64,000 nt of DNA from assembly GCA_949152475.1 (NCBI GenBank), contig OX424567.1, positions 29,475,402 to 29,539,401 on the forward strand, read 5' to 3'. The number at the start of each line of letters is the position of its first letter. Position 1 is the first letter of the stretch. Below, piece by piece: positions 1 to 64,000 of the stretch. This DNA is from Terebella lapidaria (Eukaryota; Annelida; Polychaeta; Terebellida; Terebellidae). The notes under the pieces are model-generated. The model made no database searches and was not told the DNA's origin. It saw only the letters and a program-made list of their open reading frames with translations. The translations under genes and the position numbers were made by a program.

Positions 1-1
1 C

Positions 2-307
2 GGACACCACTTTGAGGTGGAAGGATCTCGCGTACAACAGAATGGTTCACATCACGAAAACGGAATAAACGGTGCTGTAGACTTCAATGGTGACGTGAAC
101 ATCAACAATAAAAGGCATAGTACGAACAGTAATATCAGTCATGGCAGCGTTGACAATCGCCGGAGTATGTCGCCGGTCTCGGTCAGGACAAGCCTCATCG
201 TCGTCAACGGCGTCTCAGACCGGGAGACCTCGGGACGAGACGGCGCCACGGAATCCCTCACGCCGACCCGGACGGAAGCACCGAGGAGCATCTCCACTCC
301 TAATAAG
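2..307 (+). CDS. DLGAP: DLGAP exon (5' end outside window)
   Basis: The reading frame is open from base 2 to the donor AAG|GTAAGC at 308, ending in phase 0. The encoded segment is hydrophilic and rich in Asn, Ser and Arg, with short STP/SPV stretches. It looks like the disordered linker that precedes the GH1 domain in DLGAP proteins. A methionine occurs at 17, but the frame is open upstream of it, so it need not be a start. Confidence 0.75.
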
Positions 308-3300
308 GTAAGCACGTGTTGTCGGTACTCAGCGTAAAGACTTTTGGAGCTCATCGGGACAAACATTCATAAGCAATTTTGATTTGAGTCACTAGGACCG
401 GCTAGCCTCGGAAAGCGCGGAGTGTTTCAGAGCAAGGGGGAGGAGCAAGGGGAGGGGCAGGGGCTCAGAGACGGATGGCATGACGTAGACGAGAATAGAC
501 ACGATTATTGATCAGACACTGCGGCGCAGCCCTTCAGATATCATCAACAAACCAGGCCAAATGAGGAAAAAATATGTCCTTCATGGATAAATTCACTGCT
601 TTCCATTCTAGGTCAATGCCTCCATATTCATGATATTGCCTCAACACACAGAGAAAAAGACTAATACTGAATATTTCCTCATGAAAAATAGTGCATTCAA
701 GGTCAGAAATGTCAAGAGAGGGCTTTGACCATAAACATATTAGAAGTAGCATTCCAGTAAATCCGACTGGCAAGACTTCACAAGTGGTACACATCGCGCC
801 TCTGAATAAACAATAACATATTGATCCTCAGCCACTGTCTGCTCACGCAAATAAGTCGAGAGCCTCAGCGCAAAAGCCCCGGACATTTAATGGGCTCGTC
901 ACTGAATAAGATGACACAAAACAGTCGGGAAGTTAAGTGTTCGTATATGACAGTGTTGGGATCGCCTAGATACGGCATGTAACATTGAACAAGTGATCGA
1001 TCGATGTGACTATCACATGCGGAACTTCATGGGCACCAGTCAATAAGTGGGGTGTTTTTTGCAGAGAGGCCCGGATTGCTGTGTTTTCATGAGGATTATT
1101 ATCATTAATTCATGGCTGGATATATATTTAGGATTGTATGATGAGAAATGTATAGGAGATGGAAAAGATGGAAGGCGGAACGGAGGGTAAGACAGATTGG
1201 ATAGAACTAAAAAAAAATTACTCTCAAATATATGTGCTATGCAGTGAATATACAGTCATGTGCTCAGTGTAGATACCAGTGACACATATGTCGTAATATT
1301 GTTCACCTATGCCTTTATCAAGGCTGAATTCGAGGCAGTGAACTTAAAATCAAGGAAAATAAGTTGTGACAGGCCTGAAACAGAATTCCCCCATTCAAAG
1401 CACATTGACAGCACTCGGTAATTATTCCGGTTGATTGGACGTGGCATTTGCCGTAAGTGGCAGGCTCGAAATAAACGTACTGAGCATGCTGAGACAGAGC
1501 AGTAATCATAGTCACCATGGTTACTCAATACGCAATTAAAATGCAGTTAAGACGTGCCAGTCTGGGGAGTAAAAATCAAAGCAATTATTGCATTCAACTG
1601 GGAAAGCGTTCAGGCAATTTTCATCTCAAGCCAAACATGACTACATGATAATTTTTAGGGTAAAAGTTAAAACCGATATTTCATCATTTTGGTTATTATG
1701 GTTATGTAACTTTGTCCGGTAAGGGCCCAATTTGTGACACTGACAATGTATGGTTCCTTGAATAATTGTCATATATTTGCTGAAATCAGTTCAAACGACG
1801 CCATAATTGACAGGCAAATGTTTTCTGAGGTAAAAATGTAGCCCCGTGTATTGCTTTGTTCCTTTGAACTCGGCTTGGAGCTCAGCTATGCTGGTACCTT
1901 TCCAAGTTAGGAAACTGGCTGTCAATTTCGCCAGAAATGTTTATGCTCATACATATTGGACATTTTATACGGGTTGAGTCAGAATTCTGAAACCTACATC
2001 ACATTACATAGTATTCATCAAACATGTGGAATATAGGCATAACTATTGAATACATTGTAACATCTGAATCGTTTAGCAAACATGATGCGATCTGAACAGG
2101 TAGATACACTTCAATTGTAAACAAATATTTCCTGTAAAGAGTATAAAACTTAGAACATGGTGATATACACTAGTTAGTAAATATAAAAAAAATGTATCTC
2201 TTTTTTGCGACAAGAAAACTAGTTTAGGTGGTAAAATGAGTAAGGTTCATCATGTAAATTGTTAGATATCATGAAATTGATTTGATATTAATATTCATGT
2301 ATTATAATTCCCTTGCAGGATGGTGCATACTTTCTGCAAGTGACGGACGTCCAGGAGAGACGACTGAAAGACTTGTGCGCTCAGGCGGAACATCATCTCC
2401 AGTCCAACATTCCGGAGGAAGGTGAGTGCTGACACCTGGTGGATAACCCACGAATCAGATATATTGACCTTGTAAATGTCATGGTAATAGATGTTGAAGA
2501 TTGTCCATGTTGTCTGGAAGGTCATGGACGAAATGGTGTGATTTTCTGAAGTTTGAAAGTTCATGACTTCTTCGATAAATACTCCTACTAATTTTGAAAC
2601 AAAAATTTCCAGTTACTTCAGTGTCTAGTATCTACTAGTAGCTGAATTTGTAGGGAACCAATACTAGTATAATATTTCCATCTTACAGCAAGCGGCCGAG
2701 TTCGGGCAGCCATCGGCAAAGCGAACCTCCTCACATCTAAGAAGTTCAAACAGTTTCGGGGCCTTTGCAATCAGAATATGGTGAGAATTCTACAAAACAA
2801 CTCAATAATACTAAAATAATATTATTTATGGTTTATTTATATGTTATGGCAACAAGATTTTCATTTGTTCACATAGAATATATTTACAAATAAATCTGAA
2901 CCTTGATTGAAACCAGAAAAGTATTGTTGAATATACATGACCTTCTTTCTCTTTGCACAGTCACAGTCAGAATCTGAACCTTTTCGAACGACAGCACAAG
3001 ATCTTGCGGGTTTCTGGGATATGGTGCTAATACAAGTCCACGAACTCAACGAGATGTTTGATAACTTGGAAACCATGCGGCAAAACGGCTGGAATAGTCC
3101 TGTACGTGTTTTCGAGCAAAAACATTCATTAAAATGCTACAGTGTGAAAAAAAGTCTTGATTATTTTTTGAATGAAATTAATGTCATGTATTTCATTGCT
3201 CAGTAGCATGTGTATGAAGCCATGTCCGTGAATGAAAGCTCACTACCATTAGTTATTCCTAAACTGTTTACTGGCCCTCGTGGATTTGATGTATACTGAA

Positions 3301-3591
3301 ACTTCAACATACATTGAATATTTACCAAAAATTTTTCAATTCCAGGTCAAAGAGAACCAGACGTTGACATCAAACTCAGCGACTCACATCAATAAACCCC
3401 TCAGTCCTCGGGGGAAGACGACCGTCGCCAAGGAAACGCCCGCCCAGACCCCCAAGTCCTCCAAGTCGAAGGACTCGTCGAACCTCTCGAAGTCGCGCTC
3501 GGAGGCCAGGAAGCGACTGTTGGCAGCCAAGCGCGCCGGCCGACAGAGGAAAGCCTCCCAAAGCGACGATGTCGAGATTTACGTTTCGTGA
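2..3591 (+). CDS. DLGAP: DLGAP/SAPAP (GKAP) family scaffold protein, C-terminal part, 5 exons
   Basis: Exons join as 2-307, 2319-2421, 2689-2780, 2961-3101 and 3346-3591. All introns are GT/AG and the phases agree throughout. The joined product contains the GKAP-homology (GH1) helical domain typical of disks-large-associated proteins: DGAYFLQV, then IPEEASGRVRAAIGKANLL, KKFKQFRGLCNQN and QDLAGFWDMVLIQVHELNEM. A basic Lys/Ser/Arg-rich tail follows. In vertebrates these proteins link PSD-95/DLG to Shank in the postsynaptic density. The upstream part of the gene is outside the window. The product ends VEIYVS, so it lacks the QTRL-type Shank PDZ ligand that ends vertebrate DLGAP1-4. The family call is secure, but which vertebrate paralogue is closest cannot be decided here. 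Confidence 0.9.
308..2318 (+). other. DLGAP intron
   Basis: This is an AT-rich intron of about 2 kb between two clear DLGAP exons. I recognise no coding exon, RNA gene or transposon in it. A short G-rich stretch (430-470) is the only compositional feature. Confidence 0.7.
2319..2421 (+). CDS. DLGAP: DLGAP exon: start of GH1 domain
   Basis: The acceptor is TTCCCTTGCAG and the donor is GTGAGT. The exon encodes DGAYFLQVTDVQERR and continues to NIPEE, which matches the first helix of the GKAP-homology domain. It starts in phase 0 and ends in phase 1. Confidence 0.88.
2689..2780 (+). CDS. DLGAP: DLGAP exon: GH1 domain, middle
   Basis: The acceptor is CATCTTACAG and the donor is GTGAGA. The exon encodes the IGKANLLTSKKFKQFRGLC segment, the best-conserved stretch of DLGAP proteins (vertebrate copies read GSAQLL..KFQQFRGLC). 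The exon completes the split Ala codon from the previous exon and ends in phase 0. Confidence 0.9.
2961..3101 (+). CDS. DLGAP: DLGAP exon: GH1 domain, C-terminal helices
   Basis: The acceptor is CTTTGCACAG and the donor is GTACGT. The exon is 141 nt, in phase 0 at both ends. It encodes TAQDLAGFWDMVLIQV followed by FDNLETMRQNGW, matching the family signature QDLAGFWDLLQLSIEDV..KF.EL..LK.N.W. Confidence 0.92.
3346..3591 (+). CDS. DLGAP: DLGAP terminal coding exon
   Basis: The acceptor is TTTTTCAATTCCAG. The exon encodes a basic, Ser/Lys-rich tail (SKSKDSSNLSKSRSEARK, then KRAGRQRKASQSDD) and ends with VEIYVS and a TGA. Vertebrate relatives have EIYIPEAQTRL at the corresponding point. The exon is richer in G+C than the flanking introns, which supports it being coding. 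Confidence 0.85.
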   Translation, partial: VKENQTLTSNSATHINKPLSPRGKTTVAKETPAQTPKSSKSKDSSNLSKSRSEARKRLLAAKRAGRQRKASQSDDVEIYVS

Positions 3592-6390
3592 TGATCTTGG
3601 GTTTTCTTGATATCGTAGGGATTTTTTCTGTGCGAGGGGAGAATGATAGAAGTGTTTGGCATGTGTTAGGAATGAGCGAATGTTGGGTGTGCCTTTTGTG
3701 CCGATTGTGAGGATGTTTTGGAATCAATTGAGTGCAGATGTGGAAGTTGTGGGGTGGGTTGGGAGAGTGGGGGGTAAGTTTGGGTGATGGAATAAATGCT
3801 TTCGTATTTTCCTTTCTGTTGGAATGCTATCTGAGATATTCAATGTATTTATTCCTGCAGCAATTGAGGTGGTAGGTCTTTTATAATAATTTATATGCTT
3901 TTACATCGCGTAGATGTAACATGTCGTTATTTATAACAAAATACAAAACTTGAGACTTAATTTGAAGATCCATGTATTGTTATGTTGAACTTTGTAGAAG
4001 AGACATTTATATTTTGTAACAGAGAATATGTAGTGTTGCAGAACTTGAAGTATAAAACTGTTGGAACATTGTTGATGACTGTAACTTAGTGTTGTGTTAA
4101 ATATTGACCGTGTCTTAACTATGTCAATCTGTAGACTGTAAACGTAATGACACTATTTGTAACACCCGTGTGATGTTTGAGCAGGGCATTTGTATTCAAA
4201 ATATCTTAGAAATGTCCCAGGACAAATAAAAAAAAACATATCCTGAAAGCTCTGGTAACCACGAAATGTTGGCATCCTTATGAATACTGGCCGATGCTTC
4301 AAAGACGTTTCTTGGTTGATATTCATTTAGAATTTTCCACAGTTTTCAATCAGCTACTGTGCCACTTTATATTAATGCCTGATATACACAGACATTGTTC
4401 GTGTCGTGGGATTAAAATTGTTGAGAGATGTTTATAATACACCACTAACCTGTTACCGGTATTCATAGTTTTCAGTCAGTAGTGCAAAACGTAGAACATT
4501 TCATAGAAGGCTTGTGGGCTGTGTAGCCAAATGTGTACAAATTCATATTGTGTTTAATGACCATAGAGGCGTACCTTTATATCTTTAGATGTAGCCGAAA
4601 TGACAATGCTATGTGCTCTGTTTGTGCATGTATTTCTGTGAACTTACTTATATTCACACTAATTTTGAAGTTTTGTCAACTATGAGCATGTTGTTTGTTA
4701 AATGCACATTTGCAAGGGAAACAAATCGCTGAAAATTCGGTAAAACGAAGTTGCATCAAATGCACAATCTGGTTCATTACCAGTCTTTTCCTTGCTTTTG
4801 TAAGGAATAAAAAAATCCATGACATTTGGCAGTATGATATGACTTATGCTAAAATTGTTAATATATACCTAAGCCTTTTAGTTGGTCATCTTCAGAAAAA
4901 GAGAACATTTCGTGTTTGAAGAAGATCTAATGTCTACAAGCGTAGTTTGGGCTACAGGACTGTTCAGTTAAATTATTTCAATACATGTAATTTGTTTTTC
5001 TCCAAAAAAACTAAACATTTCTTGCACAAACGAATGTGAATTTCCTAAATTTGGGCACTATTCTTGACGAATATTTTCCTGGTAGTAGTGGTGAAACAAA
5101 AGTAACCAGTGATGTTTGTTACAAAAAATACAACTAATGAATCACTTGTGTTCATCAACTTAAATGTCAAAACATGTTGGTCATGTCGTGTCGGTGACGA
5201 GGTTTACATGTAATTTGCTTGATGCAGCTTTTTTCGTATGTGTTAGGAAACTTGTGCAAGTACACAGTTCGTGATTTCTAACACGACAGAAATAATTTGC
5301 TGTTTTTATTGTGAGATTTTAATATGTACATGTAATTCTAATATTTATTATTGCCATAATATTTTATGGAAGGAAGATGAATAAACCGTTTTGTTAAAAT
5401 TCACTTCGGTTGTTTTTCATTGCATATCATTGTGATCAAAAAGCTACTTTTCTTATAGTGATACCCCTAAGAGACATTTATGCTTGGGGCAAAAAGTCTG
5501 AAAACAATGTCTGTTACACTATACGACACACCATTGCTTAGGTATGAAAGGAGCCTCAAATGAATAGGTTTTTTTTTGTGGAAAATGTACCTCTATGCAA
5601 AGTTTGACAGCCATTGTTGAATACTTTTTGAGTGATGTATATTACTAGTATATATTATAAATAGTATATATTGGCCGGCTCTAAATAGGCTCCTTCCACA
5701 TAATACCAGTGGTGAATAAATTGAATATATCTAACCAGTGGTGAAAATTTGAGGTAAACCAAAGTTACCTTCTAGAAACTGAAAAAGTGTAAGGAAAGGA
5801 AGAAATAAAGAAAAAAACTTAACCAAGCCATAAGGACATTTCGTGCCGATATGCCATCACTAGTACGGATACACAGGACATGTATTTAGGTTTTAAAAAT
5901 TATGCATTGTTTCATTCATAATGAAAAGAATATTTTCTTCATAATGATCCATTACAATACTCACATAATTCTTGTAAAAAAAATTATTTGTGATAATCAT
6001 TTATAATAAACAATATTTTGCATTGACTAACATTTGGCAGCTTTGCACTACCCACTTGATTACACTGCAGAACTACTAATGATTATATTTGAAGATAAAG
6101 TTCAAAGAAACAACACTACACCATTCCCACAGTTTCAAAACATTCCAAACACTCGTATATAGATTTGCATCTTTCTTTTTGGGTTGCATTATGATATTTA
6201 CATTGTGATGAACATCACTGATCAAAGACCAATCAGAGTGCATAAATCATTCAATATTTTTGGTATTCAACACAATTGACAGCCTGTGAAACAGCATCAA
6301 GGGTGCTGTAACTTATTGGCAATTTGCTGATTGTTTTTCCTCCAGCATATAAATCGTCAAAATGATACTGAACACTGTCTTCACGAGTTC
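3592..6390 (+). other. DLGAP 3' UTR and downstream intergenic DNA
   Basis: There is no convincing coding potential. Candidate polyadenylation signals are AATAAA at 3791, followed by a T/GT-rich stretch, and at 5380, followed by GTTTTGTTAAAA and a GTTGTTTTT stretch. A further AAATAAA lies near 4225. The sequence between them is plain AT-rich DNA, consistent with a long 3' UTR with alternative ends. From about 5450 to 5640 it weakly resembles an interspersed repeat seen again near 37950-38200. Confidence 0.55.
3791..3796 (+). promoter_or_regulatory. polyadenylation signal AATAAA (DLGAP, proximal)
   Basis: This is a canonical AATAAA 200 nt after the DLGAP stop codon. It is followed within 30 nt by a T-rich and GT-rich region. 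Confidence 0.5.
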
Positions 6391-7219
6391 TTAGTCAATG
6401 GCCACTCTTGTAAAGAGCGATAAGTTAGCCTTAGTGACTTCCCCTAGTGTTCCTGAGTGGTCAATGCTTCTCAACTGCAAAGCAGCATCTCCCTGGTTGA
6501 CCTTAATGTGTGGGCACGAGGTGAACAGGTCGAAGCAGCGGCTCCCCAGGGAGTCTGTCATGATGATCCGGTTGAAAGTCAATGCCCGGGTGTGCACCAA
6601 CTTAGTGTCCTGACATCTGAAGGACCTCGCCATTAAGTTTGTCACTTACTTTAGTCGGCCTGGAGCCTTCTGGCCTCAACTGGAGACTCCCATATCTCAT
6701 GGTCCTGTATGTCCTGGCCCATAAGTTGGTCTTGTTGCTTCTTTGACCTTGGACATCTGGTCGATTGCCTGGAGTTGTGAGGGCTGGCTGGCACCTTAGC
6801 ATCAAGTCATCACGGCGGTGGCATCTGAGCCCATACTGTGGACCCCGTCCCTGCCATCATCATCCTGTCATGCATCATGCACGCACTCGATAGTATCCTG
6901 GCAGAAGGCAGCCACAGTCTTGGCAAATACCCACCATCCTGGGCTACAGTATCCATGCTTCGGCAAAGAGGTCTACTGGGTGATTCTCGACATACAGCCC
7001 CTTGGTGGTGACAAGCATCACATGGGCCCAGATACTGGGATACTCAGTTGCACGAGGCTGCCACAATAGAGTGGGTTGTGCAACTACCAGGATGAGCCAG
7101 AAGAACCTATCTCCCCTGTTAATCCAGATTGGGCCGGAGATGGGGGTCACAGTAATGCCCTGGGGATCACAGGCCTGGGCCCATAGAGGTAGGGAAAGAT
7201 TGTGTCAGCTCCCTGGACG
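6391..7219. other. unassigned sequence upstream of the old gypsy element
   Basis: Base composition changes here to a higher G+C content, as in the transposon remnants that follow. Short open stretches exist on both strands, but none matches a family I recognise. It is probably decayed transposon sequence. Confidence 0.35.
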
Positions 7220-7730
7220 GGACACCATGGCAACGGATCACCTTGAGACAGTTCTGTCCTTTCAGGACAGGCGAGAGAAGGACTTAGACTGTTTTGACCT
7301 CCGAACTAGATGACCCCCACAATGTGGCCCAAAGACTGAGACTCCATGAATGGGAAATGTAACGGGGAGGAGTACGGGTCTCAATGATGACAATCCAATG
7401 AATCCGGTGCAATGCCCTACAATTTATGAACCCTGGCCTTCTTAGTTCACAGCTGACGGCAAGGCGGCTCTCTCTCTTCTTGAACGGCGGTGCAAACGAA
7501 GGTGATGTAAGACCCTGACGAAGACTCTGCACCCTTGGGGTAGTGAGGGAAGTTCACTGAGGCGCGGAGATGCCCCAGTCTCCGCAAGTGACAAACCTAC
7601 GTATCCATGGATGAAGGAAGTGGCGTAGACATGCGGAGGACCATCCGCAGTGACAAGGAAGCTCTGAGACGAGTACCTCCAAAGCGAGAGGAACTCCGCA
7701 GTGATGGGGACCTCCGCAGGACCAGATAGA
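7220..7730 (+). repeat. LTR-like repeat, copy 1
   Basis: It shares an ordered series of words with the copies at 7727 and 10830: a CTGTCCTTT.AGGACA core, then AATGATGACAATCCAATGAA and AGGTGA..TAAGACCCTGA. Copies 1 and 3 continue in parallel beyond this into CCGCAGTGAC.AGGAAGCTC. Copies 1 and 3 are therefore the likely outer LTRs. Confidence 0.6.
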
Positions 7731-8035
7731 CGGTTCACCCTAAGACGGTTCTGTCCTTTTAGGACATGCGAGGGAAGGACTTCGACTGTTTTGGTCTCTG
7801 CACTAGATGACCTCTGCAGTGCGGAGCCAAAGACTGAGACTTAATGTACGGGAAATGTAACTGGGAAGTGTGCGGGTTCCAATGATGACAATCCAATGAA
7901 TCCGGTCCAATGCCCTACAATTTAAGAACCCGGGCCCTCTTAGTTTACAGCCGACAGCAAGACAGCTCTCTCTTCTTGCACGGAAATGCAAGCAAAGGTG
8001 AGGGAAGACCCTAACAAAGACTCTGCACCGGCCAG
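7727..8035 (+). repeat. LTR-like repeat, copy 2 (partial)
   Basis: This is a second copy directly after copy 1 and more similar to copy 3 (GTAACTGGGAAGTGTGCGGG and GAACCCGGGCCCTCTTAGTT are shared). It stops matching near GACTCTGCACC, where gag-like sequence begins. It could be the true 5' LTR, with copy 1 a separate solo LTR. Confidence 0.6.
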
Positions 8036-8039
8036 GACC

Positions 8040-9100
8040 ATAGAACCTCCGCGTCAGTGGTACTACCATAATCGAGAGTACCCTCTCTCACTGGAGATGC
8101 TGATGGACCCTAATTCCGTGGAGACAACGAGGCCAGATGAGTACCTCACCCTCCTCTGCATTTGTATCAGCACCTGCAGAGCGGCGGAGACAGATTCTGC
8201 CATACCAGTTCTATCAGTACAAGGACTGGGATCTCCTTGTGGAGAAACTGGTCAAGCGTTCAACCCGCCTGTCAAGAGGAGACCTACAGTGCTGCTTTGC
8301 TGAGCAGGTCGTGGAAGACTGGGGAGGCACCACAAACTTTCGCCCTTGGGGATGGGACACACAAGACCATCGCATTGAAAAGCTTCCTGAAGTGTCGTGT
8401 AGATGTAGACATGAAGCTCATTGCCTTGATGAAGTACATGAAGACCCTGGAAGAGGCAACGGCTTTCAACACCCAGTATGAAAGTGTTAACCGCAAGCCA
8501 GTGCGTGCAGTCCACCCCCTGGTGAAGGACGAGAGTCCTGGTCTTGCCTTCTGAATGAGGGTACAACCGGTACGACGTGACCATGTGTCGGCCTTATACA
8601 GCCGCCAAGTGTCGCCAACCAATGGTGACATGACAGTGAGAAGAGCCCTGGTAGAGCCGCGCGGAGACGATGTGACAGTGCTTCTCCTTAACACGAAGGA
8701 GCATGAGGTGACGATACTGGGGGGAAGCCTGCTGGCACTCTTACATGAGGTTGAGGAGGGGATGCCGATGAAGGACATGAAGACCTTGGAAGAGGCAACG
8801 GCTTTTATCACCCAGTATGAAAGTGTTCACCGCAAGTCAGTGCGTGCAGTCCACGCCCTGGTGAAGGACGAGAGTCTTGGTCTGCCCTCTGATTGAGGGT
8901 ACAACCGGTACGAGGTGACCATGTGTCGGCCTTATACAGCCGCCAAGTGTCGCCAACCAATGGTGACATGACAGTGAGAAGAGCCCTGGTAGAGCCGCGC
9001 GGAGACGAGGTGACAGTGCTTCGCCTTAACACGAAGGAGCATGATGTGACGATACTGGGGGAAGCCTGCTGGCATTCTTACATGAGGTTGAGGAGGTGAT
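8040..9100 (+). pseudogene. broken gag-like region of the old gypsy element
   Basis: Short open frames (8137-8481, 8162-8554, 8555-8896, 8893-9099) lie between the 5' LTR-like repeat and the RT remnant, where gag and protease would sit. None carries a motif strong enough to name. The second half is a tandem duplication of 338 bp (see separate entry), so the two later frames encode nearly the same protein twice. The assignment as gag rests on position only. Confidence 0.4.
8438..9098 (+). repeat. 338-bp tandem duplication inside the old gypsy element
   Basis: Sequence starting CATGAAGACC.TGGAAGAGGC occurs at 8438 and again at 8776. The two copies stay aligned through CTTACATGAGGTTGAGGAGG, with only scattered differences. 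The shared segment carries CAACCGGTACGA.GTGACCAT and CCAACCAATGGTGACATGAC. Confidence 0.85.
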
Positions 9101-9157
9101 GCTGGTGACGAGTCAACATCAATCGGATTGTGCGGAGCCTTCTCATTCTGGAGATAG

Positions 9158-10340
9158 ATGCATGCCTTTGCAGCTCCGCACCTACGCACCTGCAACCGCA
9201 CTGACTCCTGTGGAGGTCCAAGATATCGGCAACCTGATTATGGACTCCGCGGATGTGTTCACCGCGAAAAAGGCGGGGAACTCGGACGGACATCAGATAC
9301 AAGAGGTCAGAGACCCACCAAGCAGCCCCTCTTGAGATCACCATATAAGCAGCAGGAGCTTATAGAGGCAGAGGTGGACAAGATGCTGAAAGCGGAAGTG
9401 ATAGAGCCCAGTGATAGTCCTTGGTTGTATCCTATAGTCCTCGTCCGTAAGGAGGACAGAACCATGAGGTTCTACATGGACTATCGGAAACTTAATGACG
9501 TGAGAAGAAAGGATGCTTATCCTTTGCCCAGGATTGACAAGAGTTTCGACACTCTGGTGGGGGCCTGGTACTTCTCCATGCTCGATTTAGCGAGCAGGTA
9601 CTGGCAGGTGGAGATGGGGAAAGAGGACAGGGGAAGACTGCATTCACCATGAGGAGCGGATTATATCAGTTCCGAGTGATGCTGTTCAGTCTTGCAACCG
9701 CCCCAGCCATCTTTGAGCCGCTCATGGAGCTTGCACTACAGGAGCTGCTGTGGAAAAAGATGTCTCATGTACCTGGATGATGTGATCTGCATCGGGAGTG
9801 ATCTGGCTGAGGCGCTGAGCAACCTGGGGGATGTTTTCCAGAGATTCCAGGAGGTGGGCTTGAACTTGAAGCCCTCAATATGCCAACTACTCTGCTCACT
9901 GCCCTCCAGAAGAAGGATGTCCCCCACAGATGGACGGACGCCTGCCAGAAGGCCTTTGAGGTGCTGAAGGAACCCCTCACGAGGAGCCCTCTGCTGGTCT
10001 ACCTGGATTTCATCCTGGACATGGATGCGAGTAGGTAAGGCATCCTGACCCTCCCAGGTCCGCGAGATTCAGGAGAGAGTTATCGCCTATGCAAGCCATT
10101 CCTTGCATACCACCCAGAGTAAAAAATTGTACCATTAAGAGGGAACTCCTAGCGGTGGTGGCAATGATCCATCACTTTCGCTGCTAACTATGAGGCCGGA
10201 AGTTCCTGCTTAGGGCCGACCATGCTTCCCTGAGATGCCTCCTCAATTTCAGGGATGTGGAGGGCACGATAGCTCTACCAGGGCTCTTCTCACTGTGATT
10301 TTTGCTGTGAGATTCATCCCAGAGTGAGACATAGCAAAGC
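9158..10340 (+). pseudogene. broken Ty3/gypsy reverse transcriptase / RNase H
   Basis: RT motifs appear in the right order: EAEVDKMLKAEVIEPSDSPW, MDYRKLNDVRRKDAYPLPRI, then LDLASRYWQVEM. A frame change follows near 9640, then GLYQFRVM and a YLDDV catalytic box near 9772. An RNase H-like LDMDAS (near 10017) and AYASHS follow with stops in frame. The order matches Ty3/gypsy pol. Multiple frame changes and stops show it cannot be translated as one protein. Confidence 0.85.
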
Positions 10341-10829
10341 GGACGGCATGTCCTGGGTTCGGCAGTGTAAAAGGGAAGAATGTGGAGGAACGGAAGATGC
10401 GGGAGGTTCAGATGAGGAGATTCTCCCCCCCCCCCTGAGTGGGGAGAACTGGGATGGCCTTGTGAGGCTCTTGCTCTCACTGCAACTAGAGGAAGGACGG
10501 CGCAGGCAAGACGACAATTTGAAGCAGAGATGGTCTGAGGAGGGTGGACTTCGGGGTGCGGAGTGCGGAGGTCGACGGCGTGACCTCCGCTCTGCCCATG
10601 GTGAAGAGGATCACCCCAGTTCTCTGGAGCCACAGCACCGACGACACATCCGGAAGCCGAGCGAAATTATGTCAGACCTCTCTACCTCCGGAGCCGTGGA
10701 GGAAAGCTATCCCACGGAGCCTGTCCACGTGCGAGTGCAGAGTCCAGCATGCTTCTCCGCAGGTCGACTTCCGGTTGGGGTAGACAATATAAGGAGGCAA
10801 CCACAGCTCTCTGAGAGCTCAGTCTGGAG

Positions 10830-11350
10830 GGGTTACCATGGACGACGGATCATCCTGAGACGATTATGTCCTTTTAGGACATGCGAGGGAAGGACCTAAA
10901 CTGTTTTGATCTCCTCACTAGATGACCTCCGCAGTGCGGAGCCAAACACTGAGACTTCATTTGCGGGAAATGTAACTGGGAAGTGTGCGGGTCCCAATGA
11001 TGACAATCCAATGAATCCAGTCCAATGCCCTACACTTTAAGAACCCGGGCCCTCTTAGTTCACAGCCGACAGCAAGACAGCTCTCTTTTCTTGCACAACA
11101 ATGCAAGCGAAGGTGAGGGAAGACCCTGACAAAGGTTCTGCACCAGCCGAGTAGTGAGGGAAGTCTACTGACGTGTGGAGACCCCCCGGTTTCCACAAGT
11201 CACAAATCTTCGCATCCGTGGAAGAAGAAGTGACGTGCAGAGGACCCTCCGCAGTGACGAGGAAGCTCTGCAGAGTCGAGGGACCTTCACAGCGACGGGG
11301 GTTTCTGCCGTGAAAGGATCTCCGCAGGACCAGGAGATCCTCGCACTGGT
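10830..11350 (+). repeat. LTR-like repeat, copy 3 (3' LTR)
   Basis: It lies downstream of the pol remnant and matches copies 1 and 2 from GTCCTTTTAGGACATGCGAG onward. Its position after RT/RNase H sequence makes it the likely 3' LTR. Confidence 0.6.
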
Positions 11351-11399
11351 GGTACTTTCGCAGACGTTGATGACTGGACTCCGCAGTGATCCACCTCTG

Positions 11400-12000
11400 G
11401 GGATGGATGAGTGCGGAGCCAGGGACTGTTCACCTCCGCATAGACACAGCGTGGGATGGGACCGACACTGGATCTGATGTTTATGCTGAGCAGGGTCTCT
11501 GTCTAAACCTGGACCCGGTATTAACCTTTCTACATTGTATGACCCGGGGACTTCTTCTCAGAGAAATACTATGTAATTGCGGACGTCTCACCAATAATTG
11601 TCTATAGCGTTTTGGATATAGAGATGAGAGGTACTACAGGAAGACTATACGAAAAATAAACACAACGAGAGAAAACATCAAACATCTCTCACGGCACCAA
11701 CTACCAACGACACAAAAAATTGCTACATACCATTATGTAGGGTGTGGACCAAAGGAATGGATCGAAAACGAGTAGGCATTTGACACCATCTAAGACTCAC
11801 AAAGTACATGTACGCCCCTGGTGGACTCCCCCTTACCGGAAAAAGAGGTTCAGAGTTTTTTTGCCAGGGTCAAGTTTGCCCAAGTGACAGACACATTGTG
11901 GGTACATCACACCAACGCATCATGTCTAAAGCACAACAGGGCCATTGAAACCATTGCTGTACTTAGGCAATGGTTCGCTGTGTTCCCCAGTAAACTATTG
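11400..12000. other. no recognised feature
   Basis: This is mixed-composition sequence after the 3' LTR-like repeat. Short open frames exist (for example 11821-12003 +) but show no known domain. Confidence 0.3.
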
Positions 12001-12141
12001 TAGCATTATGACGTGATGGGGCTACACGAGTAGTAACACCACGGTTATGGTGCGAAGATACAGGCAGATTTATAGGACATTTGGTAACACTCCTGTGATG
12101 GGGGTATACCTCTTTATCGTGGGGTCGCCGAACTTTACATT
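12001..12141 (+). repeat. LTR-like fragment, copy 1 of a direct repeat
   Basis: It starts TGTAGCATTATGACGTG (T at 12000) and ends CTTTACA, followed by TTGGTGTC. This TG...CA followed by TTGGTG layout resembles an LTR end next to a primer-binding site, like the intact gypsy at 18226. A diverged second copy lies at 12387-12513. Confidence 0.45.
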
Positions 12142-12386
12142 GGTGTCTTACCTTCCGAACCACTGTAGTTTGTCTCGGCGTCGGTCCTGGGTCGGCCCCC
12201 ACTGTTGACTCACATCACGTCAGAAACCCATCTGAGATCTCTTATGGGTTTCTGATCAAATGTAAATATCGGGGTCCTGCTCTCTGACCGCAGACAGATA
12301 TAGCACTTGTCTGGGGCACACATATGGGTGATGTGGCTTAAAAGTGGGATAGCTAACCTTGGGGACGAGGTCTCTCCGAAAGAGAG

Positions 12387-12513
12387 AGGCACTATAGCAT
12401 TACAACGTGGTGGGGCTACACGAGTAGTAACACCACAGTTATGGTGCACAGATGCAGACAGATTTATAAGACAGTAATTGGGTATACCTCTTTATCGCGG
12501 GGTCGCCAAACTT
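12387..12513 (+). repeat. LTR-like fragment, copy 2 of a direct repeat
   Basis: It shares GGGGCTACACGAGTAGTAAC, GGTATACCTCTTTATCG and GGGGTCGCC with 12001-12141, with numerous differences. Confidence 0.45.
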
Positions 12514-12559
12514 CACACTATGGAGTTGTTGCGAAACCTCATTTCAGAGATCTGATGGC

Positions 12560-12900
12560 AAGATGATTTGCATCACAGACCGGTATAGCTTCGACTTGCA
12601 CATAGCCTTGTGGGGCGTTTGCTCGGTAATGAAGGTGATTTTCGCCGTATCAACTTCCTCTAATCGCATATGCCAATACCCAAATGCCACATCCAGACCA
12701 CAAAAATGGTGTGGTCTGACCAGAATATCAAAGGTGTCCTGGATATAGCAGAAGGTGCAAGATTTTTTTCTGGTTCAGCTCATTGAACTTGTGTGATATT
12801 TTAGAGCAAAATGGTCATGAACCGTCCACCTTTTTCTTCACCATCAACACTGGATCAGCCCAAGGCTGTAACAGAATGGAAGATGTCAGCAGCCAATATT
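12560..12900 (-). pseudogene. Ty3/gypsy reverse transcriptase remnant, minus strand
   Basis: Read on the minus strand, the sequence gives PWADPVLMVKKK (about 12831-12870), then Y-x-QDTFDIL (about 12730) and FCGLDVAFGYWHMRLEE (about 12650-12710). These align in order with the RT fingers and palm of gypsy elements (compare PWASPVVMVKKK and FCALDLASGYWQVEM in the intact copy at 20693). The YxDD region is missing and frames are interrupted. Confidence 0.65.
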
Positions 12901-13099
12901 TTTTGCACCTCCTGATAGATGATCACATGGTGCCGGAACGGACAGCATGATAGGTCGATGTGACACTGGGCAGTCTCTACATCAGTACATGTCGCAAACA
13001 CAGCCGTGTTGGAAGTGAGAAGCTGCGGACAGCAGTTGTTGGGCCTTACTCAGCCGTATGGGACTCGATTTGAAACCAGTCTTTCCATGAAACAAACCT

Positions 13100-13420
13100 C
13101 CTACTTCAACATATACTTCCCATGATCAAAGCTACCATGTCCAACTCTTGTAGGTGCTGGTTGCGAAAGTGGCTGCTTTCGTGTAGAGGTCTTGTACGTA
13201 CAGCCGAATGCAGATTGGGTCGAGGGCAGCTGATAAGAGCTTGACATAAGTTCGCTGGATTGCCCCTATTGAACAAGTCAACCAACAAAAACTCCTGCGA
13301 CTCTGGATCAGTCCTGGGGAAAGCCTTAGTGGTAAGATCCCGGACGACCGGAGAGTACTCATTAGCCTTCTCGGTGTCAGTTCAATGATGGGGGCAGTCA
13401 TGCAGTTGAGCTCAAGATAA
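13100..13420 (-). pseudogene. possible gag remnant, minus strand
   Basis: The minus-strand reading shows a stretch with FLLVDLF.RGNP-like words. It lies 5' (on the minus strand) of the RT remnant at 12560-12900, where gag would be expected. Frames are mixed and the identification is by position and weak resemblance only. Confidence 0.3.
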
Positions 13421-14413
13421 TCACTCAGATCGATATTTTGCAGCCGTCGTATTTTTCACACAAGATTAACAGGTTGGTCGAGAAGAATCCTGTAGCTGAA
13501 CAGAATTTAGGTGTGAAGGTGATGGCTGCATGGTGCATGCTCTCCAACCAATTCACACCTGTGCAGGCTGTCTGTAGAGGTGATAATAGCCTGTGAGCGT
13601 GGTAAGGTATATGTATAGGATAATGCACAAGGGCGATGTGTATCCGAATCATGGCTGGCGGACCCTGAGGTGGCGCGGCTGACAGCTGAATATGTCATGA
13701 CAGAGTGTCCAGAAGTTACCAGGGGTCGTCACTTGTGCTGCAGTATCAGTCCGGCAACCACTCAAGCAGAGTGAGTGCCAGAGGAAGTCAAGACATCTGC
13801 AGCTGAGTCTGGCTGAATAGAAGCCATCTGGAACGAGCTGCTCCACATTGTGTGTGAAGCTGCTCATCTCCTGATCCAAGTCAGAAATGAACTTGAGACT
13901 TGAGGACAATTTCTAGGTTTATCAAATATCCACCAAGCACGCATACATGTTTACATGGTAGATACTAGTATCATCCAAGCGCAGTACTAGTATATGTGAA
14001 CACCCTGAGGACACTCCCAAGCTCTGACTGCAAGAGTATTGTCTATAGAAGTTTACTTCACAGCTCAGGTCAATCGTTACCTTGAGGCTCAAGGTCACCA
14101 AAAGATCGACAATTGCATGCTTTCTATGAGCTCGTGAGCACAACAAAGCTCTATTCACAAGAGACTTGACTGTAGATGTTAAAGACTAAAGTATATCACA
14201 TTTGATATAACGCTCTTTTCAATCGGAATAAATCAACTTTCAAAGGCGCATTACACTTTGACCCCAGTCTGAGTGAATGTACTTGGAGCAGCCACACTCA
14301 AAGCGCTCAATACAGCACCCATTTAAGCAACCGGTACCCATTTTAATATTGTGTGAAGATAGACATATCAATGGTAAACGCCTTGCCTAAGACTATTGAA
14401 AGAGCAGCAGTTC

Positions 14414-14486
14414 AGCTCGAGACTCGAACCCATGATCTTTAGATTACGAGTCTAAAGCCTTATCTACTGCACCACTCACTAATCTG
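14414..14486 (-). repeat. tRNA-derived SINE or tRNA pseudogene (Thr-like, CGT)
   Basis: The minus strand contains a Pol III B-box-like GGGTTCGAGTCT. Upstream is an anticodon-arm-like hairpin, CTTTAGA-CTCGTAA-TCTAAAG, whose loop reads CGT at the anticodon position. Upstream again is a degenerate A box (GTGGTGCAGTAGATAAGG). The acceptor and T stems do not pair well, so this is not an intact tRNA. Confidence 0.5.
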
Positions 14487-14809
14487 ACCTCACTCACTAG
14501 CCACTCACTATATGACAGTTGACATTTAGGTCAGGGCCACAAAATATCTGCTATTTACTTCCTATATGACGCTCGGAATACAAATTTGAACTATATGTAC
14601 AAGTTGTGTCTGTAGAAGATAGCTATTTATGTCTGAGACGCAACATCAATAGTCAGCACTCTGAATAACCTGGAGTCAAGTTCAAGGCCATTGAATTATC
14701 TGCCATTTACGACTTTCTATTTTCCCACAATACAAATCTAAGGTTCACACATAAAACTTGTCTCTCAAAACTGTTTTTCACTATTGTAGCTCACCTGAAG
14801 TCAAGGACA

Positions 14810-16261
14810 GTTTTGAGATTTTTATTTCAAAATATTGCTCTCACACACCTCTGTGATGTGTATAAGTTTCGTTGTCCCTGAATCGCCGATCTGTGTGTAG
14901 CGGCCATTTTCATGCTCCCAAATGGGACTTTCTCATGTTAGATTCTCCAATATAATAAGACACATTATGCATAATATCTCACTTAATATTGAGATTAGAG
15001 ACTATGAATCAATTGTTGACAAATAGGAAATGATATATGCTGATTATTGTCATGACCTTGAATTTGACCTTTGACCTCATTTTCAAGGTCAGAGCACAAA
15101 ATGGCTAATATCTCACTTATTATCGACTTTACTGCTTAGGAATTGAGTATAATATTGTAAATGATATAGTCCGTATATTCTGATGACCTTGAATTTGACC
15201 TTTGACCTCATTTTCAAGGTCAGTTACTTTATAGCTTAGGAATCAATTGTGGACATATAGGGAATGACATATGCCGAATATTCTGATGACCTTGAATTTG
15301 ACCTTTGACCTCATTTTCAAGGTCAAAGAACAAAACTGCTAATATATCGCTTATTATCAACTGTACAAATTGGGACTAAATTGTGGATGTATAGGAAATG
15401 ATGTATGACGAATATTTTGATGACCTTGCATTTGACCTCATTTTCAAGGTCAGTCACAAAACCGCTAATATCTCGCTTATTATTGACTTTATAGCTTAGG
15501 AATCAATTGAGGACATATAGGGAATGACATATGCCGAATAATCTGATCACCTTGAATTTGACCTTGCTCAAATCTTGCTCAGTATTGACTTCACAGCTTA
15601 GGAATAAATTGTGGACATATAGGAAATGATATGGTGCGAATATTGTAATGACCTTGTATTTGACCTCATTTTCAAGGTCAAAGAACAAAATGGCTTATAT
15701 CTCGCTTTTTATCGACTCTACACCTTGAGAATCAATTGTGGACAGATAGGAAATGATATATGCTGAATATTGTCAGGACCTCGAAGTTGACCTCATTATC
15801 AAGGTCAGAGCACAGAATGGCTAATATCTCGCTTATTATCAACTTTACTGATTAAGAATCAATTGTGGACATATCGCAAATGACATATGCTGAATATGGT
15901 CGTGATCTTATATTTGACCTCATTTTCAAGGTCTCACCGGACAAATTGACTAATATCTTGTTTATTAACAAATTTACAACTTAGGATTCTATTGTGGAGA
16001 TACAGTACAGGAAATGATATATGCCGAATATTCAGACGACCTTTAATTTGACTTCATTTTCAAGATCACAGGACAAAACGACTGATATCTCTCTTATTAC
16101 TGAATTTACACGTTAGTAATCAATTGTGAACGTATGGGAAATCATATATATGTATGCTGAATACTCTCGCGACTAAATTTTCTCGGGACCTTATTTTCAA
16201 GGCCACAGGACAAAATAGCTATTATATATTGTCCGGTAACCTATCTTAGACCTTGGGCTAA
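14810..16261 (-). repeat. hairpin-ended repeat with internal array (copy F1)
   Basis: About nine copies of a 105-145-bp unit each contain GACCTCATTTTCAAGGTCA and a TCAATTGTGGACATATAGG-like segment. The right end is GTCCGGTAACCTATCTTAGA followed by CCTTGGGCTAATTTTT. The left boundary is unclear. The whole is homologous, in reverse orientation, to 40515-41848. The end is shared with the repeats at 41849, 46377 and 56015, so this appears to be a transposon family with variable internal satellite. Confidence 0.7.
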
Positions 16262-16317
16262 TTTTTCAATATTGGCCCGCTGTACATTCTGGCAAATGTA
16301 TAGGAAAAATTCCTCTA

Positions 16318-16450
16318 ATAAATGGCTTCCCAAGTTTAGGGCTAGCCGTTATCATTATGGGAATTTTGATGGTGAATCGGCTTTTTAATTCGGCCGAATA
16401 TCGTTAAGGTTCCATTTATAAACTTGATATCAATTTTCATTGATAAATTG
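16318..16450 (+). repeat. interspersed repeat fragment
   Basis: AATAAATGGCTTCCCAAGTT and the following 120 bp recur with differences at 38221-38350. Function unknown. Confidence 0.55.
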
Positions 16451-16799
16451 AAACTAGACGCTTCCGGTCGCCTACGACCGCTTGGGTGTATCCCCTGTAG
16501 CCCTATCATCTCTGTCGCCCCAAATATATCACTGTCAAGTGTGAACAAGGGCCACTGGCCTCATAGGAAGAGCTTTGAAAATGTTTGCACAGAACTAGTT
16601 CAAAACCTATTCGTATCCTATTCGGTACATATATGTTGTGGCCATATTGTAACTGTAGCCCATGATATTGTACTGGCCAATCATTTGCTTATTGTTGATT
16701 TGGCCTAATATAAATTGATTGATACCATTATTAAGGTACTGATTCCATCTAGTCCCATCTTCCAAACTAGATGTTCTCCAGTGACTGACGACTGCTGGA

Positions 16800-16860
16800 G
16801 TGTATCTCCCGTAGCCCTATCACCCCCCCCCCCCAAAAAAAAAGTCACCCCCCCCAACTA
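16800..16860 (+). repeat. C-rich/A-rich low-complexity tract
   Basis: Two runs of C flank a run of nine A. This is simple low-complexity sequence. Confidence 0.8.
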
Positions 16861-17215
16861 TTAATAGATTCAACTAGCAAAAATCGATGTTAACTTATTT
16901 TCATATTATGACCATAACTACTACAAGCATCAAATTAATATTTACCAGAACCTTTATCTTGAACCTAATAGTCAATGTTTCATGTCCTAACTATTTTTTA
17001 TTGTGGTCAATAGGCCCTAGTAGACACAACTAGTAAAGTTAATGTTAACCTATTCGGTTACAGTCATGAAATATGTAGTGGACAGAACCTTTACCTTATT
17101 GTGCCCAATAATAAATGTTTTATGTCTTAATTAAATTTACTGTGGTCAATAATAGACCTAATTAGTATTTACCCATCGGTTTATTTTTGATCTCCATCAG
17201 TAGACATGTTATATG
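16860..17215 (+). repeat. minisatellite fragment related to 33105-33945
   Basis: Two to three diverged units carry TAACT..TAAA.TTAATGTTAAC.TATT and TTTACCTTATTG.GCCCAATAA. The same words form the array at 33105-33945. Confidence 0.6.
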
Positions 17216-17510
17216 TCTTGTAATTGTCTAAACAATTGTCAAAACAATGTCACAGCTCAGAATGCCACATCACGATTCCCATGCAACCAATAATAATGGT
17301 GTAGCAACAACAGGCCTATCTGATCATACGTGACATTCAACAGATGGCGGTCTTGAAGCATGCAGTAGGCCCCTACAGGAAAGATGTGCCGTCCATTATG
17401 ATGAGAACTGTCATTTTGTGACAAACGTGATGATGTGATTCAGATTGCTGCATTACGAACTCGACTGGCGAGTTTTGCTTTGATCATTTGTGTACGATTC
17501 CAATTACTAG
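17216..17510. other. no recognised feature upstream of the gypsy element
   Basis: This is AT-rich intergenic DNA. It ends in CTAG (17507-17510), the left target-site duplication of the gypsy element. Confidence 0.5.
17507..17510 (+). repeat. target-site duplication, left (CTAG)
   Basis: CTAG directly precedes TGTGGCG of the 5' LTR and is repeated directly after the 3' LTR at 31082-31085. A 4-bp duplication fits a Ty3-type integrase. Confidence 0.85.
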
Positions 17511-18226
17511 TGTGGCGATTTTGCCCTAAGCACGCGGCAGGTGATTGTAAACATAAAAGCCATTTATGTGGCCTTTTCGTACTTGGCCTTGTTTTGACAT
17601 GCTCCGTTCGAGCGTGCGTTGCCACGGCGACGTATTGTAATTTACGCTCCAGTAAACTATAACAATGGATCGATTAGACCTCGCGTGCGCCCTACAGCTT
17701 GTGGTGTATTATATATACACTGGAAGCGACTCGATCGAGGAGATTGTCCGAGAGAGAGTGAACAGGACGCACGCAAGGCTCGCCATGAGCTTTGCGTTCC
17801 CTGGTCAGGAGTAGTGGGCTCTTAGAGCCCTGGGGACGATTTCCATGGGGAGGCCCGGGCTGGGAGAGACAAGTTGCTGACTCGGGGGCGTACGCCCTGT
17901 GGATCGCCAGTTCTCTCCCTTCCCGGGACGTGTGACAGAGGCTCTGGCCAGCATGTCGGACTGTACGGGGTTCCTTCCCCGAGGCAGACCGCGGCTCGCC
18001 GTAGGGATGAACTAGTTTCTGAACGGTGTCCGTAGGCCTGGGAGTGTCGGGTGGGCTGTTACCTGGTTACCGTTAATGCTGAAGTAGTTACCGTGTCCGC
18101 CGTGACCTCCGGTGAGCGGCCCTGCCGCAAGGATCCGGAATAGCGGATGCGCGTCCGCAAGGACTCGGATGAGAGAGGACTATCCTCGAGGATCCCGAAG
18201 AGCGGACGGTAGTCAATAACTTTACA
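17511..18226 (+). repeat. 5' LTR of gypsy element (716 bp)
   Basis: It begins TGTGGCGATTTTGCCC and ends AATAACTTTACA. It is nearly identical to 30346-31081. The differences I see are three or four substitutions (for example TTCCTTCC against TTCCGTCC) and a 20-bp segment absent here but present in the 3' LTR after GCGGCTCGCC. A TATATATAC near 17710 is a plausible TATA box. Confidence 0.95.
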
Positions 18227-18227
18227 T

Positions 18228-18245
18228 TGGTGCCGTGACCAGGAT
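18228..18245 (+). other. primer-binding site
   Basis: TGGTGCCGTGACCAGGAT begins one base after the 5' LTR. It starts TGG, complementary to a tRNA CCA end. I cannot assign the primer tRNA with confidence. Confidence 0.7.
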
Positions 18246-18340
18246 CAGTCCGACAGTGTTCCATCGCAGCCTACCGTCACAGTGTTGTAGCCTCCTTCGT
18301 CCCTGGGGATCGCTCGCTCCTCACGGACAACTCAAACAAA

Positions 18341-20569
18341 ATGAGTGAGAAAGATAACGGGAGGGAGAAGGGAGGAAACGTTGCGGACCGGACCCGGTCC
18401 CGCGACGGCCGGGAGCCGCTCCAGGGTGGCTCCGGCGATGGTGCGGAGCGTGCGGAGCCCTCCGCAGACAGTAGCCAGTCTGCGGAGTCGACTCCGGCGT
18501 CCGCGGCTCCGTCTCCGGACGTGGAGCCGAGCCCTGCGGGGCTGCAACATGTGTTGCCATCGAGGCCTAGTCTTGATGTGTTAGGTGTGGTTGACGGAGC
18601 TGGCAACGGCTCTACACCGCGCCTGCCCTTGTCCGGACGACGTTCGTGGCAGGCGGCGCTCTTCCAGGGGACGTCTCCAGACGTCCGGAGATCCAGACAT
18701 TCGGAGATCCGGACATCCGGAGGTCCGGACATCCGGAATAGAGTGCCAACTGCTGCAATCAACTCCGGATCTGCGGACCAATTCCTCCGGTTACCTAACC
18801 CGGCTGGGTGGACCGCCTCGAGGGTCTCCGGCCCGGATACCGGACGGTCCGCACTGGGCGAGATGGACCAGCTCACCAACACACTGAGTGCGCTGGCTCC
18901 TCTAGGGCGCTACGGCCGCGCCCGGTCGCCCCAACAGGGACGATCAGATCGGCGGATCCGCTCACCCTCTCCGCAGCCACGGAGCCCTTCGGGGCCCATG
19001 TCAGAGAGGGAGCAGCGGCTGATAAACATGGCGCTTGACCAGTACAAGTGCAGTCAGCCAGTTCCAAGCGTGGATCCGACGATCCCTTACAGTCCGGGGA
19101 TGACTGGGCCTATGGCTCCTCCCCAAGTCCTGCCAAGTCCGCAGGCGCCAGTGGTCTCAGCAATGGGATCCGCGCCTGCTCCGCGGCTTGGAGGCACCAC
19201 GCTGGCTACCGCTCCGACCGTTCCTGCGGCTGGAGTTAACGCCGCGTGGTCAACTTACCCTGGTGCGCCAAGTGTGTCGGGCGGGCAGTGGCAACCGGCG
19301 GCTCCGGCCCCGAGCTATGCTAGCTTTGCCGCCCCATCTGGAGCCTACCCCGTAGGTTCGATGGGAGCCCCGCCCGCACCTAGCCAGGGTGGGCTACAAG
19401 CGGGAATGTACCCAGCGGCGAGCATGAGCTTTCCTGCTCCTATGTCCGCGGCGTCGATGTTTGCTCCGGCAGACTCCGTCGCAGGCGCGGGTAGCTCGCG
19501 GACCTTGCCGCTTTACACGGACGACCCCGGAGCCGGATCCGCACGTCGGGCGCGCAGCACGCGCGATAACGGGCCCGACCACTCTTCGTGGCGGAAAAGG
19601 TTCAACGGGGATAACGCCGACTTGGAGGACTACTTACTCCAAGTGTGGCGGACCGCCGTGTATGAAGGATGGACCCAGCAGGAGGCTGGGCATGTCCTCG
19701 CGGGGAGCTTGGAAGGGAAAGCTCTCGGCGTTATGCAGTGTCTGCCGGTGGGAACGGTAACTTTCGGCGAGGTTGCCCGTCAACTTCGTTTGCTGTTCAC
19801 GCCGACGACCAACAGGCGGCAGTTTGAACGGGAGTTCAAAGCACGGATCCGCCTACCGACTGAGTCCGCGACAGAGTATGCGTTTAACCTGCGCATACTC
19901 GGCCGGAGAGCTTTTCCGGACATGGACCCCAGACGGTTTGAAACGATGCTGATCGATCAGTTCATCGATGGCCAGCCTTACCACTTAGCATACGGGCTGG
20001 CCACCCATGAAAAGCGATCGATGGAGGAGGCAATAGACTCTGCACTTGCGCTCGAGGTAGCTGTCCGCCCTAGACAGTTGCCTCCGGCCCCAGCTCCGGC
20101 CTCGGCTGTTCCCGCACAGGCGGCGACCCCTCCTCCGGCCAAAGCATCGCAGGTAACCCCGTGGCAGGTCCGGGAACTCACCAGGGAACCTACCCCGCAG
20201 TGGGTTAGTGCGTCGGCACCCTTCACAGGGACGCCCGCACATGCGGCACCAGTCGCCGCGCCGTGCTCGTCCTCGGACGAGTGCGACATGGAGGAATACG
20301 ATTTCGGCGCCGCGCAGATGATTGCGCACTGCGTCGGGATCGAAGCTCCGGGACCCGCAGAGTGTTGCGCGTTCACCTCCGGACCAGCCCAGAACCGTCC
20401 CTGTTACTTCTGCGGAAAGCAGGGGCACTTTTGGCTGAAGTGTCCGGAGTTGTTGGAACGCCTGCGGTCGCGCGGATACCAGGGAGCCCTCCCTGGCCCG
20501 CAACGGAGGAATTCCTTCCGGTCTGGTCCTCCGGGACAGCAAGGTCGGAACCCGCGGCAGGGAAACTAG
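18341..20569 (+). CDS. gag: gypsy Gag (742 aa)
   Basis: This is the structural protein that would form retrotransposon particles. The first 200 residues are Ser/Pro/Arg-rich and partly encoded by short CCGGACATCCGGA-like minirepeats near 18670-18740. Residues 200-400 are Ala/Pro/Gly-rich. Residues of about 410-570 (WRKRFNGDNADLEDYLLQVW onward) resemble the helical Gag core of Ty3/gypsy. A single CCHC zinc knuckle, CYFCGKQGHFWLKC, sits at about 688-701, and a basic Gln/Arg/Gly tail follows. The first ATG after the primer-binding site is at 18341. It is open from start to stop, so Gag appears intact, though it is long for a gypsy Gag. Confidence 0.9.
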   Translation: MSEKDNGREKGGNVADRTRSRDGREPLQGGSGDGAERAEPSADSSQSAESTPASAAPSPDVEPSPAGLQHVLPSRPSLDVLGVVDGAGNGSTPRLPLSGRRSWQAALFQGTSPDVRRSRHSEIRTSGGPDIRNRVPTAAINSGSADQFLRLPNPAGWTASRVSGPDTGRSALGEMDQLTNTLSALAPLGRYGRARSPQQGRSDRRIRSPSPQPRSPSGPMSEREQRLINMALDQYKCSQPVPSVDPTIPYSPGMTGPMAPPQVLPSPQAPVVSAMGSAPAPRLGGTTLATAPTVPAAGVNAAWSTYPGAPSVSGGQWQPAAPAPSYASFAAPSGAYPVGSMGAPPAPSQGGLQAGMYPAASMSFPAPMSAASMFAPADSVAGAGSSRTLPLYTDDPGAGSARRARSTRDNGPDHSSWRKRFNGDNADLEDYLLQVWRTAVYEGWTQQEAGHVLAGSLEGKALGVMQCLPVGTVTFGEVARQLRLLFTPTTNRRQFEREFKARIRLPTESATEYAFNLRILGRRAFPDMDPRRFETMLIDQFIDGQPYHLAYGLATHEKRSMEEAIDSALALEVAVRPRQLPPAPAPASAVPAQAATPPPAKASQVTPWQVRELTREPTPQWVSASAPFTGTPAHAAPVAAPCSSSDECDMEEYDFGAAQMIAHCVGIEAPGPAECCAFTSGPAQNRPCYFCGKQGHFWLKCPELLERLRSRGYQGALPGPQRRNSFRSGPPGQQGRNPRQGN

Positions 20570-20718
20570 ATCCGGACGTGGTGGCGACCAACACTACGTC
20601 CGGGGATAGTTGTTCCGTGGCAAAAGATGCCGCCCCACCCGCTGATGAGCAGGACGAACCCCAAGTTGATATGACTTCTCCGGAAGTAGTCCTTGGGGAT
20701 CAGTCTAGCTCCTGGTGA
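20570..20718 (+). pseudogene. gag-pol junction, frame-displaced start of pol
   Basis: Between the gag stop (20567-20569) and the protease region the open frame is the one at -1 relative to gag. It is open from about 20263, so it overlaps gag by 300 nt, and it closes at 20718. The main pol frame beyond (from 20693) is back in the gag frame. This fits -1 frameshift expression of pol from gag followed by a one-base indel near 20693-20718, or a pol translated independently. The sequence alone cannot decide. Confidence 0.45.
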
Positions 20719-23066
20719 GGACTCCGTAGATGAGCCCAGCGCGTGCGAACGGTATCGCCCTACCTGCGCACTGGTGAGGGACCCCCGCTGGTACCTGCCC
20801 CTGTCCTTCGGACGGGAGCCGGTCCGGTTCCTCGTGGACTCTGGCTCGGAGGTGACCCTCGTTGCCGCAGGAACGTTTAAGAAGGAGCCCGCGCTCCGCA
20901 ACCTAGAGTTGCGGGATCCCGGACCTTACAAGCTCTACGGAGCGGGTAATGACCGCATCCGCATCCATGGCATCATCGATCTGCCTATTACCCTTGGGGA
21001 CAAGGTGTACCTAACAGAGGCAATCGTTGTGGATGTCGGAGCGGCCGGGATTATTGGGATGAATTTTCTCCGGACCCACCGGGTGACCGCCAATTTCAAT
21101 GCTGGCGAATTCCGGATGGGAGAGGACACACATTTCCTCTTCCGCACGGGTCCTGCGCATTCATTTCAATTGCGGGCGGCGCGCACTACGGTTGTGCCGC
21201 CGATGAGCGAGATGATCATTGAGGCGAGGCCGCGTCGTCCCCGCATGCCCCTCGATGGTCGTCCGTGCATAGTGCAACCGGTGAGCAGTTTCGCCAAGGG
21301 AACTGGACTCGTGTTGGGTGGGGCTCTGGTCAAGTCGGACGCCCGCTCGATGCCCATCCTTGTGGTGAATCCTACGGATGCTCCCGTTGTACTGCGGCGC
21401 GGCTGTGTGGCAGCTACTGCTACGCCCGCGTCGTCGAGTCGTGTCCTCCCCGACGATCCTGTCTGCCGCGCTGCGTGCGCGGGGGCGGTCGCCGGAGATG
21501 ACCTGTTCACCCTGCCGGACCATTTGGAATCTCGGGTTCCGAAGGACCGGTTGGATGAAGAGCAGCGCCAAGCGCTCCGCAAACTGCTGCGGCAGTATGC
21601 GGATGTGTTCATGGGTCCTGATGGTGCGGTTGGCAAGACTGACGTCGCCAAACACCGCATCGACCTCGTGGACGAGCGTCCTCTCAAGCAGCGTCTTCGT
21701 CGGGCAGCAATAGTGCATCAAGAGGTCATAGACCAGGAGGTGCAAAAGATGCTCGACTTGGACATCATCGAACCCAGCGACAGCCCTTGGGCCAGTCCTG
21801 TGGTTATGGTGAAGAAGAAGGACGGCTCGTGGAGGTTCTGCGTGGACTATCGGAAACTCAACGATGCCACGCGGAAGGACTCATATCCTCTCCCGCACAT
21901 TGAAGATACCTTCGACGCCCTGGCCGGGTCGCACTATTTCTGTGCTTTGGATCTGGCCTCCGGGTATTGGCAGGTGGAGATGGAGGAGAGGGATCGGGCG
22001 AAGACTGCCTTCGTTACCAAGAACGGGCTCTACCAATTCAAGGTAATGCCGTTCGGGCTCTGTAACGCACCAGCGACGTTCGAGCGCCTCATGGAGATGG
22101 TACTTAAAGGGTTCCTCTGGAAGCGATGTATGGTCTACATCGACGATGTCGTCGTGTATGGCCGGTCGTTCGAGGAAACCCTCATCAACCTCCAGATGGT
22201 GCTCCATCGCATCCGCGGAGCAGGGCTTAAATTGAAGCCAAGTAAGTGCGAACTATTCGCGCAGGAAATCCTGTACTTGGGCTTCATGGTAACGGGCACC
22301 GGAGTGAGACCAGACCCCGCAAAGGTGGCGGCCGTGCAGAAATGGCCTCCGCCCTGCAACGTGGCGGACGTGAGGTCCTTTTTGGGCTTCGCGAGCTACC
22401 ACCGCAGGTTTATTCGCGGCTTTGCGGAGATCGCGCGCCCCCTTACTAGCCTCACGGAAAAGGGCGCCGATTTTGTTTGGTCCGCCGAGCAGGCTGACGC
22501 CTTCTCGGGACTCCGGCAGGCCTTGGTAGCGGCCCCGGTGCTGCGGCACCCTCGTCCGGACTGCGAGTTCATCCTGGACACTGACGCGAGTAACTTCGCA
22601 CTCGGCGGTGTCCTCTCGCAGATCGTGGACGGGCGAGAGCGGGTAGTAGCTTATGCGAGTGTGGCCTTGAGCCGCTCTCAAATGAACTACTGTACCACTC
22701 ATCGCGAGTTGCTCGCGGTGGTTACGATGACCAAGCGTTTCCGGCACTATTTGTTGGGACGCCATTTCCGCTTGCGAACTGATCATAGTTCGCTGAGATG
22801 GCTCCTCAACTATAGTGAGGCCGATGGCTTGGTGGCGCGGTGGCTCGTCAAACTCCAAGAGTATGACATGCAGATAGAGCATCGCGCTGGTAAGTTGCAC
22901 GGCAACGCGGACGGCCTGTCCCGTTGTCATAAGTGCAAGAATCCGGGTTGTGCAGGAATGGCGCCATTCCAGCAAGCCGCGGATTCGTCCTCAGGCTCGG
23001 AATTGGACGTTCCGGGGAGACCGCAGGCCGCCGCCCCCTCTAACAACACGGCGGCCGGAGCGTCTA
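20693..23066 (+). CDS. pol: gypsy Pol N-terminal part: protease, reverse transcriptase, RNase H
   Basis: An aspartic protease motif VDSGSEVTLV lies at about residue 47-56. RT follows: EVQKMLDLDIIEPSDSPW, VDYRKLNDATRKDSYPLP, LDLASGYWQVEM, VMPFGLCNAPATFERLM, and the catalytic YIDDVVVYG at about 482. The RT-connection (YLGFMVTGTGVRPDPAKV) comes next. RNase H is seen as LDTDASNFALGGVL at about 628, followed by TTHRELLAVV and LRTDHSSLRWLL. These enzymes would copy element RNA into DNA. The frame runs straight into the foldback insertion at 23067, so the annotated end is the insertion point; the open frame itself continues inside the insert to 23287. Start codon uncertain. Confidence 0.92.
23064..23066 (+). 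repeat. 3-bp target-site duplication of foldback element (left, CTA)
   Basis: CTA here and CTA at 25919-25921 flank the insertion. Treating CTA as the duplication leaves the flanking pol reading frame continuous across the insertion point. A 2-bp TA duplication would not. Confidence 0.65.
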
Positions 23067-24414
23067 TAGTCGGGCATGTACGGGGGGTCCCTTTGCACCC
23101 CCCCCCCATGATCCTCCAAAACCAACTTTTTTCTCAAGGTTTTTTTAATACTAATAAACATTACATATGTCTCCGGTTGCGCATCCATTGCAAAAATGGT
23201 TTTCGGGCCATTTTTCAAAATGGCCGCCCCGCGAAATCTCGAATTTTGAGATTGCTTCACTTTAAGCTGCATAGGTCTACAAAATAAAATCTTTGTTAAC
23301 TTTTGCTGCTCATTGTAGGGGCCTTATACATTGTACATGAGAAAACAGTGGTTAAATAAACATTTATAATAGGAATATGTCCATATATCCAGGATGGCCG
23401 CCAAATTTAGATAATTTTTCACTAAAATGTCCATAACTTCGGACTGAGTCAACCTAGGATGTTCATTTTGGGGTCTATACCTAGGTTTTCATATACAGGG
23501 AATCCATTTAGACCAAAATAAATACAATCAAGCTATTCCTTTTGATGCATGCATCCAAGATGGCCGCCAAAATTAGATAATTTTTCACTAAAATGTCCAT
23601 AACTTCGGACTGAGTCAACCTAGGATGTTCATTTTGGGGTCTATATCTAGGTTTTCATATACAGGGAATCCATTCAGACCAAAATAAATACAATCAAGCT
23701 ATTCCTTTTGATGCATGTACACCTGCACACATGGTACACGCTACACATTCATTTAGATATCTCTCGAAAATAGCCCCCTTGACACCCCTATGGTCTCAAT
23801 TGTGGATCTTGCTTGGATATTTCTGATAGAGACTTTTACTGATTTGCAATCCCAATAAATCCTTAAACAAATAGAGCTTGATTTGATTAGTTTTGTTAAT
23901 TAACAGATATCCAAGATGCCTGCTAAACACACCCCGAAAATTCAAGTTCGTAACTAATTGTGCTATAAAGATGTGCGATACTTACTTTCAAGGGAATTTT
24001 GGTATGTAGATTCCATTTTTGGTGTTATTCTAGCTATATAATATCAATTTAAAATGATAACAGCATCTCATTGAGATGGAAAGCAAATAAAAACATATTG
24101 TTATTTGAATTTATTCATACACTTATGTATTACGCATAAAAAAAGCGAATAAAAACATATTGTTATTTGAATTTATTCATACACTTATGCATTACGCATT
24201 ACTCACCAACATGCTTGGGATACTTTTTACAAACAGAGAACAATAATGTAGAATATCTTCATTGGCTATCTTAACACATGAATATGATGGAACATGGTAC
24301 TAAGATTTTGGTTCTGCTATATTGGATGAATCGACATATTAGTTGATGATGTCTTCACCATTGCCCTGCATTCTCTTGCAGTACAACAACGTTGTCTTGA
24401 GCTGTCCGACATCA
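23067..24414 (+). repeat. foldback left arm
   Basis: Inverted repeat of 24567-25918. The inner boundary is GAGCTGTCCGACATCA. Confidence 0.9.
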
Positions 24415-24566
24415 ATTGCATTACAACTGTTCAGCCCCAGGAGAATGGCAACCCGTACACGAAGGTGTGTCTAGATCAATGAATGAGACTAGATCAATAA
24501 ATGAGACTATTGTGGCAAAAGTGATGTAGAATTTTCCAGAACTGAGATAGAGGATGTTGAGTGGTA

Positions 24567-25918
24567 TGATGTCGGACAGCTCAAGACAACGTTGTTGTAC
24601 TGCAAGAGAATGCAGGGCAATGGTGAAGACATCATCAGTTAATATGTCAATTCAGCCAATATAGCAGTACCAATATCATAGTACCATGTTCCATCATGTT
24701 CATGTGTTAAGATAGCCAATGAAGATATCCTACATTATTGTTCTCTGTTTGTGAGATAAAAAGTATCCCAAGCATGTTGGGGAGTAATGCGTGATGCATA
24801 AGTGTATGAATAAATTCAAATAACAATATGTTTTTATTTGCTTTTTTTATGCGTAATGCATAAGTGTATGAATAAATTCAAATAACAATATGTTTTTATT
24901 TGCTTTCCATCTCAATGAGATGCTGTTATCATTTTAAATTGATATTATATAGCTAGAATAACACCAAAAATGGAATCTACATACCAAAATTCCCTTGAAA
25001 GTAAGTATCACACATCTTTATAGCACAATTAGTTACGAACTTGAATTTTCGGGGTGTGTTTAGCAGGCATCTTGGATATCTGTTAATTAACAAAACTAAT
25101 CAAATCAAGCTCTATTTGTTTAAGGATTTATTGGGATTGCAAATCAGTAAAAGTCTCTATCAGAAATATCCAAGCAAGATCCACAATTGAGACCATAGGG
25201 GTGTCAAGGGGGCTATTTTCGAGAGATATCTAAATGAATGTGTAGCGTGTACCATGTGTGCAGGTGTACATGCATCAAAAGAAATAGCTTGATTGTATTT
25301 ATTTTGGTCTGAATGGATTCCCTGTATATGAAAACCTAGATATAGACCCCAAAATGAACATCCTAGGTTGACTCAGTCCGAAGTTATGGACATTTTAGTG
25401 AAAAATTATCTAATTTTGGCGGCCATCTTGGATGCATGCATCAAAAGGAATAGCTTGATTGTATTTATTTTGGTCTAAATGGATTCCCTGTATATGAAAA
25501 CCTAGGTATAGACCCCAAAATGAACATCCTAGGTTGACTCAGTCCGAAGTTATGGACATTTTAGTGAAAAATTATCTAAATTTGGCGGCCATCTTGGATA
25601 TATGGACATATTCCTATTATAAATGTTTATTTAACCACTGTTTTCTCATGTACAATGTATAAGGCCCTTACAATGAGCAGCAAAAGGTAACAAAGATTTT
25701 ATTTTGTAGACCTATGCAGCTTAAAGTGAAGCAATCTCAAAATTCGAGATTTCGCGGGGCGGCCATTTTGAAAAATGGCCCGAAAACCAATTTTTGCAAT
25801 GGATGCGCAACCGGAGACATATGTAATGTTTCTTAGTATTAAAAAACCTTGAGAAAAAAGTTGGTTTTGGAGGATCATGGGGGGGGGTGCAAAGGGACCC
25901 CCCGTACATGCCCGACTA
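24567..25918 (-). repeat. foldback right arm
   Basis: Inverted repeat of 23067-24414. It begins TGATGTCGGACAGCTC and ends GCATGTACGG-complement and CCCGACTA. Confidence 0.9.
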
Positions 25919-25921
25919 CTA

Positions 25922-27714
25922 GGGCTAATCTCCGCGCGCGGACCCGCCGCTATCGGCGAGGGCGTCCTGCATACGAAGCGGAGGTGCGGCTCAGCTCCAG
26001 CGAGTCCTCCTCGAGTCCGGCGGTGTACTCCTCGTGAGTACCCTCGTCCTCTGGAGAGTCTGAGTATGAGCGGTCCTTGCCCCCTGTGGTGATGGCCGCT
26101 GCGGCGCAGCCGGACGCGACGGATGAGGAGCCTAATTACTTGGGTGGCTACTCTCCGGCGCAGATAGCTGCGACGCAAAGAGCTGACAGAGCTCTGGCAC
26201 CGGTAATCACAGCCCTTGAGGCCGGCCAGAAGCCCTCGAAGGATGAGCGGAAGACCTACAGGGAGGAGACTTCGTCTCTAGTATCCCAGTGGGAAAGACT
26301 CTCCTTGAGGGATGGCCTCTTATACCGGCGCTATGAGCCACCGACCCCACTGCCTCCAATATGGCAGTTGGTGCTTCCGGCGGAGCTGCGGAAAGAAGTA
26401 CTCCACCAGTTGCATGACCTCCGGGTGACCGGTCACTTGGGAATCCGGAGGACCGTCCATAGGCTACAACAGCGCTTTCATTGGCCTGGTAGCAGCTTGG
26501 ACGTGCAACGGTGGTGCGCAGCCTGCCCTCGGTGTCAAGCTCGTAAGGGAGTTCCGACTCCTGGCCGCCACCCCTTAACCATGGTTAAGGCGGGCGCGCC
26601 GTTCGATCGGATAGCTTTGGATATACTGGATACCCACCGGGTCACCCCGCGCGGTTTCCGGTACATCCTGGTGATTTCCGACTATTTTACCAAGTATACC
26701 GACGCCTACCCACTGCGCCGCCAGACTGCGGACGAGGTAGCTCGGTTGTTGGTAAATAGATGAGTGGTGTACCATGGGGTACCTAAACAGGTACATTCGG
26801 ATCAGGGCACGCAATTTGAGAGCAACCTGTTCCGAAACCTAGCACAGATGCTAGGCAGTACCAAGGTGCGGACCACCCCCTACAGGCCCCAGTCTGATGG
26901 CCAGGTCGAACGCTTTAATCGATCAGTCCTCAACATGCTGGCGGCCTTTGTGAACGATCGTGCGAATGATTGGGATGACCACCTCCCGTATGTCTTAATG
27001 GCGTACAGGTCGTCGGTCCACTCTTCGACCGGAGTTACTCCGCATGCGATGTTGTACGGCCGGGAGCTAAATTTGCCCGTGGATATAATGTATCCAACTG
27101 CGGCAGAGACCGGCGCAGTACCCCAGTGCGGTCCGGAGTACGTGGAGTGGATTCGCCGCGCCCTGGCGAACGCCCATGATTTTGCGCGCGCGCGCCTGGA
27201 CAAGTCTGCCATCCGGCAGAAGCGAGGCTATGACGCCCATGCTAAGGGTAGGCCAGCTTTTGCGGAAGGCGACAAGGTGCGCTACTATTATCCGCCGCTT
27301 AAGCAAGGTAATAAATTTGCTAAGCCGTGGATAGGCCCGTTTACGGTACTGAAACAGGTGACAGATGTGGACTACCGGATCCGGAGGGATTCCGATCCGG
27401 ACAGGGTTCTGGTTGTCCATATCGATAATCTGAAGAAGTACGAGGGCCCGCTTGTCATGGATCCGCTTGTTCAAGATGCGGAGCCGGATGATGCTCCCGT
27501 ATGGGATCCGTCCGGTCAGCATCCGCGGACTCCGGACGAGCGTGTGCGCCGTATGGTGGGCCTCCTGGACCTCTCTGACCCGTCAGATGATGGACTGGGT
27601 GGCTATCAGCCAGATGACGGCGATCCGCAGGTACCCCCACTCCCTCCAGTACCTGCGGATGACGGGCGGCCACGCCGGAAACCACGTGCGCCAGCCCGGT
27701 ATGGGTGGGAATAA
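25922..27714 (+). pseudogene. pol: gypsy Pol C-terminal part: integrase, with in-frame stops
   Basis: The integrase follows the foldback insertion. A zinc-binding HHCC domain is seen: H in LHDLRVTGHLG, then CAACPRCQARKG. The catalytic core has D in FDRIALDILD, D in VHSDQGTQFES and E in SDGQVERFN, so the D,D,E triad is present. A GPF-type C-terminal domain (IGPFTVLKQV..VVHIDNLKKYEG) follows, and there is no chromodomain. Two in-frame TGA codons interrupt it: 26035-26037 before the HHCC domain and 26761-26763 between the two catalytic Asp. Together with the insertion, this copy cannot make a full integrase unless the stops are read through. Confidence 0.9.
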
Positions 27715-30330
27715 CCTTCCGCCCATGCGGATGCGTCTGCGGTACCCGTCTATCATACTACAGACGGGTTTTAGGTCGTTCCGTGAGAGTCCGCACGACT
27801 TACCTCTGCGTGTGGCTACTTTGTGGCTATCTTCGGAGTTGAGGTCCGCGGAGACTTTCATGTCGTAACGCCGCCGCTCCGCATCCGCCCTCCTGTAGTT
27901 TCCAGCACCAGGGACGTGCGGATGGCCTGTCCGCACATTGTGGACGGCTGTCCGGCGTAATCCGAACAACGGTTACGCTGGCCGGACGAATTTACTGATC
28001 CGGCCGGACGCCCCTGGTCCCGGGACAACCTCTTATATGGCCAGACTGAGGTTGGGATTTACGTCCGCTACGGGAGAAGCGCCTTCCCACGGATTTGGGG
28101 AACTGGCTCTGGACGCGGGGATAGTGTCCGCACGTTAGGACTGACGTCCGCGGTTCGTCCGCGTGACTCGTCCGGCGTCCGCGGCGCTTTAAGATGACGC
28201 ACTTTGGTGTAGTTATCCCCCGTGAGCCATTACTATAATTACGGTTATAGTAATTAAGGTTTCTTACGGCAGGAAACCGACTATCCATTATGATAATGGA
28301 GCGGTTGTTAAGTCTGCGTGTGTGGACCAGCCGCGGCAGCGGGTGACGCTCATTCTCGTCCGGATCGTACCTTACAATACGCGGTCCGGCCGGAATGACC
28401 GGAACCCCGGCCTCCTTCTAAGAAGGGGGTCGTATATTACATGCGCAACACTTGTGGTGGCTTTTAATTCCAATTTCATCTACATTGGATAAGGGCAATA
28501 CGCCGTTCTATGGTAGGCGTCCGGCCTGGACTCCGTCCGCGGGCAGCTCCGGACGTCCGCCGGCTATTGCTTTCACCATCTTTGGGCGCCTCTAGATTGG
28601 GCGCCGGTATGAAGGGTTCGCCCCCTAACCATTGAGGTTATGGACCATGCCGGCTCCGCGTCTAATCTATTGGCTCCGCGCTCCGGTAGTCGTTTGATTG
28701 GGCTCTAGGTTGGACCGGGCTTGCTCCGCGGCCGGGCTGTACGTTGGGGTTGCTAGTGGGCGCGTCATGAACGCCCACAGGGCGCCCAATTGTCTGTCCG
28801 CCTGTCATGGGCTTGTCCGATCGCCTTGTAAGCGTACCAGCGGCTATGGGGAGTGATTTTGTTTATTTTCCATCTCATTTATTATTTATGGAAGGATTAT
28901 AAGCCACAAGTGTGCGGCATGTCTCTGGAGAATTCTGTTCTTGCTCATTTACCGATACAAAGTGAGACAAGTATGTGAAATTTCCTTTCCGGTGCAAAAG
29001 AGAGTAAGAAATCGGGAGATTTCTGCTTTCGCTAGAGGGGTGTAAGGGATTGCGCTAATTTTGACAGTGACGGATTGCTGTGATATTTGAAAAGACTGGA
29101 GAATGACAATTTATTGTTGTTTTCGTCTGACATATTCGTACAAGCCACAAGTTAGTGGTTACTGTCAATTTTATGCCCAATTTCTACCTTGCTGGGGTGG
29201 TTAATTTTACGTCATTTACCGCCGGTGCGGACGCAAAAGCGAATGACTAATCTTAACTACTGTAGGATATTTGCAAGGTCCCCCGGGATAGAAATTTATT
29301 TTCTACCCGTATACATGGTTTGATTTGGAGTCACCGGAGGGAAATGACTGCCTCCGCATGAGTTTTATGGTGTTTGTATGTTGGTCCGGCAGTGTGTCAG
29401 TATGACCGGGGACAGAGTTTTGCAGCGACACCGCGTGCATTGCTGCACGTGTAGTATAGCTGTCATTTGTTACATGTATATATATGTAAAAATGTCGTTC
29501 TCGGATTTTTATTAATCTCCAGATGTGTAGCACATGTGTTTTGTGCCACTCGCATTTCGTCCGCTGATGCCGCGCTGGATCCCGCGGGATCCGCGTGTCC
29601 GGTGTTCGAGATGCGGGTGATTTTGCCAGTTGTAAATTCCCCAGGCGGGCCGTGCTGGAGATGTGCGGGCGGGCGGGCGGCTGCATGTTAGTGCAGACGT
29701 CCGTCCATCTGCGTGTCTTTACACAGGCCTGTGCGGGTTGCAGTATACAGGTACTGGCAGTCGATGCGGCTTGCCGCGTTGGCTTTGATAGCTGTCTGCG
29801 ACAGCTGTCCGCAGGTGTATGTGTGTCTGTTAGATGTACATATGTCATGCGGGCGTGCCGGAGTCGCTCCCGCGGCTCCGCCCTGCCTCAGACCCGTTCT
29901 GCGGATCTGAGGAGCCGGCCGGCAGGGCGGTCGGCAACATTTTTAGAGGTACTATCACTTTTGATCACTCGGTGTGTCGTTTTACAAAATTTCTAAATTT
30001 AAAGTTTAACCTTAAAGATATTCCAAAGACTCGACACACCGTCCTTTTATAACGGATGACCTTCCAAGGTCATCACACGGTTTTGGACCACCTCGGTCAA
30101 AATTTTAGCTTGTTTATGAGGATTTATTCAAAATTGCAAAGCGCGTTATAGTTTACTCCGTAAGTCCGGGGGTAGTTCCCCATTCTTCCAAAAGGGACTC
30201 TTAAAGTCCTAGTCTTGCGCCGTGACTTCCGGGCGTTGCCATCTTGCCTTCTTCCGGACCCCGCCATGCGAAGCCTTCGTCGGGTTTTGGCTGTTTTGGG
30301 CGCGGGCGGAACATGTTGGGGACCAACATT
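27715..30330 (+). other. long 3' region of gypsy element without recognised gene
   Basis: About 2.6 kb lie between the pol stop and the polypurine tract. The first part is rich in CCGG/TCCGCG words like gag and pol. The later part is mixed. Only short open frames exist (for example 29595-29996 +), and none resembles an env or other domain. Small hairpins occur, such as TTACTATAA-TTACGG-TTATAGTAA near 28229. Confidence 0.6.
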
Positions 30331-30345
30331 GTAAGAAGGGGGTAA
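30331..30345 (+). other. polypurine tract
   Basis: GTAAGAAGGGGGTAA lies directly before the 3' LTR. It is largely purine and is the expected plus-strand primer site. Confidence 0.7.
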
Positions 30346-31081
30346 TGTGGCGATTTTGCCCTAAGCACGCGGCAGGTGATTGTAAACATAAAAGCCATTT
30401 ATGTGGCCTTTTCGTACTTGGCCTTGTTTTGACATGCTCCGTTCGAGCGTGCGTTGCCACGGCGACGTATTGTAATTTACGCTCCAGTAAACTATAACAA
30501 TGGATCGATTAGACCTCGCGTGCGCCCTACAGCTTGTGGTGTATTATATATACACTGGAAGCGACTCGATCGAGGAGATTGTCCGAGAGAGAGTGAACAG
30601 GACGCACGCAAGGCTCGCCATGAGCTTTGCGTTCCCTGGTCAGGAGTAGTGGGCTCTTAGAGCCCTGGGGACGATTTCCATGGGGAGGCCCGGGCTGGGA
30701 GAGACAAGTTGCTGACTCGGGGGCGTACGCCCTGTGGATCGCCAGTTCTCTCCCTTCCCGGGACGTGTGACAGAGGCTCTGGCCAGCATGTCGGACTGTA
30801 CGGGGTTCCGTCCCCGAGGCAGACCGCGGCTCGCCAGGCCCCGCCAGTTAACACCGTAGGGATGAACTAGTTTCTGAACGGTGTCCGTAGGCCTGGGAGT
30901 GTCGGGTGGGCTGTTACCTGGTTACCGTTAATGCTGAAGTAGTTACCGTGTCCGCTGCGACCTCCGGTGAGCGGCCCTGCCGCAAGGATCCGGAATAGCG
31001 GATGCGCGTCCGCAAGGACTCGGATGAGAGAGGACTATCCTCGAGGATCCCGAAGAGTGGACGGTAGTCAATAACTTTACA
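30346..31081 (+). repeat. 3' LTR of gypsy element (736 bp)
   Basis: It matches the 5' LTR almost base for base, except for a 20-bp segment (AGGCCCCGCCAGTTAACACC) not present in the 5' LTR and a few substitutions. It ends TTTACA, followed by the CTAG duplication. Confidence 0.95.
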
Positions 31082-31085
31082 CTAG

Positions 31086-32040
31086 TAACCTGTCATGCAC
31101 AAAATAATCGAGCAATTGAAACATGACTCAACCAACAAATCATTGATTTTAAAAGATGATTGATAAGCTATGATCAATTGATTTATTTTGGTATTAACGG
31201 TATCTCGTGATGTCATCTCATTAATTATTCATTAGGCTATGAGGCACGCTCACCGCGATGTTTAGGTGGAAGAGGAGGGGGAGGCATGAAGAAAGTGAAC
31301 GTGTTGTCATCGGCATATTATGATCTCTCGAGGTGGATCTTATTTCTGAAATCCATCAGTAATCGCCGATTGCGATCTTGCAGATAGTTTAGCGATATAT
31401 TCGTGCGAGAAAAGTCAGAAAACTCATCGGACCATTCAGCAGACCTGATTTTTACCCGGGTGCGGGCCAGCTTTCATTTATCACGATTGGGTCGTAGTCG
31501 GATGGGAGGGGGGGTGGGCGGGGGGGGGGGGGTGAGGTGGTGCAGAATGGGGATGAAGCGGGTCGAGTGTGGCTGGCTGCCTCGCGAACCAATAGGAGGG
31601 GGCCACACTCATTTGCATTTGGCCTACTGGACATACCAGCACTTGCCACAAGTTTTCAATTATTATGTTGCCGTATCAAGCGTTTTTCCATTTTTGCAAT
31701 AGCTTATGTACTATCAATGTAGTGTGGAATGTTTATGCAAAATTTCGAGTGCATTTGATACAAGAAAGCCCTGTTTCAGAGAAGATCAAAACGGGAGTGG
31801 TGATGGGTGATGAAACGGTGACACACACAAAAAATAAACGGTCGGAACACACGTCTCCTGTGGCTATTATTGCTTATAACTTATTACAGTAACCATACTT
31901 GGGTACACGGGTGTCATATTCTTTCCAACTGGCCCCGGGCCCTCATAATTAGCCACAATTGAATGGTCTGCTCTGGCTCCAAGTCGGACTTTCAGAAATG
32001 TAAACAAAGGAAAATTCTCCAAAATAAAAAAAAAACCAAC
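31086..32040. other. intergenic DNA with a poly-G tract
   Basis: No supported gene. 31503-31535 is a run dominated by G, including a block of 12-13 consecutive G; it could form a G-quadruplex. Just downstream are CCAATAGG and an octamer-like ATTTGCAT near 31588-31619, which alone do not prove a promoter. Confidence 0.5.
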
Positions 32041-33090
32041 ATCATAGAGGAAGAGCTCTGCTCTTCCTAAAAACTAGAGCAAGGGCTAAAAAAAGATTAC
32101 CAGAGAAATGTTAAATCTCAAGTCAAAACTGTTTTCTTTTCCCCACCAAAATTGCTGCACTGATCTTCCGAGGTTATTGAAGGTCGAATTCAAAATCACC
32201 ACTGAAATCTCTTCATATGAATTTCCATTTCGACATGTTTGATAAAATAACGAAAATACAGATAGATCAATCTTTTCACCTATTTATATTTCAACTCAGA
32301 ATATTTTACTTACTTGGTTCCAAGTTGAAATTCAAAGTAAAAGTTGACCAAAACTGCATTTCAAGATTACGAAATTGGAGCCAGATCGAACTTCTCACCA
32401 TAAGTTATATTTCGACTCATAATACATGTATGTGCCAAACATGGTTTCAAGTTGACATTCAAAGTAAAAGTTAACCAAAACTGCATTTCAAGATGACAAA
32501 ATTGGAGCCAGATCGAACTTTTCGTCATAAGTTATATTTTAACTCATAATACCTGCCCAACTTGGTTTCAAGTTGAAATTCAAACTAAAAGTTGACCAAA
32601 ACTGCATTTCAAGATGACGAAATTGGAGCCAGATAGAACTTTTCGTCATAAGTTATATTTTAACTCACAATATGTGCCAAACTTGGTTTCGTGTTGAAAT
32701 TCAAGCTAAAAGTTTACCAAAACTGCATTTCAAGATGGAGAAATTGGAGCCAGATCGAACTTTTTATCATAAGTTATATTTTAACTCATAATATGTACCA
32801 AACTTGGTTTCAAGTTGAAATTCAAACTAAAAATTGATCAAAACTGCATTTCAAGATGACGATATTGGAGCCAGATCGAACTTTTCACCATGAGTTATAT
32901 TTCGACTCATAATATGTGTCAAACATGCTTTCAAGTTGAAATTCAAGGTAAAAGTTGACCAAAACTGCATTTCAAGATGTAGAAATTGGAGCCAGATCGA
33001 ATTTTTCACCAGAAGTTATATTTTAACTCATAATTTGTGCCAAACATGGTCTCAAGTTGAAATTCAAAGTAAAAGTTGATCAATGTTTTC
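32041..33090 (+). repeat. minisatellite array, unit about 120 bp
   Basis: About seven units carry AAACTGCATTTCAAGATGAC, ATTGGAGCCAGATCGAACTT and TGGTTTCAAGTTGAAATTCAA. Before the array (near 32048) is a hairpin, AGGAAGAGC-TCT-GCTCTTCCT. AGAGCAAGGGCTAAAAAAAG follows it, distantly like the ends of the hairpin-ended repeats elsewhere. Confidence 0.8.
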
Positions 33091-33104
33091 ACGAAAAGCT
33101 ATTG

Positions 33105-33945
33105 TGATCAATAATAGACTTAACTAGCAAGAAATAATGTTAACTTATTTGGTCACAGCCATAAAATCTCTACTGGACAAAGCCTTCACCTTGTTGAGCC
33201 CAATAATAAATATTTCTTGTCTTAACTATTTTCATTATGGTCAATAATAGACTTAACATGTAAAAATGATGTTAACTTATTTGGTTACACCCAGAAATTT
33301 CTACCGGACAAAATTTTAACCTTGTTGAGCTCAATAATAATTGTTTCTCATATTAACTATTTTTATCGAGGTCAATTATAGACTTAACTAGCAAAAAAAA
33401 TGTTAACTTATTGGGTTACAGACATAAAATGTCTACTGGACAGAATCTTTACCTTGTTGAGCCCAATAATAAATATTTCTTGTCTTAACTATTTTTATTG
33501 TGGTCAATAATAGACTTAACTAGTAAAAATAATGTTAACTTATTCAGTACACCCATGAAATCTGTACTGGACATACTTTCACCTTGTTGAGCTTAATAAT
33601 AAATATTTCTCCTCTTAACTATTTTTATTGTGGTCAATAATAGACTTAACTAGTGAAAATAATGTTAACTTATTCGGTTACACCAATGAAATTTGTACTG
33701 GACAAAACATTTACCTTGTTGAGGTTGATAATAAATATTTCTTGTCTTAACTATTTTTATTGTGGTCAATAATAGACTTAACTATTAAAAATAATATTAA
33801 CTTATTCAGTTACACCCATGAAATCTGTACTGGACAAAATCTTTACCTTGTTGAGCCTAATAATAAACGTTTCTCGTCTTAATTATTTTTATTGTGGACA
33901 ATAATAGACTTAACTAGTAAAACCAATGTTAACTTATTCAGTAAT
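33105..33945 (+). repeat. minisatellite array, unit about 132 bp
   Basis: Seven units carry AATAGACTTAACTAG, AATGTTAACTTATT, ACCTTGTTGAGCC.AATAATAA and TCTTAACTATTTTTATTG. Unit starts are near 33113, 33245, 33375, 33509, 33640, 33773 and 33904. It is related to 16860-17215. Confidence 0.85.
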
Positions 33946-34490
33946 ATTGTCCTGTTTTCACTGAAAACATCAGTTCTCCATTCTGGAACAAGATACCAGT
34001 GTCATTACCTTCCATTGTACAGGCTATTGGAATGATCTCACATGTCAAAATGGATATTTCCAGATTCTGTAATAAGTTAGGCTGTTAACATATTAATATT
34101 TATATGATCATTCTAAAAAACGATAGGTTTTGTGTGACAGCCCTTCCCAACAAAACTTCCAAATATTATCGAGATTCGTCAAAAATTGCCATCAGTAGAG
34201 CGTTCACAAACCATGTGTCTCAAACAGGCTGTTTTCAATGCAAAATGTGTCCCCAAACGACCAATTCAGTTGCCACGGCAACCAAAATCGATTGGTGTCA
34301 GGATCTTACCATAATATATGTGCCTGTGAAAAATAATGGTGATCGGGTGAGAATTGCGGCCTGTAGCGCGTTCACAAGAAAATCTCTGCGGACGCGGACA
34401 CGGACGACGAAGCCAAATCCATAGTATCCGCCAAACTTTGTTCGGGGGATACAATTATTTTTTATTTTCACACTTGAGTCTCAAATGAAC
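33946..34490. other. no recognised feature
   Basis: Unique-looking intergenic sequence without supported coding potential. It lies downstream of the RPL23 copy A 3' end. Confidence 0.4.
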
Positions 34491-34566
34491 GACTAACACA
34501 TTTTGGGTTTTTGATGATTTTTATTACATGTATACTTCAGCACAGTATGTTTGTTCGGACTGTGCG

Positions 34567-34649
34567 CTAATGTATCGAGCTGGCGTTGGAGGCGATTTTG
34601 GGCCACAAGTCGGCGCACTCCTTGGCTACAGGCCCATTGATGGCTGAAC
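34567..34649 (-). CDS. RPL23: RPL23 copy A terminal exon
   Basis: 83 nt. The acceptor is CTCTTTGACAG. It encodes [15 protein letters not shown] and then [11 protein letters not shown], followed by a stop. A minus-strand AATAAA polyadenylation signal lies about 45 nt downstream (near 34518-34525). Confidence 0.92.
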
Positions 34650-36098
34650 CTGTCAAAGAGATGAATACAAAACTGAAGTACATTTTCTGCAGGAAAAGAA
34701 TCATGCTTGAACATTGAATACATGGAACAAGCGTCCGAGGATATCAACTTGTTTTTCTTCATGTGGTTCATAGTTTATAGTTCAGTTTCCATGATCAGGT
34801 GGGGTTATGTTGATATCACAAGAATTCATAACGGCGAGTGTCCAGTTTGACCTGGACCATCACTTCAGGGAAACCTTTGAACTTGAACCCTCAGAAGATT
34901 TTGATTGATATTTTTTTCTGGCAAATTTTCATGATCAGGTGGGGTTATGTTGATATCACTAGGAATCATAACGGCGAGTGTCCAGTTTGACCTGGACCAT
35001 CACTTCATGGAAACTTGCCTTCTTGCCTATGGATCATAGATTCTTAGTGCAAGAATATATACTTGCTGCTGTTTTCGGCGATAGATAACTAAATATTTCA
35101 CATGATCAGTTTGAGATATGTTGATATCACAATAATTCATAGTGTTCAAAGTAAACCATCATTTCATGTGAAACTTCTCTGTCAAAACAAAGAACTGTAA
35201 CCAAAATATATATGTAGGGTACATAAATTTAACCACTGCGATGCTCAAGTTAATGATTTCATATTTTTAATACTTTTTTTTTCCCCAAAAAATTAGGATT
35301 CAATATCAGATTCACTCAAGTTTCAATACATATTCAAATATAACATCCTATAAAATATTCCATGATCAGGTGGGGTTATGTTGATATCACCAAGAATCAT
35401 AACGGCGAGTGTCCAGTTTGACCTGGACCATCACTTCATGGAATGTTCATATCTAAACTGACCAACCAGAATTTCAAGTTTGTCACTCTACAGTAACAAT
35501 TTGTACCAATCGGGAGCGGACACCGATGTATACAAACCAGTCAATACCTTTCATCTCCCCTTTTTGGTTGACTATCACACCAGCATTATCCTCGAAGTAT
35601 ATAAACAGCCCGTTCTTCCTTCGGATCGGTTTTCTTTGCCGAATTATCACTGCCGGTATAACTGGAATACAAAATAGAACATATGAATTCAAATCTTCAA
35701 CAAACATATCCTCATATGAGTAGCATTACTTTTAGTTCCATGATCAGGTGGGATTATGTTGATATCATGAGGTATCATAACGGCGAGTGTCCAGTTTGAC
35801 CTGGACCATCATTTCATGGAATAGAATTCAAACCCACGCATATGAATTGCAAAGATACTAATCATACTATCACAAGCACCTTTATCCTCTGACATTAAAA
35901 TTTCATCAAGTAGTTTTCCCATTTAATACTCTCTGTATTCATATTATAAACTGTGAAGTAAATACAAACCCTTTTTCCTCAGTTCTGGCTTTCCTTTCTT
36001 CACAGTTGCAACAATCATGTCGCCCGAGGCGGCCGCAGGTAATCTGTTGAGACGACCCTTGATACCTTGTACAGCGATCACGTACAGGTTCTTGGCAC
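34567..36098 (-). CDS. RPL23: ribosomal protein L23 (uL14), copy A, last three coding exons
   Basis: Minus-strand exons 36098-35970, 35661-35548 and 34649-34567 join in phase, with GT/AG introns, to a stop codon at 34567-34569. The product matches uL14 from the GAKN.Y segment to the end: [60 protein letters not shown], and [20 protein letters not shown]. uL14 is a core large-subunit ribosomal protein of about 140 residues; some 105 are encoded here. The N-terminal exon(s) were not found. No stop or frameshift is present, so the exons look functional. Introns carry snoRNA-like units. Confidence 0.9.
34788..34871 (-). ncRNA. box C/D snoRNA-like unit A1
   Basis: Minus strand: C box GTGATGG, internal hairpin GTCCAG-GTCAAA-CTGGAC, guide CACTCGCCGTTA (12 nt complementary to conserved LSU rRNA TAACGGCGAGTG), and D box CTGA followed by TCATGGA. 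The 5' stem side is TCCCTGA, a weaker match than in other units. It lies in the last intron of RPL23 copy A, on the host-gene strand. Confidence 0.72.
34928..35013 (-). ncRNA. box C/D snoRNA-like unit A2
   Basis: Same boxes, hairpin and rRNA guide as unit A1; C box GTGATGG and D box CTGA. The terminal stem is TTCCATGA with TCATGAAAA (one mismatch). It lies in the last intron of RPL23 copy A. Confidence 0.75.
35099..35170 (-). ncRNA. diverged box C/D snoRNA-like unit A3
   Basis: Minus strand: CACATGA stem, C box ATGATGG, D box CTGA, and TCATGTG closing the stem perfectly. It lacks both the internal hairpin and the CACTCGCCGTTA guide, and is shorter (72 nt). It is an orphan relative of the main units, in the last intron of RPL23 copy A. 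Confidence 0.55.
35357..35444 (-). ncRNA. box C/D snoRNA-like unit A4
   Basis: Full set of boxes and rRNA guide. The terminal stem ATTCCATGA/TCATGGAAT is perfect over 9 bp. It lies in the last intron of RPL23 copy A. Confidence 0.8.
35548..35661 (-). CDS. RPL23: RPL23 copy A exon (IPAV to GEMK)
   Basis: 114 nt. The acceptor is GTATTCCAG and the donor is GTATTG. It encodes [17 protein letters not shown] and then [20 protein letters not shown], a near-exact uL14 match. Confidence 0.93.
35736..35822 (-). ncRNA. box C/D snoRNA-like unit A5
   Basis: Full set: C box ATGATGG, hairpin, guide CACTCGCCGTTA and D box CTGA. The terminal stem TTCCATGA/TCATGGAA is complete. It lies in the intron between the first two RPL23 copy A exons seen here. 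Confidence 0.8.
35970..36098 (-). CDS. RPL23: RPL23 copy A exon (GAKN to ELRKK)
   Basis: 129 nt. The acceptor is CTTTCCTCAG and the donor is GTTTGT. It encodes [20 protein letters not shown] and continues to [10 protein letters not shown], with 42 complete codons and split codons at both ends. Confidence 0.9.
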
Positions 36099-36496
36099 CT
36101 GAGGAAAGGACACAACCAGGTACAGGTATTTAACTTTTCTATCAACCATAAACAACTAAGGTATAATCGCGCATATGAGGACACTAAAATACTCGAGCCT
36201 GTCCTTATATTCGAATAAAAGAACATGCCCTTATATTCGAGAAGGTTTACTGGCCAAATAATGTGAGGCTCACAACGCCAAATTTAATAGCCGCCAAAAT
36301 TAGTCTTGACAGTATGTGGTTTTGAAACCGCCAAAATAAATATCCACCAAATAGCGTGGGACTCAAATCTGCCAAATTTAATAGCCGCTGAAATTGGTAG
36401 TTTCACAGTACTCTTGTTATTGATGTGATCAGATATTTCCCATGAAAGCTTGAGCTTTGATATCCACTTCAAGAAGCACATGAATAAATTGTTTGC

Positions 36497-36548
36497 ATGC
36501 GAAACTATGACGAGTGTCCAGTTTGACCTGGACCATCTGTTCATTGAA
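36497..36548 (-). pseudogene. broken snoRNA-like unit A6
   Basis: Only the C-box half and the internal hairpin are kept (GTCCAGTTTGACCTGGACCA on the + strand). The guide is shortened and the D-box half is absent. It lies upstream of the RPL23 copy A exons. Confidence 0.6.
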
Positions 36549-36629
36549 ACTTTTCAATTGAATATGTCAAATCCAGAGCATTTATGAAACACATACTCAG
36601 TACTATATTCAAGAGTTTTCTTTAGCGAG

Positions 36630-36717
36630 TTTTCATGATCAGGTGGGGTTATGTTGATATCACTAGGAATCATAACGGCGAGTGTCCAGTTTGACCTGGA
36701 CCATCATTTCATGAAAA
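36630..36717 (-). ncRNA. box C/D snoRNA-like unit A7
   Basis: Full set with C box ATGATGG. The terminal stem TTTTCATGA/TCATGAAAA is perfectly paired although both sides differ from the CCATGA/TCATGG form of other units. This is a compensatory change. Confidence 0.8.
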
Positions 36718-36802
36718 ACTTTTATTCGTACATGTCAAATCAAGGGCACTCATGACACATGTACTAGATTTTTCACAAGTTTGAGAAGTTTTTTCTAGCA
36801 AG

Positions 36803-36890
36803 TTTCCATGATCAGGTGGGGTTACGTTGATATCACAAGGAATCATAACGGCGAGTGTCCAGTTTGACCTGGACCATCACTTCATGGAAA
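36803..36890 (-). ncRNA. box C/D snoRNA-like unit A8
   Basis: Full set. The stem TTTCCATGA/TCATGGAAA is perfect. It is upstream of the RPL23 copy A exons, in a possible first intron. Confidence 0.78.
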
Positions 36891-37019
36891 ACACCTACTA
36901 TACTATAGTATTACACTATTGGGAGAGGTTTCAATATCAGGAGCTGTAGAATATGGGAGACAACTGACCTTTTTCTTGTAAATCTTTTTATGACCTCCCT
37001 CACAAATGCTCAATAGGGG

Positions 37020-37947
37020 ATTATCGGGTCCAAAATTTTTTTCAAAGGGTGAAAATTTTTTTTTGTCTAGAAATGACCCAAAATGGATAGTAATGCAATT
37101 TGGGACCAAAAAAAATTTTTTTCGCCGACCCGTCAAAAATTCAAAATGGCCGCCACACGGAGACCGGCGATTCAAGGGCAACAAAACTTATAGACATCAT
37201 AAAGGTACATAAGGGTAATATTTTGAAACAATAATCTCAAAACTGATCAGACAGTTTTCGAGAAAAGACAGTCCAGGTGCAAATTTGAGCATTTCTCGAC
37301 CCAAGAATGGCTGTTTTGACCTTTCAAGGTCATCCAAGGTCAAATTCAAGGTCACCACACAAGTCGCCATATATGACTTTCCATTTGAAAGTGCCAATAT
37401 CTAAGCTCTATCTTCAAGCGTTCTATGAGTACAGTCCCGGCAGCTCTCATTATGAAGGAAAAAAGTGCCGAAAATTTTCTAAGTCCAAAATTTTTTTCAA
37501 AGGGTGAAAATTTTTTTTTGTCTAGAAATGACCCAAAATGGATAGTAACGCGATTTGGGACCAAAAAAATTTTTTTCGCCGACCCGTCAAAAATTCAAAA
37601 TGGCCGCCACACGAAGACCGGCGATTCAAGGGCAACAAAACTTATACACATCATAAAGGTACATAAGGGGAATCTTTTGAAACAAAAATCTCAAAACTGA
37701 TCAGACAGTTTTTGAGAAAATGGCCGCCAAAGTCCAAAATTGGCCATTTTTCGTCAAAAATGGCCGCCATTTTGAGAAGAATGTGAAAATCAAAAAACTA
37801 AAAAATAACCCCCTCTTGGAATATTTTTAGGCAACTTTGTGCAAAATTTCAGGAAAATCCGCCTGTAAACTTTAAAGATAAAAATGTGGACGGACGACGG
37901 ACGCAACGCGACGGCAATAGGTTATCGGACCATAGGTCCGGTAACCT
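37020..37947 (+). repeat. hairpin-ended repeat, 5'-truncated copy
   Basis: Two units of about 465 bp (GTCCAAAATTTTTTTCAAAG near 37028 and 37484) are followed by CAAAATGGCCGCC-type words. The (GGAC)n-rich stretch and the terminal hairpin TAGGTTATCGGACC-ATA-GGTCCGGTAACCTA end at 37947. The other end of the family is missing. Confidence 0.75.
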
Positions 37948-38350
37948 AATAACGTCTGTTTCGCTCTACGACGCACCGTTTCCGAGATATGCATGAGAGC
38001 CTCAAGGATGACTCAGCTAAAATTATTTCGAGCCCTAGGTCAAAGGTCGTTTGACGAATCGGCCTCAAAATCAATAGGCTTCTTCCCTGGTGATATATGA
38101 ACCTCCATGCAAAGTTCCACAGTCATTGCCATAACACTTTTTGAGTTATCGTGCGGAAACCAGAAACATTGATTTCATCCTGACAAAACCATAAAGGCAT
38201 TTCTGCTGAAATGCCTTAATTCCTATAATAAATGGCTTCCCCAAGTTTAGAGCTAGCAGTTAAGGATATGGAATTTTTGAAGGTGAATCTTTTTAATTCG
38301 ACCGAAAATCGTTAAAGGGTTCAATTCATAAATTTTCATTGAAAAATTGA
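37948..38350 (+). repeat. interspersed repeat related to 5450-5640 and 16318-16450
   Basis: ACGACGCACCGTTTCCGAGA and the following text resemble the area near 5520. AATAAATGGCTTCCCCAAGT at 38229 matches 16318. It separates the two RPL23 blocks. Confidence 0.5.
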
Positions 38351-38465
38351 AATTCATCTCTATTTTCACACTGTAGTCTCAAATGAACGACAAACACATA
38401 TTGGGTTTTTTGATGATTTTTATTACATGTATACTTCAGCACAGTGTGGTTGTTCGGCCTGTGCA

Positions 38466-38548
38466 CTAATGTATCGAGCTGGCGTTTGAGGCGATTTTGG
38501 GCCACAAGTCGGCACACTCCTTGGCTACAGGTCCATTGATGGCTGAAC
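38466..38548 (-). CDS. RPL23: RPL23 copy B terminal exon
   Basis: 83 nt ending in a stop. Downstream on the minus strand an AATAAA lies near 38417-38424, as in copy A. Confidence 0.92.
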
Positions 38549-39863
38549 CTGTCAAAGAGATGAACACAAAACTGAAGTACATTTTCTGCAGGAAAAGAAT
38601 CATGCTTGAACATTGAATACATGGAACAAGCGTCCGAGGATATCAACTTGTTTTTCTTCATGTGGTTCATAGTTTATAGTTCAGTTTCCATGATCAGGTG
38701 GGGTTATGTTGATATCACAAGAATTCATAACGGCGAGTGTCCAGTTTGACCTGGACCATCATTTCATGGAAACTTGCCTTCTTATCTATGGATCATAGAG
38801 TACTCTTAGTGCAAGAATATATAAATGCTGTTGTTTTTGGTGATAGATTACTAAATATTCCACATGATCAGTTTGAGAAATGTTGATATCACAATGATTC
38901 ATAGTGTTCAAAGTTAACCATCATTTCATGTGAAACTTCTCTGTCAAAACAAAGAACTGCATCTACAATACATGTATATGTAGAGTACATAAATTTAATC
39001 GCCACGCAGCTCAATTTAATGATTTCATATTTTTAATGATTTTTTTCCCCAGAAATTAGAATGTCAATATCAGATTCACTCAACTTTCAATAAATATCCA
39101 AATATAACATCTTATGATATTCCATGATCAGGTGGGGTTACGTTGATATCACAAGGATTCATAACGGCGAGTGTCCAGTTTGACCTGGACCATCACTTCA
39201 TGGAATGTTCATACCTTAACTGACCAACCAACCAGAATTTCAAGTTTGCCACTCTACAGTAACAATTTGAACCAATTGGGAGCCTACTGCGATGTATACA
39301 AACCAGTCAATACCTTTCATCTCCCCTTTTTGGTTGACTATCACACCAGCATTGTCCTCGAAGTATATAAACAGCCCGTTCTTCCTTCGGATTGGTTTTC
39401 TTTGCCGAATTATCACTGCCGGTATAACTGGAATACAAAGTAGAACATAAGTATTTAATTCTTCAACAAACATATCCTCATATGGGTAACATTATTTTAG
39501 TTCCATGATCAGGTGGGGTTATGTTGATATCATGAGGAATCATAACGGCGAGTGTCCAGTTTGACCTGGACCATCACTTCATGGAATAGAATTCGAACCC
39601 ACGCATATGAATTGCAAAGATACTAATCATACTATCACAAGCACCTTTAACCTATGACATTAAAATTTTATAAAGTAGTTTTCCCATTTAATACTCTCTG
39701 TATTCATATTATAAACTGTGAAGTGAATACAAACCCTTTTTCCTCAGTTCTGGCTTTCCTTTCTTCACAGTTGCAACAATCATGTCGCCTGAGGCTGCTG
39801 CAGGTAATCTGTTGAGACGACCCTTGATACCTTGTACAGCGATCACGTACAGGTTCTTGGCAC
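38466..39863 (-). CDS. RPL23: ribosomal protein L23 (uL14), copy B, last three coding exons
   Basis: Exons 39863-39735, 39427-39314 and 38548-38466 join in phase exactly as in copy A and encode the same uL14 residues through SSIH and stop (38466-38468). Synonymous differences exist (for example the terminal exon reads GGACCTGTAGCC against GGGCCTGTAGCC on the minus strand). The missing N-terminal exon(s) would lie at higher coordinates, towards or inside the gap at 43521-43720. Copy B is closer to that promoter region than copy A. Confidence 0.9.
38685..38772 (-). ncRNA. box C/D snoRNA-like unit B1
   Basis: Full set with stem TTTCCATGA/TCATGGAAA. Its left flank matches that of unit A1 and its right flank that of unit A2. 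It therefore corresponds to A1 and A2 merged, as expected from unequal recombination. Confidence 0.8.
38861..38932 (-). ncRNA. diverged box C/D snoRNA-like unit B2
   Basis: Counterpart of unit A3: CACATGA/TCATGTG stem, C box ATGATGG, D box CTGA. It has no LSU guide of the main type. Confidence 0.55.
39119..39206 (-). ncRNA. box C/D snoRNA-like unit B3
   Basis: Full set with stem ATTCCATGA/TCATGGAAT. It is the counterpart of unit A4, in the last RPL23 copy B intron. Confidence 0.8.
39314..39427 (-). CDS. RPL23: RPL23 copy B exon (IPAV to GEMK)
   Basis: 114 nt. It encodes the [13 protein letters not shown] and [17 protein letters not shown] segments and is intact. Confidence 0.93.
39501..39586 (-). 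ncRNA. box C/D snoRNA-like unit B4
   Basis: Full set with stem TTCCATGA/TCATGGAA. It is the counterpart of unit A5, between the first two RPL23 copy B exons seen here. Confidence 0.8.
39735..39863 (-). CDS. RPL23: RPL23 copy B exon (GAKN to ELRKK)
   Basis: 129 nt with the same splice sites and protein as copy A exon 35970-36098. Confidence 0.9.
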
Positions 39864-39923
39864 CTGAGGAAAGGACACAACCAGGTACAAGTATTGAACC
39901 TTTCAATCAACCATAAACAACTA

Positions 39924-40372
39924 AGGTATAATCGCGCATATAAGGACACTGTTATATTCGAGCCTGTCCTCATATTCGAACATAAGGACACGTCCCTATA
40001 TTTGAGGTTTACTTTTTTCGCGCCATAAAGCAATATTCGTTTATAAGGACACTCGTGTCCTTATATTCGAGACACTGGTTTTTGGCACTGTCGTTACCAG
40101 TGAAGCAATCACGTTGAAATGAGAATGGTACCGAATATAATCCAACAGGACAGCATTTTATAGCCTTGTCTAGGCTACTTGCACACGTAGGTTATTGTGG
40201 TTATAATTCAGTTTAGCTTACCATGTTCTTACATGCGGGTTATTGGGGGTGTCCTTATATTCGAATATATAAGAACATGTCTCTGTATTCGAGACACTTT
40301 GGTTTTTTGGCGAGAGCCCCAAAATGCAATATTCCGGATATGAGAACATTATGCGTGATTATACGATACATT
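39924..40372. mobile_element. possible MITE with imperfect terminal inverted repeats
   Basis: The left end TATAATCGCGCATATAAGGA is an imperfect inverted match of the right end (ATGAGAACATTATGCGTGATTATA region). Inside, TCCTTATATTCGA-like words recur in both orientations. The related block near 36165-36240 has a shortened form. Confidence 0.45.
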
Positions 40373-40514
40373 TTTTAGGGTTTCCCTATCTGTTTTCAGT
40401 TTCTTATTCCGGTCAGGAAACTCTTTGACCACGCCAAGTGGTCAATCATGACGCATCCGAACATGATTGACCGTTTTCATGATTGGAGATTTCCACCTTT
40501 TCTAAAAAAAAAAA

Positions 40515-41848
40515 TTAGGCCAAGGGCCGAAGATAGGTTACCGGACAATGTTTAATATTTTAGATGTTAGCCAGGTCACTGGTTGAATTCAAGGTCAAGA
40601 GAATATTCAGCATATATAACATTAAGCATATATCATGTCCACAGTTGATTGCTAAGCTGTTAATTCAATAATCAGAGAGATATTAGCAACTTTGTGCTGT
40701 GGCCTTGAAAATGAAGGGGCAAAGGTCAAATTCAAGATCATCAAAATTTTCAATGTATATCATTTTCTATATCATGTCCACAATTGATTCCCAAGCCATA
40801 CAGTCAATAGAGGAGCTAGATATGAGCCAGTTTGTCCTTGGACCTTGAAAATGAGGTCAGAGGTCAAATTCAAGGTCACGAGAATATTCAGCATATATCA
40901 TTTCCTATATGTCCACAATTGATTCCTAAGCTGTAAAATCGATAATAAGTGAGATATTAGCCATTTTGTCCTGTGACCTTGAAAATGAGGTCAAAGGTCA
41001 AATTCAAGGTCATGACAATAATCTGCATATATCATTTCCTATATGTTCATAATTGATTGCTAAGCTGTAAAGTCGATAACAAGCGAGATATTAGCCATTT
41101 TGTCCTGTGACCTTGAAAATGAGTTCGAAGGTCAAATTCAAGGTCATCAGAATATTCAGCATATATCATTTCCTATATGTCCACAATTGATTCCTAAGCT
41201 GTAGAGTCGATAATAAGCGAGATATAAGCCATTTTGTGCTCTGACCTTGAAACTGAGGTCAGAGGTCAAATTCAAGGTCACGAGAATATTCAGCATATAT
41301 TATTTCCTATATGTCCACAATTGATTCCTAAGCTGTAGAGTCGATAATAAGCGAGATATAAGCCATTTTGTGCTCTGACCTTGAAACTGAGGTCAGAGGT
41401 CAAATTCAAGGTCACGAGAATATTCAGCATACATCATTTCCTATATGTCCACAATTGATTCCTAGTCTCTAATCTCAATATCAAGTGAGATATTAGGCAT
41501 AATGTGTCCCATTATAAAGCATGGGAGAATTTAACATGGGAAAGTCCCATTTGGGCCGAGTTTGGGCCAAAATGGCCCACTTCGAGCGATTCAAGCGCAA
41601 CGAAATTTATAGACATCATAGAAGTACATATGAGGAGTCTTATGTATCAAAAAGAAAAAAAGTTACTGAACAGATTTTGAGAAAATGGCCGCCAAAGTCC
41701 AAAATCAGGCATTTTTCGTCTAAAACGGCCGCCATTTTGAAGAAAAAGCGAAAATCAAAAAACTAAAAAATACCTCCTTCTTGAATTATTTTTAAGTATT
41801 TTTCTGCAAAATTTCAGAAAAATTCGCCCGTAAACAAAAAAGATAAAA
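40515..41848 (+). repeat. hairpin-ended repeat with internal array (copy F2)
   Basis: It starts TTAGGCCAAGGGCCGAAGAT followed by AGGTTACCGGACAA, then about six units of 133 bp containing GACCTTGAAAATGAGGTCA and AATTCAAGGTCA. It runs directly into the next element at 41849. It is homologous in reverse to 14810-16261. Confidence 0.75.
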
Positions 41849-43287
41849 TTAGCCCAAAGGCTAAGATAGGTTACCGGACAATTTTGGTTTGGCCATGGCA
41901 GCATTGGCAGGTAACAGACCTTGAGATTTACCAATCAAGGTTCGCAGTGTAAACATAGGACCTTGGGATTTACCAATCAAGGTCATCCGTATGAACTTCG
42001 ATGTAACCATTACATGTATGTGTGCGGCATTTGATATTCTATATGTTGGGTGGAATCGTTTAGGCCGCTCAGGTCAATTTACACATTCCAAGTCAGACAT
42101 TTGGCACTCAAGGTCATCTGACGTCAAGTTCAAGGTCATCATTAGTTGTGCCATATATGTCTTCCTATATGTTCATAATGCAAACAGGAGCTCTATCTGC
42201 AAGCATTTCATCTACAAGGGCAAATCTGGGCATTTTTTGACCCAAAAATGGCTGTTTTGACCTTTCAAGGTCATCCAAGGTCAAATTCAAGGTCACCACA
42301 CAAGTCGCCATATATGACTTCCGATTTGAAAGTGCCAGTTTTGTCCAAAGTCCAAAAATTTTTTCAAAGGGTGAAAATTTTTTTTTGCCTAGAAATGGCC
42401 CAAAATGGATAGTAATGTTATTTGGGCGAAAAAATTTTTTTTCGCCGACTCGTCAAAAATTCAAAATGGCCACCACACTGAGATCGGCGATTCAAGGGTA
42501 ACAAAACTTATACACGTCGCAGAGGTATATAAGAGGAATCTTTTTAAGCAAAAATCTCAAAACTGATCAGACAGTTTTTGAGAAAATACAGACCAGGTGC
42601 AAATTTGAGCGTTTTTCGACCCAAAAATGGCTGTTTTGACCTTTCAAGGTCATCCAAGGTCAAATTCAAGGTCACCACACAAGTCGCCATATATGACTTC
42701 CCATTTGAAAGTGCCAATTTCTAAGCTCTATCTTCAAGCGTTCTATGAGTACAGTCCGGACAGCTCCCATTATGAAGGGAAAAAGTGCCGAAAATTTTCC
42801 AAGTCCAAAATTTTTTTCAAAGGGTGAAAATTTTTTTTTGCACTAGAAATGGCCCAAAATGGATAGTAATGCGATCTGGGGCGAAAAAAATTTTTTTCGC
42901 CGACCCGCCAAAAATTCAAAATGGCCGCCACACGAAAACCGGCAGATTTAGGGCAACCAAACTTATACATATCACAGAGGTATATGAGGGGAATCTTTTG
43001 AAACCAAAAACTCAAAACTGATCAGACAGTTTTTGAGAAAATGGCCGTCAAAGTCCAAAATTGAGCGTTTTTCGACAAAAACGGCCGCCATTTTGAAAAA
43101 AATGCGAAAATCAAAAAACAAAAAAATACCTCCTTCTCAAAATATTTTTAGGCATTTTTGTGCAAAATTTCAGAAAGATTCGATCGTTAACTTTAAAGAT
43201 AAAAATGTTAACGCCGGACGGACGGACGGACGGACGACGGACGCAACGCCATGCCAATAGGTTATCGGACCAAAGGTCCGGTAACCT
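41849..43287 (+). repeat. hairpin-ended repeat E1
   Basis: One end is TTAGCC-CAAA-GGCTAA followed by GATAGGTTACCGGACAA. The other end is a near-perfect hairpin, TAGGTTATCGGACC-AAA-GGTCCGGTAACCTA, preceded by a GGAC microsatellite. The body holds two units of about 460 bp with TTTTTTCGCCGAC and CAAAATGGCC words, plus ACCTTTCAAGGTCATCCAAG. No coding capacity is recognised. Open frames seen in several copies simply follow the repeat. Confidence 0.8.
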
Positions 43288-43366
43288 AAAAATGTGGACG
43301 ACGACGACGACGACGGACGCAACGCCATGCCAATAGGTTATCGGACCATAGGTCCGGTAACCTAAA
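43288..43366 (+). repeat. duplicated terminal hairpin of E1
   Basis: A second copy of the GACGGACGCAACGCCATGCC stretch and the terminal hairpin directly follows E1. Confidence 0.75.
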
Positions 43367-43520
43367 AACTACTGTAAAACGACTGATATTGGCGAACGAT
43401 TTATCAGGCGGATTTGGCAGGCGGAGAAAATCGATTTATCAGGCAGAGAAAAAACGCCAAATTAAATCGTCCGCCAAATTACCTAGATATATGTTAAGAA
43501 ATGTGTCATTTTGAAACCAC

Positions 43521-43720
43521 NNNNNNNNNNNNNNNNNNNNNNNNNNNNNNNNNNNNNNNNNNNNNNNNNNNNNNNNNNNNNNNNNNNNNNNNNNNNNNNN
43601 NNNNNNNNNNNNNNNNNNNNNNNNNNNNNNNNNNNNNNNNNNNNNNNNNNNNNNNNNNNNNNNNNNNNNNNNNNNNNNNNNNNNNNNNNNNNNNNNNNNN
43701 NNNNNNNNNNNNNNNNNNNN
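43521..43720. other. assembly gap (200 N)
   Basis: 200 unknown bases. The gap lies between the RPL23 copy B exons (- strand) and the LASP exons (+ strand), where the first exons of both genes would be expected. Confidence 1.
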
Positions 43721-46376
43721 TATACTGCACATGGAATTTGACAGTTTTTGTTGGACTTTGTATTTGCAAATGTTTGTTTTTCATGTTATAGATGCATATG
43801 ACACTGCATTCACTATGTCAAAACTCATCATATCGGACATGTCAAAGTGCATATTTTATGTCAAAAATATCTTGTGATATCAGAATGGCCTGCTTTTTGC
43901 CTATTGCATCTTAACCAGGCTTTCTCAGAATTCGACAAAAAGACCTTTCAACATATGGATACCCATCTATGTATATGCCCTGAGAAATTTCAGTATTGCA
44001 GCATGAACAAAAATTCAGTCCCTTTCATCAGCTACTTTTTCGCTGAGTACTAGCACCATATCTCACTATTAAAATACTAGTGTCTGTTAATGTTGCCCTT
44101 GGCAATATTACTCGGTAACACTTCGAGCATCACAAAACTTCCTACATGCCTATGTTTGCTAAGAACGGATATATGCATGTATATCAAAGTGACATTGTTA
44201 ACACTAGTTGTACTTCTAGATGTCTTGTGTATAGATTGTATTATGCTCCCAAAGCTCTTTCTGTATCGGCTATAGCATAAATACTTATGTACTAGTGACA
44301 GGCAGAGTTGGATATTTCTGTTGAGGATGTTATCTATAAAATCGGAAGTGTTTCCAGGTCATGTCAGACTACTTACTACTATAAGTGTTACTAGGCTATG
44401 GTGTTAGATCTGCATTTGGCAAATTAAACTACCAGTAATTAAGTGTGACTTTTCATCCTGCCTGATAGATAGACAGCTGATAGATGTTTGCTTGGTTATA
44501 TTGAGTTCATGATTTCTGAATTTGATATCATAATTTGAGCAATATGCCCTCTGACAGTTGAATATGATGTTGAATATAACTATAGGCTACCCTAACCCAA
44601 TTTCCCAATTACTCAATAATTTTCCAAACTCCCAATATACCTGACAATTTATTTCACTCTAAAGTCAAGTTCATCTGTCAGTGAAACACGCTTTTTGGCC
44701 GTAATTTTGTTTTGCATAATTGAATCAACTTGAAATTTTGTTTGTCTTAATTGGGTATCATGGCGAAATTTTTCACCGAATAAAGAATATCTGAAAAATT
44801 GAAAAAGTTGGTACTTGAGTTTACATCTTGATCGATTCCTTGATCACTCCCTGGTAACAGGATAAAAGGCAATAGTGTAAAATTTCACAAGCATGTCATG
44901 AGCAGGAAATAAACCAGGTGAGAGTGAGGGTTTCTGAAACATGAAAGGGGATGTGACTTCTTGTCACGGTTGCTTTAGGATGATAAATTCTTGTGGACGG
45001 AAGTTGATGGATATATGTCAAAAAGATGAAAGTATGAAAAAGTACTGTGATTGCATGGGCAGGGCAGGGGTGGGGATAACTGGAGCGAGTGGGATTTTGC
45101 TGAGGTTATTTTATGTGCAGATAAATGAGAGGCTGTGATATGTGCAGGGAAGATTGTGCATGCAAGAATATTGCAGGAAAAAAAACGGTACATCTCTATG
45201 TACTATCATTTCTGTACCTTTGTTGTACTGGCCGGTTAGACAGGGATTATTTAGGGAGATTGACATTGTGATGTTGCATGAACATGTATTACTTTGCACA
45301 ACTTCAAATTTGGAATATGTAGCCCTGTATGTCACATCGAAGTGTTTCCAAGCAGTATTTCACAATTACGAAATTGTTTGAATACATCACAAAAACAACA
45401 TGTTGCTTCATCATTACCAGCATATCCTGTGTAAACTGCTCTGCGTGTAATATGCTCAAAGTAGACTGAAGTTCATATGTATCTATCGACCGAGGAAAAT
45501 TGTTTTGCTGTGTTACTGTAGCCAACAGGCAATTTTCTGACCCAGTTTCTTATTTGGACTGTTTAACAAGTTACTCGTGCGGTCCTGATGAAGTGTTCAG
45601 ACATATCATAGTGCAAACAGCAATGTTTACATAAATGTTGAACGTCGTAGGAATATACACATGTATTTGCACAGCAGCCAGTGTACAATTAGTCTAGTCA
45701 AAACACAGAAGTCTTAATGATTTTTCACATGCAGGGATGTATCAATTACATTTATTGAAAATTGTTCACATCATCATATATCAAGAAAGTATGCATGCTA
45801 TGGTCGATTGTAAAATTGGTCCAAAATTATGAAAATTTTTGCAAGATGTTGCTAAACCATCGATGCCGAACAAAATGCTGCATTGACTACAAACCATCAT
45901 ACTGGCGTACAACGTACATATTTTTGCACTGAATGACCGATATCAATGTTCTCGAAGCAATATTTTCTCACTGAGCCGGGCACCGATGTGTCGTATTTTG
46001 CCATGCAATTTGATAAGATCGAGTGAGAATTATTCCCAGTCTCCTTGCAGATAACTCGATATTATTGCTGATCCGATGAATTGGCAGCCATGTCCTCCCT
46101 TTAGATGTCCAAGCTGATTGTATTATGAATGGCAGATCGGTTTTTGGATGGGTATCTTTTCGGCGAATGAGCAAAGATATTGAGAAAAATGACTTCTCTA
46201 AGAATCGGTTGTGTTTCTTTTAGTCATGCTAATATGGGAGATTGGTTTGTAGGGTATTTTTTTTTTTTCGCGAGAATGGTTATTACTAAATTTTGAATTT
46301 ATAAAGGGAGGCAAATTTTAGAGTTTTATAATGTTCCCTCAGGCATATCGGCATTGACGATCACCATTCCATTTTT
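43721..46376 (+). other. probable LASP first intron
   Basis: AT-rich, no supported exon. No sequence for the LASP N-terminal LIM half (Cys-x2-Cys ... His) was found between the gap and 48330. Confidence 0.5.
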
Positions 46377-47877
46377 AGGTTACCGGACCTTTGGTCCGAT
46401 AATTTATTGGCATGGCGTTGCGTCCGTCGTCCGTCCGTCCGTCTAGCCGTCCGTCCGTCCGTCCGGCGTTAACATTTTTATCTTTAAAGTTAACGATCGA
46501 ATCTTTCTGAAATTTTGCACAAAAATGCCTAAAAATATTTTGAGAAGGAGATATTTTTTTGTTTTTTGATTTTCGCATTTTTTTCAAAATGGCGGCCGTT
46601 TTTGTCGAAAAACGCTCAATTTTGGACTTTGACGGCCATTTTCTCAAAAACTGTCTGATCAGTTTTGAGTTTTTGGTTTCAAAAGATTCCCCTCATATAC
46701 CTCTGTGATATGTATAAGTTTGGTTGCCCTAAATCTGCCGGTTTCCGTGTGGCGGCCATTTTGAATTTTTGGCGGGTCGGCGTAAAAAAATTTTTTCGCC
46801 CCAAATCGCATTACTATCCATTTTGGGCCATTTCTAGGGCAAAAAAAATTTTCACCCTTTGAAAAAAATTTTGGACTTTTTTCCTTCATAATGGGAGCTG
46901 TCCGGACTGTACTCATAGAACGCTTGAAGATAGAGCTTAGAAATTGGCACTTTCAAATGGGAAGTCATATTTGGCGACTTGTGTGGTGACCTTGAATTTG
47001 ACCTTGGATGACCTTGAAAGGTCAAAACAGCCATTTTTGGGTCGAAAAACGCTCAAATTTGCACCTGGTCTGTATTTTCTCAAAAACTGTCTGATCAGTT
47101 TTGAGATTTTTGCTTAAGAAGATTCCTCTTATATACCTCTGTGACGTGTATAAGTTTTGTTGCCCTTGAATCGCCGATCTCAGTGTGGCGGCCATTTTGA
47201 ATTTTTGACGAGTCGGCGAAAAAAAAAATTTTCGCCCGAAATCGCATTACTATCCATTTTGGGCCATTTCTAGGCAAAAAAAATTTTTCACCCTTTGAAA
47301 AAAATTTTGGACTTAGAAAATTTTCGGCACTTTTTTCCTTCAAAAAGGGAGCTGTCCGGACTGTACTGATAGAACACTTGAAGATAGAGCTTAGAAATTG
47401 GCACTTTCAAATGGGAAGTCATATATGGCGACTTGTGTGGTGACCTTGAATTTGACCTTCGATGACCTTGAAAGGTCAGAACAGCCATTTTGGGGTCAAA
47501 AATGCCCAGATTTGCCTCTATAGATGAAATGCTTGCAGATAGAACTCATGTTTGCATTATGAACATATAGCAAGACATATATGGCACAACTAATGATGAC
47601 CTTGATCTTGACATCAGATGACCTTGAGTGCCAAATGTCTGACTCGTAATGTGTAAATTGACCTGAGCGGCCTAAACGATTCCACCCAGATATATCTTTG
47701 TATTATGAACATGTAATGGTGACATCGAAGTTCACACGGATGACCTTGATTGGTAAATCTCAAGGTCATTTGTTCACACTGCGAACCTTGATTGGTAAAT
47801 CTCAAGGTCTGTTACCTGCCAATGCTGCCATGGCCAAACCAAAATTGTCCGGTAACCTGTCTTAGCCTTTGGGCTAA
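46377..47877 (-). repeat. hairpin-ended repeat E2
   Basis: Reverse-orientation copy of E1, 1.5 kb. It runs from AGGTTACCGGACCTTTGGTC to TTAGCCTTTGGGCTAA. Both flanks are T-rich (TTTTT). A (CCGT)n microsatellite lies at 46424-46462. Confidence 0.82.
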
Positions 47878-48329
47878 TTTTTCCGTTGTCAATCCATTAT
47901 GTTGTGGAATAATTTATGTGTTTCATGGGAGACACATTTGCATGTTGATGTAATCATAATCACAAATGGTATACCATTATGCTAAAATGTAAATCACTTG
48001 TATTCATGATATTGATCGAAGTGCCCTGCGTTACGTAGTATAGTAGTAGTATAGTTCATTGACATAAACAATCATACTTTACATACACCTACATGTGTAT
48101 AGTTTCCATCCAATGACCATCACAAATATTTTGTGGGCGAACTGTGTCAAGACATCTATACATTACAATGTCAGTAGTCGACTTTCCCCAGAAATATGGT
48201 TTGGTAAATGTCTCGCTAGCCAGGCTTTCATTGATTAAAAATACTAGCGAGATGTTTGTTTACAATGTTTTTCATGACAAAGGTATCTACTCCGAGATTC
48301 ACCATATATTCTGTTTTGTATGTTTTCAG

Positions 48330-48424
48330 GTATGGCACAAGGCATGCTTTCGATGTTGGGAATGCAACATGGCCTTAAATATGAAAAATTACAAAGGCTA
48401 CGACAAAAAACCATATTGCAATGC
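48330..48424 (+). CDS. LASP1: LASP exon: LIM domain, middle
   Basis: Acceptor TATGTTTTCAG, donor GTGAGT. It encodes [18 protein letters not shown] and then [14 protein letters not shown]. Zinc ligands visible are His, Cys and Cys in H-x4-C-x2-C ([11 protein letters not shown]) and the Cys of PYC. Confidence 0.92.
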
Positions 48425-51400
48425 GTGAGTATGATGAATGAAATTTATTTAGTTCATTGTGTTCAAATAATTACAGGTAATAAGTGTATTCATCTTTAGC
48501 AAGTGAAATATTGTCATCATCAAAAAACACTTGCTAAAAGAATACTAGTATTAAGAGAAATAATTTTACAAAACCATCCATGTCAGATGTTTTGTAACGT
48601 CGTCATTCTAAACATTGATTATATTCTATACCCTTGTTGCTATGGTAACAGGCATTACCCTACAACACGTTTCACCGCTGTGGCAGACACTCCGGAAATG
48701 TCCAGAATAGCCGAAAATACAAAAATGCAAAGTCAGGTACGTAAAATTTGTGTCACTTTATTCTTTATCAAATTATACAAAATGACGATATTTGCTTGAC
48801 TGCGTGGTAAGTTCAAAATTCTGTCTTACAAAATATTTATAAAAGAAAAGTTTTAAAAGAAAATTGGACACTTGTTACATGAAGCGTAAGCGGATCAGTG
48901 ATGAACTGGTCTGTTTACGATGTTCATAATAAATTGGTGCATCCATATGTATCATATTGCAGCAGCACAACAAAAATTCATTCATTATCGTTTAATGAAA
49001 ATGTTTTGCTAGGTGCTCAGTGTTTGCTTTCAGATCCAGTATCACGAAGACTTTGAGAAGTCTAAAGGAAAGTTTACTGTAGTCGATGATGACCCGGAAA
49101 CTCTGCGAATTCGGAAAAATACGCAAAACCAGAGTGCGGTACAGAGAACTATGTCTATTGCGAATGCCTCCACTAAATATTAAATATTGTGTTTGATTTG
49201 TCAGATCCGCGAATGTCCGCAATTCCCTCTATTTCACTCCCGGCCTTGCGTTTGTTTGTAAATGTTTGGATATTTGTGCATGCATTAATGCATGTTTTGT
49301 CCTGTGTCCAATGGTATTAATCTAATACGCTGCCATTTTGACAAATTTTAAACAACAATTTTCTGGCCACCTGAGATTTTTGTAAATTTTTTAGATTGTA
49401 CATGAACATTCATTTATAAATCCAATCGTAGTGTAAAAGTTCTTCATTCTTTGTAGCACATGAAAAATTGGAAATAAATTGAAAACCATGATTACAAAAT
49501 TCATCACTGCTCTATGATCACGGAAATATTGATGTCTGAAGACATAATGCCGTGGTTTCAATATAAATTTTCTGTAGACTTGAGAAATCTCGGCAATCAT
49601 TATGTGCAAGTTTATTGTACACTTCTATTGTTAAAATTATGTTTTACTCTGGGATAATGTAAGATTTGCAATTATCCACTCTCAAACTCTGCACATCCCA
49701 ATTTTACATGTTCTAGAAATATATTTCCTCATACAATTAATTTTGTTAATACACGATCACCATTTGCCATTCAGTATAACTTCAACAGCACATGACTGTA
49801 TATATACAGGCTGCAGGCACTGAACCAATACCCAATAGAAAGCATTTGCTCATGTGCACTGAAATTGCAGTGACTGTTTAAATCATTTTACAAACTGACG
49901 AACAACTTGAAATTGCGTGTACTAGTAAGCAAATATGACTAATGCGTGAGGAAGTAATGGACATTCTACATTTGACTTCTAAAATCGTCCGTGTGAGAAT
50001 TCTGTGTTCCCAGTTTGTTGTTGTTTACAACTGTGTGAAACCGCATGTAGGTCTATTGTACTGTATTGTAAATATGGTGCACATTTGAAATTTTTATTGC
50101 AAGATTGAATTAAATTAACTTATTTGGAAAGGTGTTATTATCCTTATAGATATGTAGTATATAATTTGAGTATACATGTAACAGTATCTATTGCAGTGGA
50201 GCATCTGTTGCTTTATGATTATGCATGAACTTGATTGAAGGAAAATTAGGTGCAGCTACATTTCCTTTTCAGGTATCGTATCACGATGACTTTGAGAAAA
50301 GTCGGGGCAAATATTCTTTTGTAGCGGATGATTTGGAGCTGGCAAGGCAGCGGCAACTACAAAATGATATTAGTATGGTAAAAATGTAACCAAATGCATG
50401 TTCTTTCCAGGGTTTTTTTTTGCATACAGTTGCAGTGATTTTTGACAGTTGCGGGTTCCAGTTCTTTGCAAAATTTTTCAAAATAAATATGTACGACTGC
50501 ATTTTGCAAGAGAGAGAGAAGTTAACCAATGTTGATAATTTTGATATTTGATTCAGTTGATATAATTTTGTTCATTCCGTGCCTTTGGCTCATACATGTT
50601 TGTTTGGTATTGGATTGCAAAACATCTCATAAAAAAAAATTATTGTTTTATCTTGAATGCATTTTGAAACAGCCAATTGCAGCATATACCATGTATCTTG
50701 ACACAAAGCTTTCACAGAACAAACCAACATGCATGTGAATTTTTGAAACTCAAAACAGATGTTTTTAAAAATTCATGTATTCCTGGGAATCTAACAAATT
50801 ATTCAATGTCATGTCGATTGCTTTTGAAGTTAAGCTTCTAGTTTAACAGTGTGTAATTGCGATGATACGATGTGTTGTACCTACTGAATGTTTCAGATGT
50901 AGCTGAAAGTTTTTATACCTGAACCTGAAATATGTTGTGATTTTATTATAATACTTTTGTTGTTAAAATACAAAATTATTCAATACAATTTATTCAAAGT
51001 TATGTCATTGTTTTACCCAACAGGTGAAATACCATGAAGATTTTGAAAAGAACATCAAGGGTTCAAAGATACAGGTAGGCGTTTTGTTCTGGTATGTAAA
51101 ATAACTAAATTTATGTATGTATACTAACAAGCATAGTAGGATTTCATAAAATACGATTAAACTATTGTTTTATTTTCAAATCTGACCAAATTTCGTTTAA
51201 CAAGCATTTTATGAATGAACAATTTCCTCGAAATATTTATTTTATTGACATAAATCTAGGAATCTACCTGTCAGGAGTCAAACCCAATATTAACCCTTGT
51301 AATCCCGATCACGTTGACTATTAACCCTCGCCGCTCCAGGTTGCGGACGACCCAGAGACCCTGAGAATCAAAGCCAGTACCAATGTCATCAGTGGTGTCG

Positions 51401-54400
51401 AGTACAAGGGACTTCGAGAGAGGACCAACGATATGGAGGCCAGAAGATCATCACTCCAGCAAGGTGCGTACTTGTACCGGGTTTTCCCATGGGATCGGGT
51501 TTCCCCGGTTTCGGGGTTTGTGATTTTACCAAAGTCGGTTATGAGGTTTTTAAGATGTGGGTGGTTTTAAGGTTTTCGGGGGGGTGGGGGGGGGGGTTTA
51601 CTGGGTTTGGTTTGGAGTGTTATATTTTGTTTGTAAAGTTAGATTTTTTTGCAGTTTCACGGTTATGTTTGATTTTCTAGAAAACTTAGTGCCACAGGTT
51701 GATGTTTTCATACTGAAAGCATGACTTACATCAACTTTTTGTTTGAGTTGAGAACAATTTTCATGATCGTAGCCTTATAGTGTCACTTTCAGCAGAAATG
51801 ATGGTTAGTTTATGGAAAAATGATCAAATTCCTGTCTTTTCTTCTGCCATTACACCTCTGCTTGCATATATCCAAATGTATATTCCAATTCTATTTATGA
51901 AACAAGTATAATGTGGTTGAATATATTCAGATTGCTTCTGCTTTTTCTGGTTATATCTGTACATTGTCAATATTACTCGATCATGGTGCATATTATTCAT
52001 CGTATTTCACTCTCAACAAAAGTTGCACTTCCTAATGATGAAAATCAACCCAAAAGTCAATAATATTTGAATTTTAGATTATTTCCAGAGGTTTCATGGC
52101 AGAAGAAATGTTTTCACATCGCCAGTTTTCAATCCATCCATGCATATTCATGTTCAACTCATGAATACTAATGAATGCTTCGGCTAGATTGGAATTCATT
52201 TACACTGACGACATTATTTCAACGTTTTTTAGTATCTTAATTACTAAACGACCTTTATTCCACAATAACTACTTTTGTTTTCGCAGATGCGCCCATGTTG
52301 TAAATAACATCTGTTGTCAATAACAACTAATAATATGTTATATGATTGACCGTTCAGTAGCGTTTAAGTTAATTATGCTTTTGGTTTCTCTATTTGTTTG
52401 TTTTTTCCTCCCATCGTTTATTATTTCCACTCCTACCCCGAACCTATCCCAAAACCCTTTCCCAAACCCCGATCCCATAGATGACGATATCGCGAGGGAA
52501 AACCCCAAGCGAATCTCGGGCTATGACCCGACAAAAGTCGGAGGTATGCGTATGATGGCACCGGCGGCCGCGGCGGAGCCCGCAGCTAACCCCTCGCCGT
52601 ATTCCAATAAGAATATCGGCCATTCTACTGTGTATAGCTCGCAAGGAAAAGGTAAATTCTGTCATGGCGGATTGGGGAATGAAAATTTTTTCTTGGTGAA
52701 AAATTAAAATTTCTATACGTGATTAGTAATTTCTTGCAACATTTTAGGGTATGTTGTACATTTAGGAATATTTGTACAGTGGTATTTAAGGATACAGTAT
52801 TAGATTTTTTTTTCACTAGTTCTATTTACAAAGAGTTGTATTATATAATGTTATTCCTTCTGTTACGTTTTCAACAGATGGTAAGAGTTTACCGGTATAG
52901 TATATGTTACTATGGTAACAGCTTCACTATGCTTACATTTCTTGGATATACAGATTTATAACCAAGACGACAATATTATCAGTAAAATGTACGGAATGTT
53001 GCTGAATGTGACTTGTATGACATTTGCATTGTTGATAACTAATATCTGTTATCTCAATTGATTATAATATCAAAATTACATTTTTTATGAAAATATTAAA
53101 AGTTTCAAAGGTGTATTTGTTTGGGTTTTTGATCTCTTCATAAAACTTTTGGTATTTTGTACTAAAATGAAAAAAAAAATTCCGAGCCTTGGTCTGAGAG
53201 CAAGATATTCAGTCTTTACTAAATTATATTGGAAATGTGCACTAATGCATATTCCTGTAAATGCGTTCAATATTGGTGACCTTGGGAAGCACAGCTACAG
53301 TTTTCAACTTAGTTTCGTGATTTCCCATATAACCACAATGGAAAATCATGTTTACACATATCAATATATTATGGATGTGATTACGATGCAAGCTATGCAT
53401 ATTTAGAATGTTCCAGAGAACTTGTATCTTTAAAAATGTGGAGGGATATTTTGACTGATTTATAGCCTTGATCAATGCTGAAGTAAATCAGTAGTATTAG
53501 TAAACTTGATCTGGCTTATAGCTTTTTTGGAAATAAAAAACAATGTTATAATATTTATTGATTTGGTAACTGCTGCTAGTTTGCAACACACAATTGCTTT
53601 TATCTGCATACAAAAAAGCCAATGTAAAATTACTCATAAAATTGCTGAGAAAACTGTGCTAATAAAGCAAATATTCCCCCCGCAGTGGAGCAGAGCGGTA
53701 ATAAGAGGGTCGGCTCAATTGCGGACTACGACCCGCTGAATGAGAACTTTGGCTCGCTGCAGCACGGCTACGCCCCCGCAAGCACGATGAGTCAGACTCA
53801 GCAATGGGAAGAGACGATACCAGAGCCGGCGCCACAGAACCACAACAGTACGTACGCGCGCCGCCGTCTCGGGGAGTTAATGCGCGAAGACGGGCGGCAA
53901 TGCTTTTTGAGTGTTCACTTGAAGTGTTGAAATTAAGTGTCGCAAAATTGTTTGTGATGATAAGTTGGTGTGTTAATGATTATTAAATCTACTCGTGAAA
54001 TTGAAATCGGAAATTTTTGAACATTTTGTAAATTGATATATGTGTGTTGCTTGAAATGACATTTGTGTTACGAACTTTTGGCCTTGTTTCCAGTGCGTCA
54101 TTTGTGCATGTTTTACGATCCTAGATGTTTGTTCTTATACTACCCAAAACCTACTGATCTCTAATATACCAAAGTTTGCAATTAAATGACAAAATAAAGG
54201 TAAAAATACCATAATTGCATAAGCGCATGTGAATTAAATGTATCCCCCCATCCACAATAATTCTACTGCATTTTCTCCCAAACATCACCACCCCACCCCA
54301 TCCAACCACAGCCCCCCACCAACCCTCGCACTACCCTCCTAGATCGGACCCGCCCCCACAGAACCGGCCCCCCTCCCCGGACCCCCCACAGCATCAGTAT

Positions 54401-57400
54401 GCGCCTGAGCCTAGCTATAACCCGCCTCCACAGGGATACGCGCCCAGGGACTCGCACGGTCAACGCTATGAAGAAGGTGTGCTCGCTAACGGGCGACTAA
54501 TCAGCGACTAACAGAGGACAGATTAGTTCTATGTTTGCTGTGATAGTCTAACCATTAATCGTGATTTTACGTTTAACACCCCCATAGCACACAGCACTAG
54601 AAATCTTAGATGCTTCATGCACCTAGTGGTTTTAACTTTCACTTTCCGTTTGATGACTTTTGTTTTCCAGGTCTGCCAAGTTGAACATTACTTTAATTTA
54701 TAAATGTCTAGAGATTTACCAGTACATGTAGTAGTGTGGTAGTTAATAATCTACCAGCATATATAGATGTCATATTTTATTTAATTTTTATCCCAATATA
54801 TGTTACTCAAGTCATTCTGAAGTGGCGATTTCACTTATTTTTTCAAAAAATTTTATTTGGAATCGTAAACTCTATGATGTTTGGCAAAGGAACATCTCAT
54901 CTTGGATTTGTAGACACGCTTGAAATTTGATCATTGTGGGAATACCTACTTCAGACATGGCTTGAACATTTTGATAATTTTTTTGTTCAACGTTAGGTGT
55001 GCCTCTCCGTATAGATTCATTCTCAACAGTTGAATATGTTCTGTTGTATAGAATACAAAATACAAATACACATGTACCTTACTGCCTAACAAATATTTAT
55101 TCTCTGAAATTCACAAGCATGTCGTGCAAAGCATTTACTAACAACGCAAAGCTTTGAAAACATATTAATTTCAAAATTATAATGAACACTTCACCACCGT
55201 CACCAAAGACGGACCATTCAAGAGAGAAAGGGTCGTGCTCAGAGAAATCTGCCCTGTTGTCTGTCATCCTCAAAAAATAAGCGGCATGAAAATTTGAAGG
55301 AAATTACTAGTATATGTATAAATCGCTTATATTACAGAGGAAGAAATTATGAGAAGACAGATATCTCGAGCAAGTTCAGGTATAATATTGTTATTGTGAC
55401 ATGGTGCCGCGCGTCTGTCTTGCTAGAGCTACGAAAATTATTCAAGATGGCTGAATTCATTAAAATTTAGTATTTTAAGATATTACCGGTAATAGGATAG
55501 GCAAATTTCTGAAATTCTGTATATTTGATATTTAAGATATCTATACCAGTTCAGCATGATTCAAATATGGCCAAAACTGCCGAAATGATATGTACATTGT
55601 TAACAACTTGCTTCTGTAATCCTACAGCTCTCTCGCATATACATCTTTCGCTTGCTGTCAAAAACTGCCAAATGTTTTATCTGTCTTCTGCCTAACTGAG
55701 AAAATGTACAGTAATTTAAAAACGATGATTTGGAATGATACTTTTTTCTTCGAAATTTCAAAAGCTATGAATATTACTTAGTTCCTCGACTGTGGATATA
55801 GACAGAGCATTCCAGAAATGCATACAGAAGATATTACGTTGTATTATGCTAGGGTCTGATACTTGTTTTCAGCTTTTGATATCAGTGTCTTTGTTATATT
55901 GTTAGTAATGTTAGTTAGGCTGTTAGTAAGTCTTTTGTTTATCGTAAATCTGTATATATTTTATCATCATTATGCTACGGTATGTGTTGTGTATATGGAG
56001 AATCAAGACTTTTTAGGTTACCGGACCTTTGGTCCGATAACCTATTGGCATGGCATTGCGTCCGTCGTCCGTCCGTCCGTCCGTCCGTCCGTCCGTCCGG
56101 CGTTAACATTTTTATCTTTAAAGTTAACGATCGAATCTTTCTGAAATTTTGCACAAAAATGCCTAAAAATATTTTGAGAAGGAGGTATTTTTTTGTTTTT
56201 TGATTTTCGCATTTTTTTTCAAAATGGCGGCCGTCTTTGTCGAAAAACGCTGAATTTTGGACTTTGACGGCCATTTTCTCAAAAACTGTCTGATCAGTTT
56301 TGAGTTTTTGGTTTCAAAAGATTCCCCTCATATACCACTGTGATATGTATAAGTTTGGTTGCCCTAAATCTGCCGGTTTTCGTGTGGCGGCCATTTTGAA
56401 TTTTTGGCGGGTCGGCGAAAAAAATTTTTTTCGCCCCAGATCGCATTACTATCCATTTTGGGCCATTTCTAGAGCAAAAAAAAATTTTCACCCTTTGAAA
56501 AAAATTTTGGACTTAGAAAATTTTCGGCACTTTTTCCCTTCATAATGGGAGCTGTCCGGACTGTACTCATAGAACGCTTGAAGATAGAGCTTAGAAATTG
56601 GCACTTTCAAATGGGAAGTCATATATGGCGACTTGTGTGGTGACCTTGAATTTGACCTTGGATGACCTTGAAAGGTCAAAACAGCCATTTTGGGGTCGAA
56701 AAACGCTCAAATTTGCACCTGGTCTGTATTTTCTCAAAAACTCTCTGATCAGTTTTGAGATTTTTGCTTAAAAAGATTCCTCTTATATACCTCTGCGACG
56801 TGTATAAGTTTTGTTGCCCTTGAATCGCCGATCTCAGTGTGGCGGCCATTTTGAATTTTTGACGAGTCGGCGAAAAAAAATTTTTTCGCCCCAAATAACA
56901 TTACTATCCATTTTGGGCCATTTCTAGGCAAAAAAAAAATTTCACCCTTTGAAAAAAATTTTGGACTTAGAACATTTTCGGCACTTTTTTCCTTCATAAT
57001 GGGAACTGTCAGGACTGTACTCATAGAACGCTTGAAGATAGAGCTTAGAAATTGGCACTTTCAAATCGGAAGTCATATATGGCGACTTGTGTGGTGACCT
57101 TGAATTTGACCTTGGATGACCTTGAAAGGTCAAAACAGCCATTTTGGGGTCAAAAAATGCCCAGATTTGCCTTTGTAGATGAAATGCTTGCAGATAGAGC
57201 TCCTGTTTGCATTATGAACATATAGGAAGACATATATGGCACAACTAATGATGACCTTGAACTTGACGTCAGATGACCTTGAGTGCCAAATGTCTGACTT
57301 GGAATGTGTAAATTGACCTGAGCGGCCTAAACGATTCCACCCAACATATAGAATATCAAATGCCGCACACATACATGTAATGGTTACATCGAAGTTCATA

Positions 57401-58504
57401 CGGATGACCTTGATTGGTAAATCCCAAGGTCATATGTTTACACTGCGAACCTTGATTGGTAAATCTCAAGGTCTGTTACCTGCCAATGCTGCCATGGCCA
57501 AACCAAAATTGTCCGGTAACCTATCTTAGCCTTTGGGCTAATTTTTCTAATATGCGAAATGTCTGGTTTCTGTTCATGTGCAATGAAGTTTACTTGAGCA
57601 GGTAAGGCAGTGAAGCCCTGCTCGAGTAGGAATAAAAATACATGTATTTACAAAATTTCTAGGAACAATTAAGCTACAAAATAAGCTAATATAATTAAGC
57701 TACAAAATTGTGTGTGGTTGTAATGATTGTGTATTTTGCAGTTGTGACTCCTGCCTCACATTAATCTTTATTGTAGAGATTTAATTCGATTTACACACAC
57801 TAATTTTTCCAGTGGAATGTTTGTACCGGAAAAAACACAACTAAATGAATAATATGCCAAATAACAATATCTATCAGATCTCATTCAGGACCTATGATAT
57901 ATTTTGACAGAACAACACTACCCAGCACCGCAGCATGGCATTCCTGCCCAGCCTGTGGCACAGCCGCCCCCACAGCCTGTAGCCCCCCAGCCGGTCCCTC
58001 AACAACAGCCGCAGCCCGCCAAAGTTCAGTCCTCGGTGAGTTACAGTGGCATAGGTCTCTTGGGGATTGTGATTTGTTGATTTGTCATCATAAGTATCGT
58101 ATAAATCGGAGTAAAAATCAGATAATGGTTATAGTGGATGTATTGTATTTTCTTTGAGATGAGCAAAATTTTTTTAACCTTTTTAAAGGGAAAGTCGAAA
58201 TATATGTTCCAAATAAATGAATATGTGAAGAATTGAAATTAACTTAAGTTTGATTTTTGAGCCTCTGTATCAAAACAGAACCAACTGATTGCATATTTAC
58301 ACTGTACACCCCTCTGTACGACAGGGCCCCATGTACCAGGCGATGTACGACTACGATGCGCAGGATGATGACGAGGTGGGATTCAATGATGGCGATATAA
58401 TTGTCGACTGCCAACCGATCGACGAGGGCTGGATGTTCGGAACGATTCGTCGCACTGGCAAGCGTGGAATGCTGCCCGCAAACTACGTCGAACAAGTCCA
58501 GTGA
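48330..58504 (+). CDS. LASP1: LASP-family protein (LIM, nebulin repeats, SH3), lacking 5' exon(s)
   Basis: Exons join as 48330-48424, 48652-48736, 49034-49138, 50273-50377, 51024-51074, 51340-51463, 52481-52651, 53686-53847, 54312-54476, 55338-55379, 57911-58035 and 58325-58504, all GT/AG with agreeing phases. The order of domains is second half of a LIM zinc finger ([20 protein letters not shown]), three full nebulin repeats of about 35 aa plus a partial one, a long Pro/Gln-rich linker, and a C-terminal SH3 domain. Such proteins bind actin through nebulin repeats and proline-rich partners through SH3, at cell-matrix contacts and the actin cortex. Vertebrate LASP1 has two nebulin repeats, so this one is longer. 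The start codon exon is not in the readable sequence. Confidence 0.93.
48652..48736 (+). CDS. LASP1: LASP exon: end of LIM and linker
   Basis: Acceptor TATGGTAACAG, donor GTACGT. It encodes [20 protein letters not shown] and a short linker ending KMQSQ; the vertebrate equivalent reads HYPKQSFTMVADTPE. Confidence 0.92.
49034..49138 (+). CDS. LASP1: LASP exon: nebulin repeat 1
   Basis: 105 nt encode exactly 35 residues, one nebulin module: [20 protein letters not shown] then [11 protein letters not shown]. The donor GCG|GTACAG is weak. If unspliced, the frame continues to a stop 15 codons later. Confidence 0.88.
50273..50377 (+). CDS. LASP1: LASP exon: nebulin repeat 2
   Basis: 105 nt, 35 residues: [20 protein letters not shown] then [15 protein letters not shown]. 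Acceptor CCTTTTCAG, donor GTAAAA. Confidence 0.9.
51024..51074 (+). CDS. LASP1: LASP exon: nebulin repeat 3, first half
   Basis: 51 nt: [17 protein letters not shown]. Acceptor TTTACCCAACAG, donor GTAGGC. It is in phase 0 at both ends, so it could be skipped without shifting the frame. Confidence 0.88.
51340..51463 (+). CDS. LASP1: LASP exon: nebulin repeat 3 second half and partial repeat 4
   Basis: [19 protein letters not shown] completes repeat 3. [19 protein letters not shown] looks like the start of a fourth repeat that then fades. Acceptor CCGCTCCAG, donor GTGCGT. Confidence 0.88.
51580..51600 (+). repeat. poly-G tract in LASP intron
   Basis: GGGG.GGTGGGGGGGGGG-type run just after a nebulin exon. 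It is low complexity and could form a G-quadruplex. Confidence 0.7.
52481..52651 (+). CDS. LASP1: LASP linker exon 1
   Basis: 171 nt, phase 1 to phase 1: [20 protein letters not shown], then an Ala/Pro-rich stretch and [15 protein letters not shown]. The G+C is higher than in the surrounding intron. Confidence 0.82.
53686..53847 (+). CDS. LASP1: LASP linker exon 2
   Basis: 162 nt, phase 1 to 1. It encodes [20 protein letters not shown] and continues to [16 protein letters not shown]. Acceptor TTCCCCCCGCAG, donor GTACGT. Confidence 0.83.
54312..54476 (+). CDS. LASP1: LASP linker exon 3 (proline-rich)
   Basis: 165 nt, phase 1 to 1. The acceptor TCCAACCACAG keeps the frame, giving [20 protein letters not shown] and [15 protein letters not shown] later AG (CCTCCTAG at 54342) would break the frame, so it was not chosen. 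Confidence 0.8.
55338..55379 (+). CDS. LASP1: LASP linker microexon
   Basis: 42 nt, phase 1 to 1: [14 protein letters not shown]. Acceptor CTTATATTACAG, donor GTATAA. It resembles a basic RRxS kinase site (RRQIS/SRASS). A cassette exon is plausible since its length is a multiple of three. Confidence 0.65.
56015..57541 (-). repeat. hairpin-ended repeat E3 in LASP intron
   Basis: 1.53 kb, same orientation and ends as E2. It runs from AGGTTACCGGACCTTTGGTC to TTAGCCTTTGGGCTAA, with TTTTT on both sides. A (CCGT)n microsatellite lies at 56062-56098. It contains two body units of about 460 bp. Confidence 0.85.
57911..58035 (+). CDS. LASP1: LASP linker exon (Pro/Gln-rich)
   Basis: 125 nt. It encodes [20 protein letters not shown] and [15 protein letters not shown]. 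Acceptor ATATTTTGACAG, donor GTGAGT; it ends in phase 0. Confidence 0.83.
58325..58504 (+). CDS. LASP1: LASP terminal exon: SH3 domain
   Basis: Acceptor CTGTACGACAG. It encodes a complete SH3 domain with the ALYDY-type motif [19 protein letters not shown], the conserved Trp in DEGWMFG and the PANYVE signature, and a TGA at 58502-58504. Confidence 0.95.
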
Positions 58505-60865
58505 AGCCTCAAATCACCACTGTTACTTTTTTGTATGTGATTTGTCTATTTTGCATGGACCGATCCAGCATATAATGTATATTTTACTAAAAAAATTGTG
58601 TAGTGTAAATTTTGAAGAATGTCGACCCACGCCCAATAATGTGCTTGTCGTTTGTTGAAAAGAAAAAACTCTTTGTGTACATATTAATAGTTCTAGAAAG
58701 AGTGATGTAAAATTTATACATGTATATTTTTTCTTTCGATGTTATATCACATTTGGTAAGCATTATTCAATGGGAGAAAATTGAGGGTATTCCATGGAGA
58801 TTGGGGAAAACCGAGGGATTTTCCAGTGGAGTTTTGTGTTCGATGGTTACACTTGAATCAGGTTGTTTTATTTTGATGAATTTGTTTAGGTTTCTGTTGT
58901 TGATGATTTTCTTGAAGTTGTTTTATTGTCAACATGATTTTGTCCCATTTAAAACTATGAAGTAGGTTACACTGCTCAAGTTGTGAGAAAGATTTCCCAA
59001 CATGGGTTGTTGAGTTGCCTACATTTACATAAACAAGGTTTAAACTGAACTTCACACCTAGGTGATAATGTAATGATTAACCTGACTACCATATTTCACA
59101 ATACAGGGCATACTTCTAGGAACCATGTCAACAAATGGTCAGTAAATTCTGCTGAATAATACTTCTGTATTGTAAATTTGCTCCATCGCCTGATTTCTTA
59201 GTCCCTGAGTTGTTATGAAAACTTGTCCAGCAAACTTTATTTGAATAGTCAGCAACATTTTGTTGAGAAGTAAAGGACATGTTTGTTAAATTGTGGAAAA
59301 TAACAGGATCTGTAAAAACTTATATATTTAAGAAAAAATTTGGTCCGGTTACAGTCTTGCCAGATGTTTGTCTATTTCTTGATTCATAAGAATACTGTGA
59401 GGGCTGAAGCGTTACGTAGAATCTTAGTCGATATAAAGAGTGTCTCATCATTTTGAACGTCTGTATTATATATACGTATACTGTTTTAAGTGCACTGCAG
59501 AGTTCTGGCCAATGTTTTGTGTTATATATCGCTATGTGTAACATTGTAAAATCATGGCGAATATGTCGTGTGTTTCCTTCAAGTGCTTCATTATGTTGCC
59601 ACACGCATTTAGTTTCTGCAGACTAGCTCCCATGGTGTGAAACTATAAATATGAGAAAACTAGAGTGTAATATTATATTAATTACTGTAAAGTAGGGTTT
59701 GGTTGTTTCTGTCAGAATGTTTAATTAATAATATTATGTTGTTACCCCGGGGTAGTAATAATGTATGGCTGATAATGGGAAAAAATATTGCAAGAAAATA
59801 TTTTTGAAATACTTAATTTACACGTATAGATATGACGGTGAAATATATAATAATCTGTGTGACATATACTCAACATTGTTATGTAGAAAGTGCTTGCCAA
59901 TGTTGCTATTGTTCCATGTGTGAAAAAAAATTAGCATCTTTGCTTTCATTTGTTTTCTACAAAATCACTTCCCGGGTCGCAGTTGGCTGGTTCTTGAAAA
60001 CAAACCCATGCTTTTGAAGCAGCTATTGCATTTTGATTTTGTTTACTATATCAATTATTATTATTGTTGGTGAAATATATTTATTTTGAGTGGGGGGAAA
60101 AGACACCAAGTCAGCTTTTGGAAAACAGAAAATGTTGATATTGTCACGTTTTTGGAAGTATAGTTCAAAATATTTATTTTGAGTGGGGGGAAAAGACACC
60201 AAGTCAGCTTTTTGAAAACAGAAAATGTTGATATTGTCACGTTTTTGGAAGTATAGTTGAAAAACTAGATAGAATGTATATATGTAGTTTGATCATTATC
60301 ATGGAAAACAAACCCCAATTGTCCTACTCCACACACGTATAACATTGTTATATACAAACATGTAAGATAGCTTCGTACGTAATGTGAATATATACGCCAA
60401 AACAGTGAATATAAGGTAGTAAGTAGTGCACGATTGTGCAACACTGACTATATTTGTGACTGCATGTCCTCGATATATTGACAATTATATTGATGCATAC
60501 ATGGTACATGTGTTATATGGATATGAAACATCTCTTTCTCTTTCTTGCTTGATTGCCAACTGTTCTATTACTCATATGGTTTGTGTCCTACCTTCTTTTA
60601 AATCTGCAATGGCTAAATCAAAAATAAATATTTCCAAACACACTGTTGTATATTTTTTCTGAATGGCATATTGCAAGTATAAAATATAAAATACATTCAA
60701 TATTTTACTTCATACATTAGTTTTACAGTGACCAGTACATTTTGTTCACAATGACGTATCGGTTGAAATTAATGTTGATTTCAATTACTTATATGGTGGT
60801 GACATTTTCAAAGATTGTGAGAAACTTTCTTCACACTAAAGCTGGAAAAATGACTGGAGTACAAG
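58505..60865 (+). other. LASP 3' UTR and downstream DNA
   Basis: AT-rich with no supported gene. Several AATAAT/AATAAA-like words occur and the transcript end cannot be fixed. Confidence 0.45.
60077..60262 (+). repeat. 93-bp tandem duplication
   Basis: GAGTGGGGGGAAAAGACACC and following text at 60088 repeat at 60181 with almost no change. Confidence 0.88.
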
Positions 60866-60867
60866 TA

Positions 60868-61005
60868 CAGTGGTCCCCTTCAGATAAGACCCCCTCAATA
60901 AAGACCCCTCCCACACCCCTATAGCTTCTATTAAATAAGACTTTCACTCAATAAAGACCTTACTTTTGTGGCAGAAGGACAGGACTTAACCGAGGGGGAC
61001 CACTG
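60868..61005. mobile_element. 138-bp MITE with CAGTGGTCCCC ends and TA duplication
   Basis: The left end CAGTGGTCCCC and right end GGGGACCACTG are inverted repeats flanked by TA on both sides (60866-60867, 61006-61007). Internal AATAAGAC/AATAAAGACC words recur. Ends starting CAG with TA duplication suggest a pogo/Tc1-mariner-type non-autonomous element. Confidence 0.75.
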
Positions 61006-61694
61006 TACAGTTACGTAGAAAATCCTGGCACACAATAATTTATGCAATTGCCATTTGCGATGCGTAGGGCAAGTGAGAATACCATATTCATGTCCACACT
61101 TATGGGTAATATTACCTGGCTTTCAAATAAGAGGATAATCATGCCATGAAATTATTTAATGGCCAACCGCCATTACCTTTGCTTTTGGCAGGAAGACAAA
61201 TATCTTACTGCTAAGCTTTCAAATTGGAGTTTACCTTCGTTTTCGTGGAGTAAAATCGTTTTACCCCGTCAGTTTTACAGACACCTTGGCTCTTGTCTTT
61301 GGGTTTTGGCTGCCAGGATTCACTTCCCATACGGAGCTCTCAGTTAGATTTGGGGTTTATGATTAGGTATCTGCTGTCTCCTATGGCTAGTGTTATCGGA
61401 CCGCCTGCCGTTATGGTGTTTAAGACTCACGTTAATGCTTCTGTTTCGCAATGTGTCAAAAAGTCTGTATCGTTCGATACTAATGAATATTTTTTTCCTG
61501 CAGATTGCGGACGATTTAGTGGAGGGCGAAGTGCCTCCGGCCCATTTGCAGCCGGGGACATGCCGCAGACCACTCCCGTGTTTGTTTCTTTGACGGTCAT
61601 GGTGTCCACGTCCCAGGCTATTCCGGCTTCTTCGGTTTTGGCTCATGCCTCTGGGCTCTCGCAGTCTTCCGTATCCTTCTGAACTCCACTGAGT

Positions 61695-62160
61695 GTGATT
61701 CCAGGTGTTTCGTCGCATTTTCTGTGGTGGGGAGAGTTTCATGCCGAAATGCAGGCCATGAAAGACGAATTCATGGGGGGATTGGAGCGACATTTTGCTC
61801 AAAGGCCACCCAATGTGCGAGATGTTCAGCTTTACAGCCTCCTTCGGTGGCTTCTCCATTCGTGGGGGATTCTGAGGACACTCCATTCATGGCTCAGGAG
61901 AAAGATACCACCCCTCTACCAGGTCCGTCAGTGGCTATTTTATCCCAAGCGCCTTCAGGATGAAGACTTGACCTCTCAGGATGAGGTTGAGCCCAACAAT
62001 CCCTACAATAGACCGTGGGCTGATAAGCTCGATTATGTTCGTAAGCTCACGGGGGAAGAATGGCCTGAGATGACTCTGACTCTCCTCCTCCAGCAAAACG
62101 AGCCAGGTCGTTCACCAAGCAGGATCTTCATCAGCCCATGGCTTCCAGGGATTCTTTGAG
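61695..62160 (+). pseudogene. gag-like open frame of the DIRS-like element
   Basis: It is open for about 154 residues and then interrupted. It contains LWWGEFHAEMQAMKDEFMGG and, in a shifted frame, further text. I know no firm domain for it; it is placed by position before RT. Confidence 0.4.
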
Positions 62161-63299
62161 CTTCATGTTGTCTCTCGGGCCAGTAATTCTGTGGCGGCCA
62201 AACCAGAGGACACGGTCAAGCGTGGTCGGGCTCAGGTGGGAGCTTTTCCTTCCAGGCCTAAGATCTTGGACTTCTACAAGTCGACCCACTAGGCTGCAGG
62301 AACAGGACATGTTTTCCCAGTCTAAATCACTCTCGCTACCGTGGAACCAGCTTTCGGATTTGCAGTCTCCTGTTCAAATGGGTGTGGTGATTGATTCGGC
62401 GATGGACTGGATGGTACATGCCCAAATCATGGACAACGAGAACCTTGATAGGGCGGGGCTCTTGATGTCCTGCATGGTCCGTGGGACTTTTGCGTGCTGT
62501 GGCAGATAAGGTATTGTTGGATGCTATCCTACAGTGTTTAGACTTCAAGGTCCAAGAGCAACTGCTGATCAAGCTTCGCCATCACCTTGTACTCCTCGAC
62601 TCTGGTCCAGCGTCTCCTTTACTGTCCCCAGTGGACATGCACCAGGAGTTGGATGTCTTGAAAATGTCGCCAGGAGGAATGACACCTCCCTTCAGTAGTC
62701 CAAGGCTATGGAGAGGTGATCAAATATGCTGCTCCAGCAGCAGCAACAGCAGCAACAACAACGTCCCCAACAGCAGCAGTCTCAGCCCATTACAAGCTCC
62801 TCCTCGTCGGGTTGTGGCAGGGGGAGGTCTCGCAGCCCTTTCATGGGCCCCTGCTGGGGGGGTCAACGAGTGGGGCAGCAGGCATGCGCGGCCATGGGCA
62901 TGGACGTTCTGCAAGCCAATCTTAGTTTGCAGGGGCGGAGAAAAGAGGTAGCTTCCGTGTTGGCAGTATTGGACCTCTGTACGAACTCCAAGTCAGCTCG
63001 GCTCCATAAATATCTTGAATATAAACGTGCCTTTAGGCGTGCGGCTAAGCAATTTTGGGACTCGTTAGTGAGACCTAGGAGCCAGCCCTTGTATAGTCTC
63101 CACTCTACGTCAGGGGTTTAGACTCGACTTCAATCAATTGCCACTATTGACGCTCATGCCAAGGGTCTTTTTGCTGACCACTAAAGGTATCCGGCTTCGG
63201 TAGAGAGATTCCGGCCATGATTGAAAATGAGCGCTGAGCCGGTGCCGGTTGCTTCTCGTGGGTTTCACAGTATTCTCTTTGTGGTTCCGACAGCGTCAA

Positions 63300-63860
63300 G
63301 CGGCTAGTGACTGGTGATGATCCCTCCACCCTCAACCGTTACCTTTCCATTCTGACGTTCACTTTGGAGACTCCAGAGGTGGTCAAGTCAGCAATGCCGG
63401 TGAATGCGTGGGTCGTGACTATCGACCTGAAGGATGCCTACTTCCACGTACAAATGAGGGGGTCAATCAAGAAGTACCTCAGGTTCTTCTATCAGGGCCA
63501 GGTATGGCACTTCCAGGCATTGCCGTTCGGACTGTCCATCACCCCTACTTGGATTTTCACGATGTGTGTCTGTTAGCTCCAGGTGGTAGTCCATCGAAAT
63601 GGCGTAGTCCTGTATCAGTATCTCGACAACTGGCTAGTCAGGCACCAATCACCAAGGGCGCTTGTTCGTCGGGCTCAGTGTGGTTGTTGGATCTTTGCCA
63701 GTCTTTGGGATTCAAGATCAACCAAAAAGTCTGACTTATCTCCTTGGCAAGACTTCGTCGTTCTGGGCTATCGATTTCGGACTATATCCACCTGTGTTAT
63801 ATCAACCAAAGAGCGTTGGTTAAAGTTATTAGAGTATTCCTGCAGTTTCTTAGAATGAGT
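63300..63860 (+). pseudogene. DIRS-type reverse transcriptase, broken
   Basis: VVTIDLKDAYFHVQMRGSIK, YLRFFYQGQVWHFQALPFGL and a YLDNWL box, followed by DFVVLGYRFRT, match the DIRS/Ngaro RT layout (DLKDAYFHI..KYLRF..LPFGLS..YLDDWL..FLGY). The second Asp of the catalytic box is Asn here. A stop at 63574-63576 separates the first and second parts. Confidence 0.75.
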
Positions 63861-64000
63861 CTGCAGTCCGCTTCTCGTTGGCAGTCTCTAATCGGCTCTC
63901 TGGCATGATTGGAGAAAATGGTGTCATTACGCCGCATCTACATGCCAATTGGTCGCAGGCAACAGGGACATGGCCCAGTTGGTGTTGGTGTACGACCGGG

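Follow-up and report, generated by a model that had tools for sequence, protein, structure and literature searches.

The RPL23 locus and its small repeated units

The DNA analysed here, a 64-kb window of the Terebella lapidaria genome, contains the 3' exons of the ribosomal protein gene RPL23 in tandem duplicate on the minus strand. Copy A spans 34567..36098 (exons at about 36098-35970, 35661-35548 and 34649-34567) and copy B spans 38466..39863 (about 39863-39735, 39427-39314 and 38548-38466), with GT-AG intron boundaries read by eye; the two are identical in protein over the compared stretches. Of the six exon pieces, the five compared with Pfam all matched PF00238, one slightly below the cutoff, and a PDB sequence search with an RPL23 exon open reading frame returned ribosomal protein L23/uL14 chains. 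A genome search found no second RPL23 elsewhere, nor did it find the 5' exons, which, among the best matches listed, were likewise not found in the window, in 40 kb upstream or in 10 kb downstream. The missing 5' exons are probably located in an assembly gap of 200 N at 43521..43720, the only run of N in the window, which lies 3.7 kb upstream of copy B.

Interspersed with these exons, on the same strand, are 11 intact units with the features of box C/D snoRNAs, nine of one type (type 1) and two of another (type 2), plus one decayed unit. Type-1 units, numbered 1 to 9 in order of position, are named here by the positions given to them in the first-pass annotation. The last intron of copy A holds units 34788 (34784..34871), 34928 (34924..35012) and 35357 (35355..35444) together with a type-2 unit (35099..35171), and the preceding intron holds 35736 (35733..35821). 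In copy B, the last intron holds 38685 (38683..38771), a type-2 unit (38861..38933) and 39119 (39117..39206), and the preceding intron holds 39501 (39498..39586). Units 36630 (36628..36716) and 36803 (36801..36889) lie between the two exon sets, outside any proven intron. The decayed unit, at about 36511..36550 on the minus strand, retains the hairpin and the first half of the guide (CACTCG), while letters 1-2 of its C box are altered and the remaining guide and 3' part are unalignable. The type-2 units, the decayed unit and the duplication of the RPL23 3' exons are additions to the first-pass annotation.

The earlier placement of the nine type-1 units in or beside RPL23 introns, in the host's sense orientation, is borne out; of the 11 intact units, 9 sit between RPL23 exons, and 36630 and 36803 sit between the exon sets. 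Units 35736 and 39501 end approximately 70 nt before an exon, that is, upstream of a 3' splice site, and other units lie 270-701 nt from the splice site, with several units per intron. The usual metazoan layout is unlike either the sharing of an intron by several units or a distance of 270-701 nt. Human RPL23 is a host of H/ACA RNAs, and SNORA21 and RPL23 are mentioned together with 'host gene' in five papers.

Unit anatomy, stem covariation and divergence

We found CTGATCA, RTGATGG and ATGA in all nine type-1 units, in agreement with the C box RTGATGG and D box CTGA first described for each. Across all 11 intact units the C box is RTGATGG, its final base G rather than the A of the consensus RUGAUGA, the D box is CTGA, and D' (ATGA, not CTGA) and C' (TGATAT) are both off consensus. 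The type-1 alignment has 74 invariant columns, including the entire hairpin and the D' guide; type-2 units, more narrowly delimited as 35103-35166 and 38865-38928, are shorter, with the same boxes and stem and a different D' guide. A rule scan for a C box, CTGA and a terminal stem no shorter than 6 bp, run over the whole window on both strands, gave nine matches, all in the cluster and on the minus strand (seven of the nine type-1 units and both type-2 units), compared with none in the reversed window and none in the complemented window. The scan skipped 34788 and 34928, and to these two units are assigned the single unpaired cells at columns 10 and 8 of the stem alignment. A terminal stem closing both ends, as originally claimed, is present in all nine units, with one mismatch each in 34788 and 34928.

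This stem is 9 bp long, with 96.0% of its cells paired over the 11 units (97.4% including the hairpin), and three of its nine pairs show two-sided changes; in 36630, one such change has U-A replacing C-G. The covariation score was reached by none of 500 shuffles, and slid controls paired in only 24-42%. The number of two-sided changes alone was matched in 56 of 500 shuffles and the number of pair types in 186 of 500, and the changes are not independent because the unit copies are related. The flanks of each unit also paired better with each other than did swapped flanks (11 units, permutation P = 0.00015; outer flanks alone, P = 0.054), 34928 having an extended flanking stem and 34788 hybrid flanks. 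Fold z-scores of the type-2 units were weak (−1.1 and −0.6). In seven of nine predicted type-1 folds, GTTATG, comprising the guide end and D', pairs with the D guide, a pairing that would compete with the rRNA target.

Non-coding divergence between the duplicated halves is 8.0%; within units, 11 of 339 aligned sites have changed, versus 77 of 958 remaining non-exon sites (P = 0.0023, Fisher test), and the eight type-1 differences between halves fall at the R of the C box, in the D'-C' spacer and in the D guide. Similarly, the tandem copies 36630 and 36803 differ at 5 of 88 unit positions versus 13 of 73 in their flanks (P = 0.022). This conservation could be due in part to recent duplication or gene conversion. 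Taken together, the two-sided stem changes, the divergence slower than that of the intron and the position of two units, approximately 70 nt upstream of a 3' splice site, favour genuine snoRNA genes within introns, and we consider it highly probable that the units are box C/D snoRNA genes carried in RPL23 introns.

How many of these genes work is a separate matter, and the chances are only slightly short of even that function is confined to one unit or to a few, the rest having arisen passively through tandem and segmental duplication and not yet decayed. Units of one duplicated half correspond to units of the other, 36630 and 36803 form a tandem pair, one copy has decayed, and 35736 and 39501 are the only units with a splice site about 70 nt away. 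However, the slower divergence of units relative to their surroundings, in both comparisons above, and the invariance of guide and hairpin in all nine type-1 copies argue against passive survival.

Guides and predicted rRNA targets

The D' guides of both snoRNA types are complementary to the genome's own rRNA. The type-1 guide forms 11 bp with AACGGCGAGTG in 28S, and the type-2 guide, CTTTGAACACT, forms 11 bp with AGTGTTCAAAG in 18S; in both, every pair is Watson-Crick and the first adjoins D'. We located TAACGGCGAGTG in one 28S 5' end of the genome's own rDNA and AGTGTTCAAAG in six of six fetched 18S loci. Under this strict rule of Watson-Crick pairs only, the first adjoining D', applied to 2697 nt of rRNA, shuffled guides equalled the type-1 guide in 0 of 2000 cases and the type-2 guides in 0 and 6 of 2000. 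Under a lax rule, permitting one mismatch, G-U pairs and an offset of 0-2, equal scores were obtained by 2 of 100 shuffles for type 1 and by 1 and 6 of 100 for the two type-2 guides. A 20-base 28S pattern had no matches in viral contigs. The first-pass annotation had named a guide complementary to conserved 28S rRNA beside a D'-like ATGA, and a target G within AACGG; the guide is confirmed on the genome's own 28S, and D'+5 geometry narrows the predicted target to the second G, the methylation site expected from the pairing. For type 2, the same geometry predicts the second U of AGUGU in 18S as the site. These positions would correspond to 28S G91 and 18S U822 in human numbering.

For the D-box guide, the 2697 nt of own rRNA yielded no convincing target, shuffled guides equalling it in 12 to 78 of 100 cases. 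That search covered 18S positions 1-1390, 5.8S, the 28S 5' end and approximately 1 kb from the 3' part of 28S, in all about one third of 28S, the rDNA pieces recovered from this genome being incomplete.

These features suggest how the cluster might act. The units would be expressed and released together with the RPL23 introns, C/D core proteins would bind the k-turn that the terminal stem closes, and trimming would yield type-1 RNAs of approximately 85 nt and type-2 RNAs of approximately 70 nt. Pairing of the D' guides would then direct fibrillarin to the predicted G of 28S or, for type 2, the predicted U of 18S. The family probably grew through duplications at its host gene, both local and segmental, and one lineage changed its D' guide. 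We tentatively propose that a single RPL23-amplified family sets two lineage-specific 2'-O-methyl marks, one at G91 in a highly conserved stretch close to the 28S 5' end and, through the retargeted sister, one at 18S U822. If true, modification of rRNA at sites missing from the compared Nm maps would be linked to a gene for a ribosomal protein and to that gene's copy number.

It is also possible, if somewhat doubtful, that the snoRNAs are real and set no methyl marks, acting instead as chaperones for folding of 28S domain I or of 18S, or pairing silently with endogenous rRNA. One study of guide activities reports snoRNAs with rRNA pairing that can modify artificial substrates while leaving the endogenous rRNA unmodified (PMC8522698). 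No site near 28S position 90 appears in the portions consulted of three Nm lists: that for Arabidopsis 25S begins U44, U48, U144, G399 (PMC8053127), planarian 28S sites begin at Um181 (PMC11649923), and the lowest chicken 28S prediction among those listed is A413 (PMC2653536). The imperfect D' is consistent with such a role as well. Against it, the D'+5 geometry is exact, the 11 Watson-Crick pairs lie directly at D', and the compared maps all come from other animals or plants. The two-mark reading predicts two methylation sites in highly conserved rRNA, and it is the predicted target sites that look unusual; the kind of cluster is itself ordinary.

Copy number, origin and relatives

Exact matches to CACTCGCCGTTA number nine in the window, all on the minus strand and each at a type-1 unit, which confirms the nine near-identical units first described. 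Two mismatches added three matches outside the nine units, and the resulting 12 compares with a mean of 2.3 in shuffled sequence, where 12 was reached in 0 of 100 shuffles. Searching the 761.6 Mb assembly, in which all counts are lower bounds, with type 1 returned only the same nine places, and with type 2 both type-2 places, along with a single cross-match to one of the type-1 units.

We consider it unlikely that the exon sets represent two alleles or were falsely duplicated in the assembly, which would roughly halve the true copy number. The level of non-coding divergence and the nearby gap upstream of copy B fit such an artefact, but there is no N between the sets, approximately 2.1 kb between them (36252-38360) falls outside the duplicated alignment, and a 140-nt insertion gives copy A one unit more than copy B. 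Even if the artefact were real, the snoRNA reading would stand with fewer copies. A dispersed repeat or mobile element resembling a snoRNA, a possibility raised by the many nearly identical copies, some of them in unrelated flanks, is rejected as extremely improbable, since genome searches return only this locus, where the copies occupy 4.8 kb of one strand; the genome-wide repeat that the first-pass annotation gave as a refuting case was not seen. The unit has spread by local duplication.

The snoRNA genes constitute a well-supported C/D family beyond the reach of any Rfam model. No window match reached any family's gathering score; at E-values up to 10 there were 12 matches, all over type-2 units and one on the opposite strand, to snoZ102_R77, SNORD58, SNORD102, SNORD2 and snosnR54, among others. 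These box-and-stem matches scored 18-28 bits against gathering scores of 37-50 (E-values 0.49-7.8), and type-1 units had none. Among the literature matches listed we found no description of the cluster, and the string AACGGCGAGT was not found in the best 15 of 6,156 matches.

RPL23A-hosted C/D snoRNAs share with this family the C/D boxes, terminal stem, rRNA antisense beside D or D' and location in an intron of a ribosomal protein gene; here, by contrast, the host is RPL23 (uL14), nine copies accompany two retargeted sisters, and several units occupy one intron. High copy number within a ribosomal protein gene makes the locus well suited to the question of why certain snoRNAs are amplified, and its two types are a clear paralog case of guide change. 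Tandem duplication of intronic snoRNAs is already well described, with cis-duplicated chicken paralogs and a gas5-like hotspot in which intragenic tandem duplication is likewise accompanied by loss or change of guide in some relatives (PMC2653536). Compared with the chicken paralogs as described there, the Terebella cluster is a single family whose two D' guides match different rRNA subunits.

Anatomy of the box C/D units

By sequence criteria, the units clustered on the RPL23 strand are box C/D snoRNA genes. The nine type-1 units of the first-pass annotation, named by their starts (34788, 34928, 35357, 35736, 36630, 36803, 38685, 39119 and 39501), are all present on the − strand within the span claimed for them, as are all nine exact matches to the 12-mer CACTCGCCGTTA. 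All of them have RTGATGG close to the 5′ end, together with a GTCCAG/CTGGAC hairpin, the guide and the motifs ATGA, TGATAT and CTGATCA; their alignment contains 74 invariant columns. Scanning the whole 64 kb on both strands for a C box, a D box and a terminal stem of ≥6 bp returned nine matches, all in the cluster on the RPL23 strand: seven of the nine type-1 units and two shorter sister units, which we call type 2 (35103-35166 and 38865-38928). The reversed and complemented windows each returned 0 matches.

The type-2 units, unnoticed in the first-pass annotation, are 12 nt shorter and carry a different D′ guide, CTTTGAACACT. Types 1 and 2 have the same stem and the same C, C′ and D boxes but different guides, so the guide has changed within the family. 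With E-values up to 10 allowed, Rfam C/D families gave 12 matches, over type-2 regions only (one on the opposite strand) and all below cutoff. Compared with shuffled sequences, the type-1 units fold more stably (z −2.1 to −3.8), with a weak signal for type 2 (z −1.1 and −0.6). A decayed copy at ~36511-36550, also previously unnoticed, retains the hairpin and half of the guide.

In all nine type-1 units, the stretch made up of the guide end and D′ (GTTATG) has a potential pairing partner in the D guide, namely CATAAC, CGTAAC or CATAAT. The variants preserve the pairing via G-U, and it appears in seven of nine predicted folds; it could possibly act as an internal lock.

Predicted rRNA target sites

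Judged by their sequences, the units are probably functional guides, and the cluster is of most interest for its predicted rRNA target sites. The predicted 28S target CAGTAACGGCGAGTGAAG is present in a 5.8S-28S piece on contig C12 of the same assembly, whose rDNA pieces are incomplete, and the predicted 18S target AGTGTTCAAAG is present in all six fetched 18S loci. The complementarity to 28S proposed for the type-1 guide held up as 11 bp with the species’ own 28S, next to D′; both D′ guides form 11 bp with own rRNA, all Watson-Crick, the first pair adjoining ATGA. Under a strict rule applied to 2697 nt of own rRNA, shuffled guides equalled type 1 in 0/2000 cases and the type-2 guides in 0/2000 and 6/2000; in 1738 nt of rRNA, 0/3000 letter shuffles of the type-1 guide were as good. 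Under a lax rule (up to one mismatch, with G-U pairing and an offset permitted), the observed score was reached by 2/100 shuffles for type 1 and by 1/100 and 6/100 for type 2, so the strength of the match lies in its position and perfection, not in length alone.

By the D′+5 rule, type 1 is predicted to target the second G of AACGG in 28S, which we take to be position 91 on the human sequence, and type 2 the second U of AGUGU in 18S, presumably human position 822. The D-box guides had no better-than-chance target in the 2697 nt of own rRNA. Among published Nm maps of other organisms, the Arabidopsis 25S sites in Table 1 of PMC8053127 include U44, U48, U144 and G399, with none near 90; the lowest planarian 28S site in the part of PMC11649923 covered is Um181, and the lowest chicken 28S prediction in the part of PMC2653536 covered is A413. 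The rDNA is fragmentary in the assembly (L019, L018, L032, L033), with 28S pieces matching the model only at 24-103 or from 2390 on, perhaps from retroelement insertions or contig breaks.

Host gene and growth of the cluster

The host and the route of growth of the cluster are both ordinary. Two sets of exons on the − strand, copy A (34567..36098) and copy B (38466..39863), match RPL23 between GAKNLY and the C-terminus. Of the six exon pieces, five were scanned against Pfam and all of these matched PF00238 (Ribosomal_L14, L14p/L23e), four above cutoff and the copy A last exon at 23.1 bits against a cutoff of 23.6; one piece compared with PDB sequences matched L23/uL14 chains. The 3′ exons and their introns are a tandem duplicate (34463-36251 and 38361-40013) of blocks 82-97% alike, in which 8 of 342 compared sites at or in exons differ, with 0 amino-acid changes in the coding frame. 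The 761.6 Mb assembly holds only six RPL23 matches, three per exon set. The first ~30 residues were not found in the window, 40 kb upstream, 10 kb downstream or genome-wide; their exons probably fell into a 200-N assembly gap at 43521-43720, 3.7 kb upstream of copy B. Copy A is preceded by neither a gap nor 5′ exons of its own, and may therefore represent either an incomplete copy or an alternative 3′ end.

The units had been placed in or beside RPL23 introns: nine of the 11 intact units do lie inside introns between exons, and 36630 and 36803 lie between the exon sets. Two units, 35736 and 39501, stop 70 and 69 nt short of the next exon (72 and 71 nt with alternative exon starts), close to the optimal distance for processing of intronic C/D snoRNAs; for the remaining units the distance is 130 to 701 nt. 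All copies fall within one 4.8-kb stretch in a single orientation, and unit order is conserved between exon sets. Relative to copy B, copy A gained one extra unit, hybrid in its flanks, by insertion of 140 nt at 34826-34965; units 36630 and 36803 form a tandem pair. This pattern fits cis-duplication, which passages of PMC2653536 describe as one of the main ways in which snoRNA numbers grow.

Between copies A and B, gaps left out, 11/339 unit sites differ versus 77/958 other non-exon sites (P = 0.0023), and between the tandem neighbours 36630 and 36803, 5/88 unit sites versus 13/73 flank sites (P = 0.022). Three terminal-stem pairs show two-sided changes (C-G/A-U/U-A, U-A/C-G and U-A/A-U), which are not independent events because the copies are related. 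None of 500 shuffles attains the stem’s covariation score, its number of paired cells or its number of cells with changes on both sides; the simple tally of two-sided-change pairs was reached in 56/500 and the pair-type number in 186/500. Pairing is better between a unit’s own flanks than between swapped ones (P = 0.00015), and the outer flank taken by itself shows this less clearly (P = 0.054).

Other features of the window

Large + strand open frames at 18239-27714 contain, by eye, zinc-knuckle-like, reverse-transcriptase-like and integrase-like text and resemble a Gypsy-like LTR retrotransposon. Tandem arrays spaced at 121 nt, ~131 nt and 134 nt occupy 32308-33943 and 40814-41505. Repeat copies with a GGTTATCGGACC...GGTCCGGTAACC inverted motif lie at 37003-37955 and 41586-43371, one copy sitting between the RPL23 exon sets. 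A + strand open frame at 48117-48428 has, by eye, LIM-domain-like cysteine spacing.
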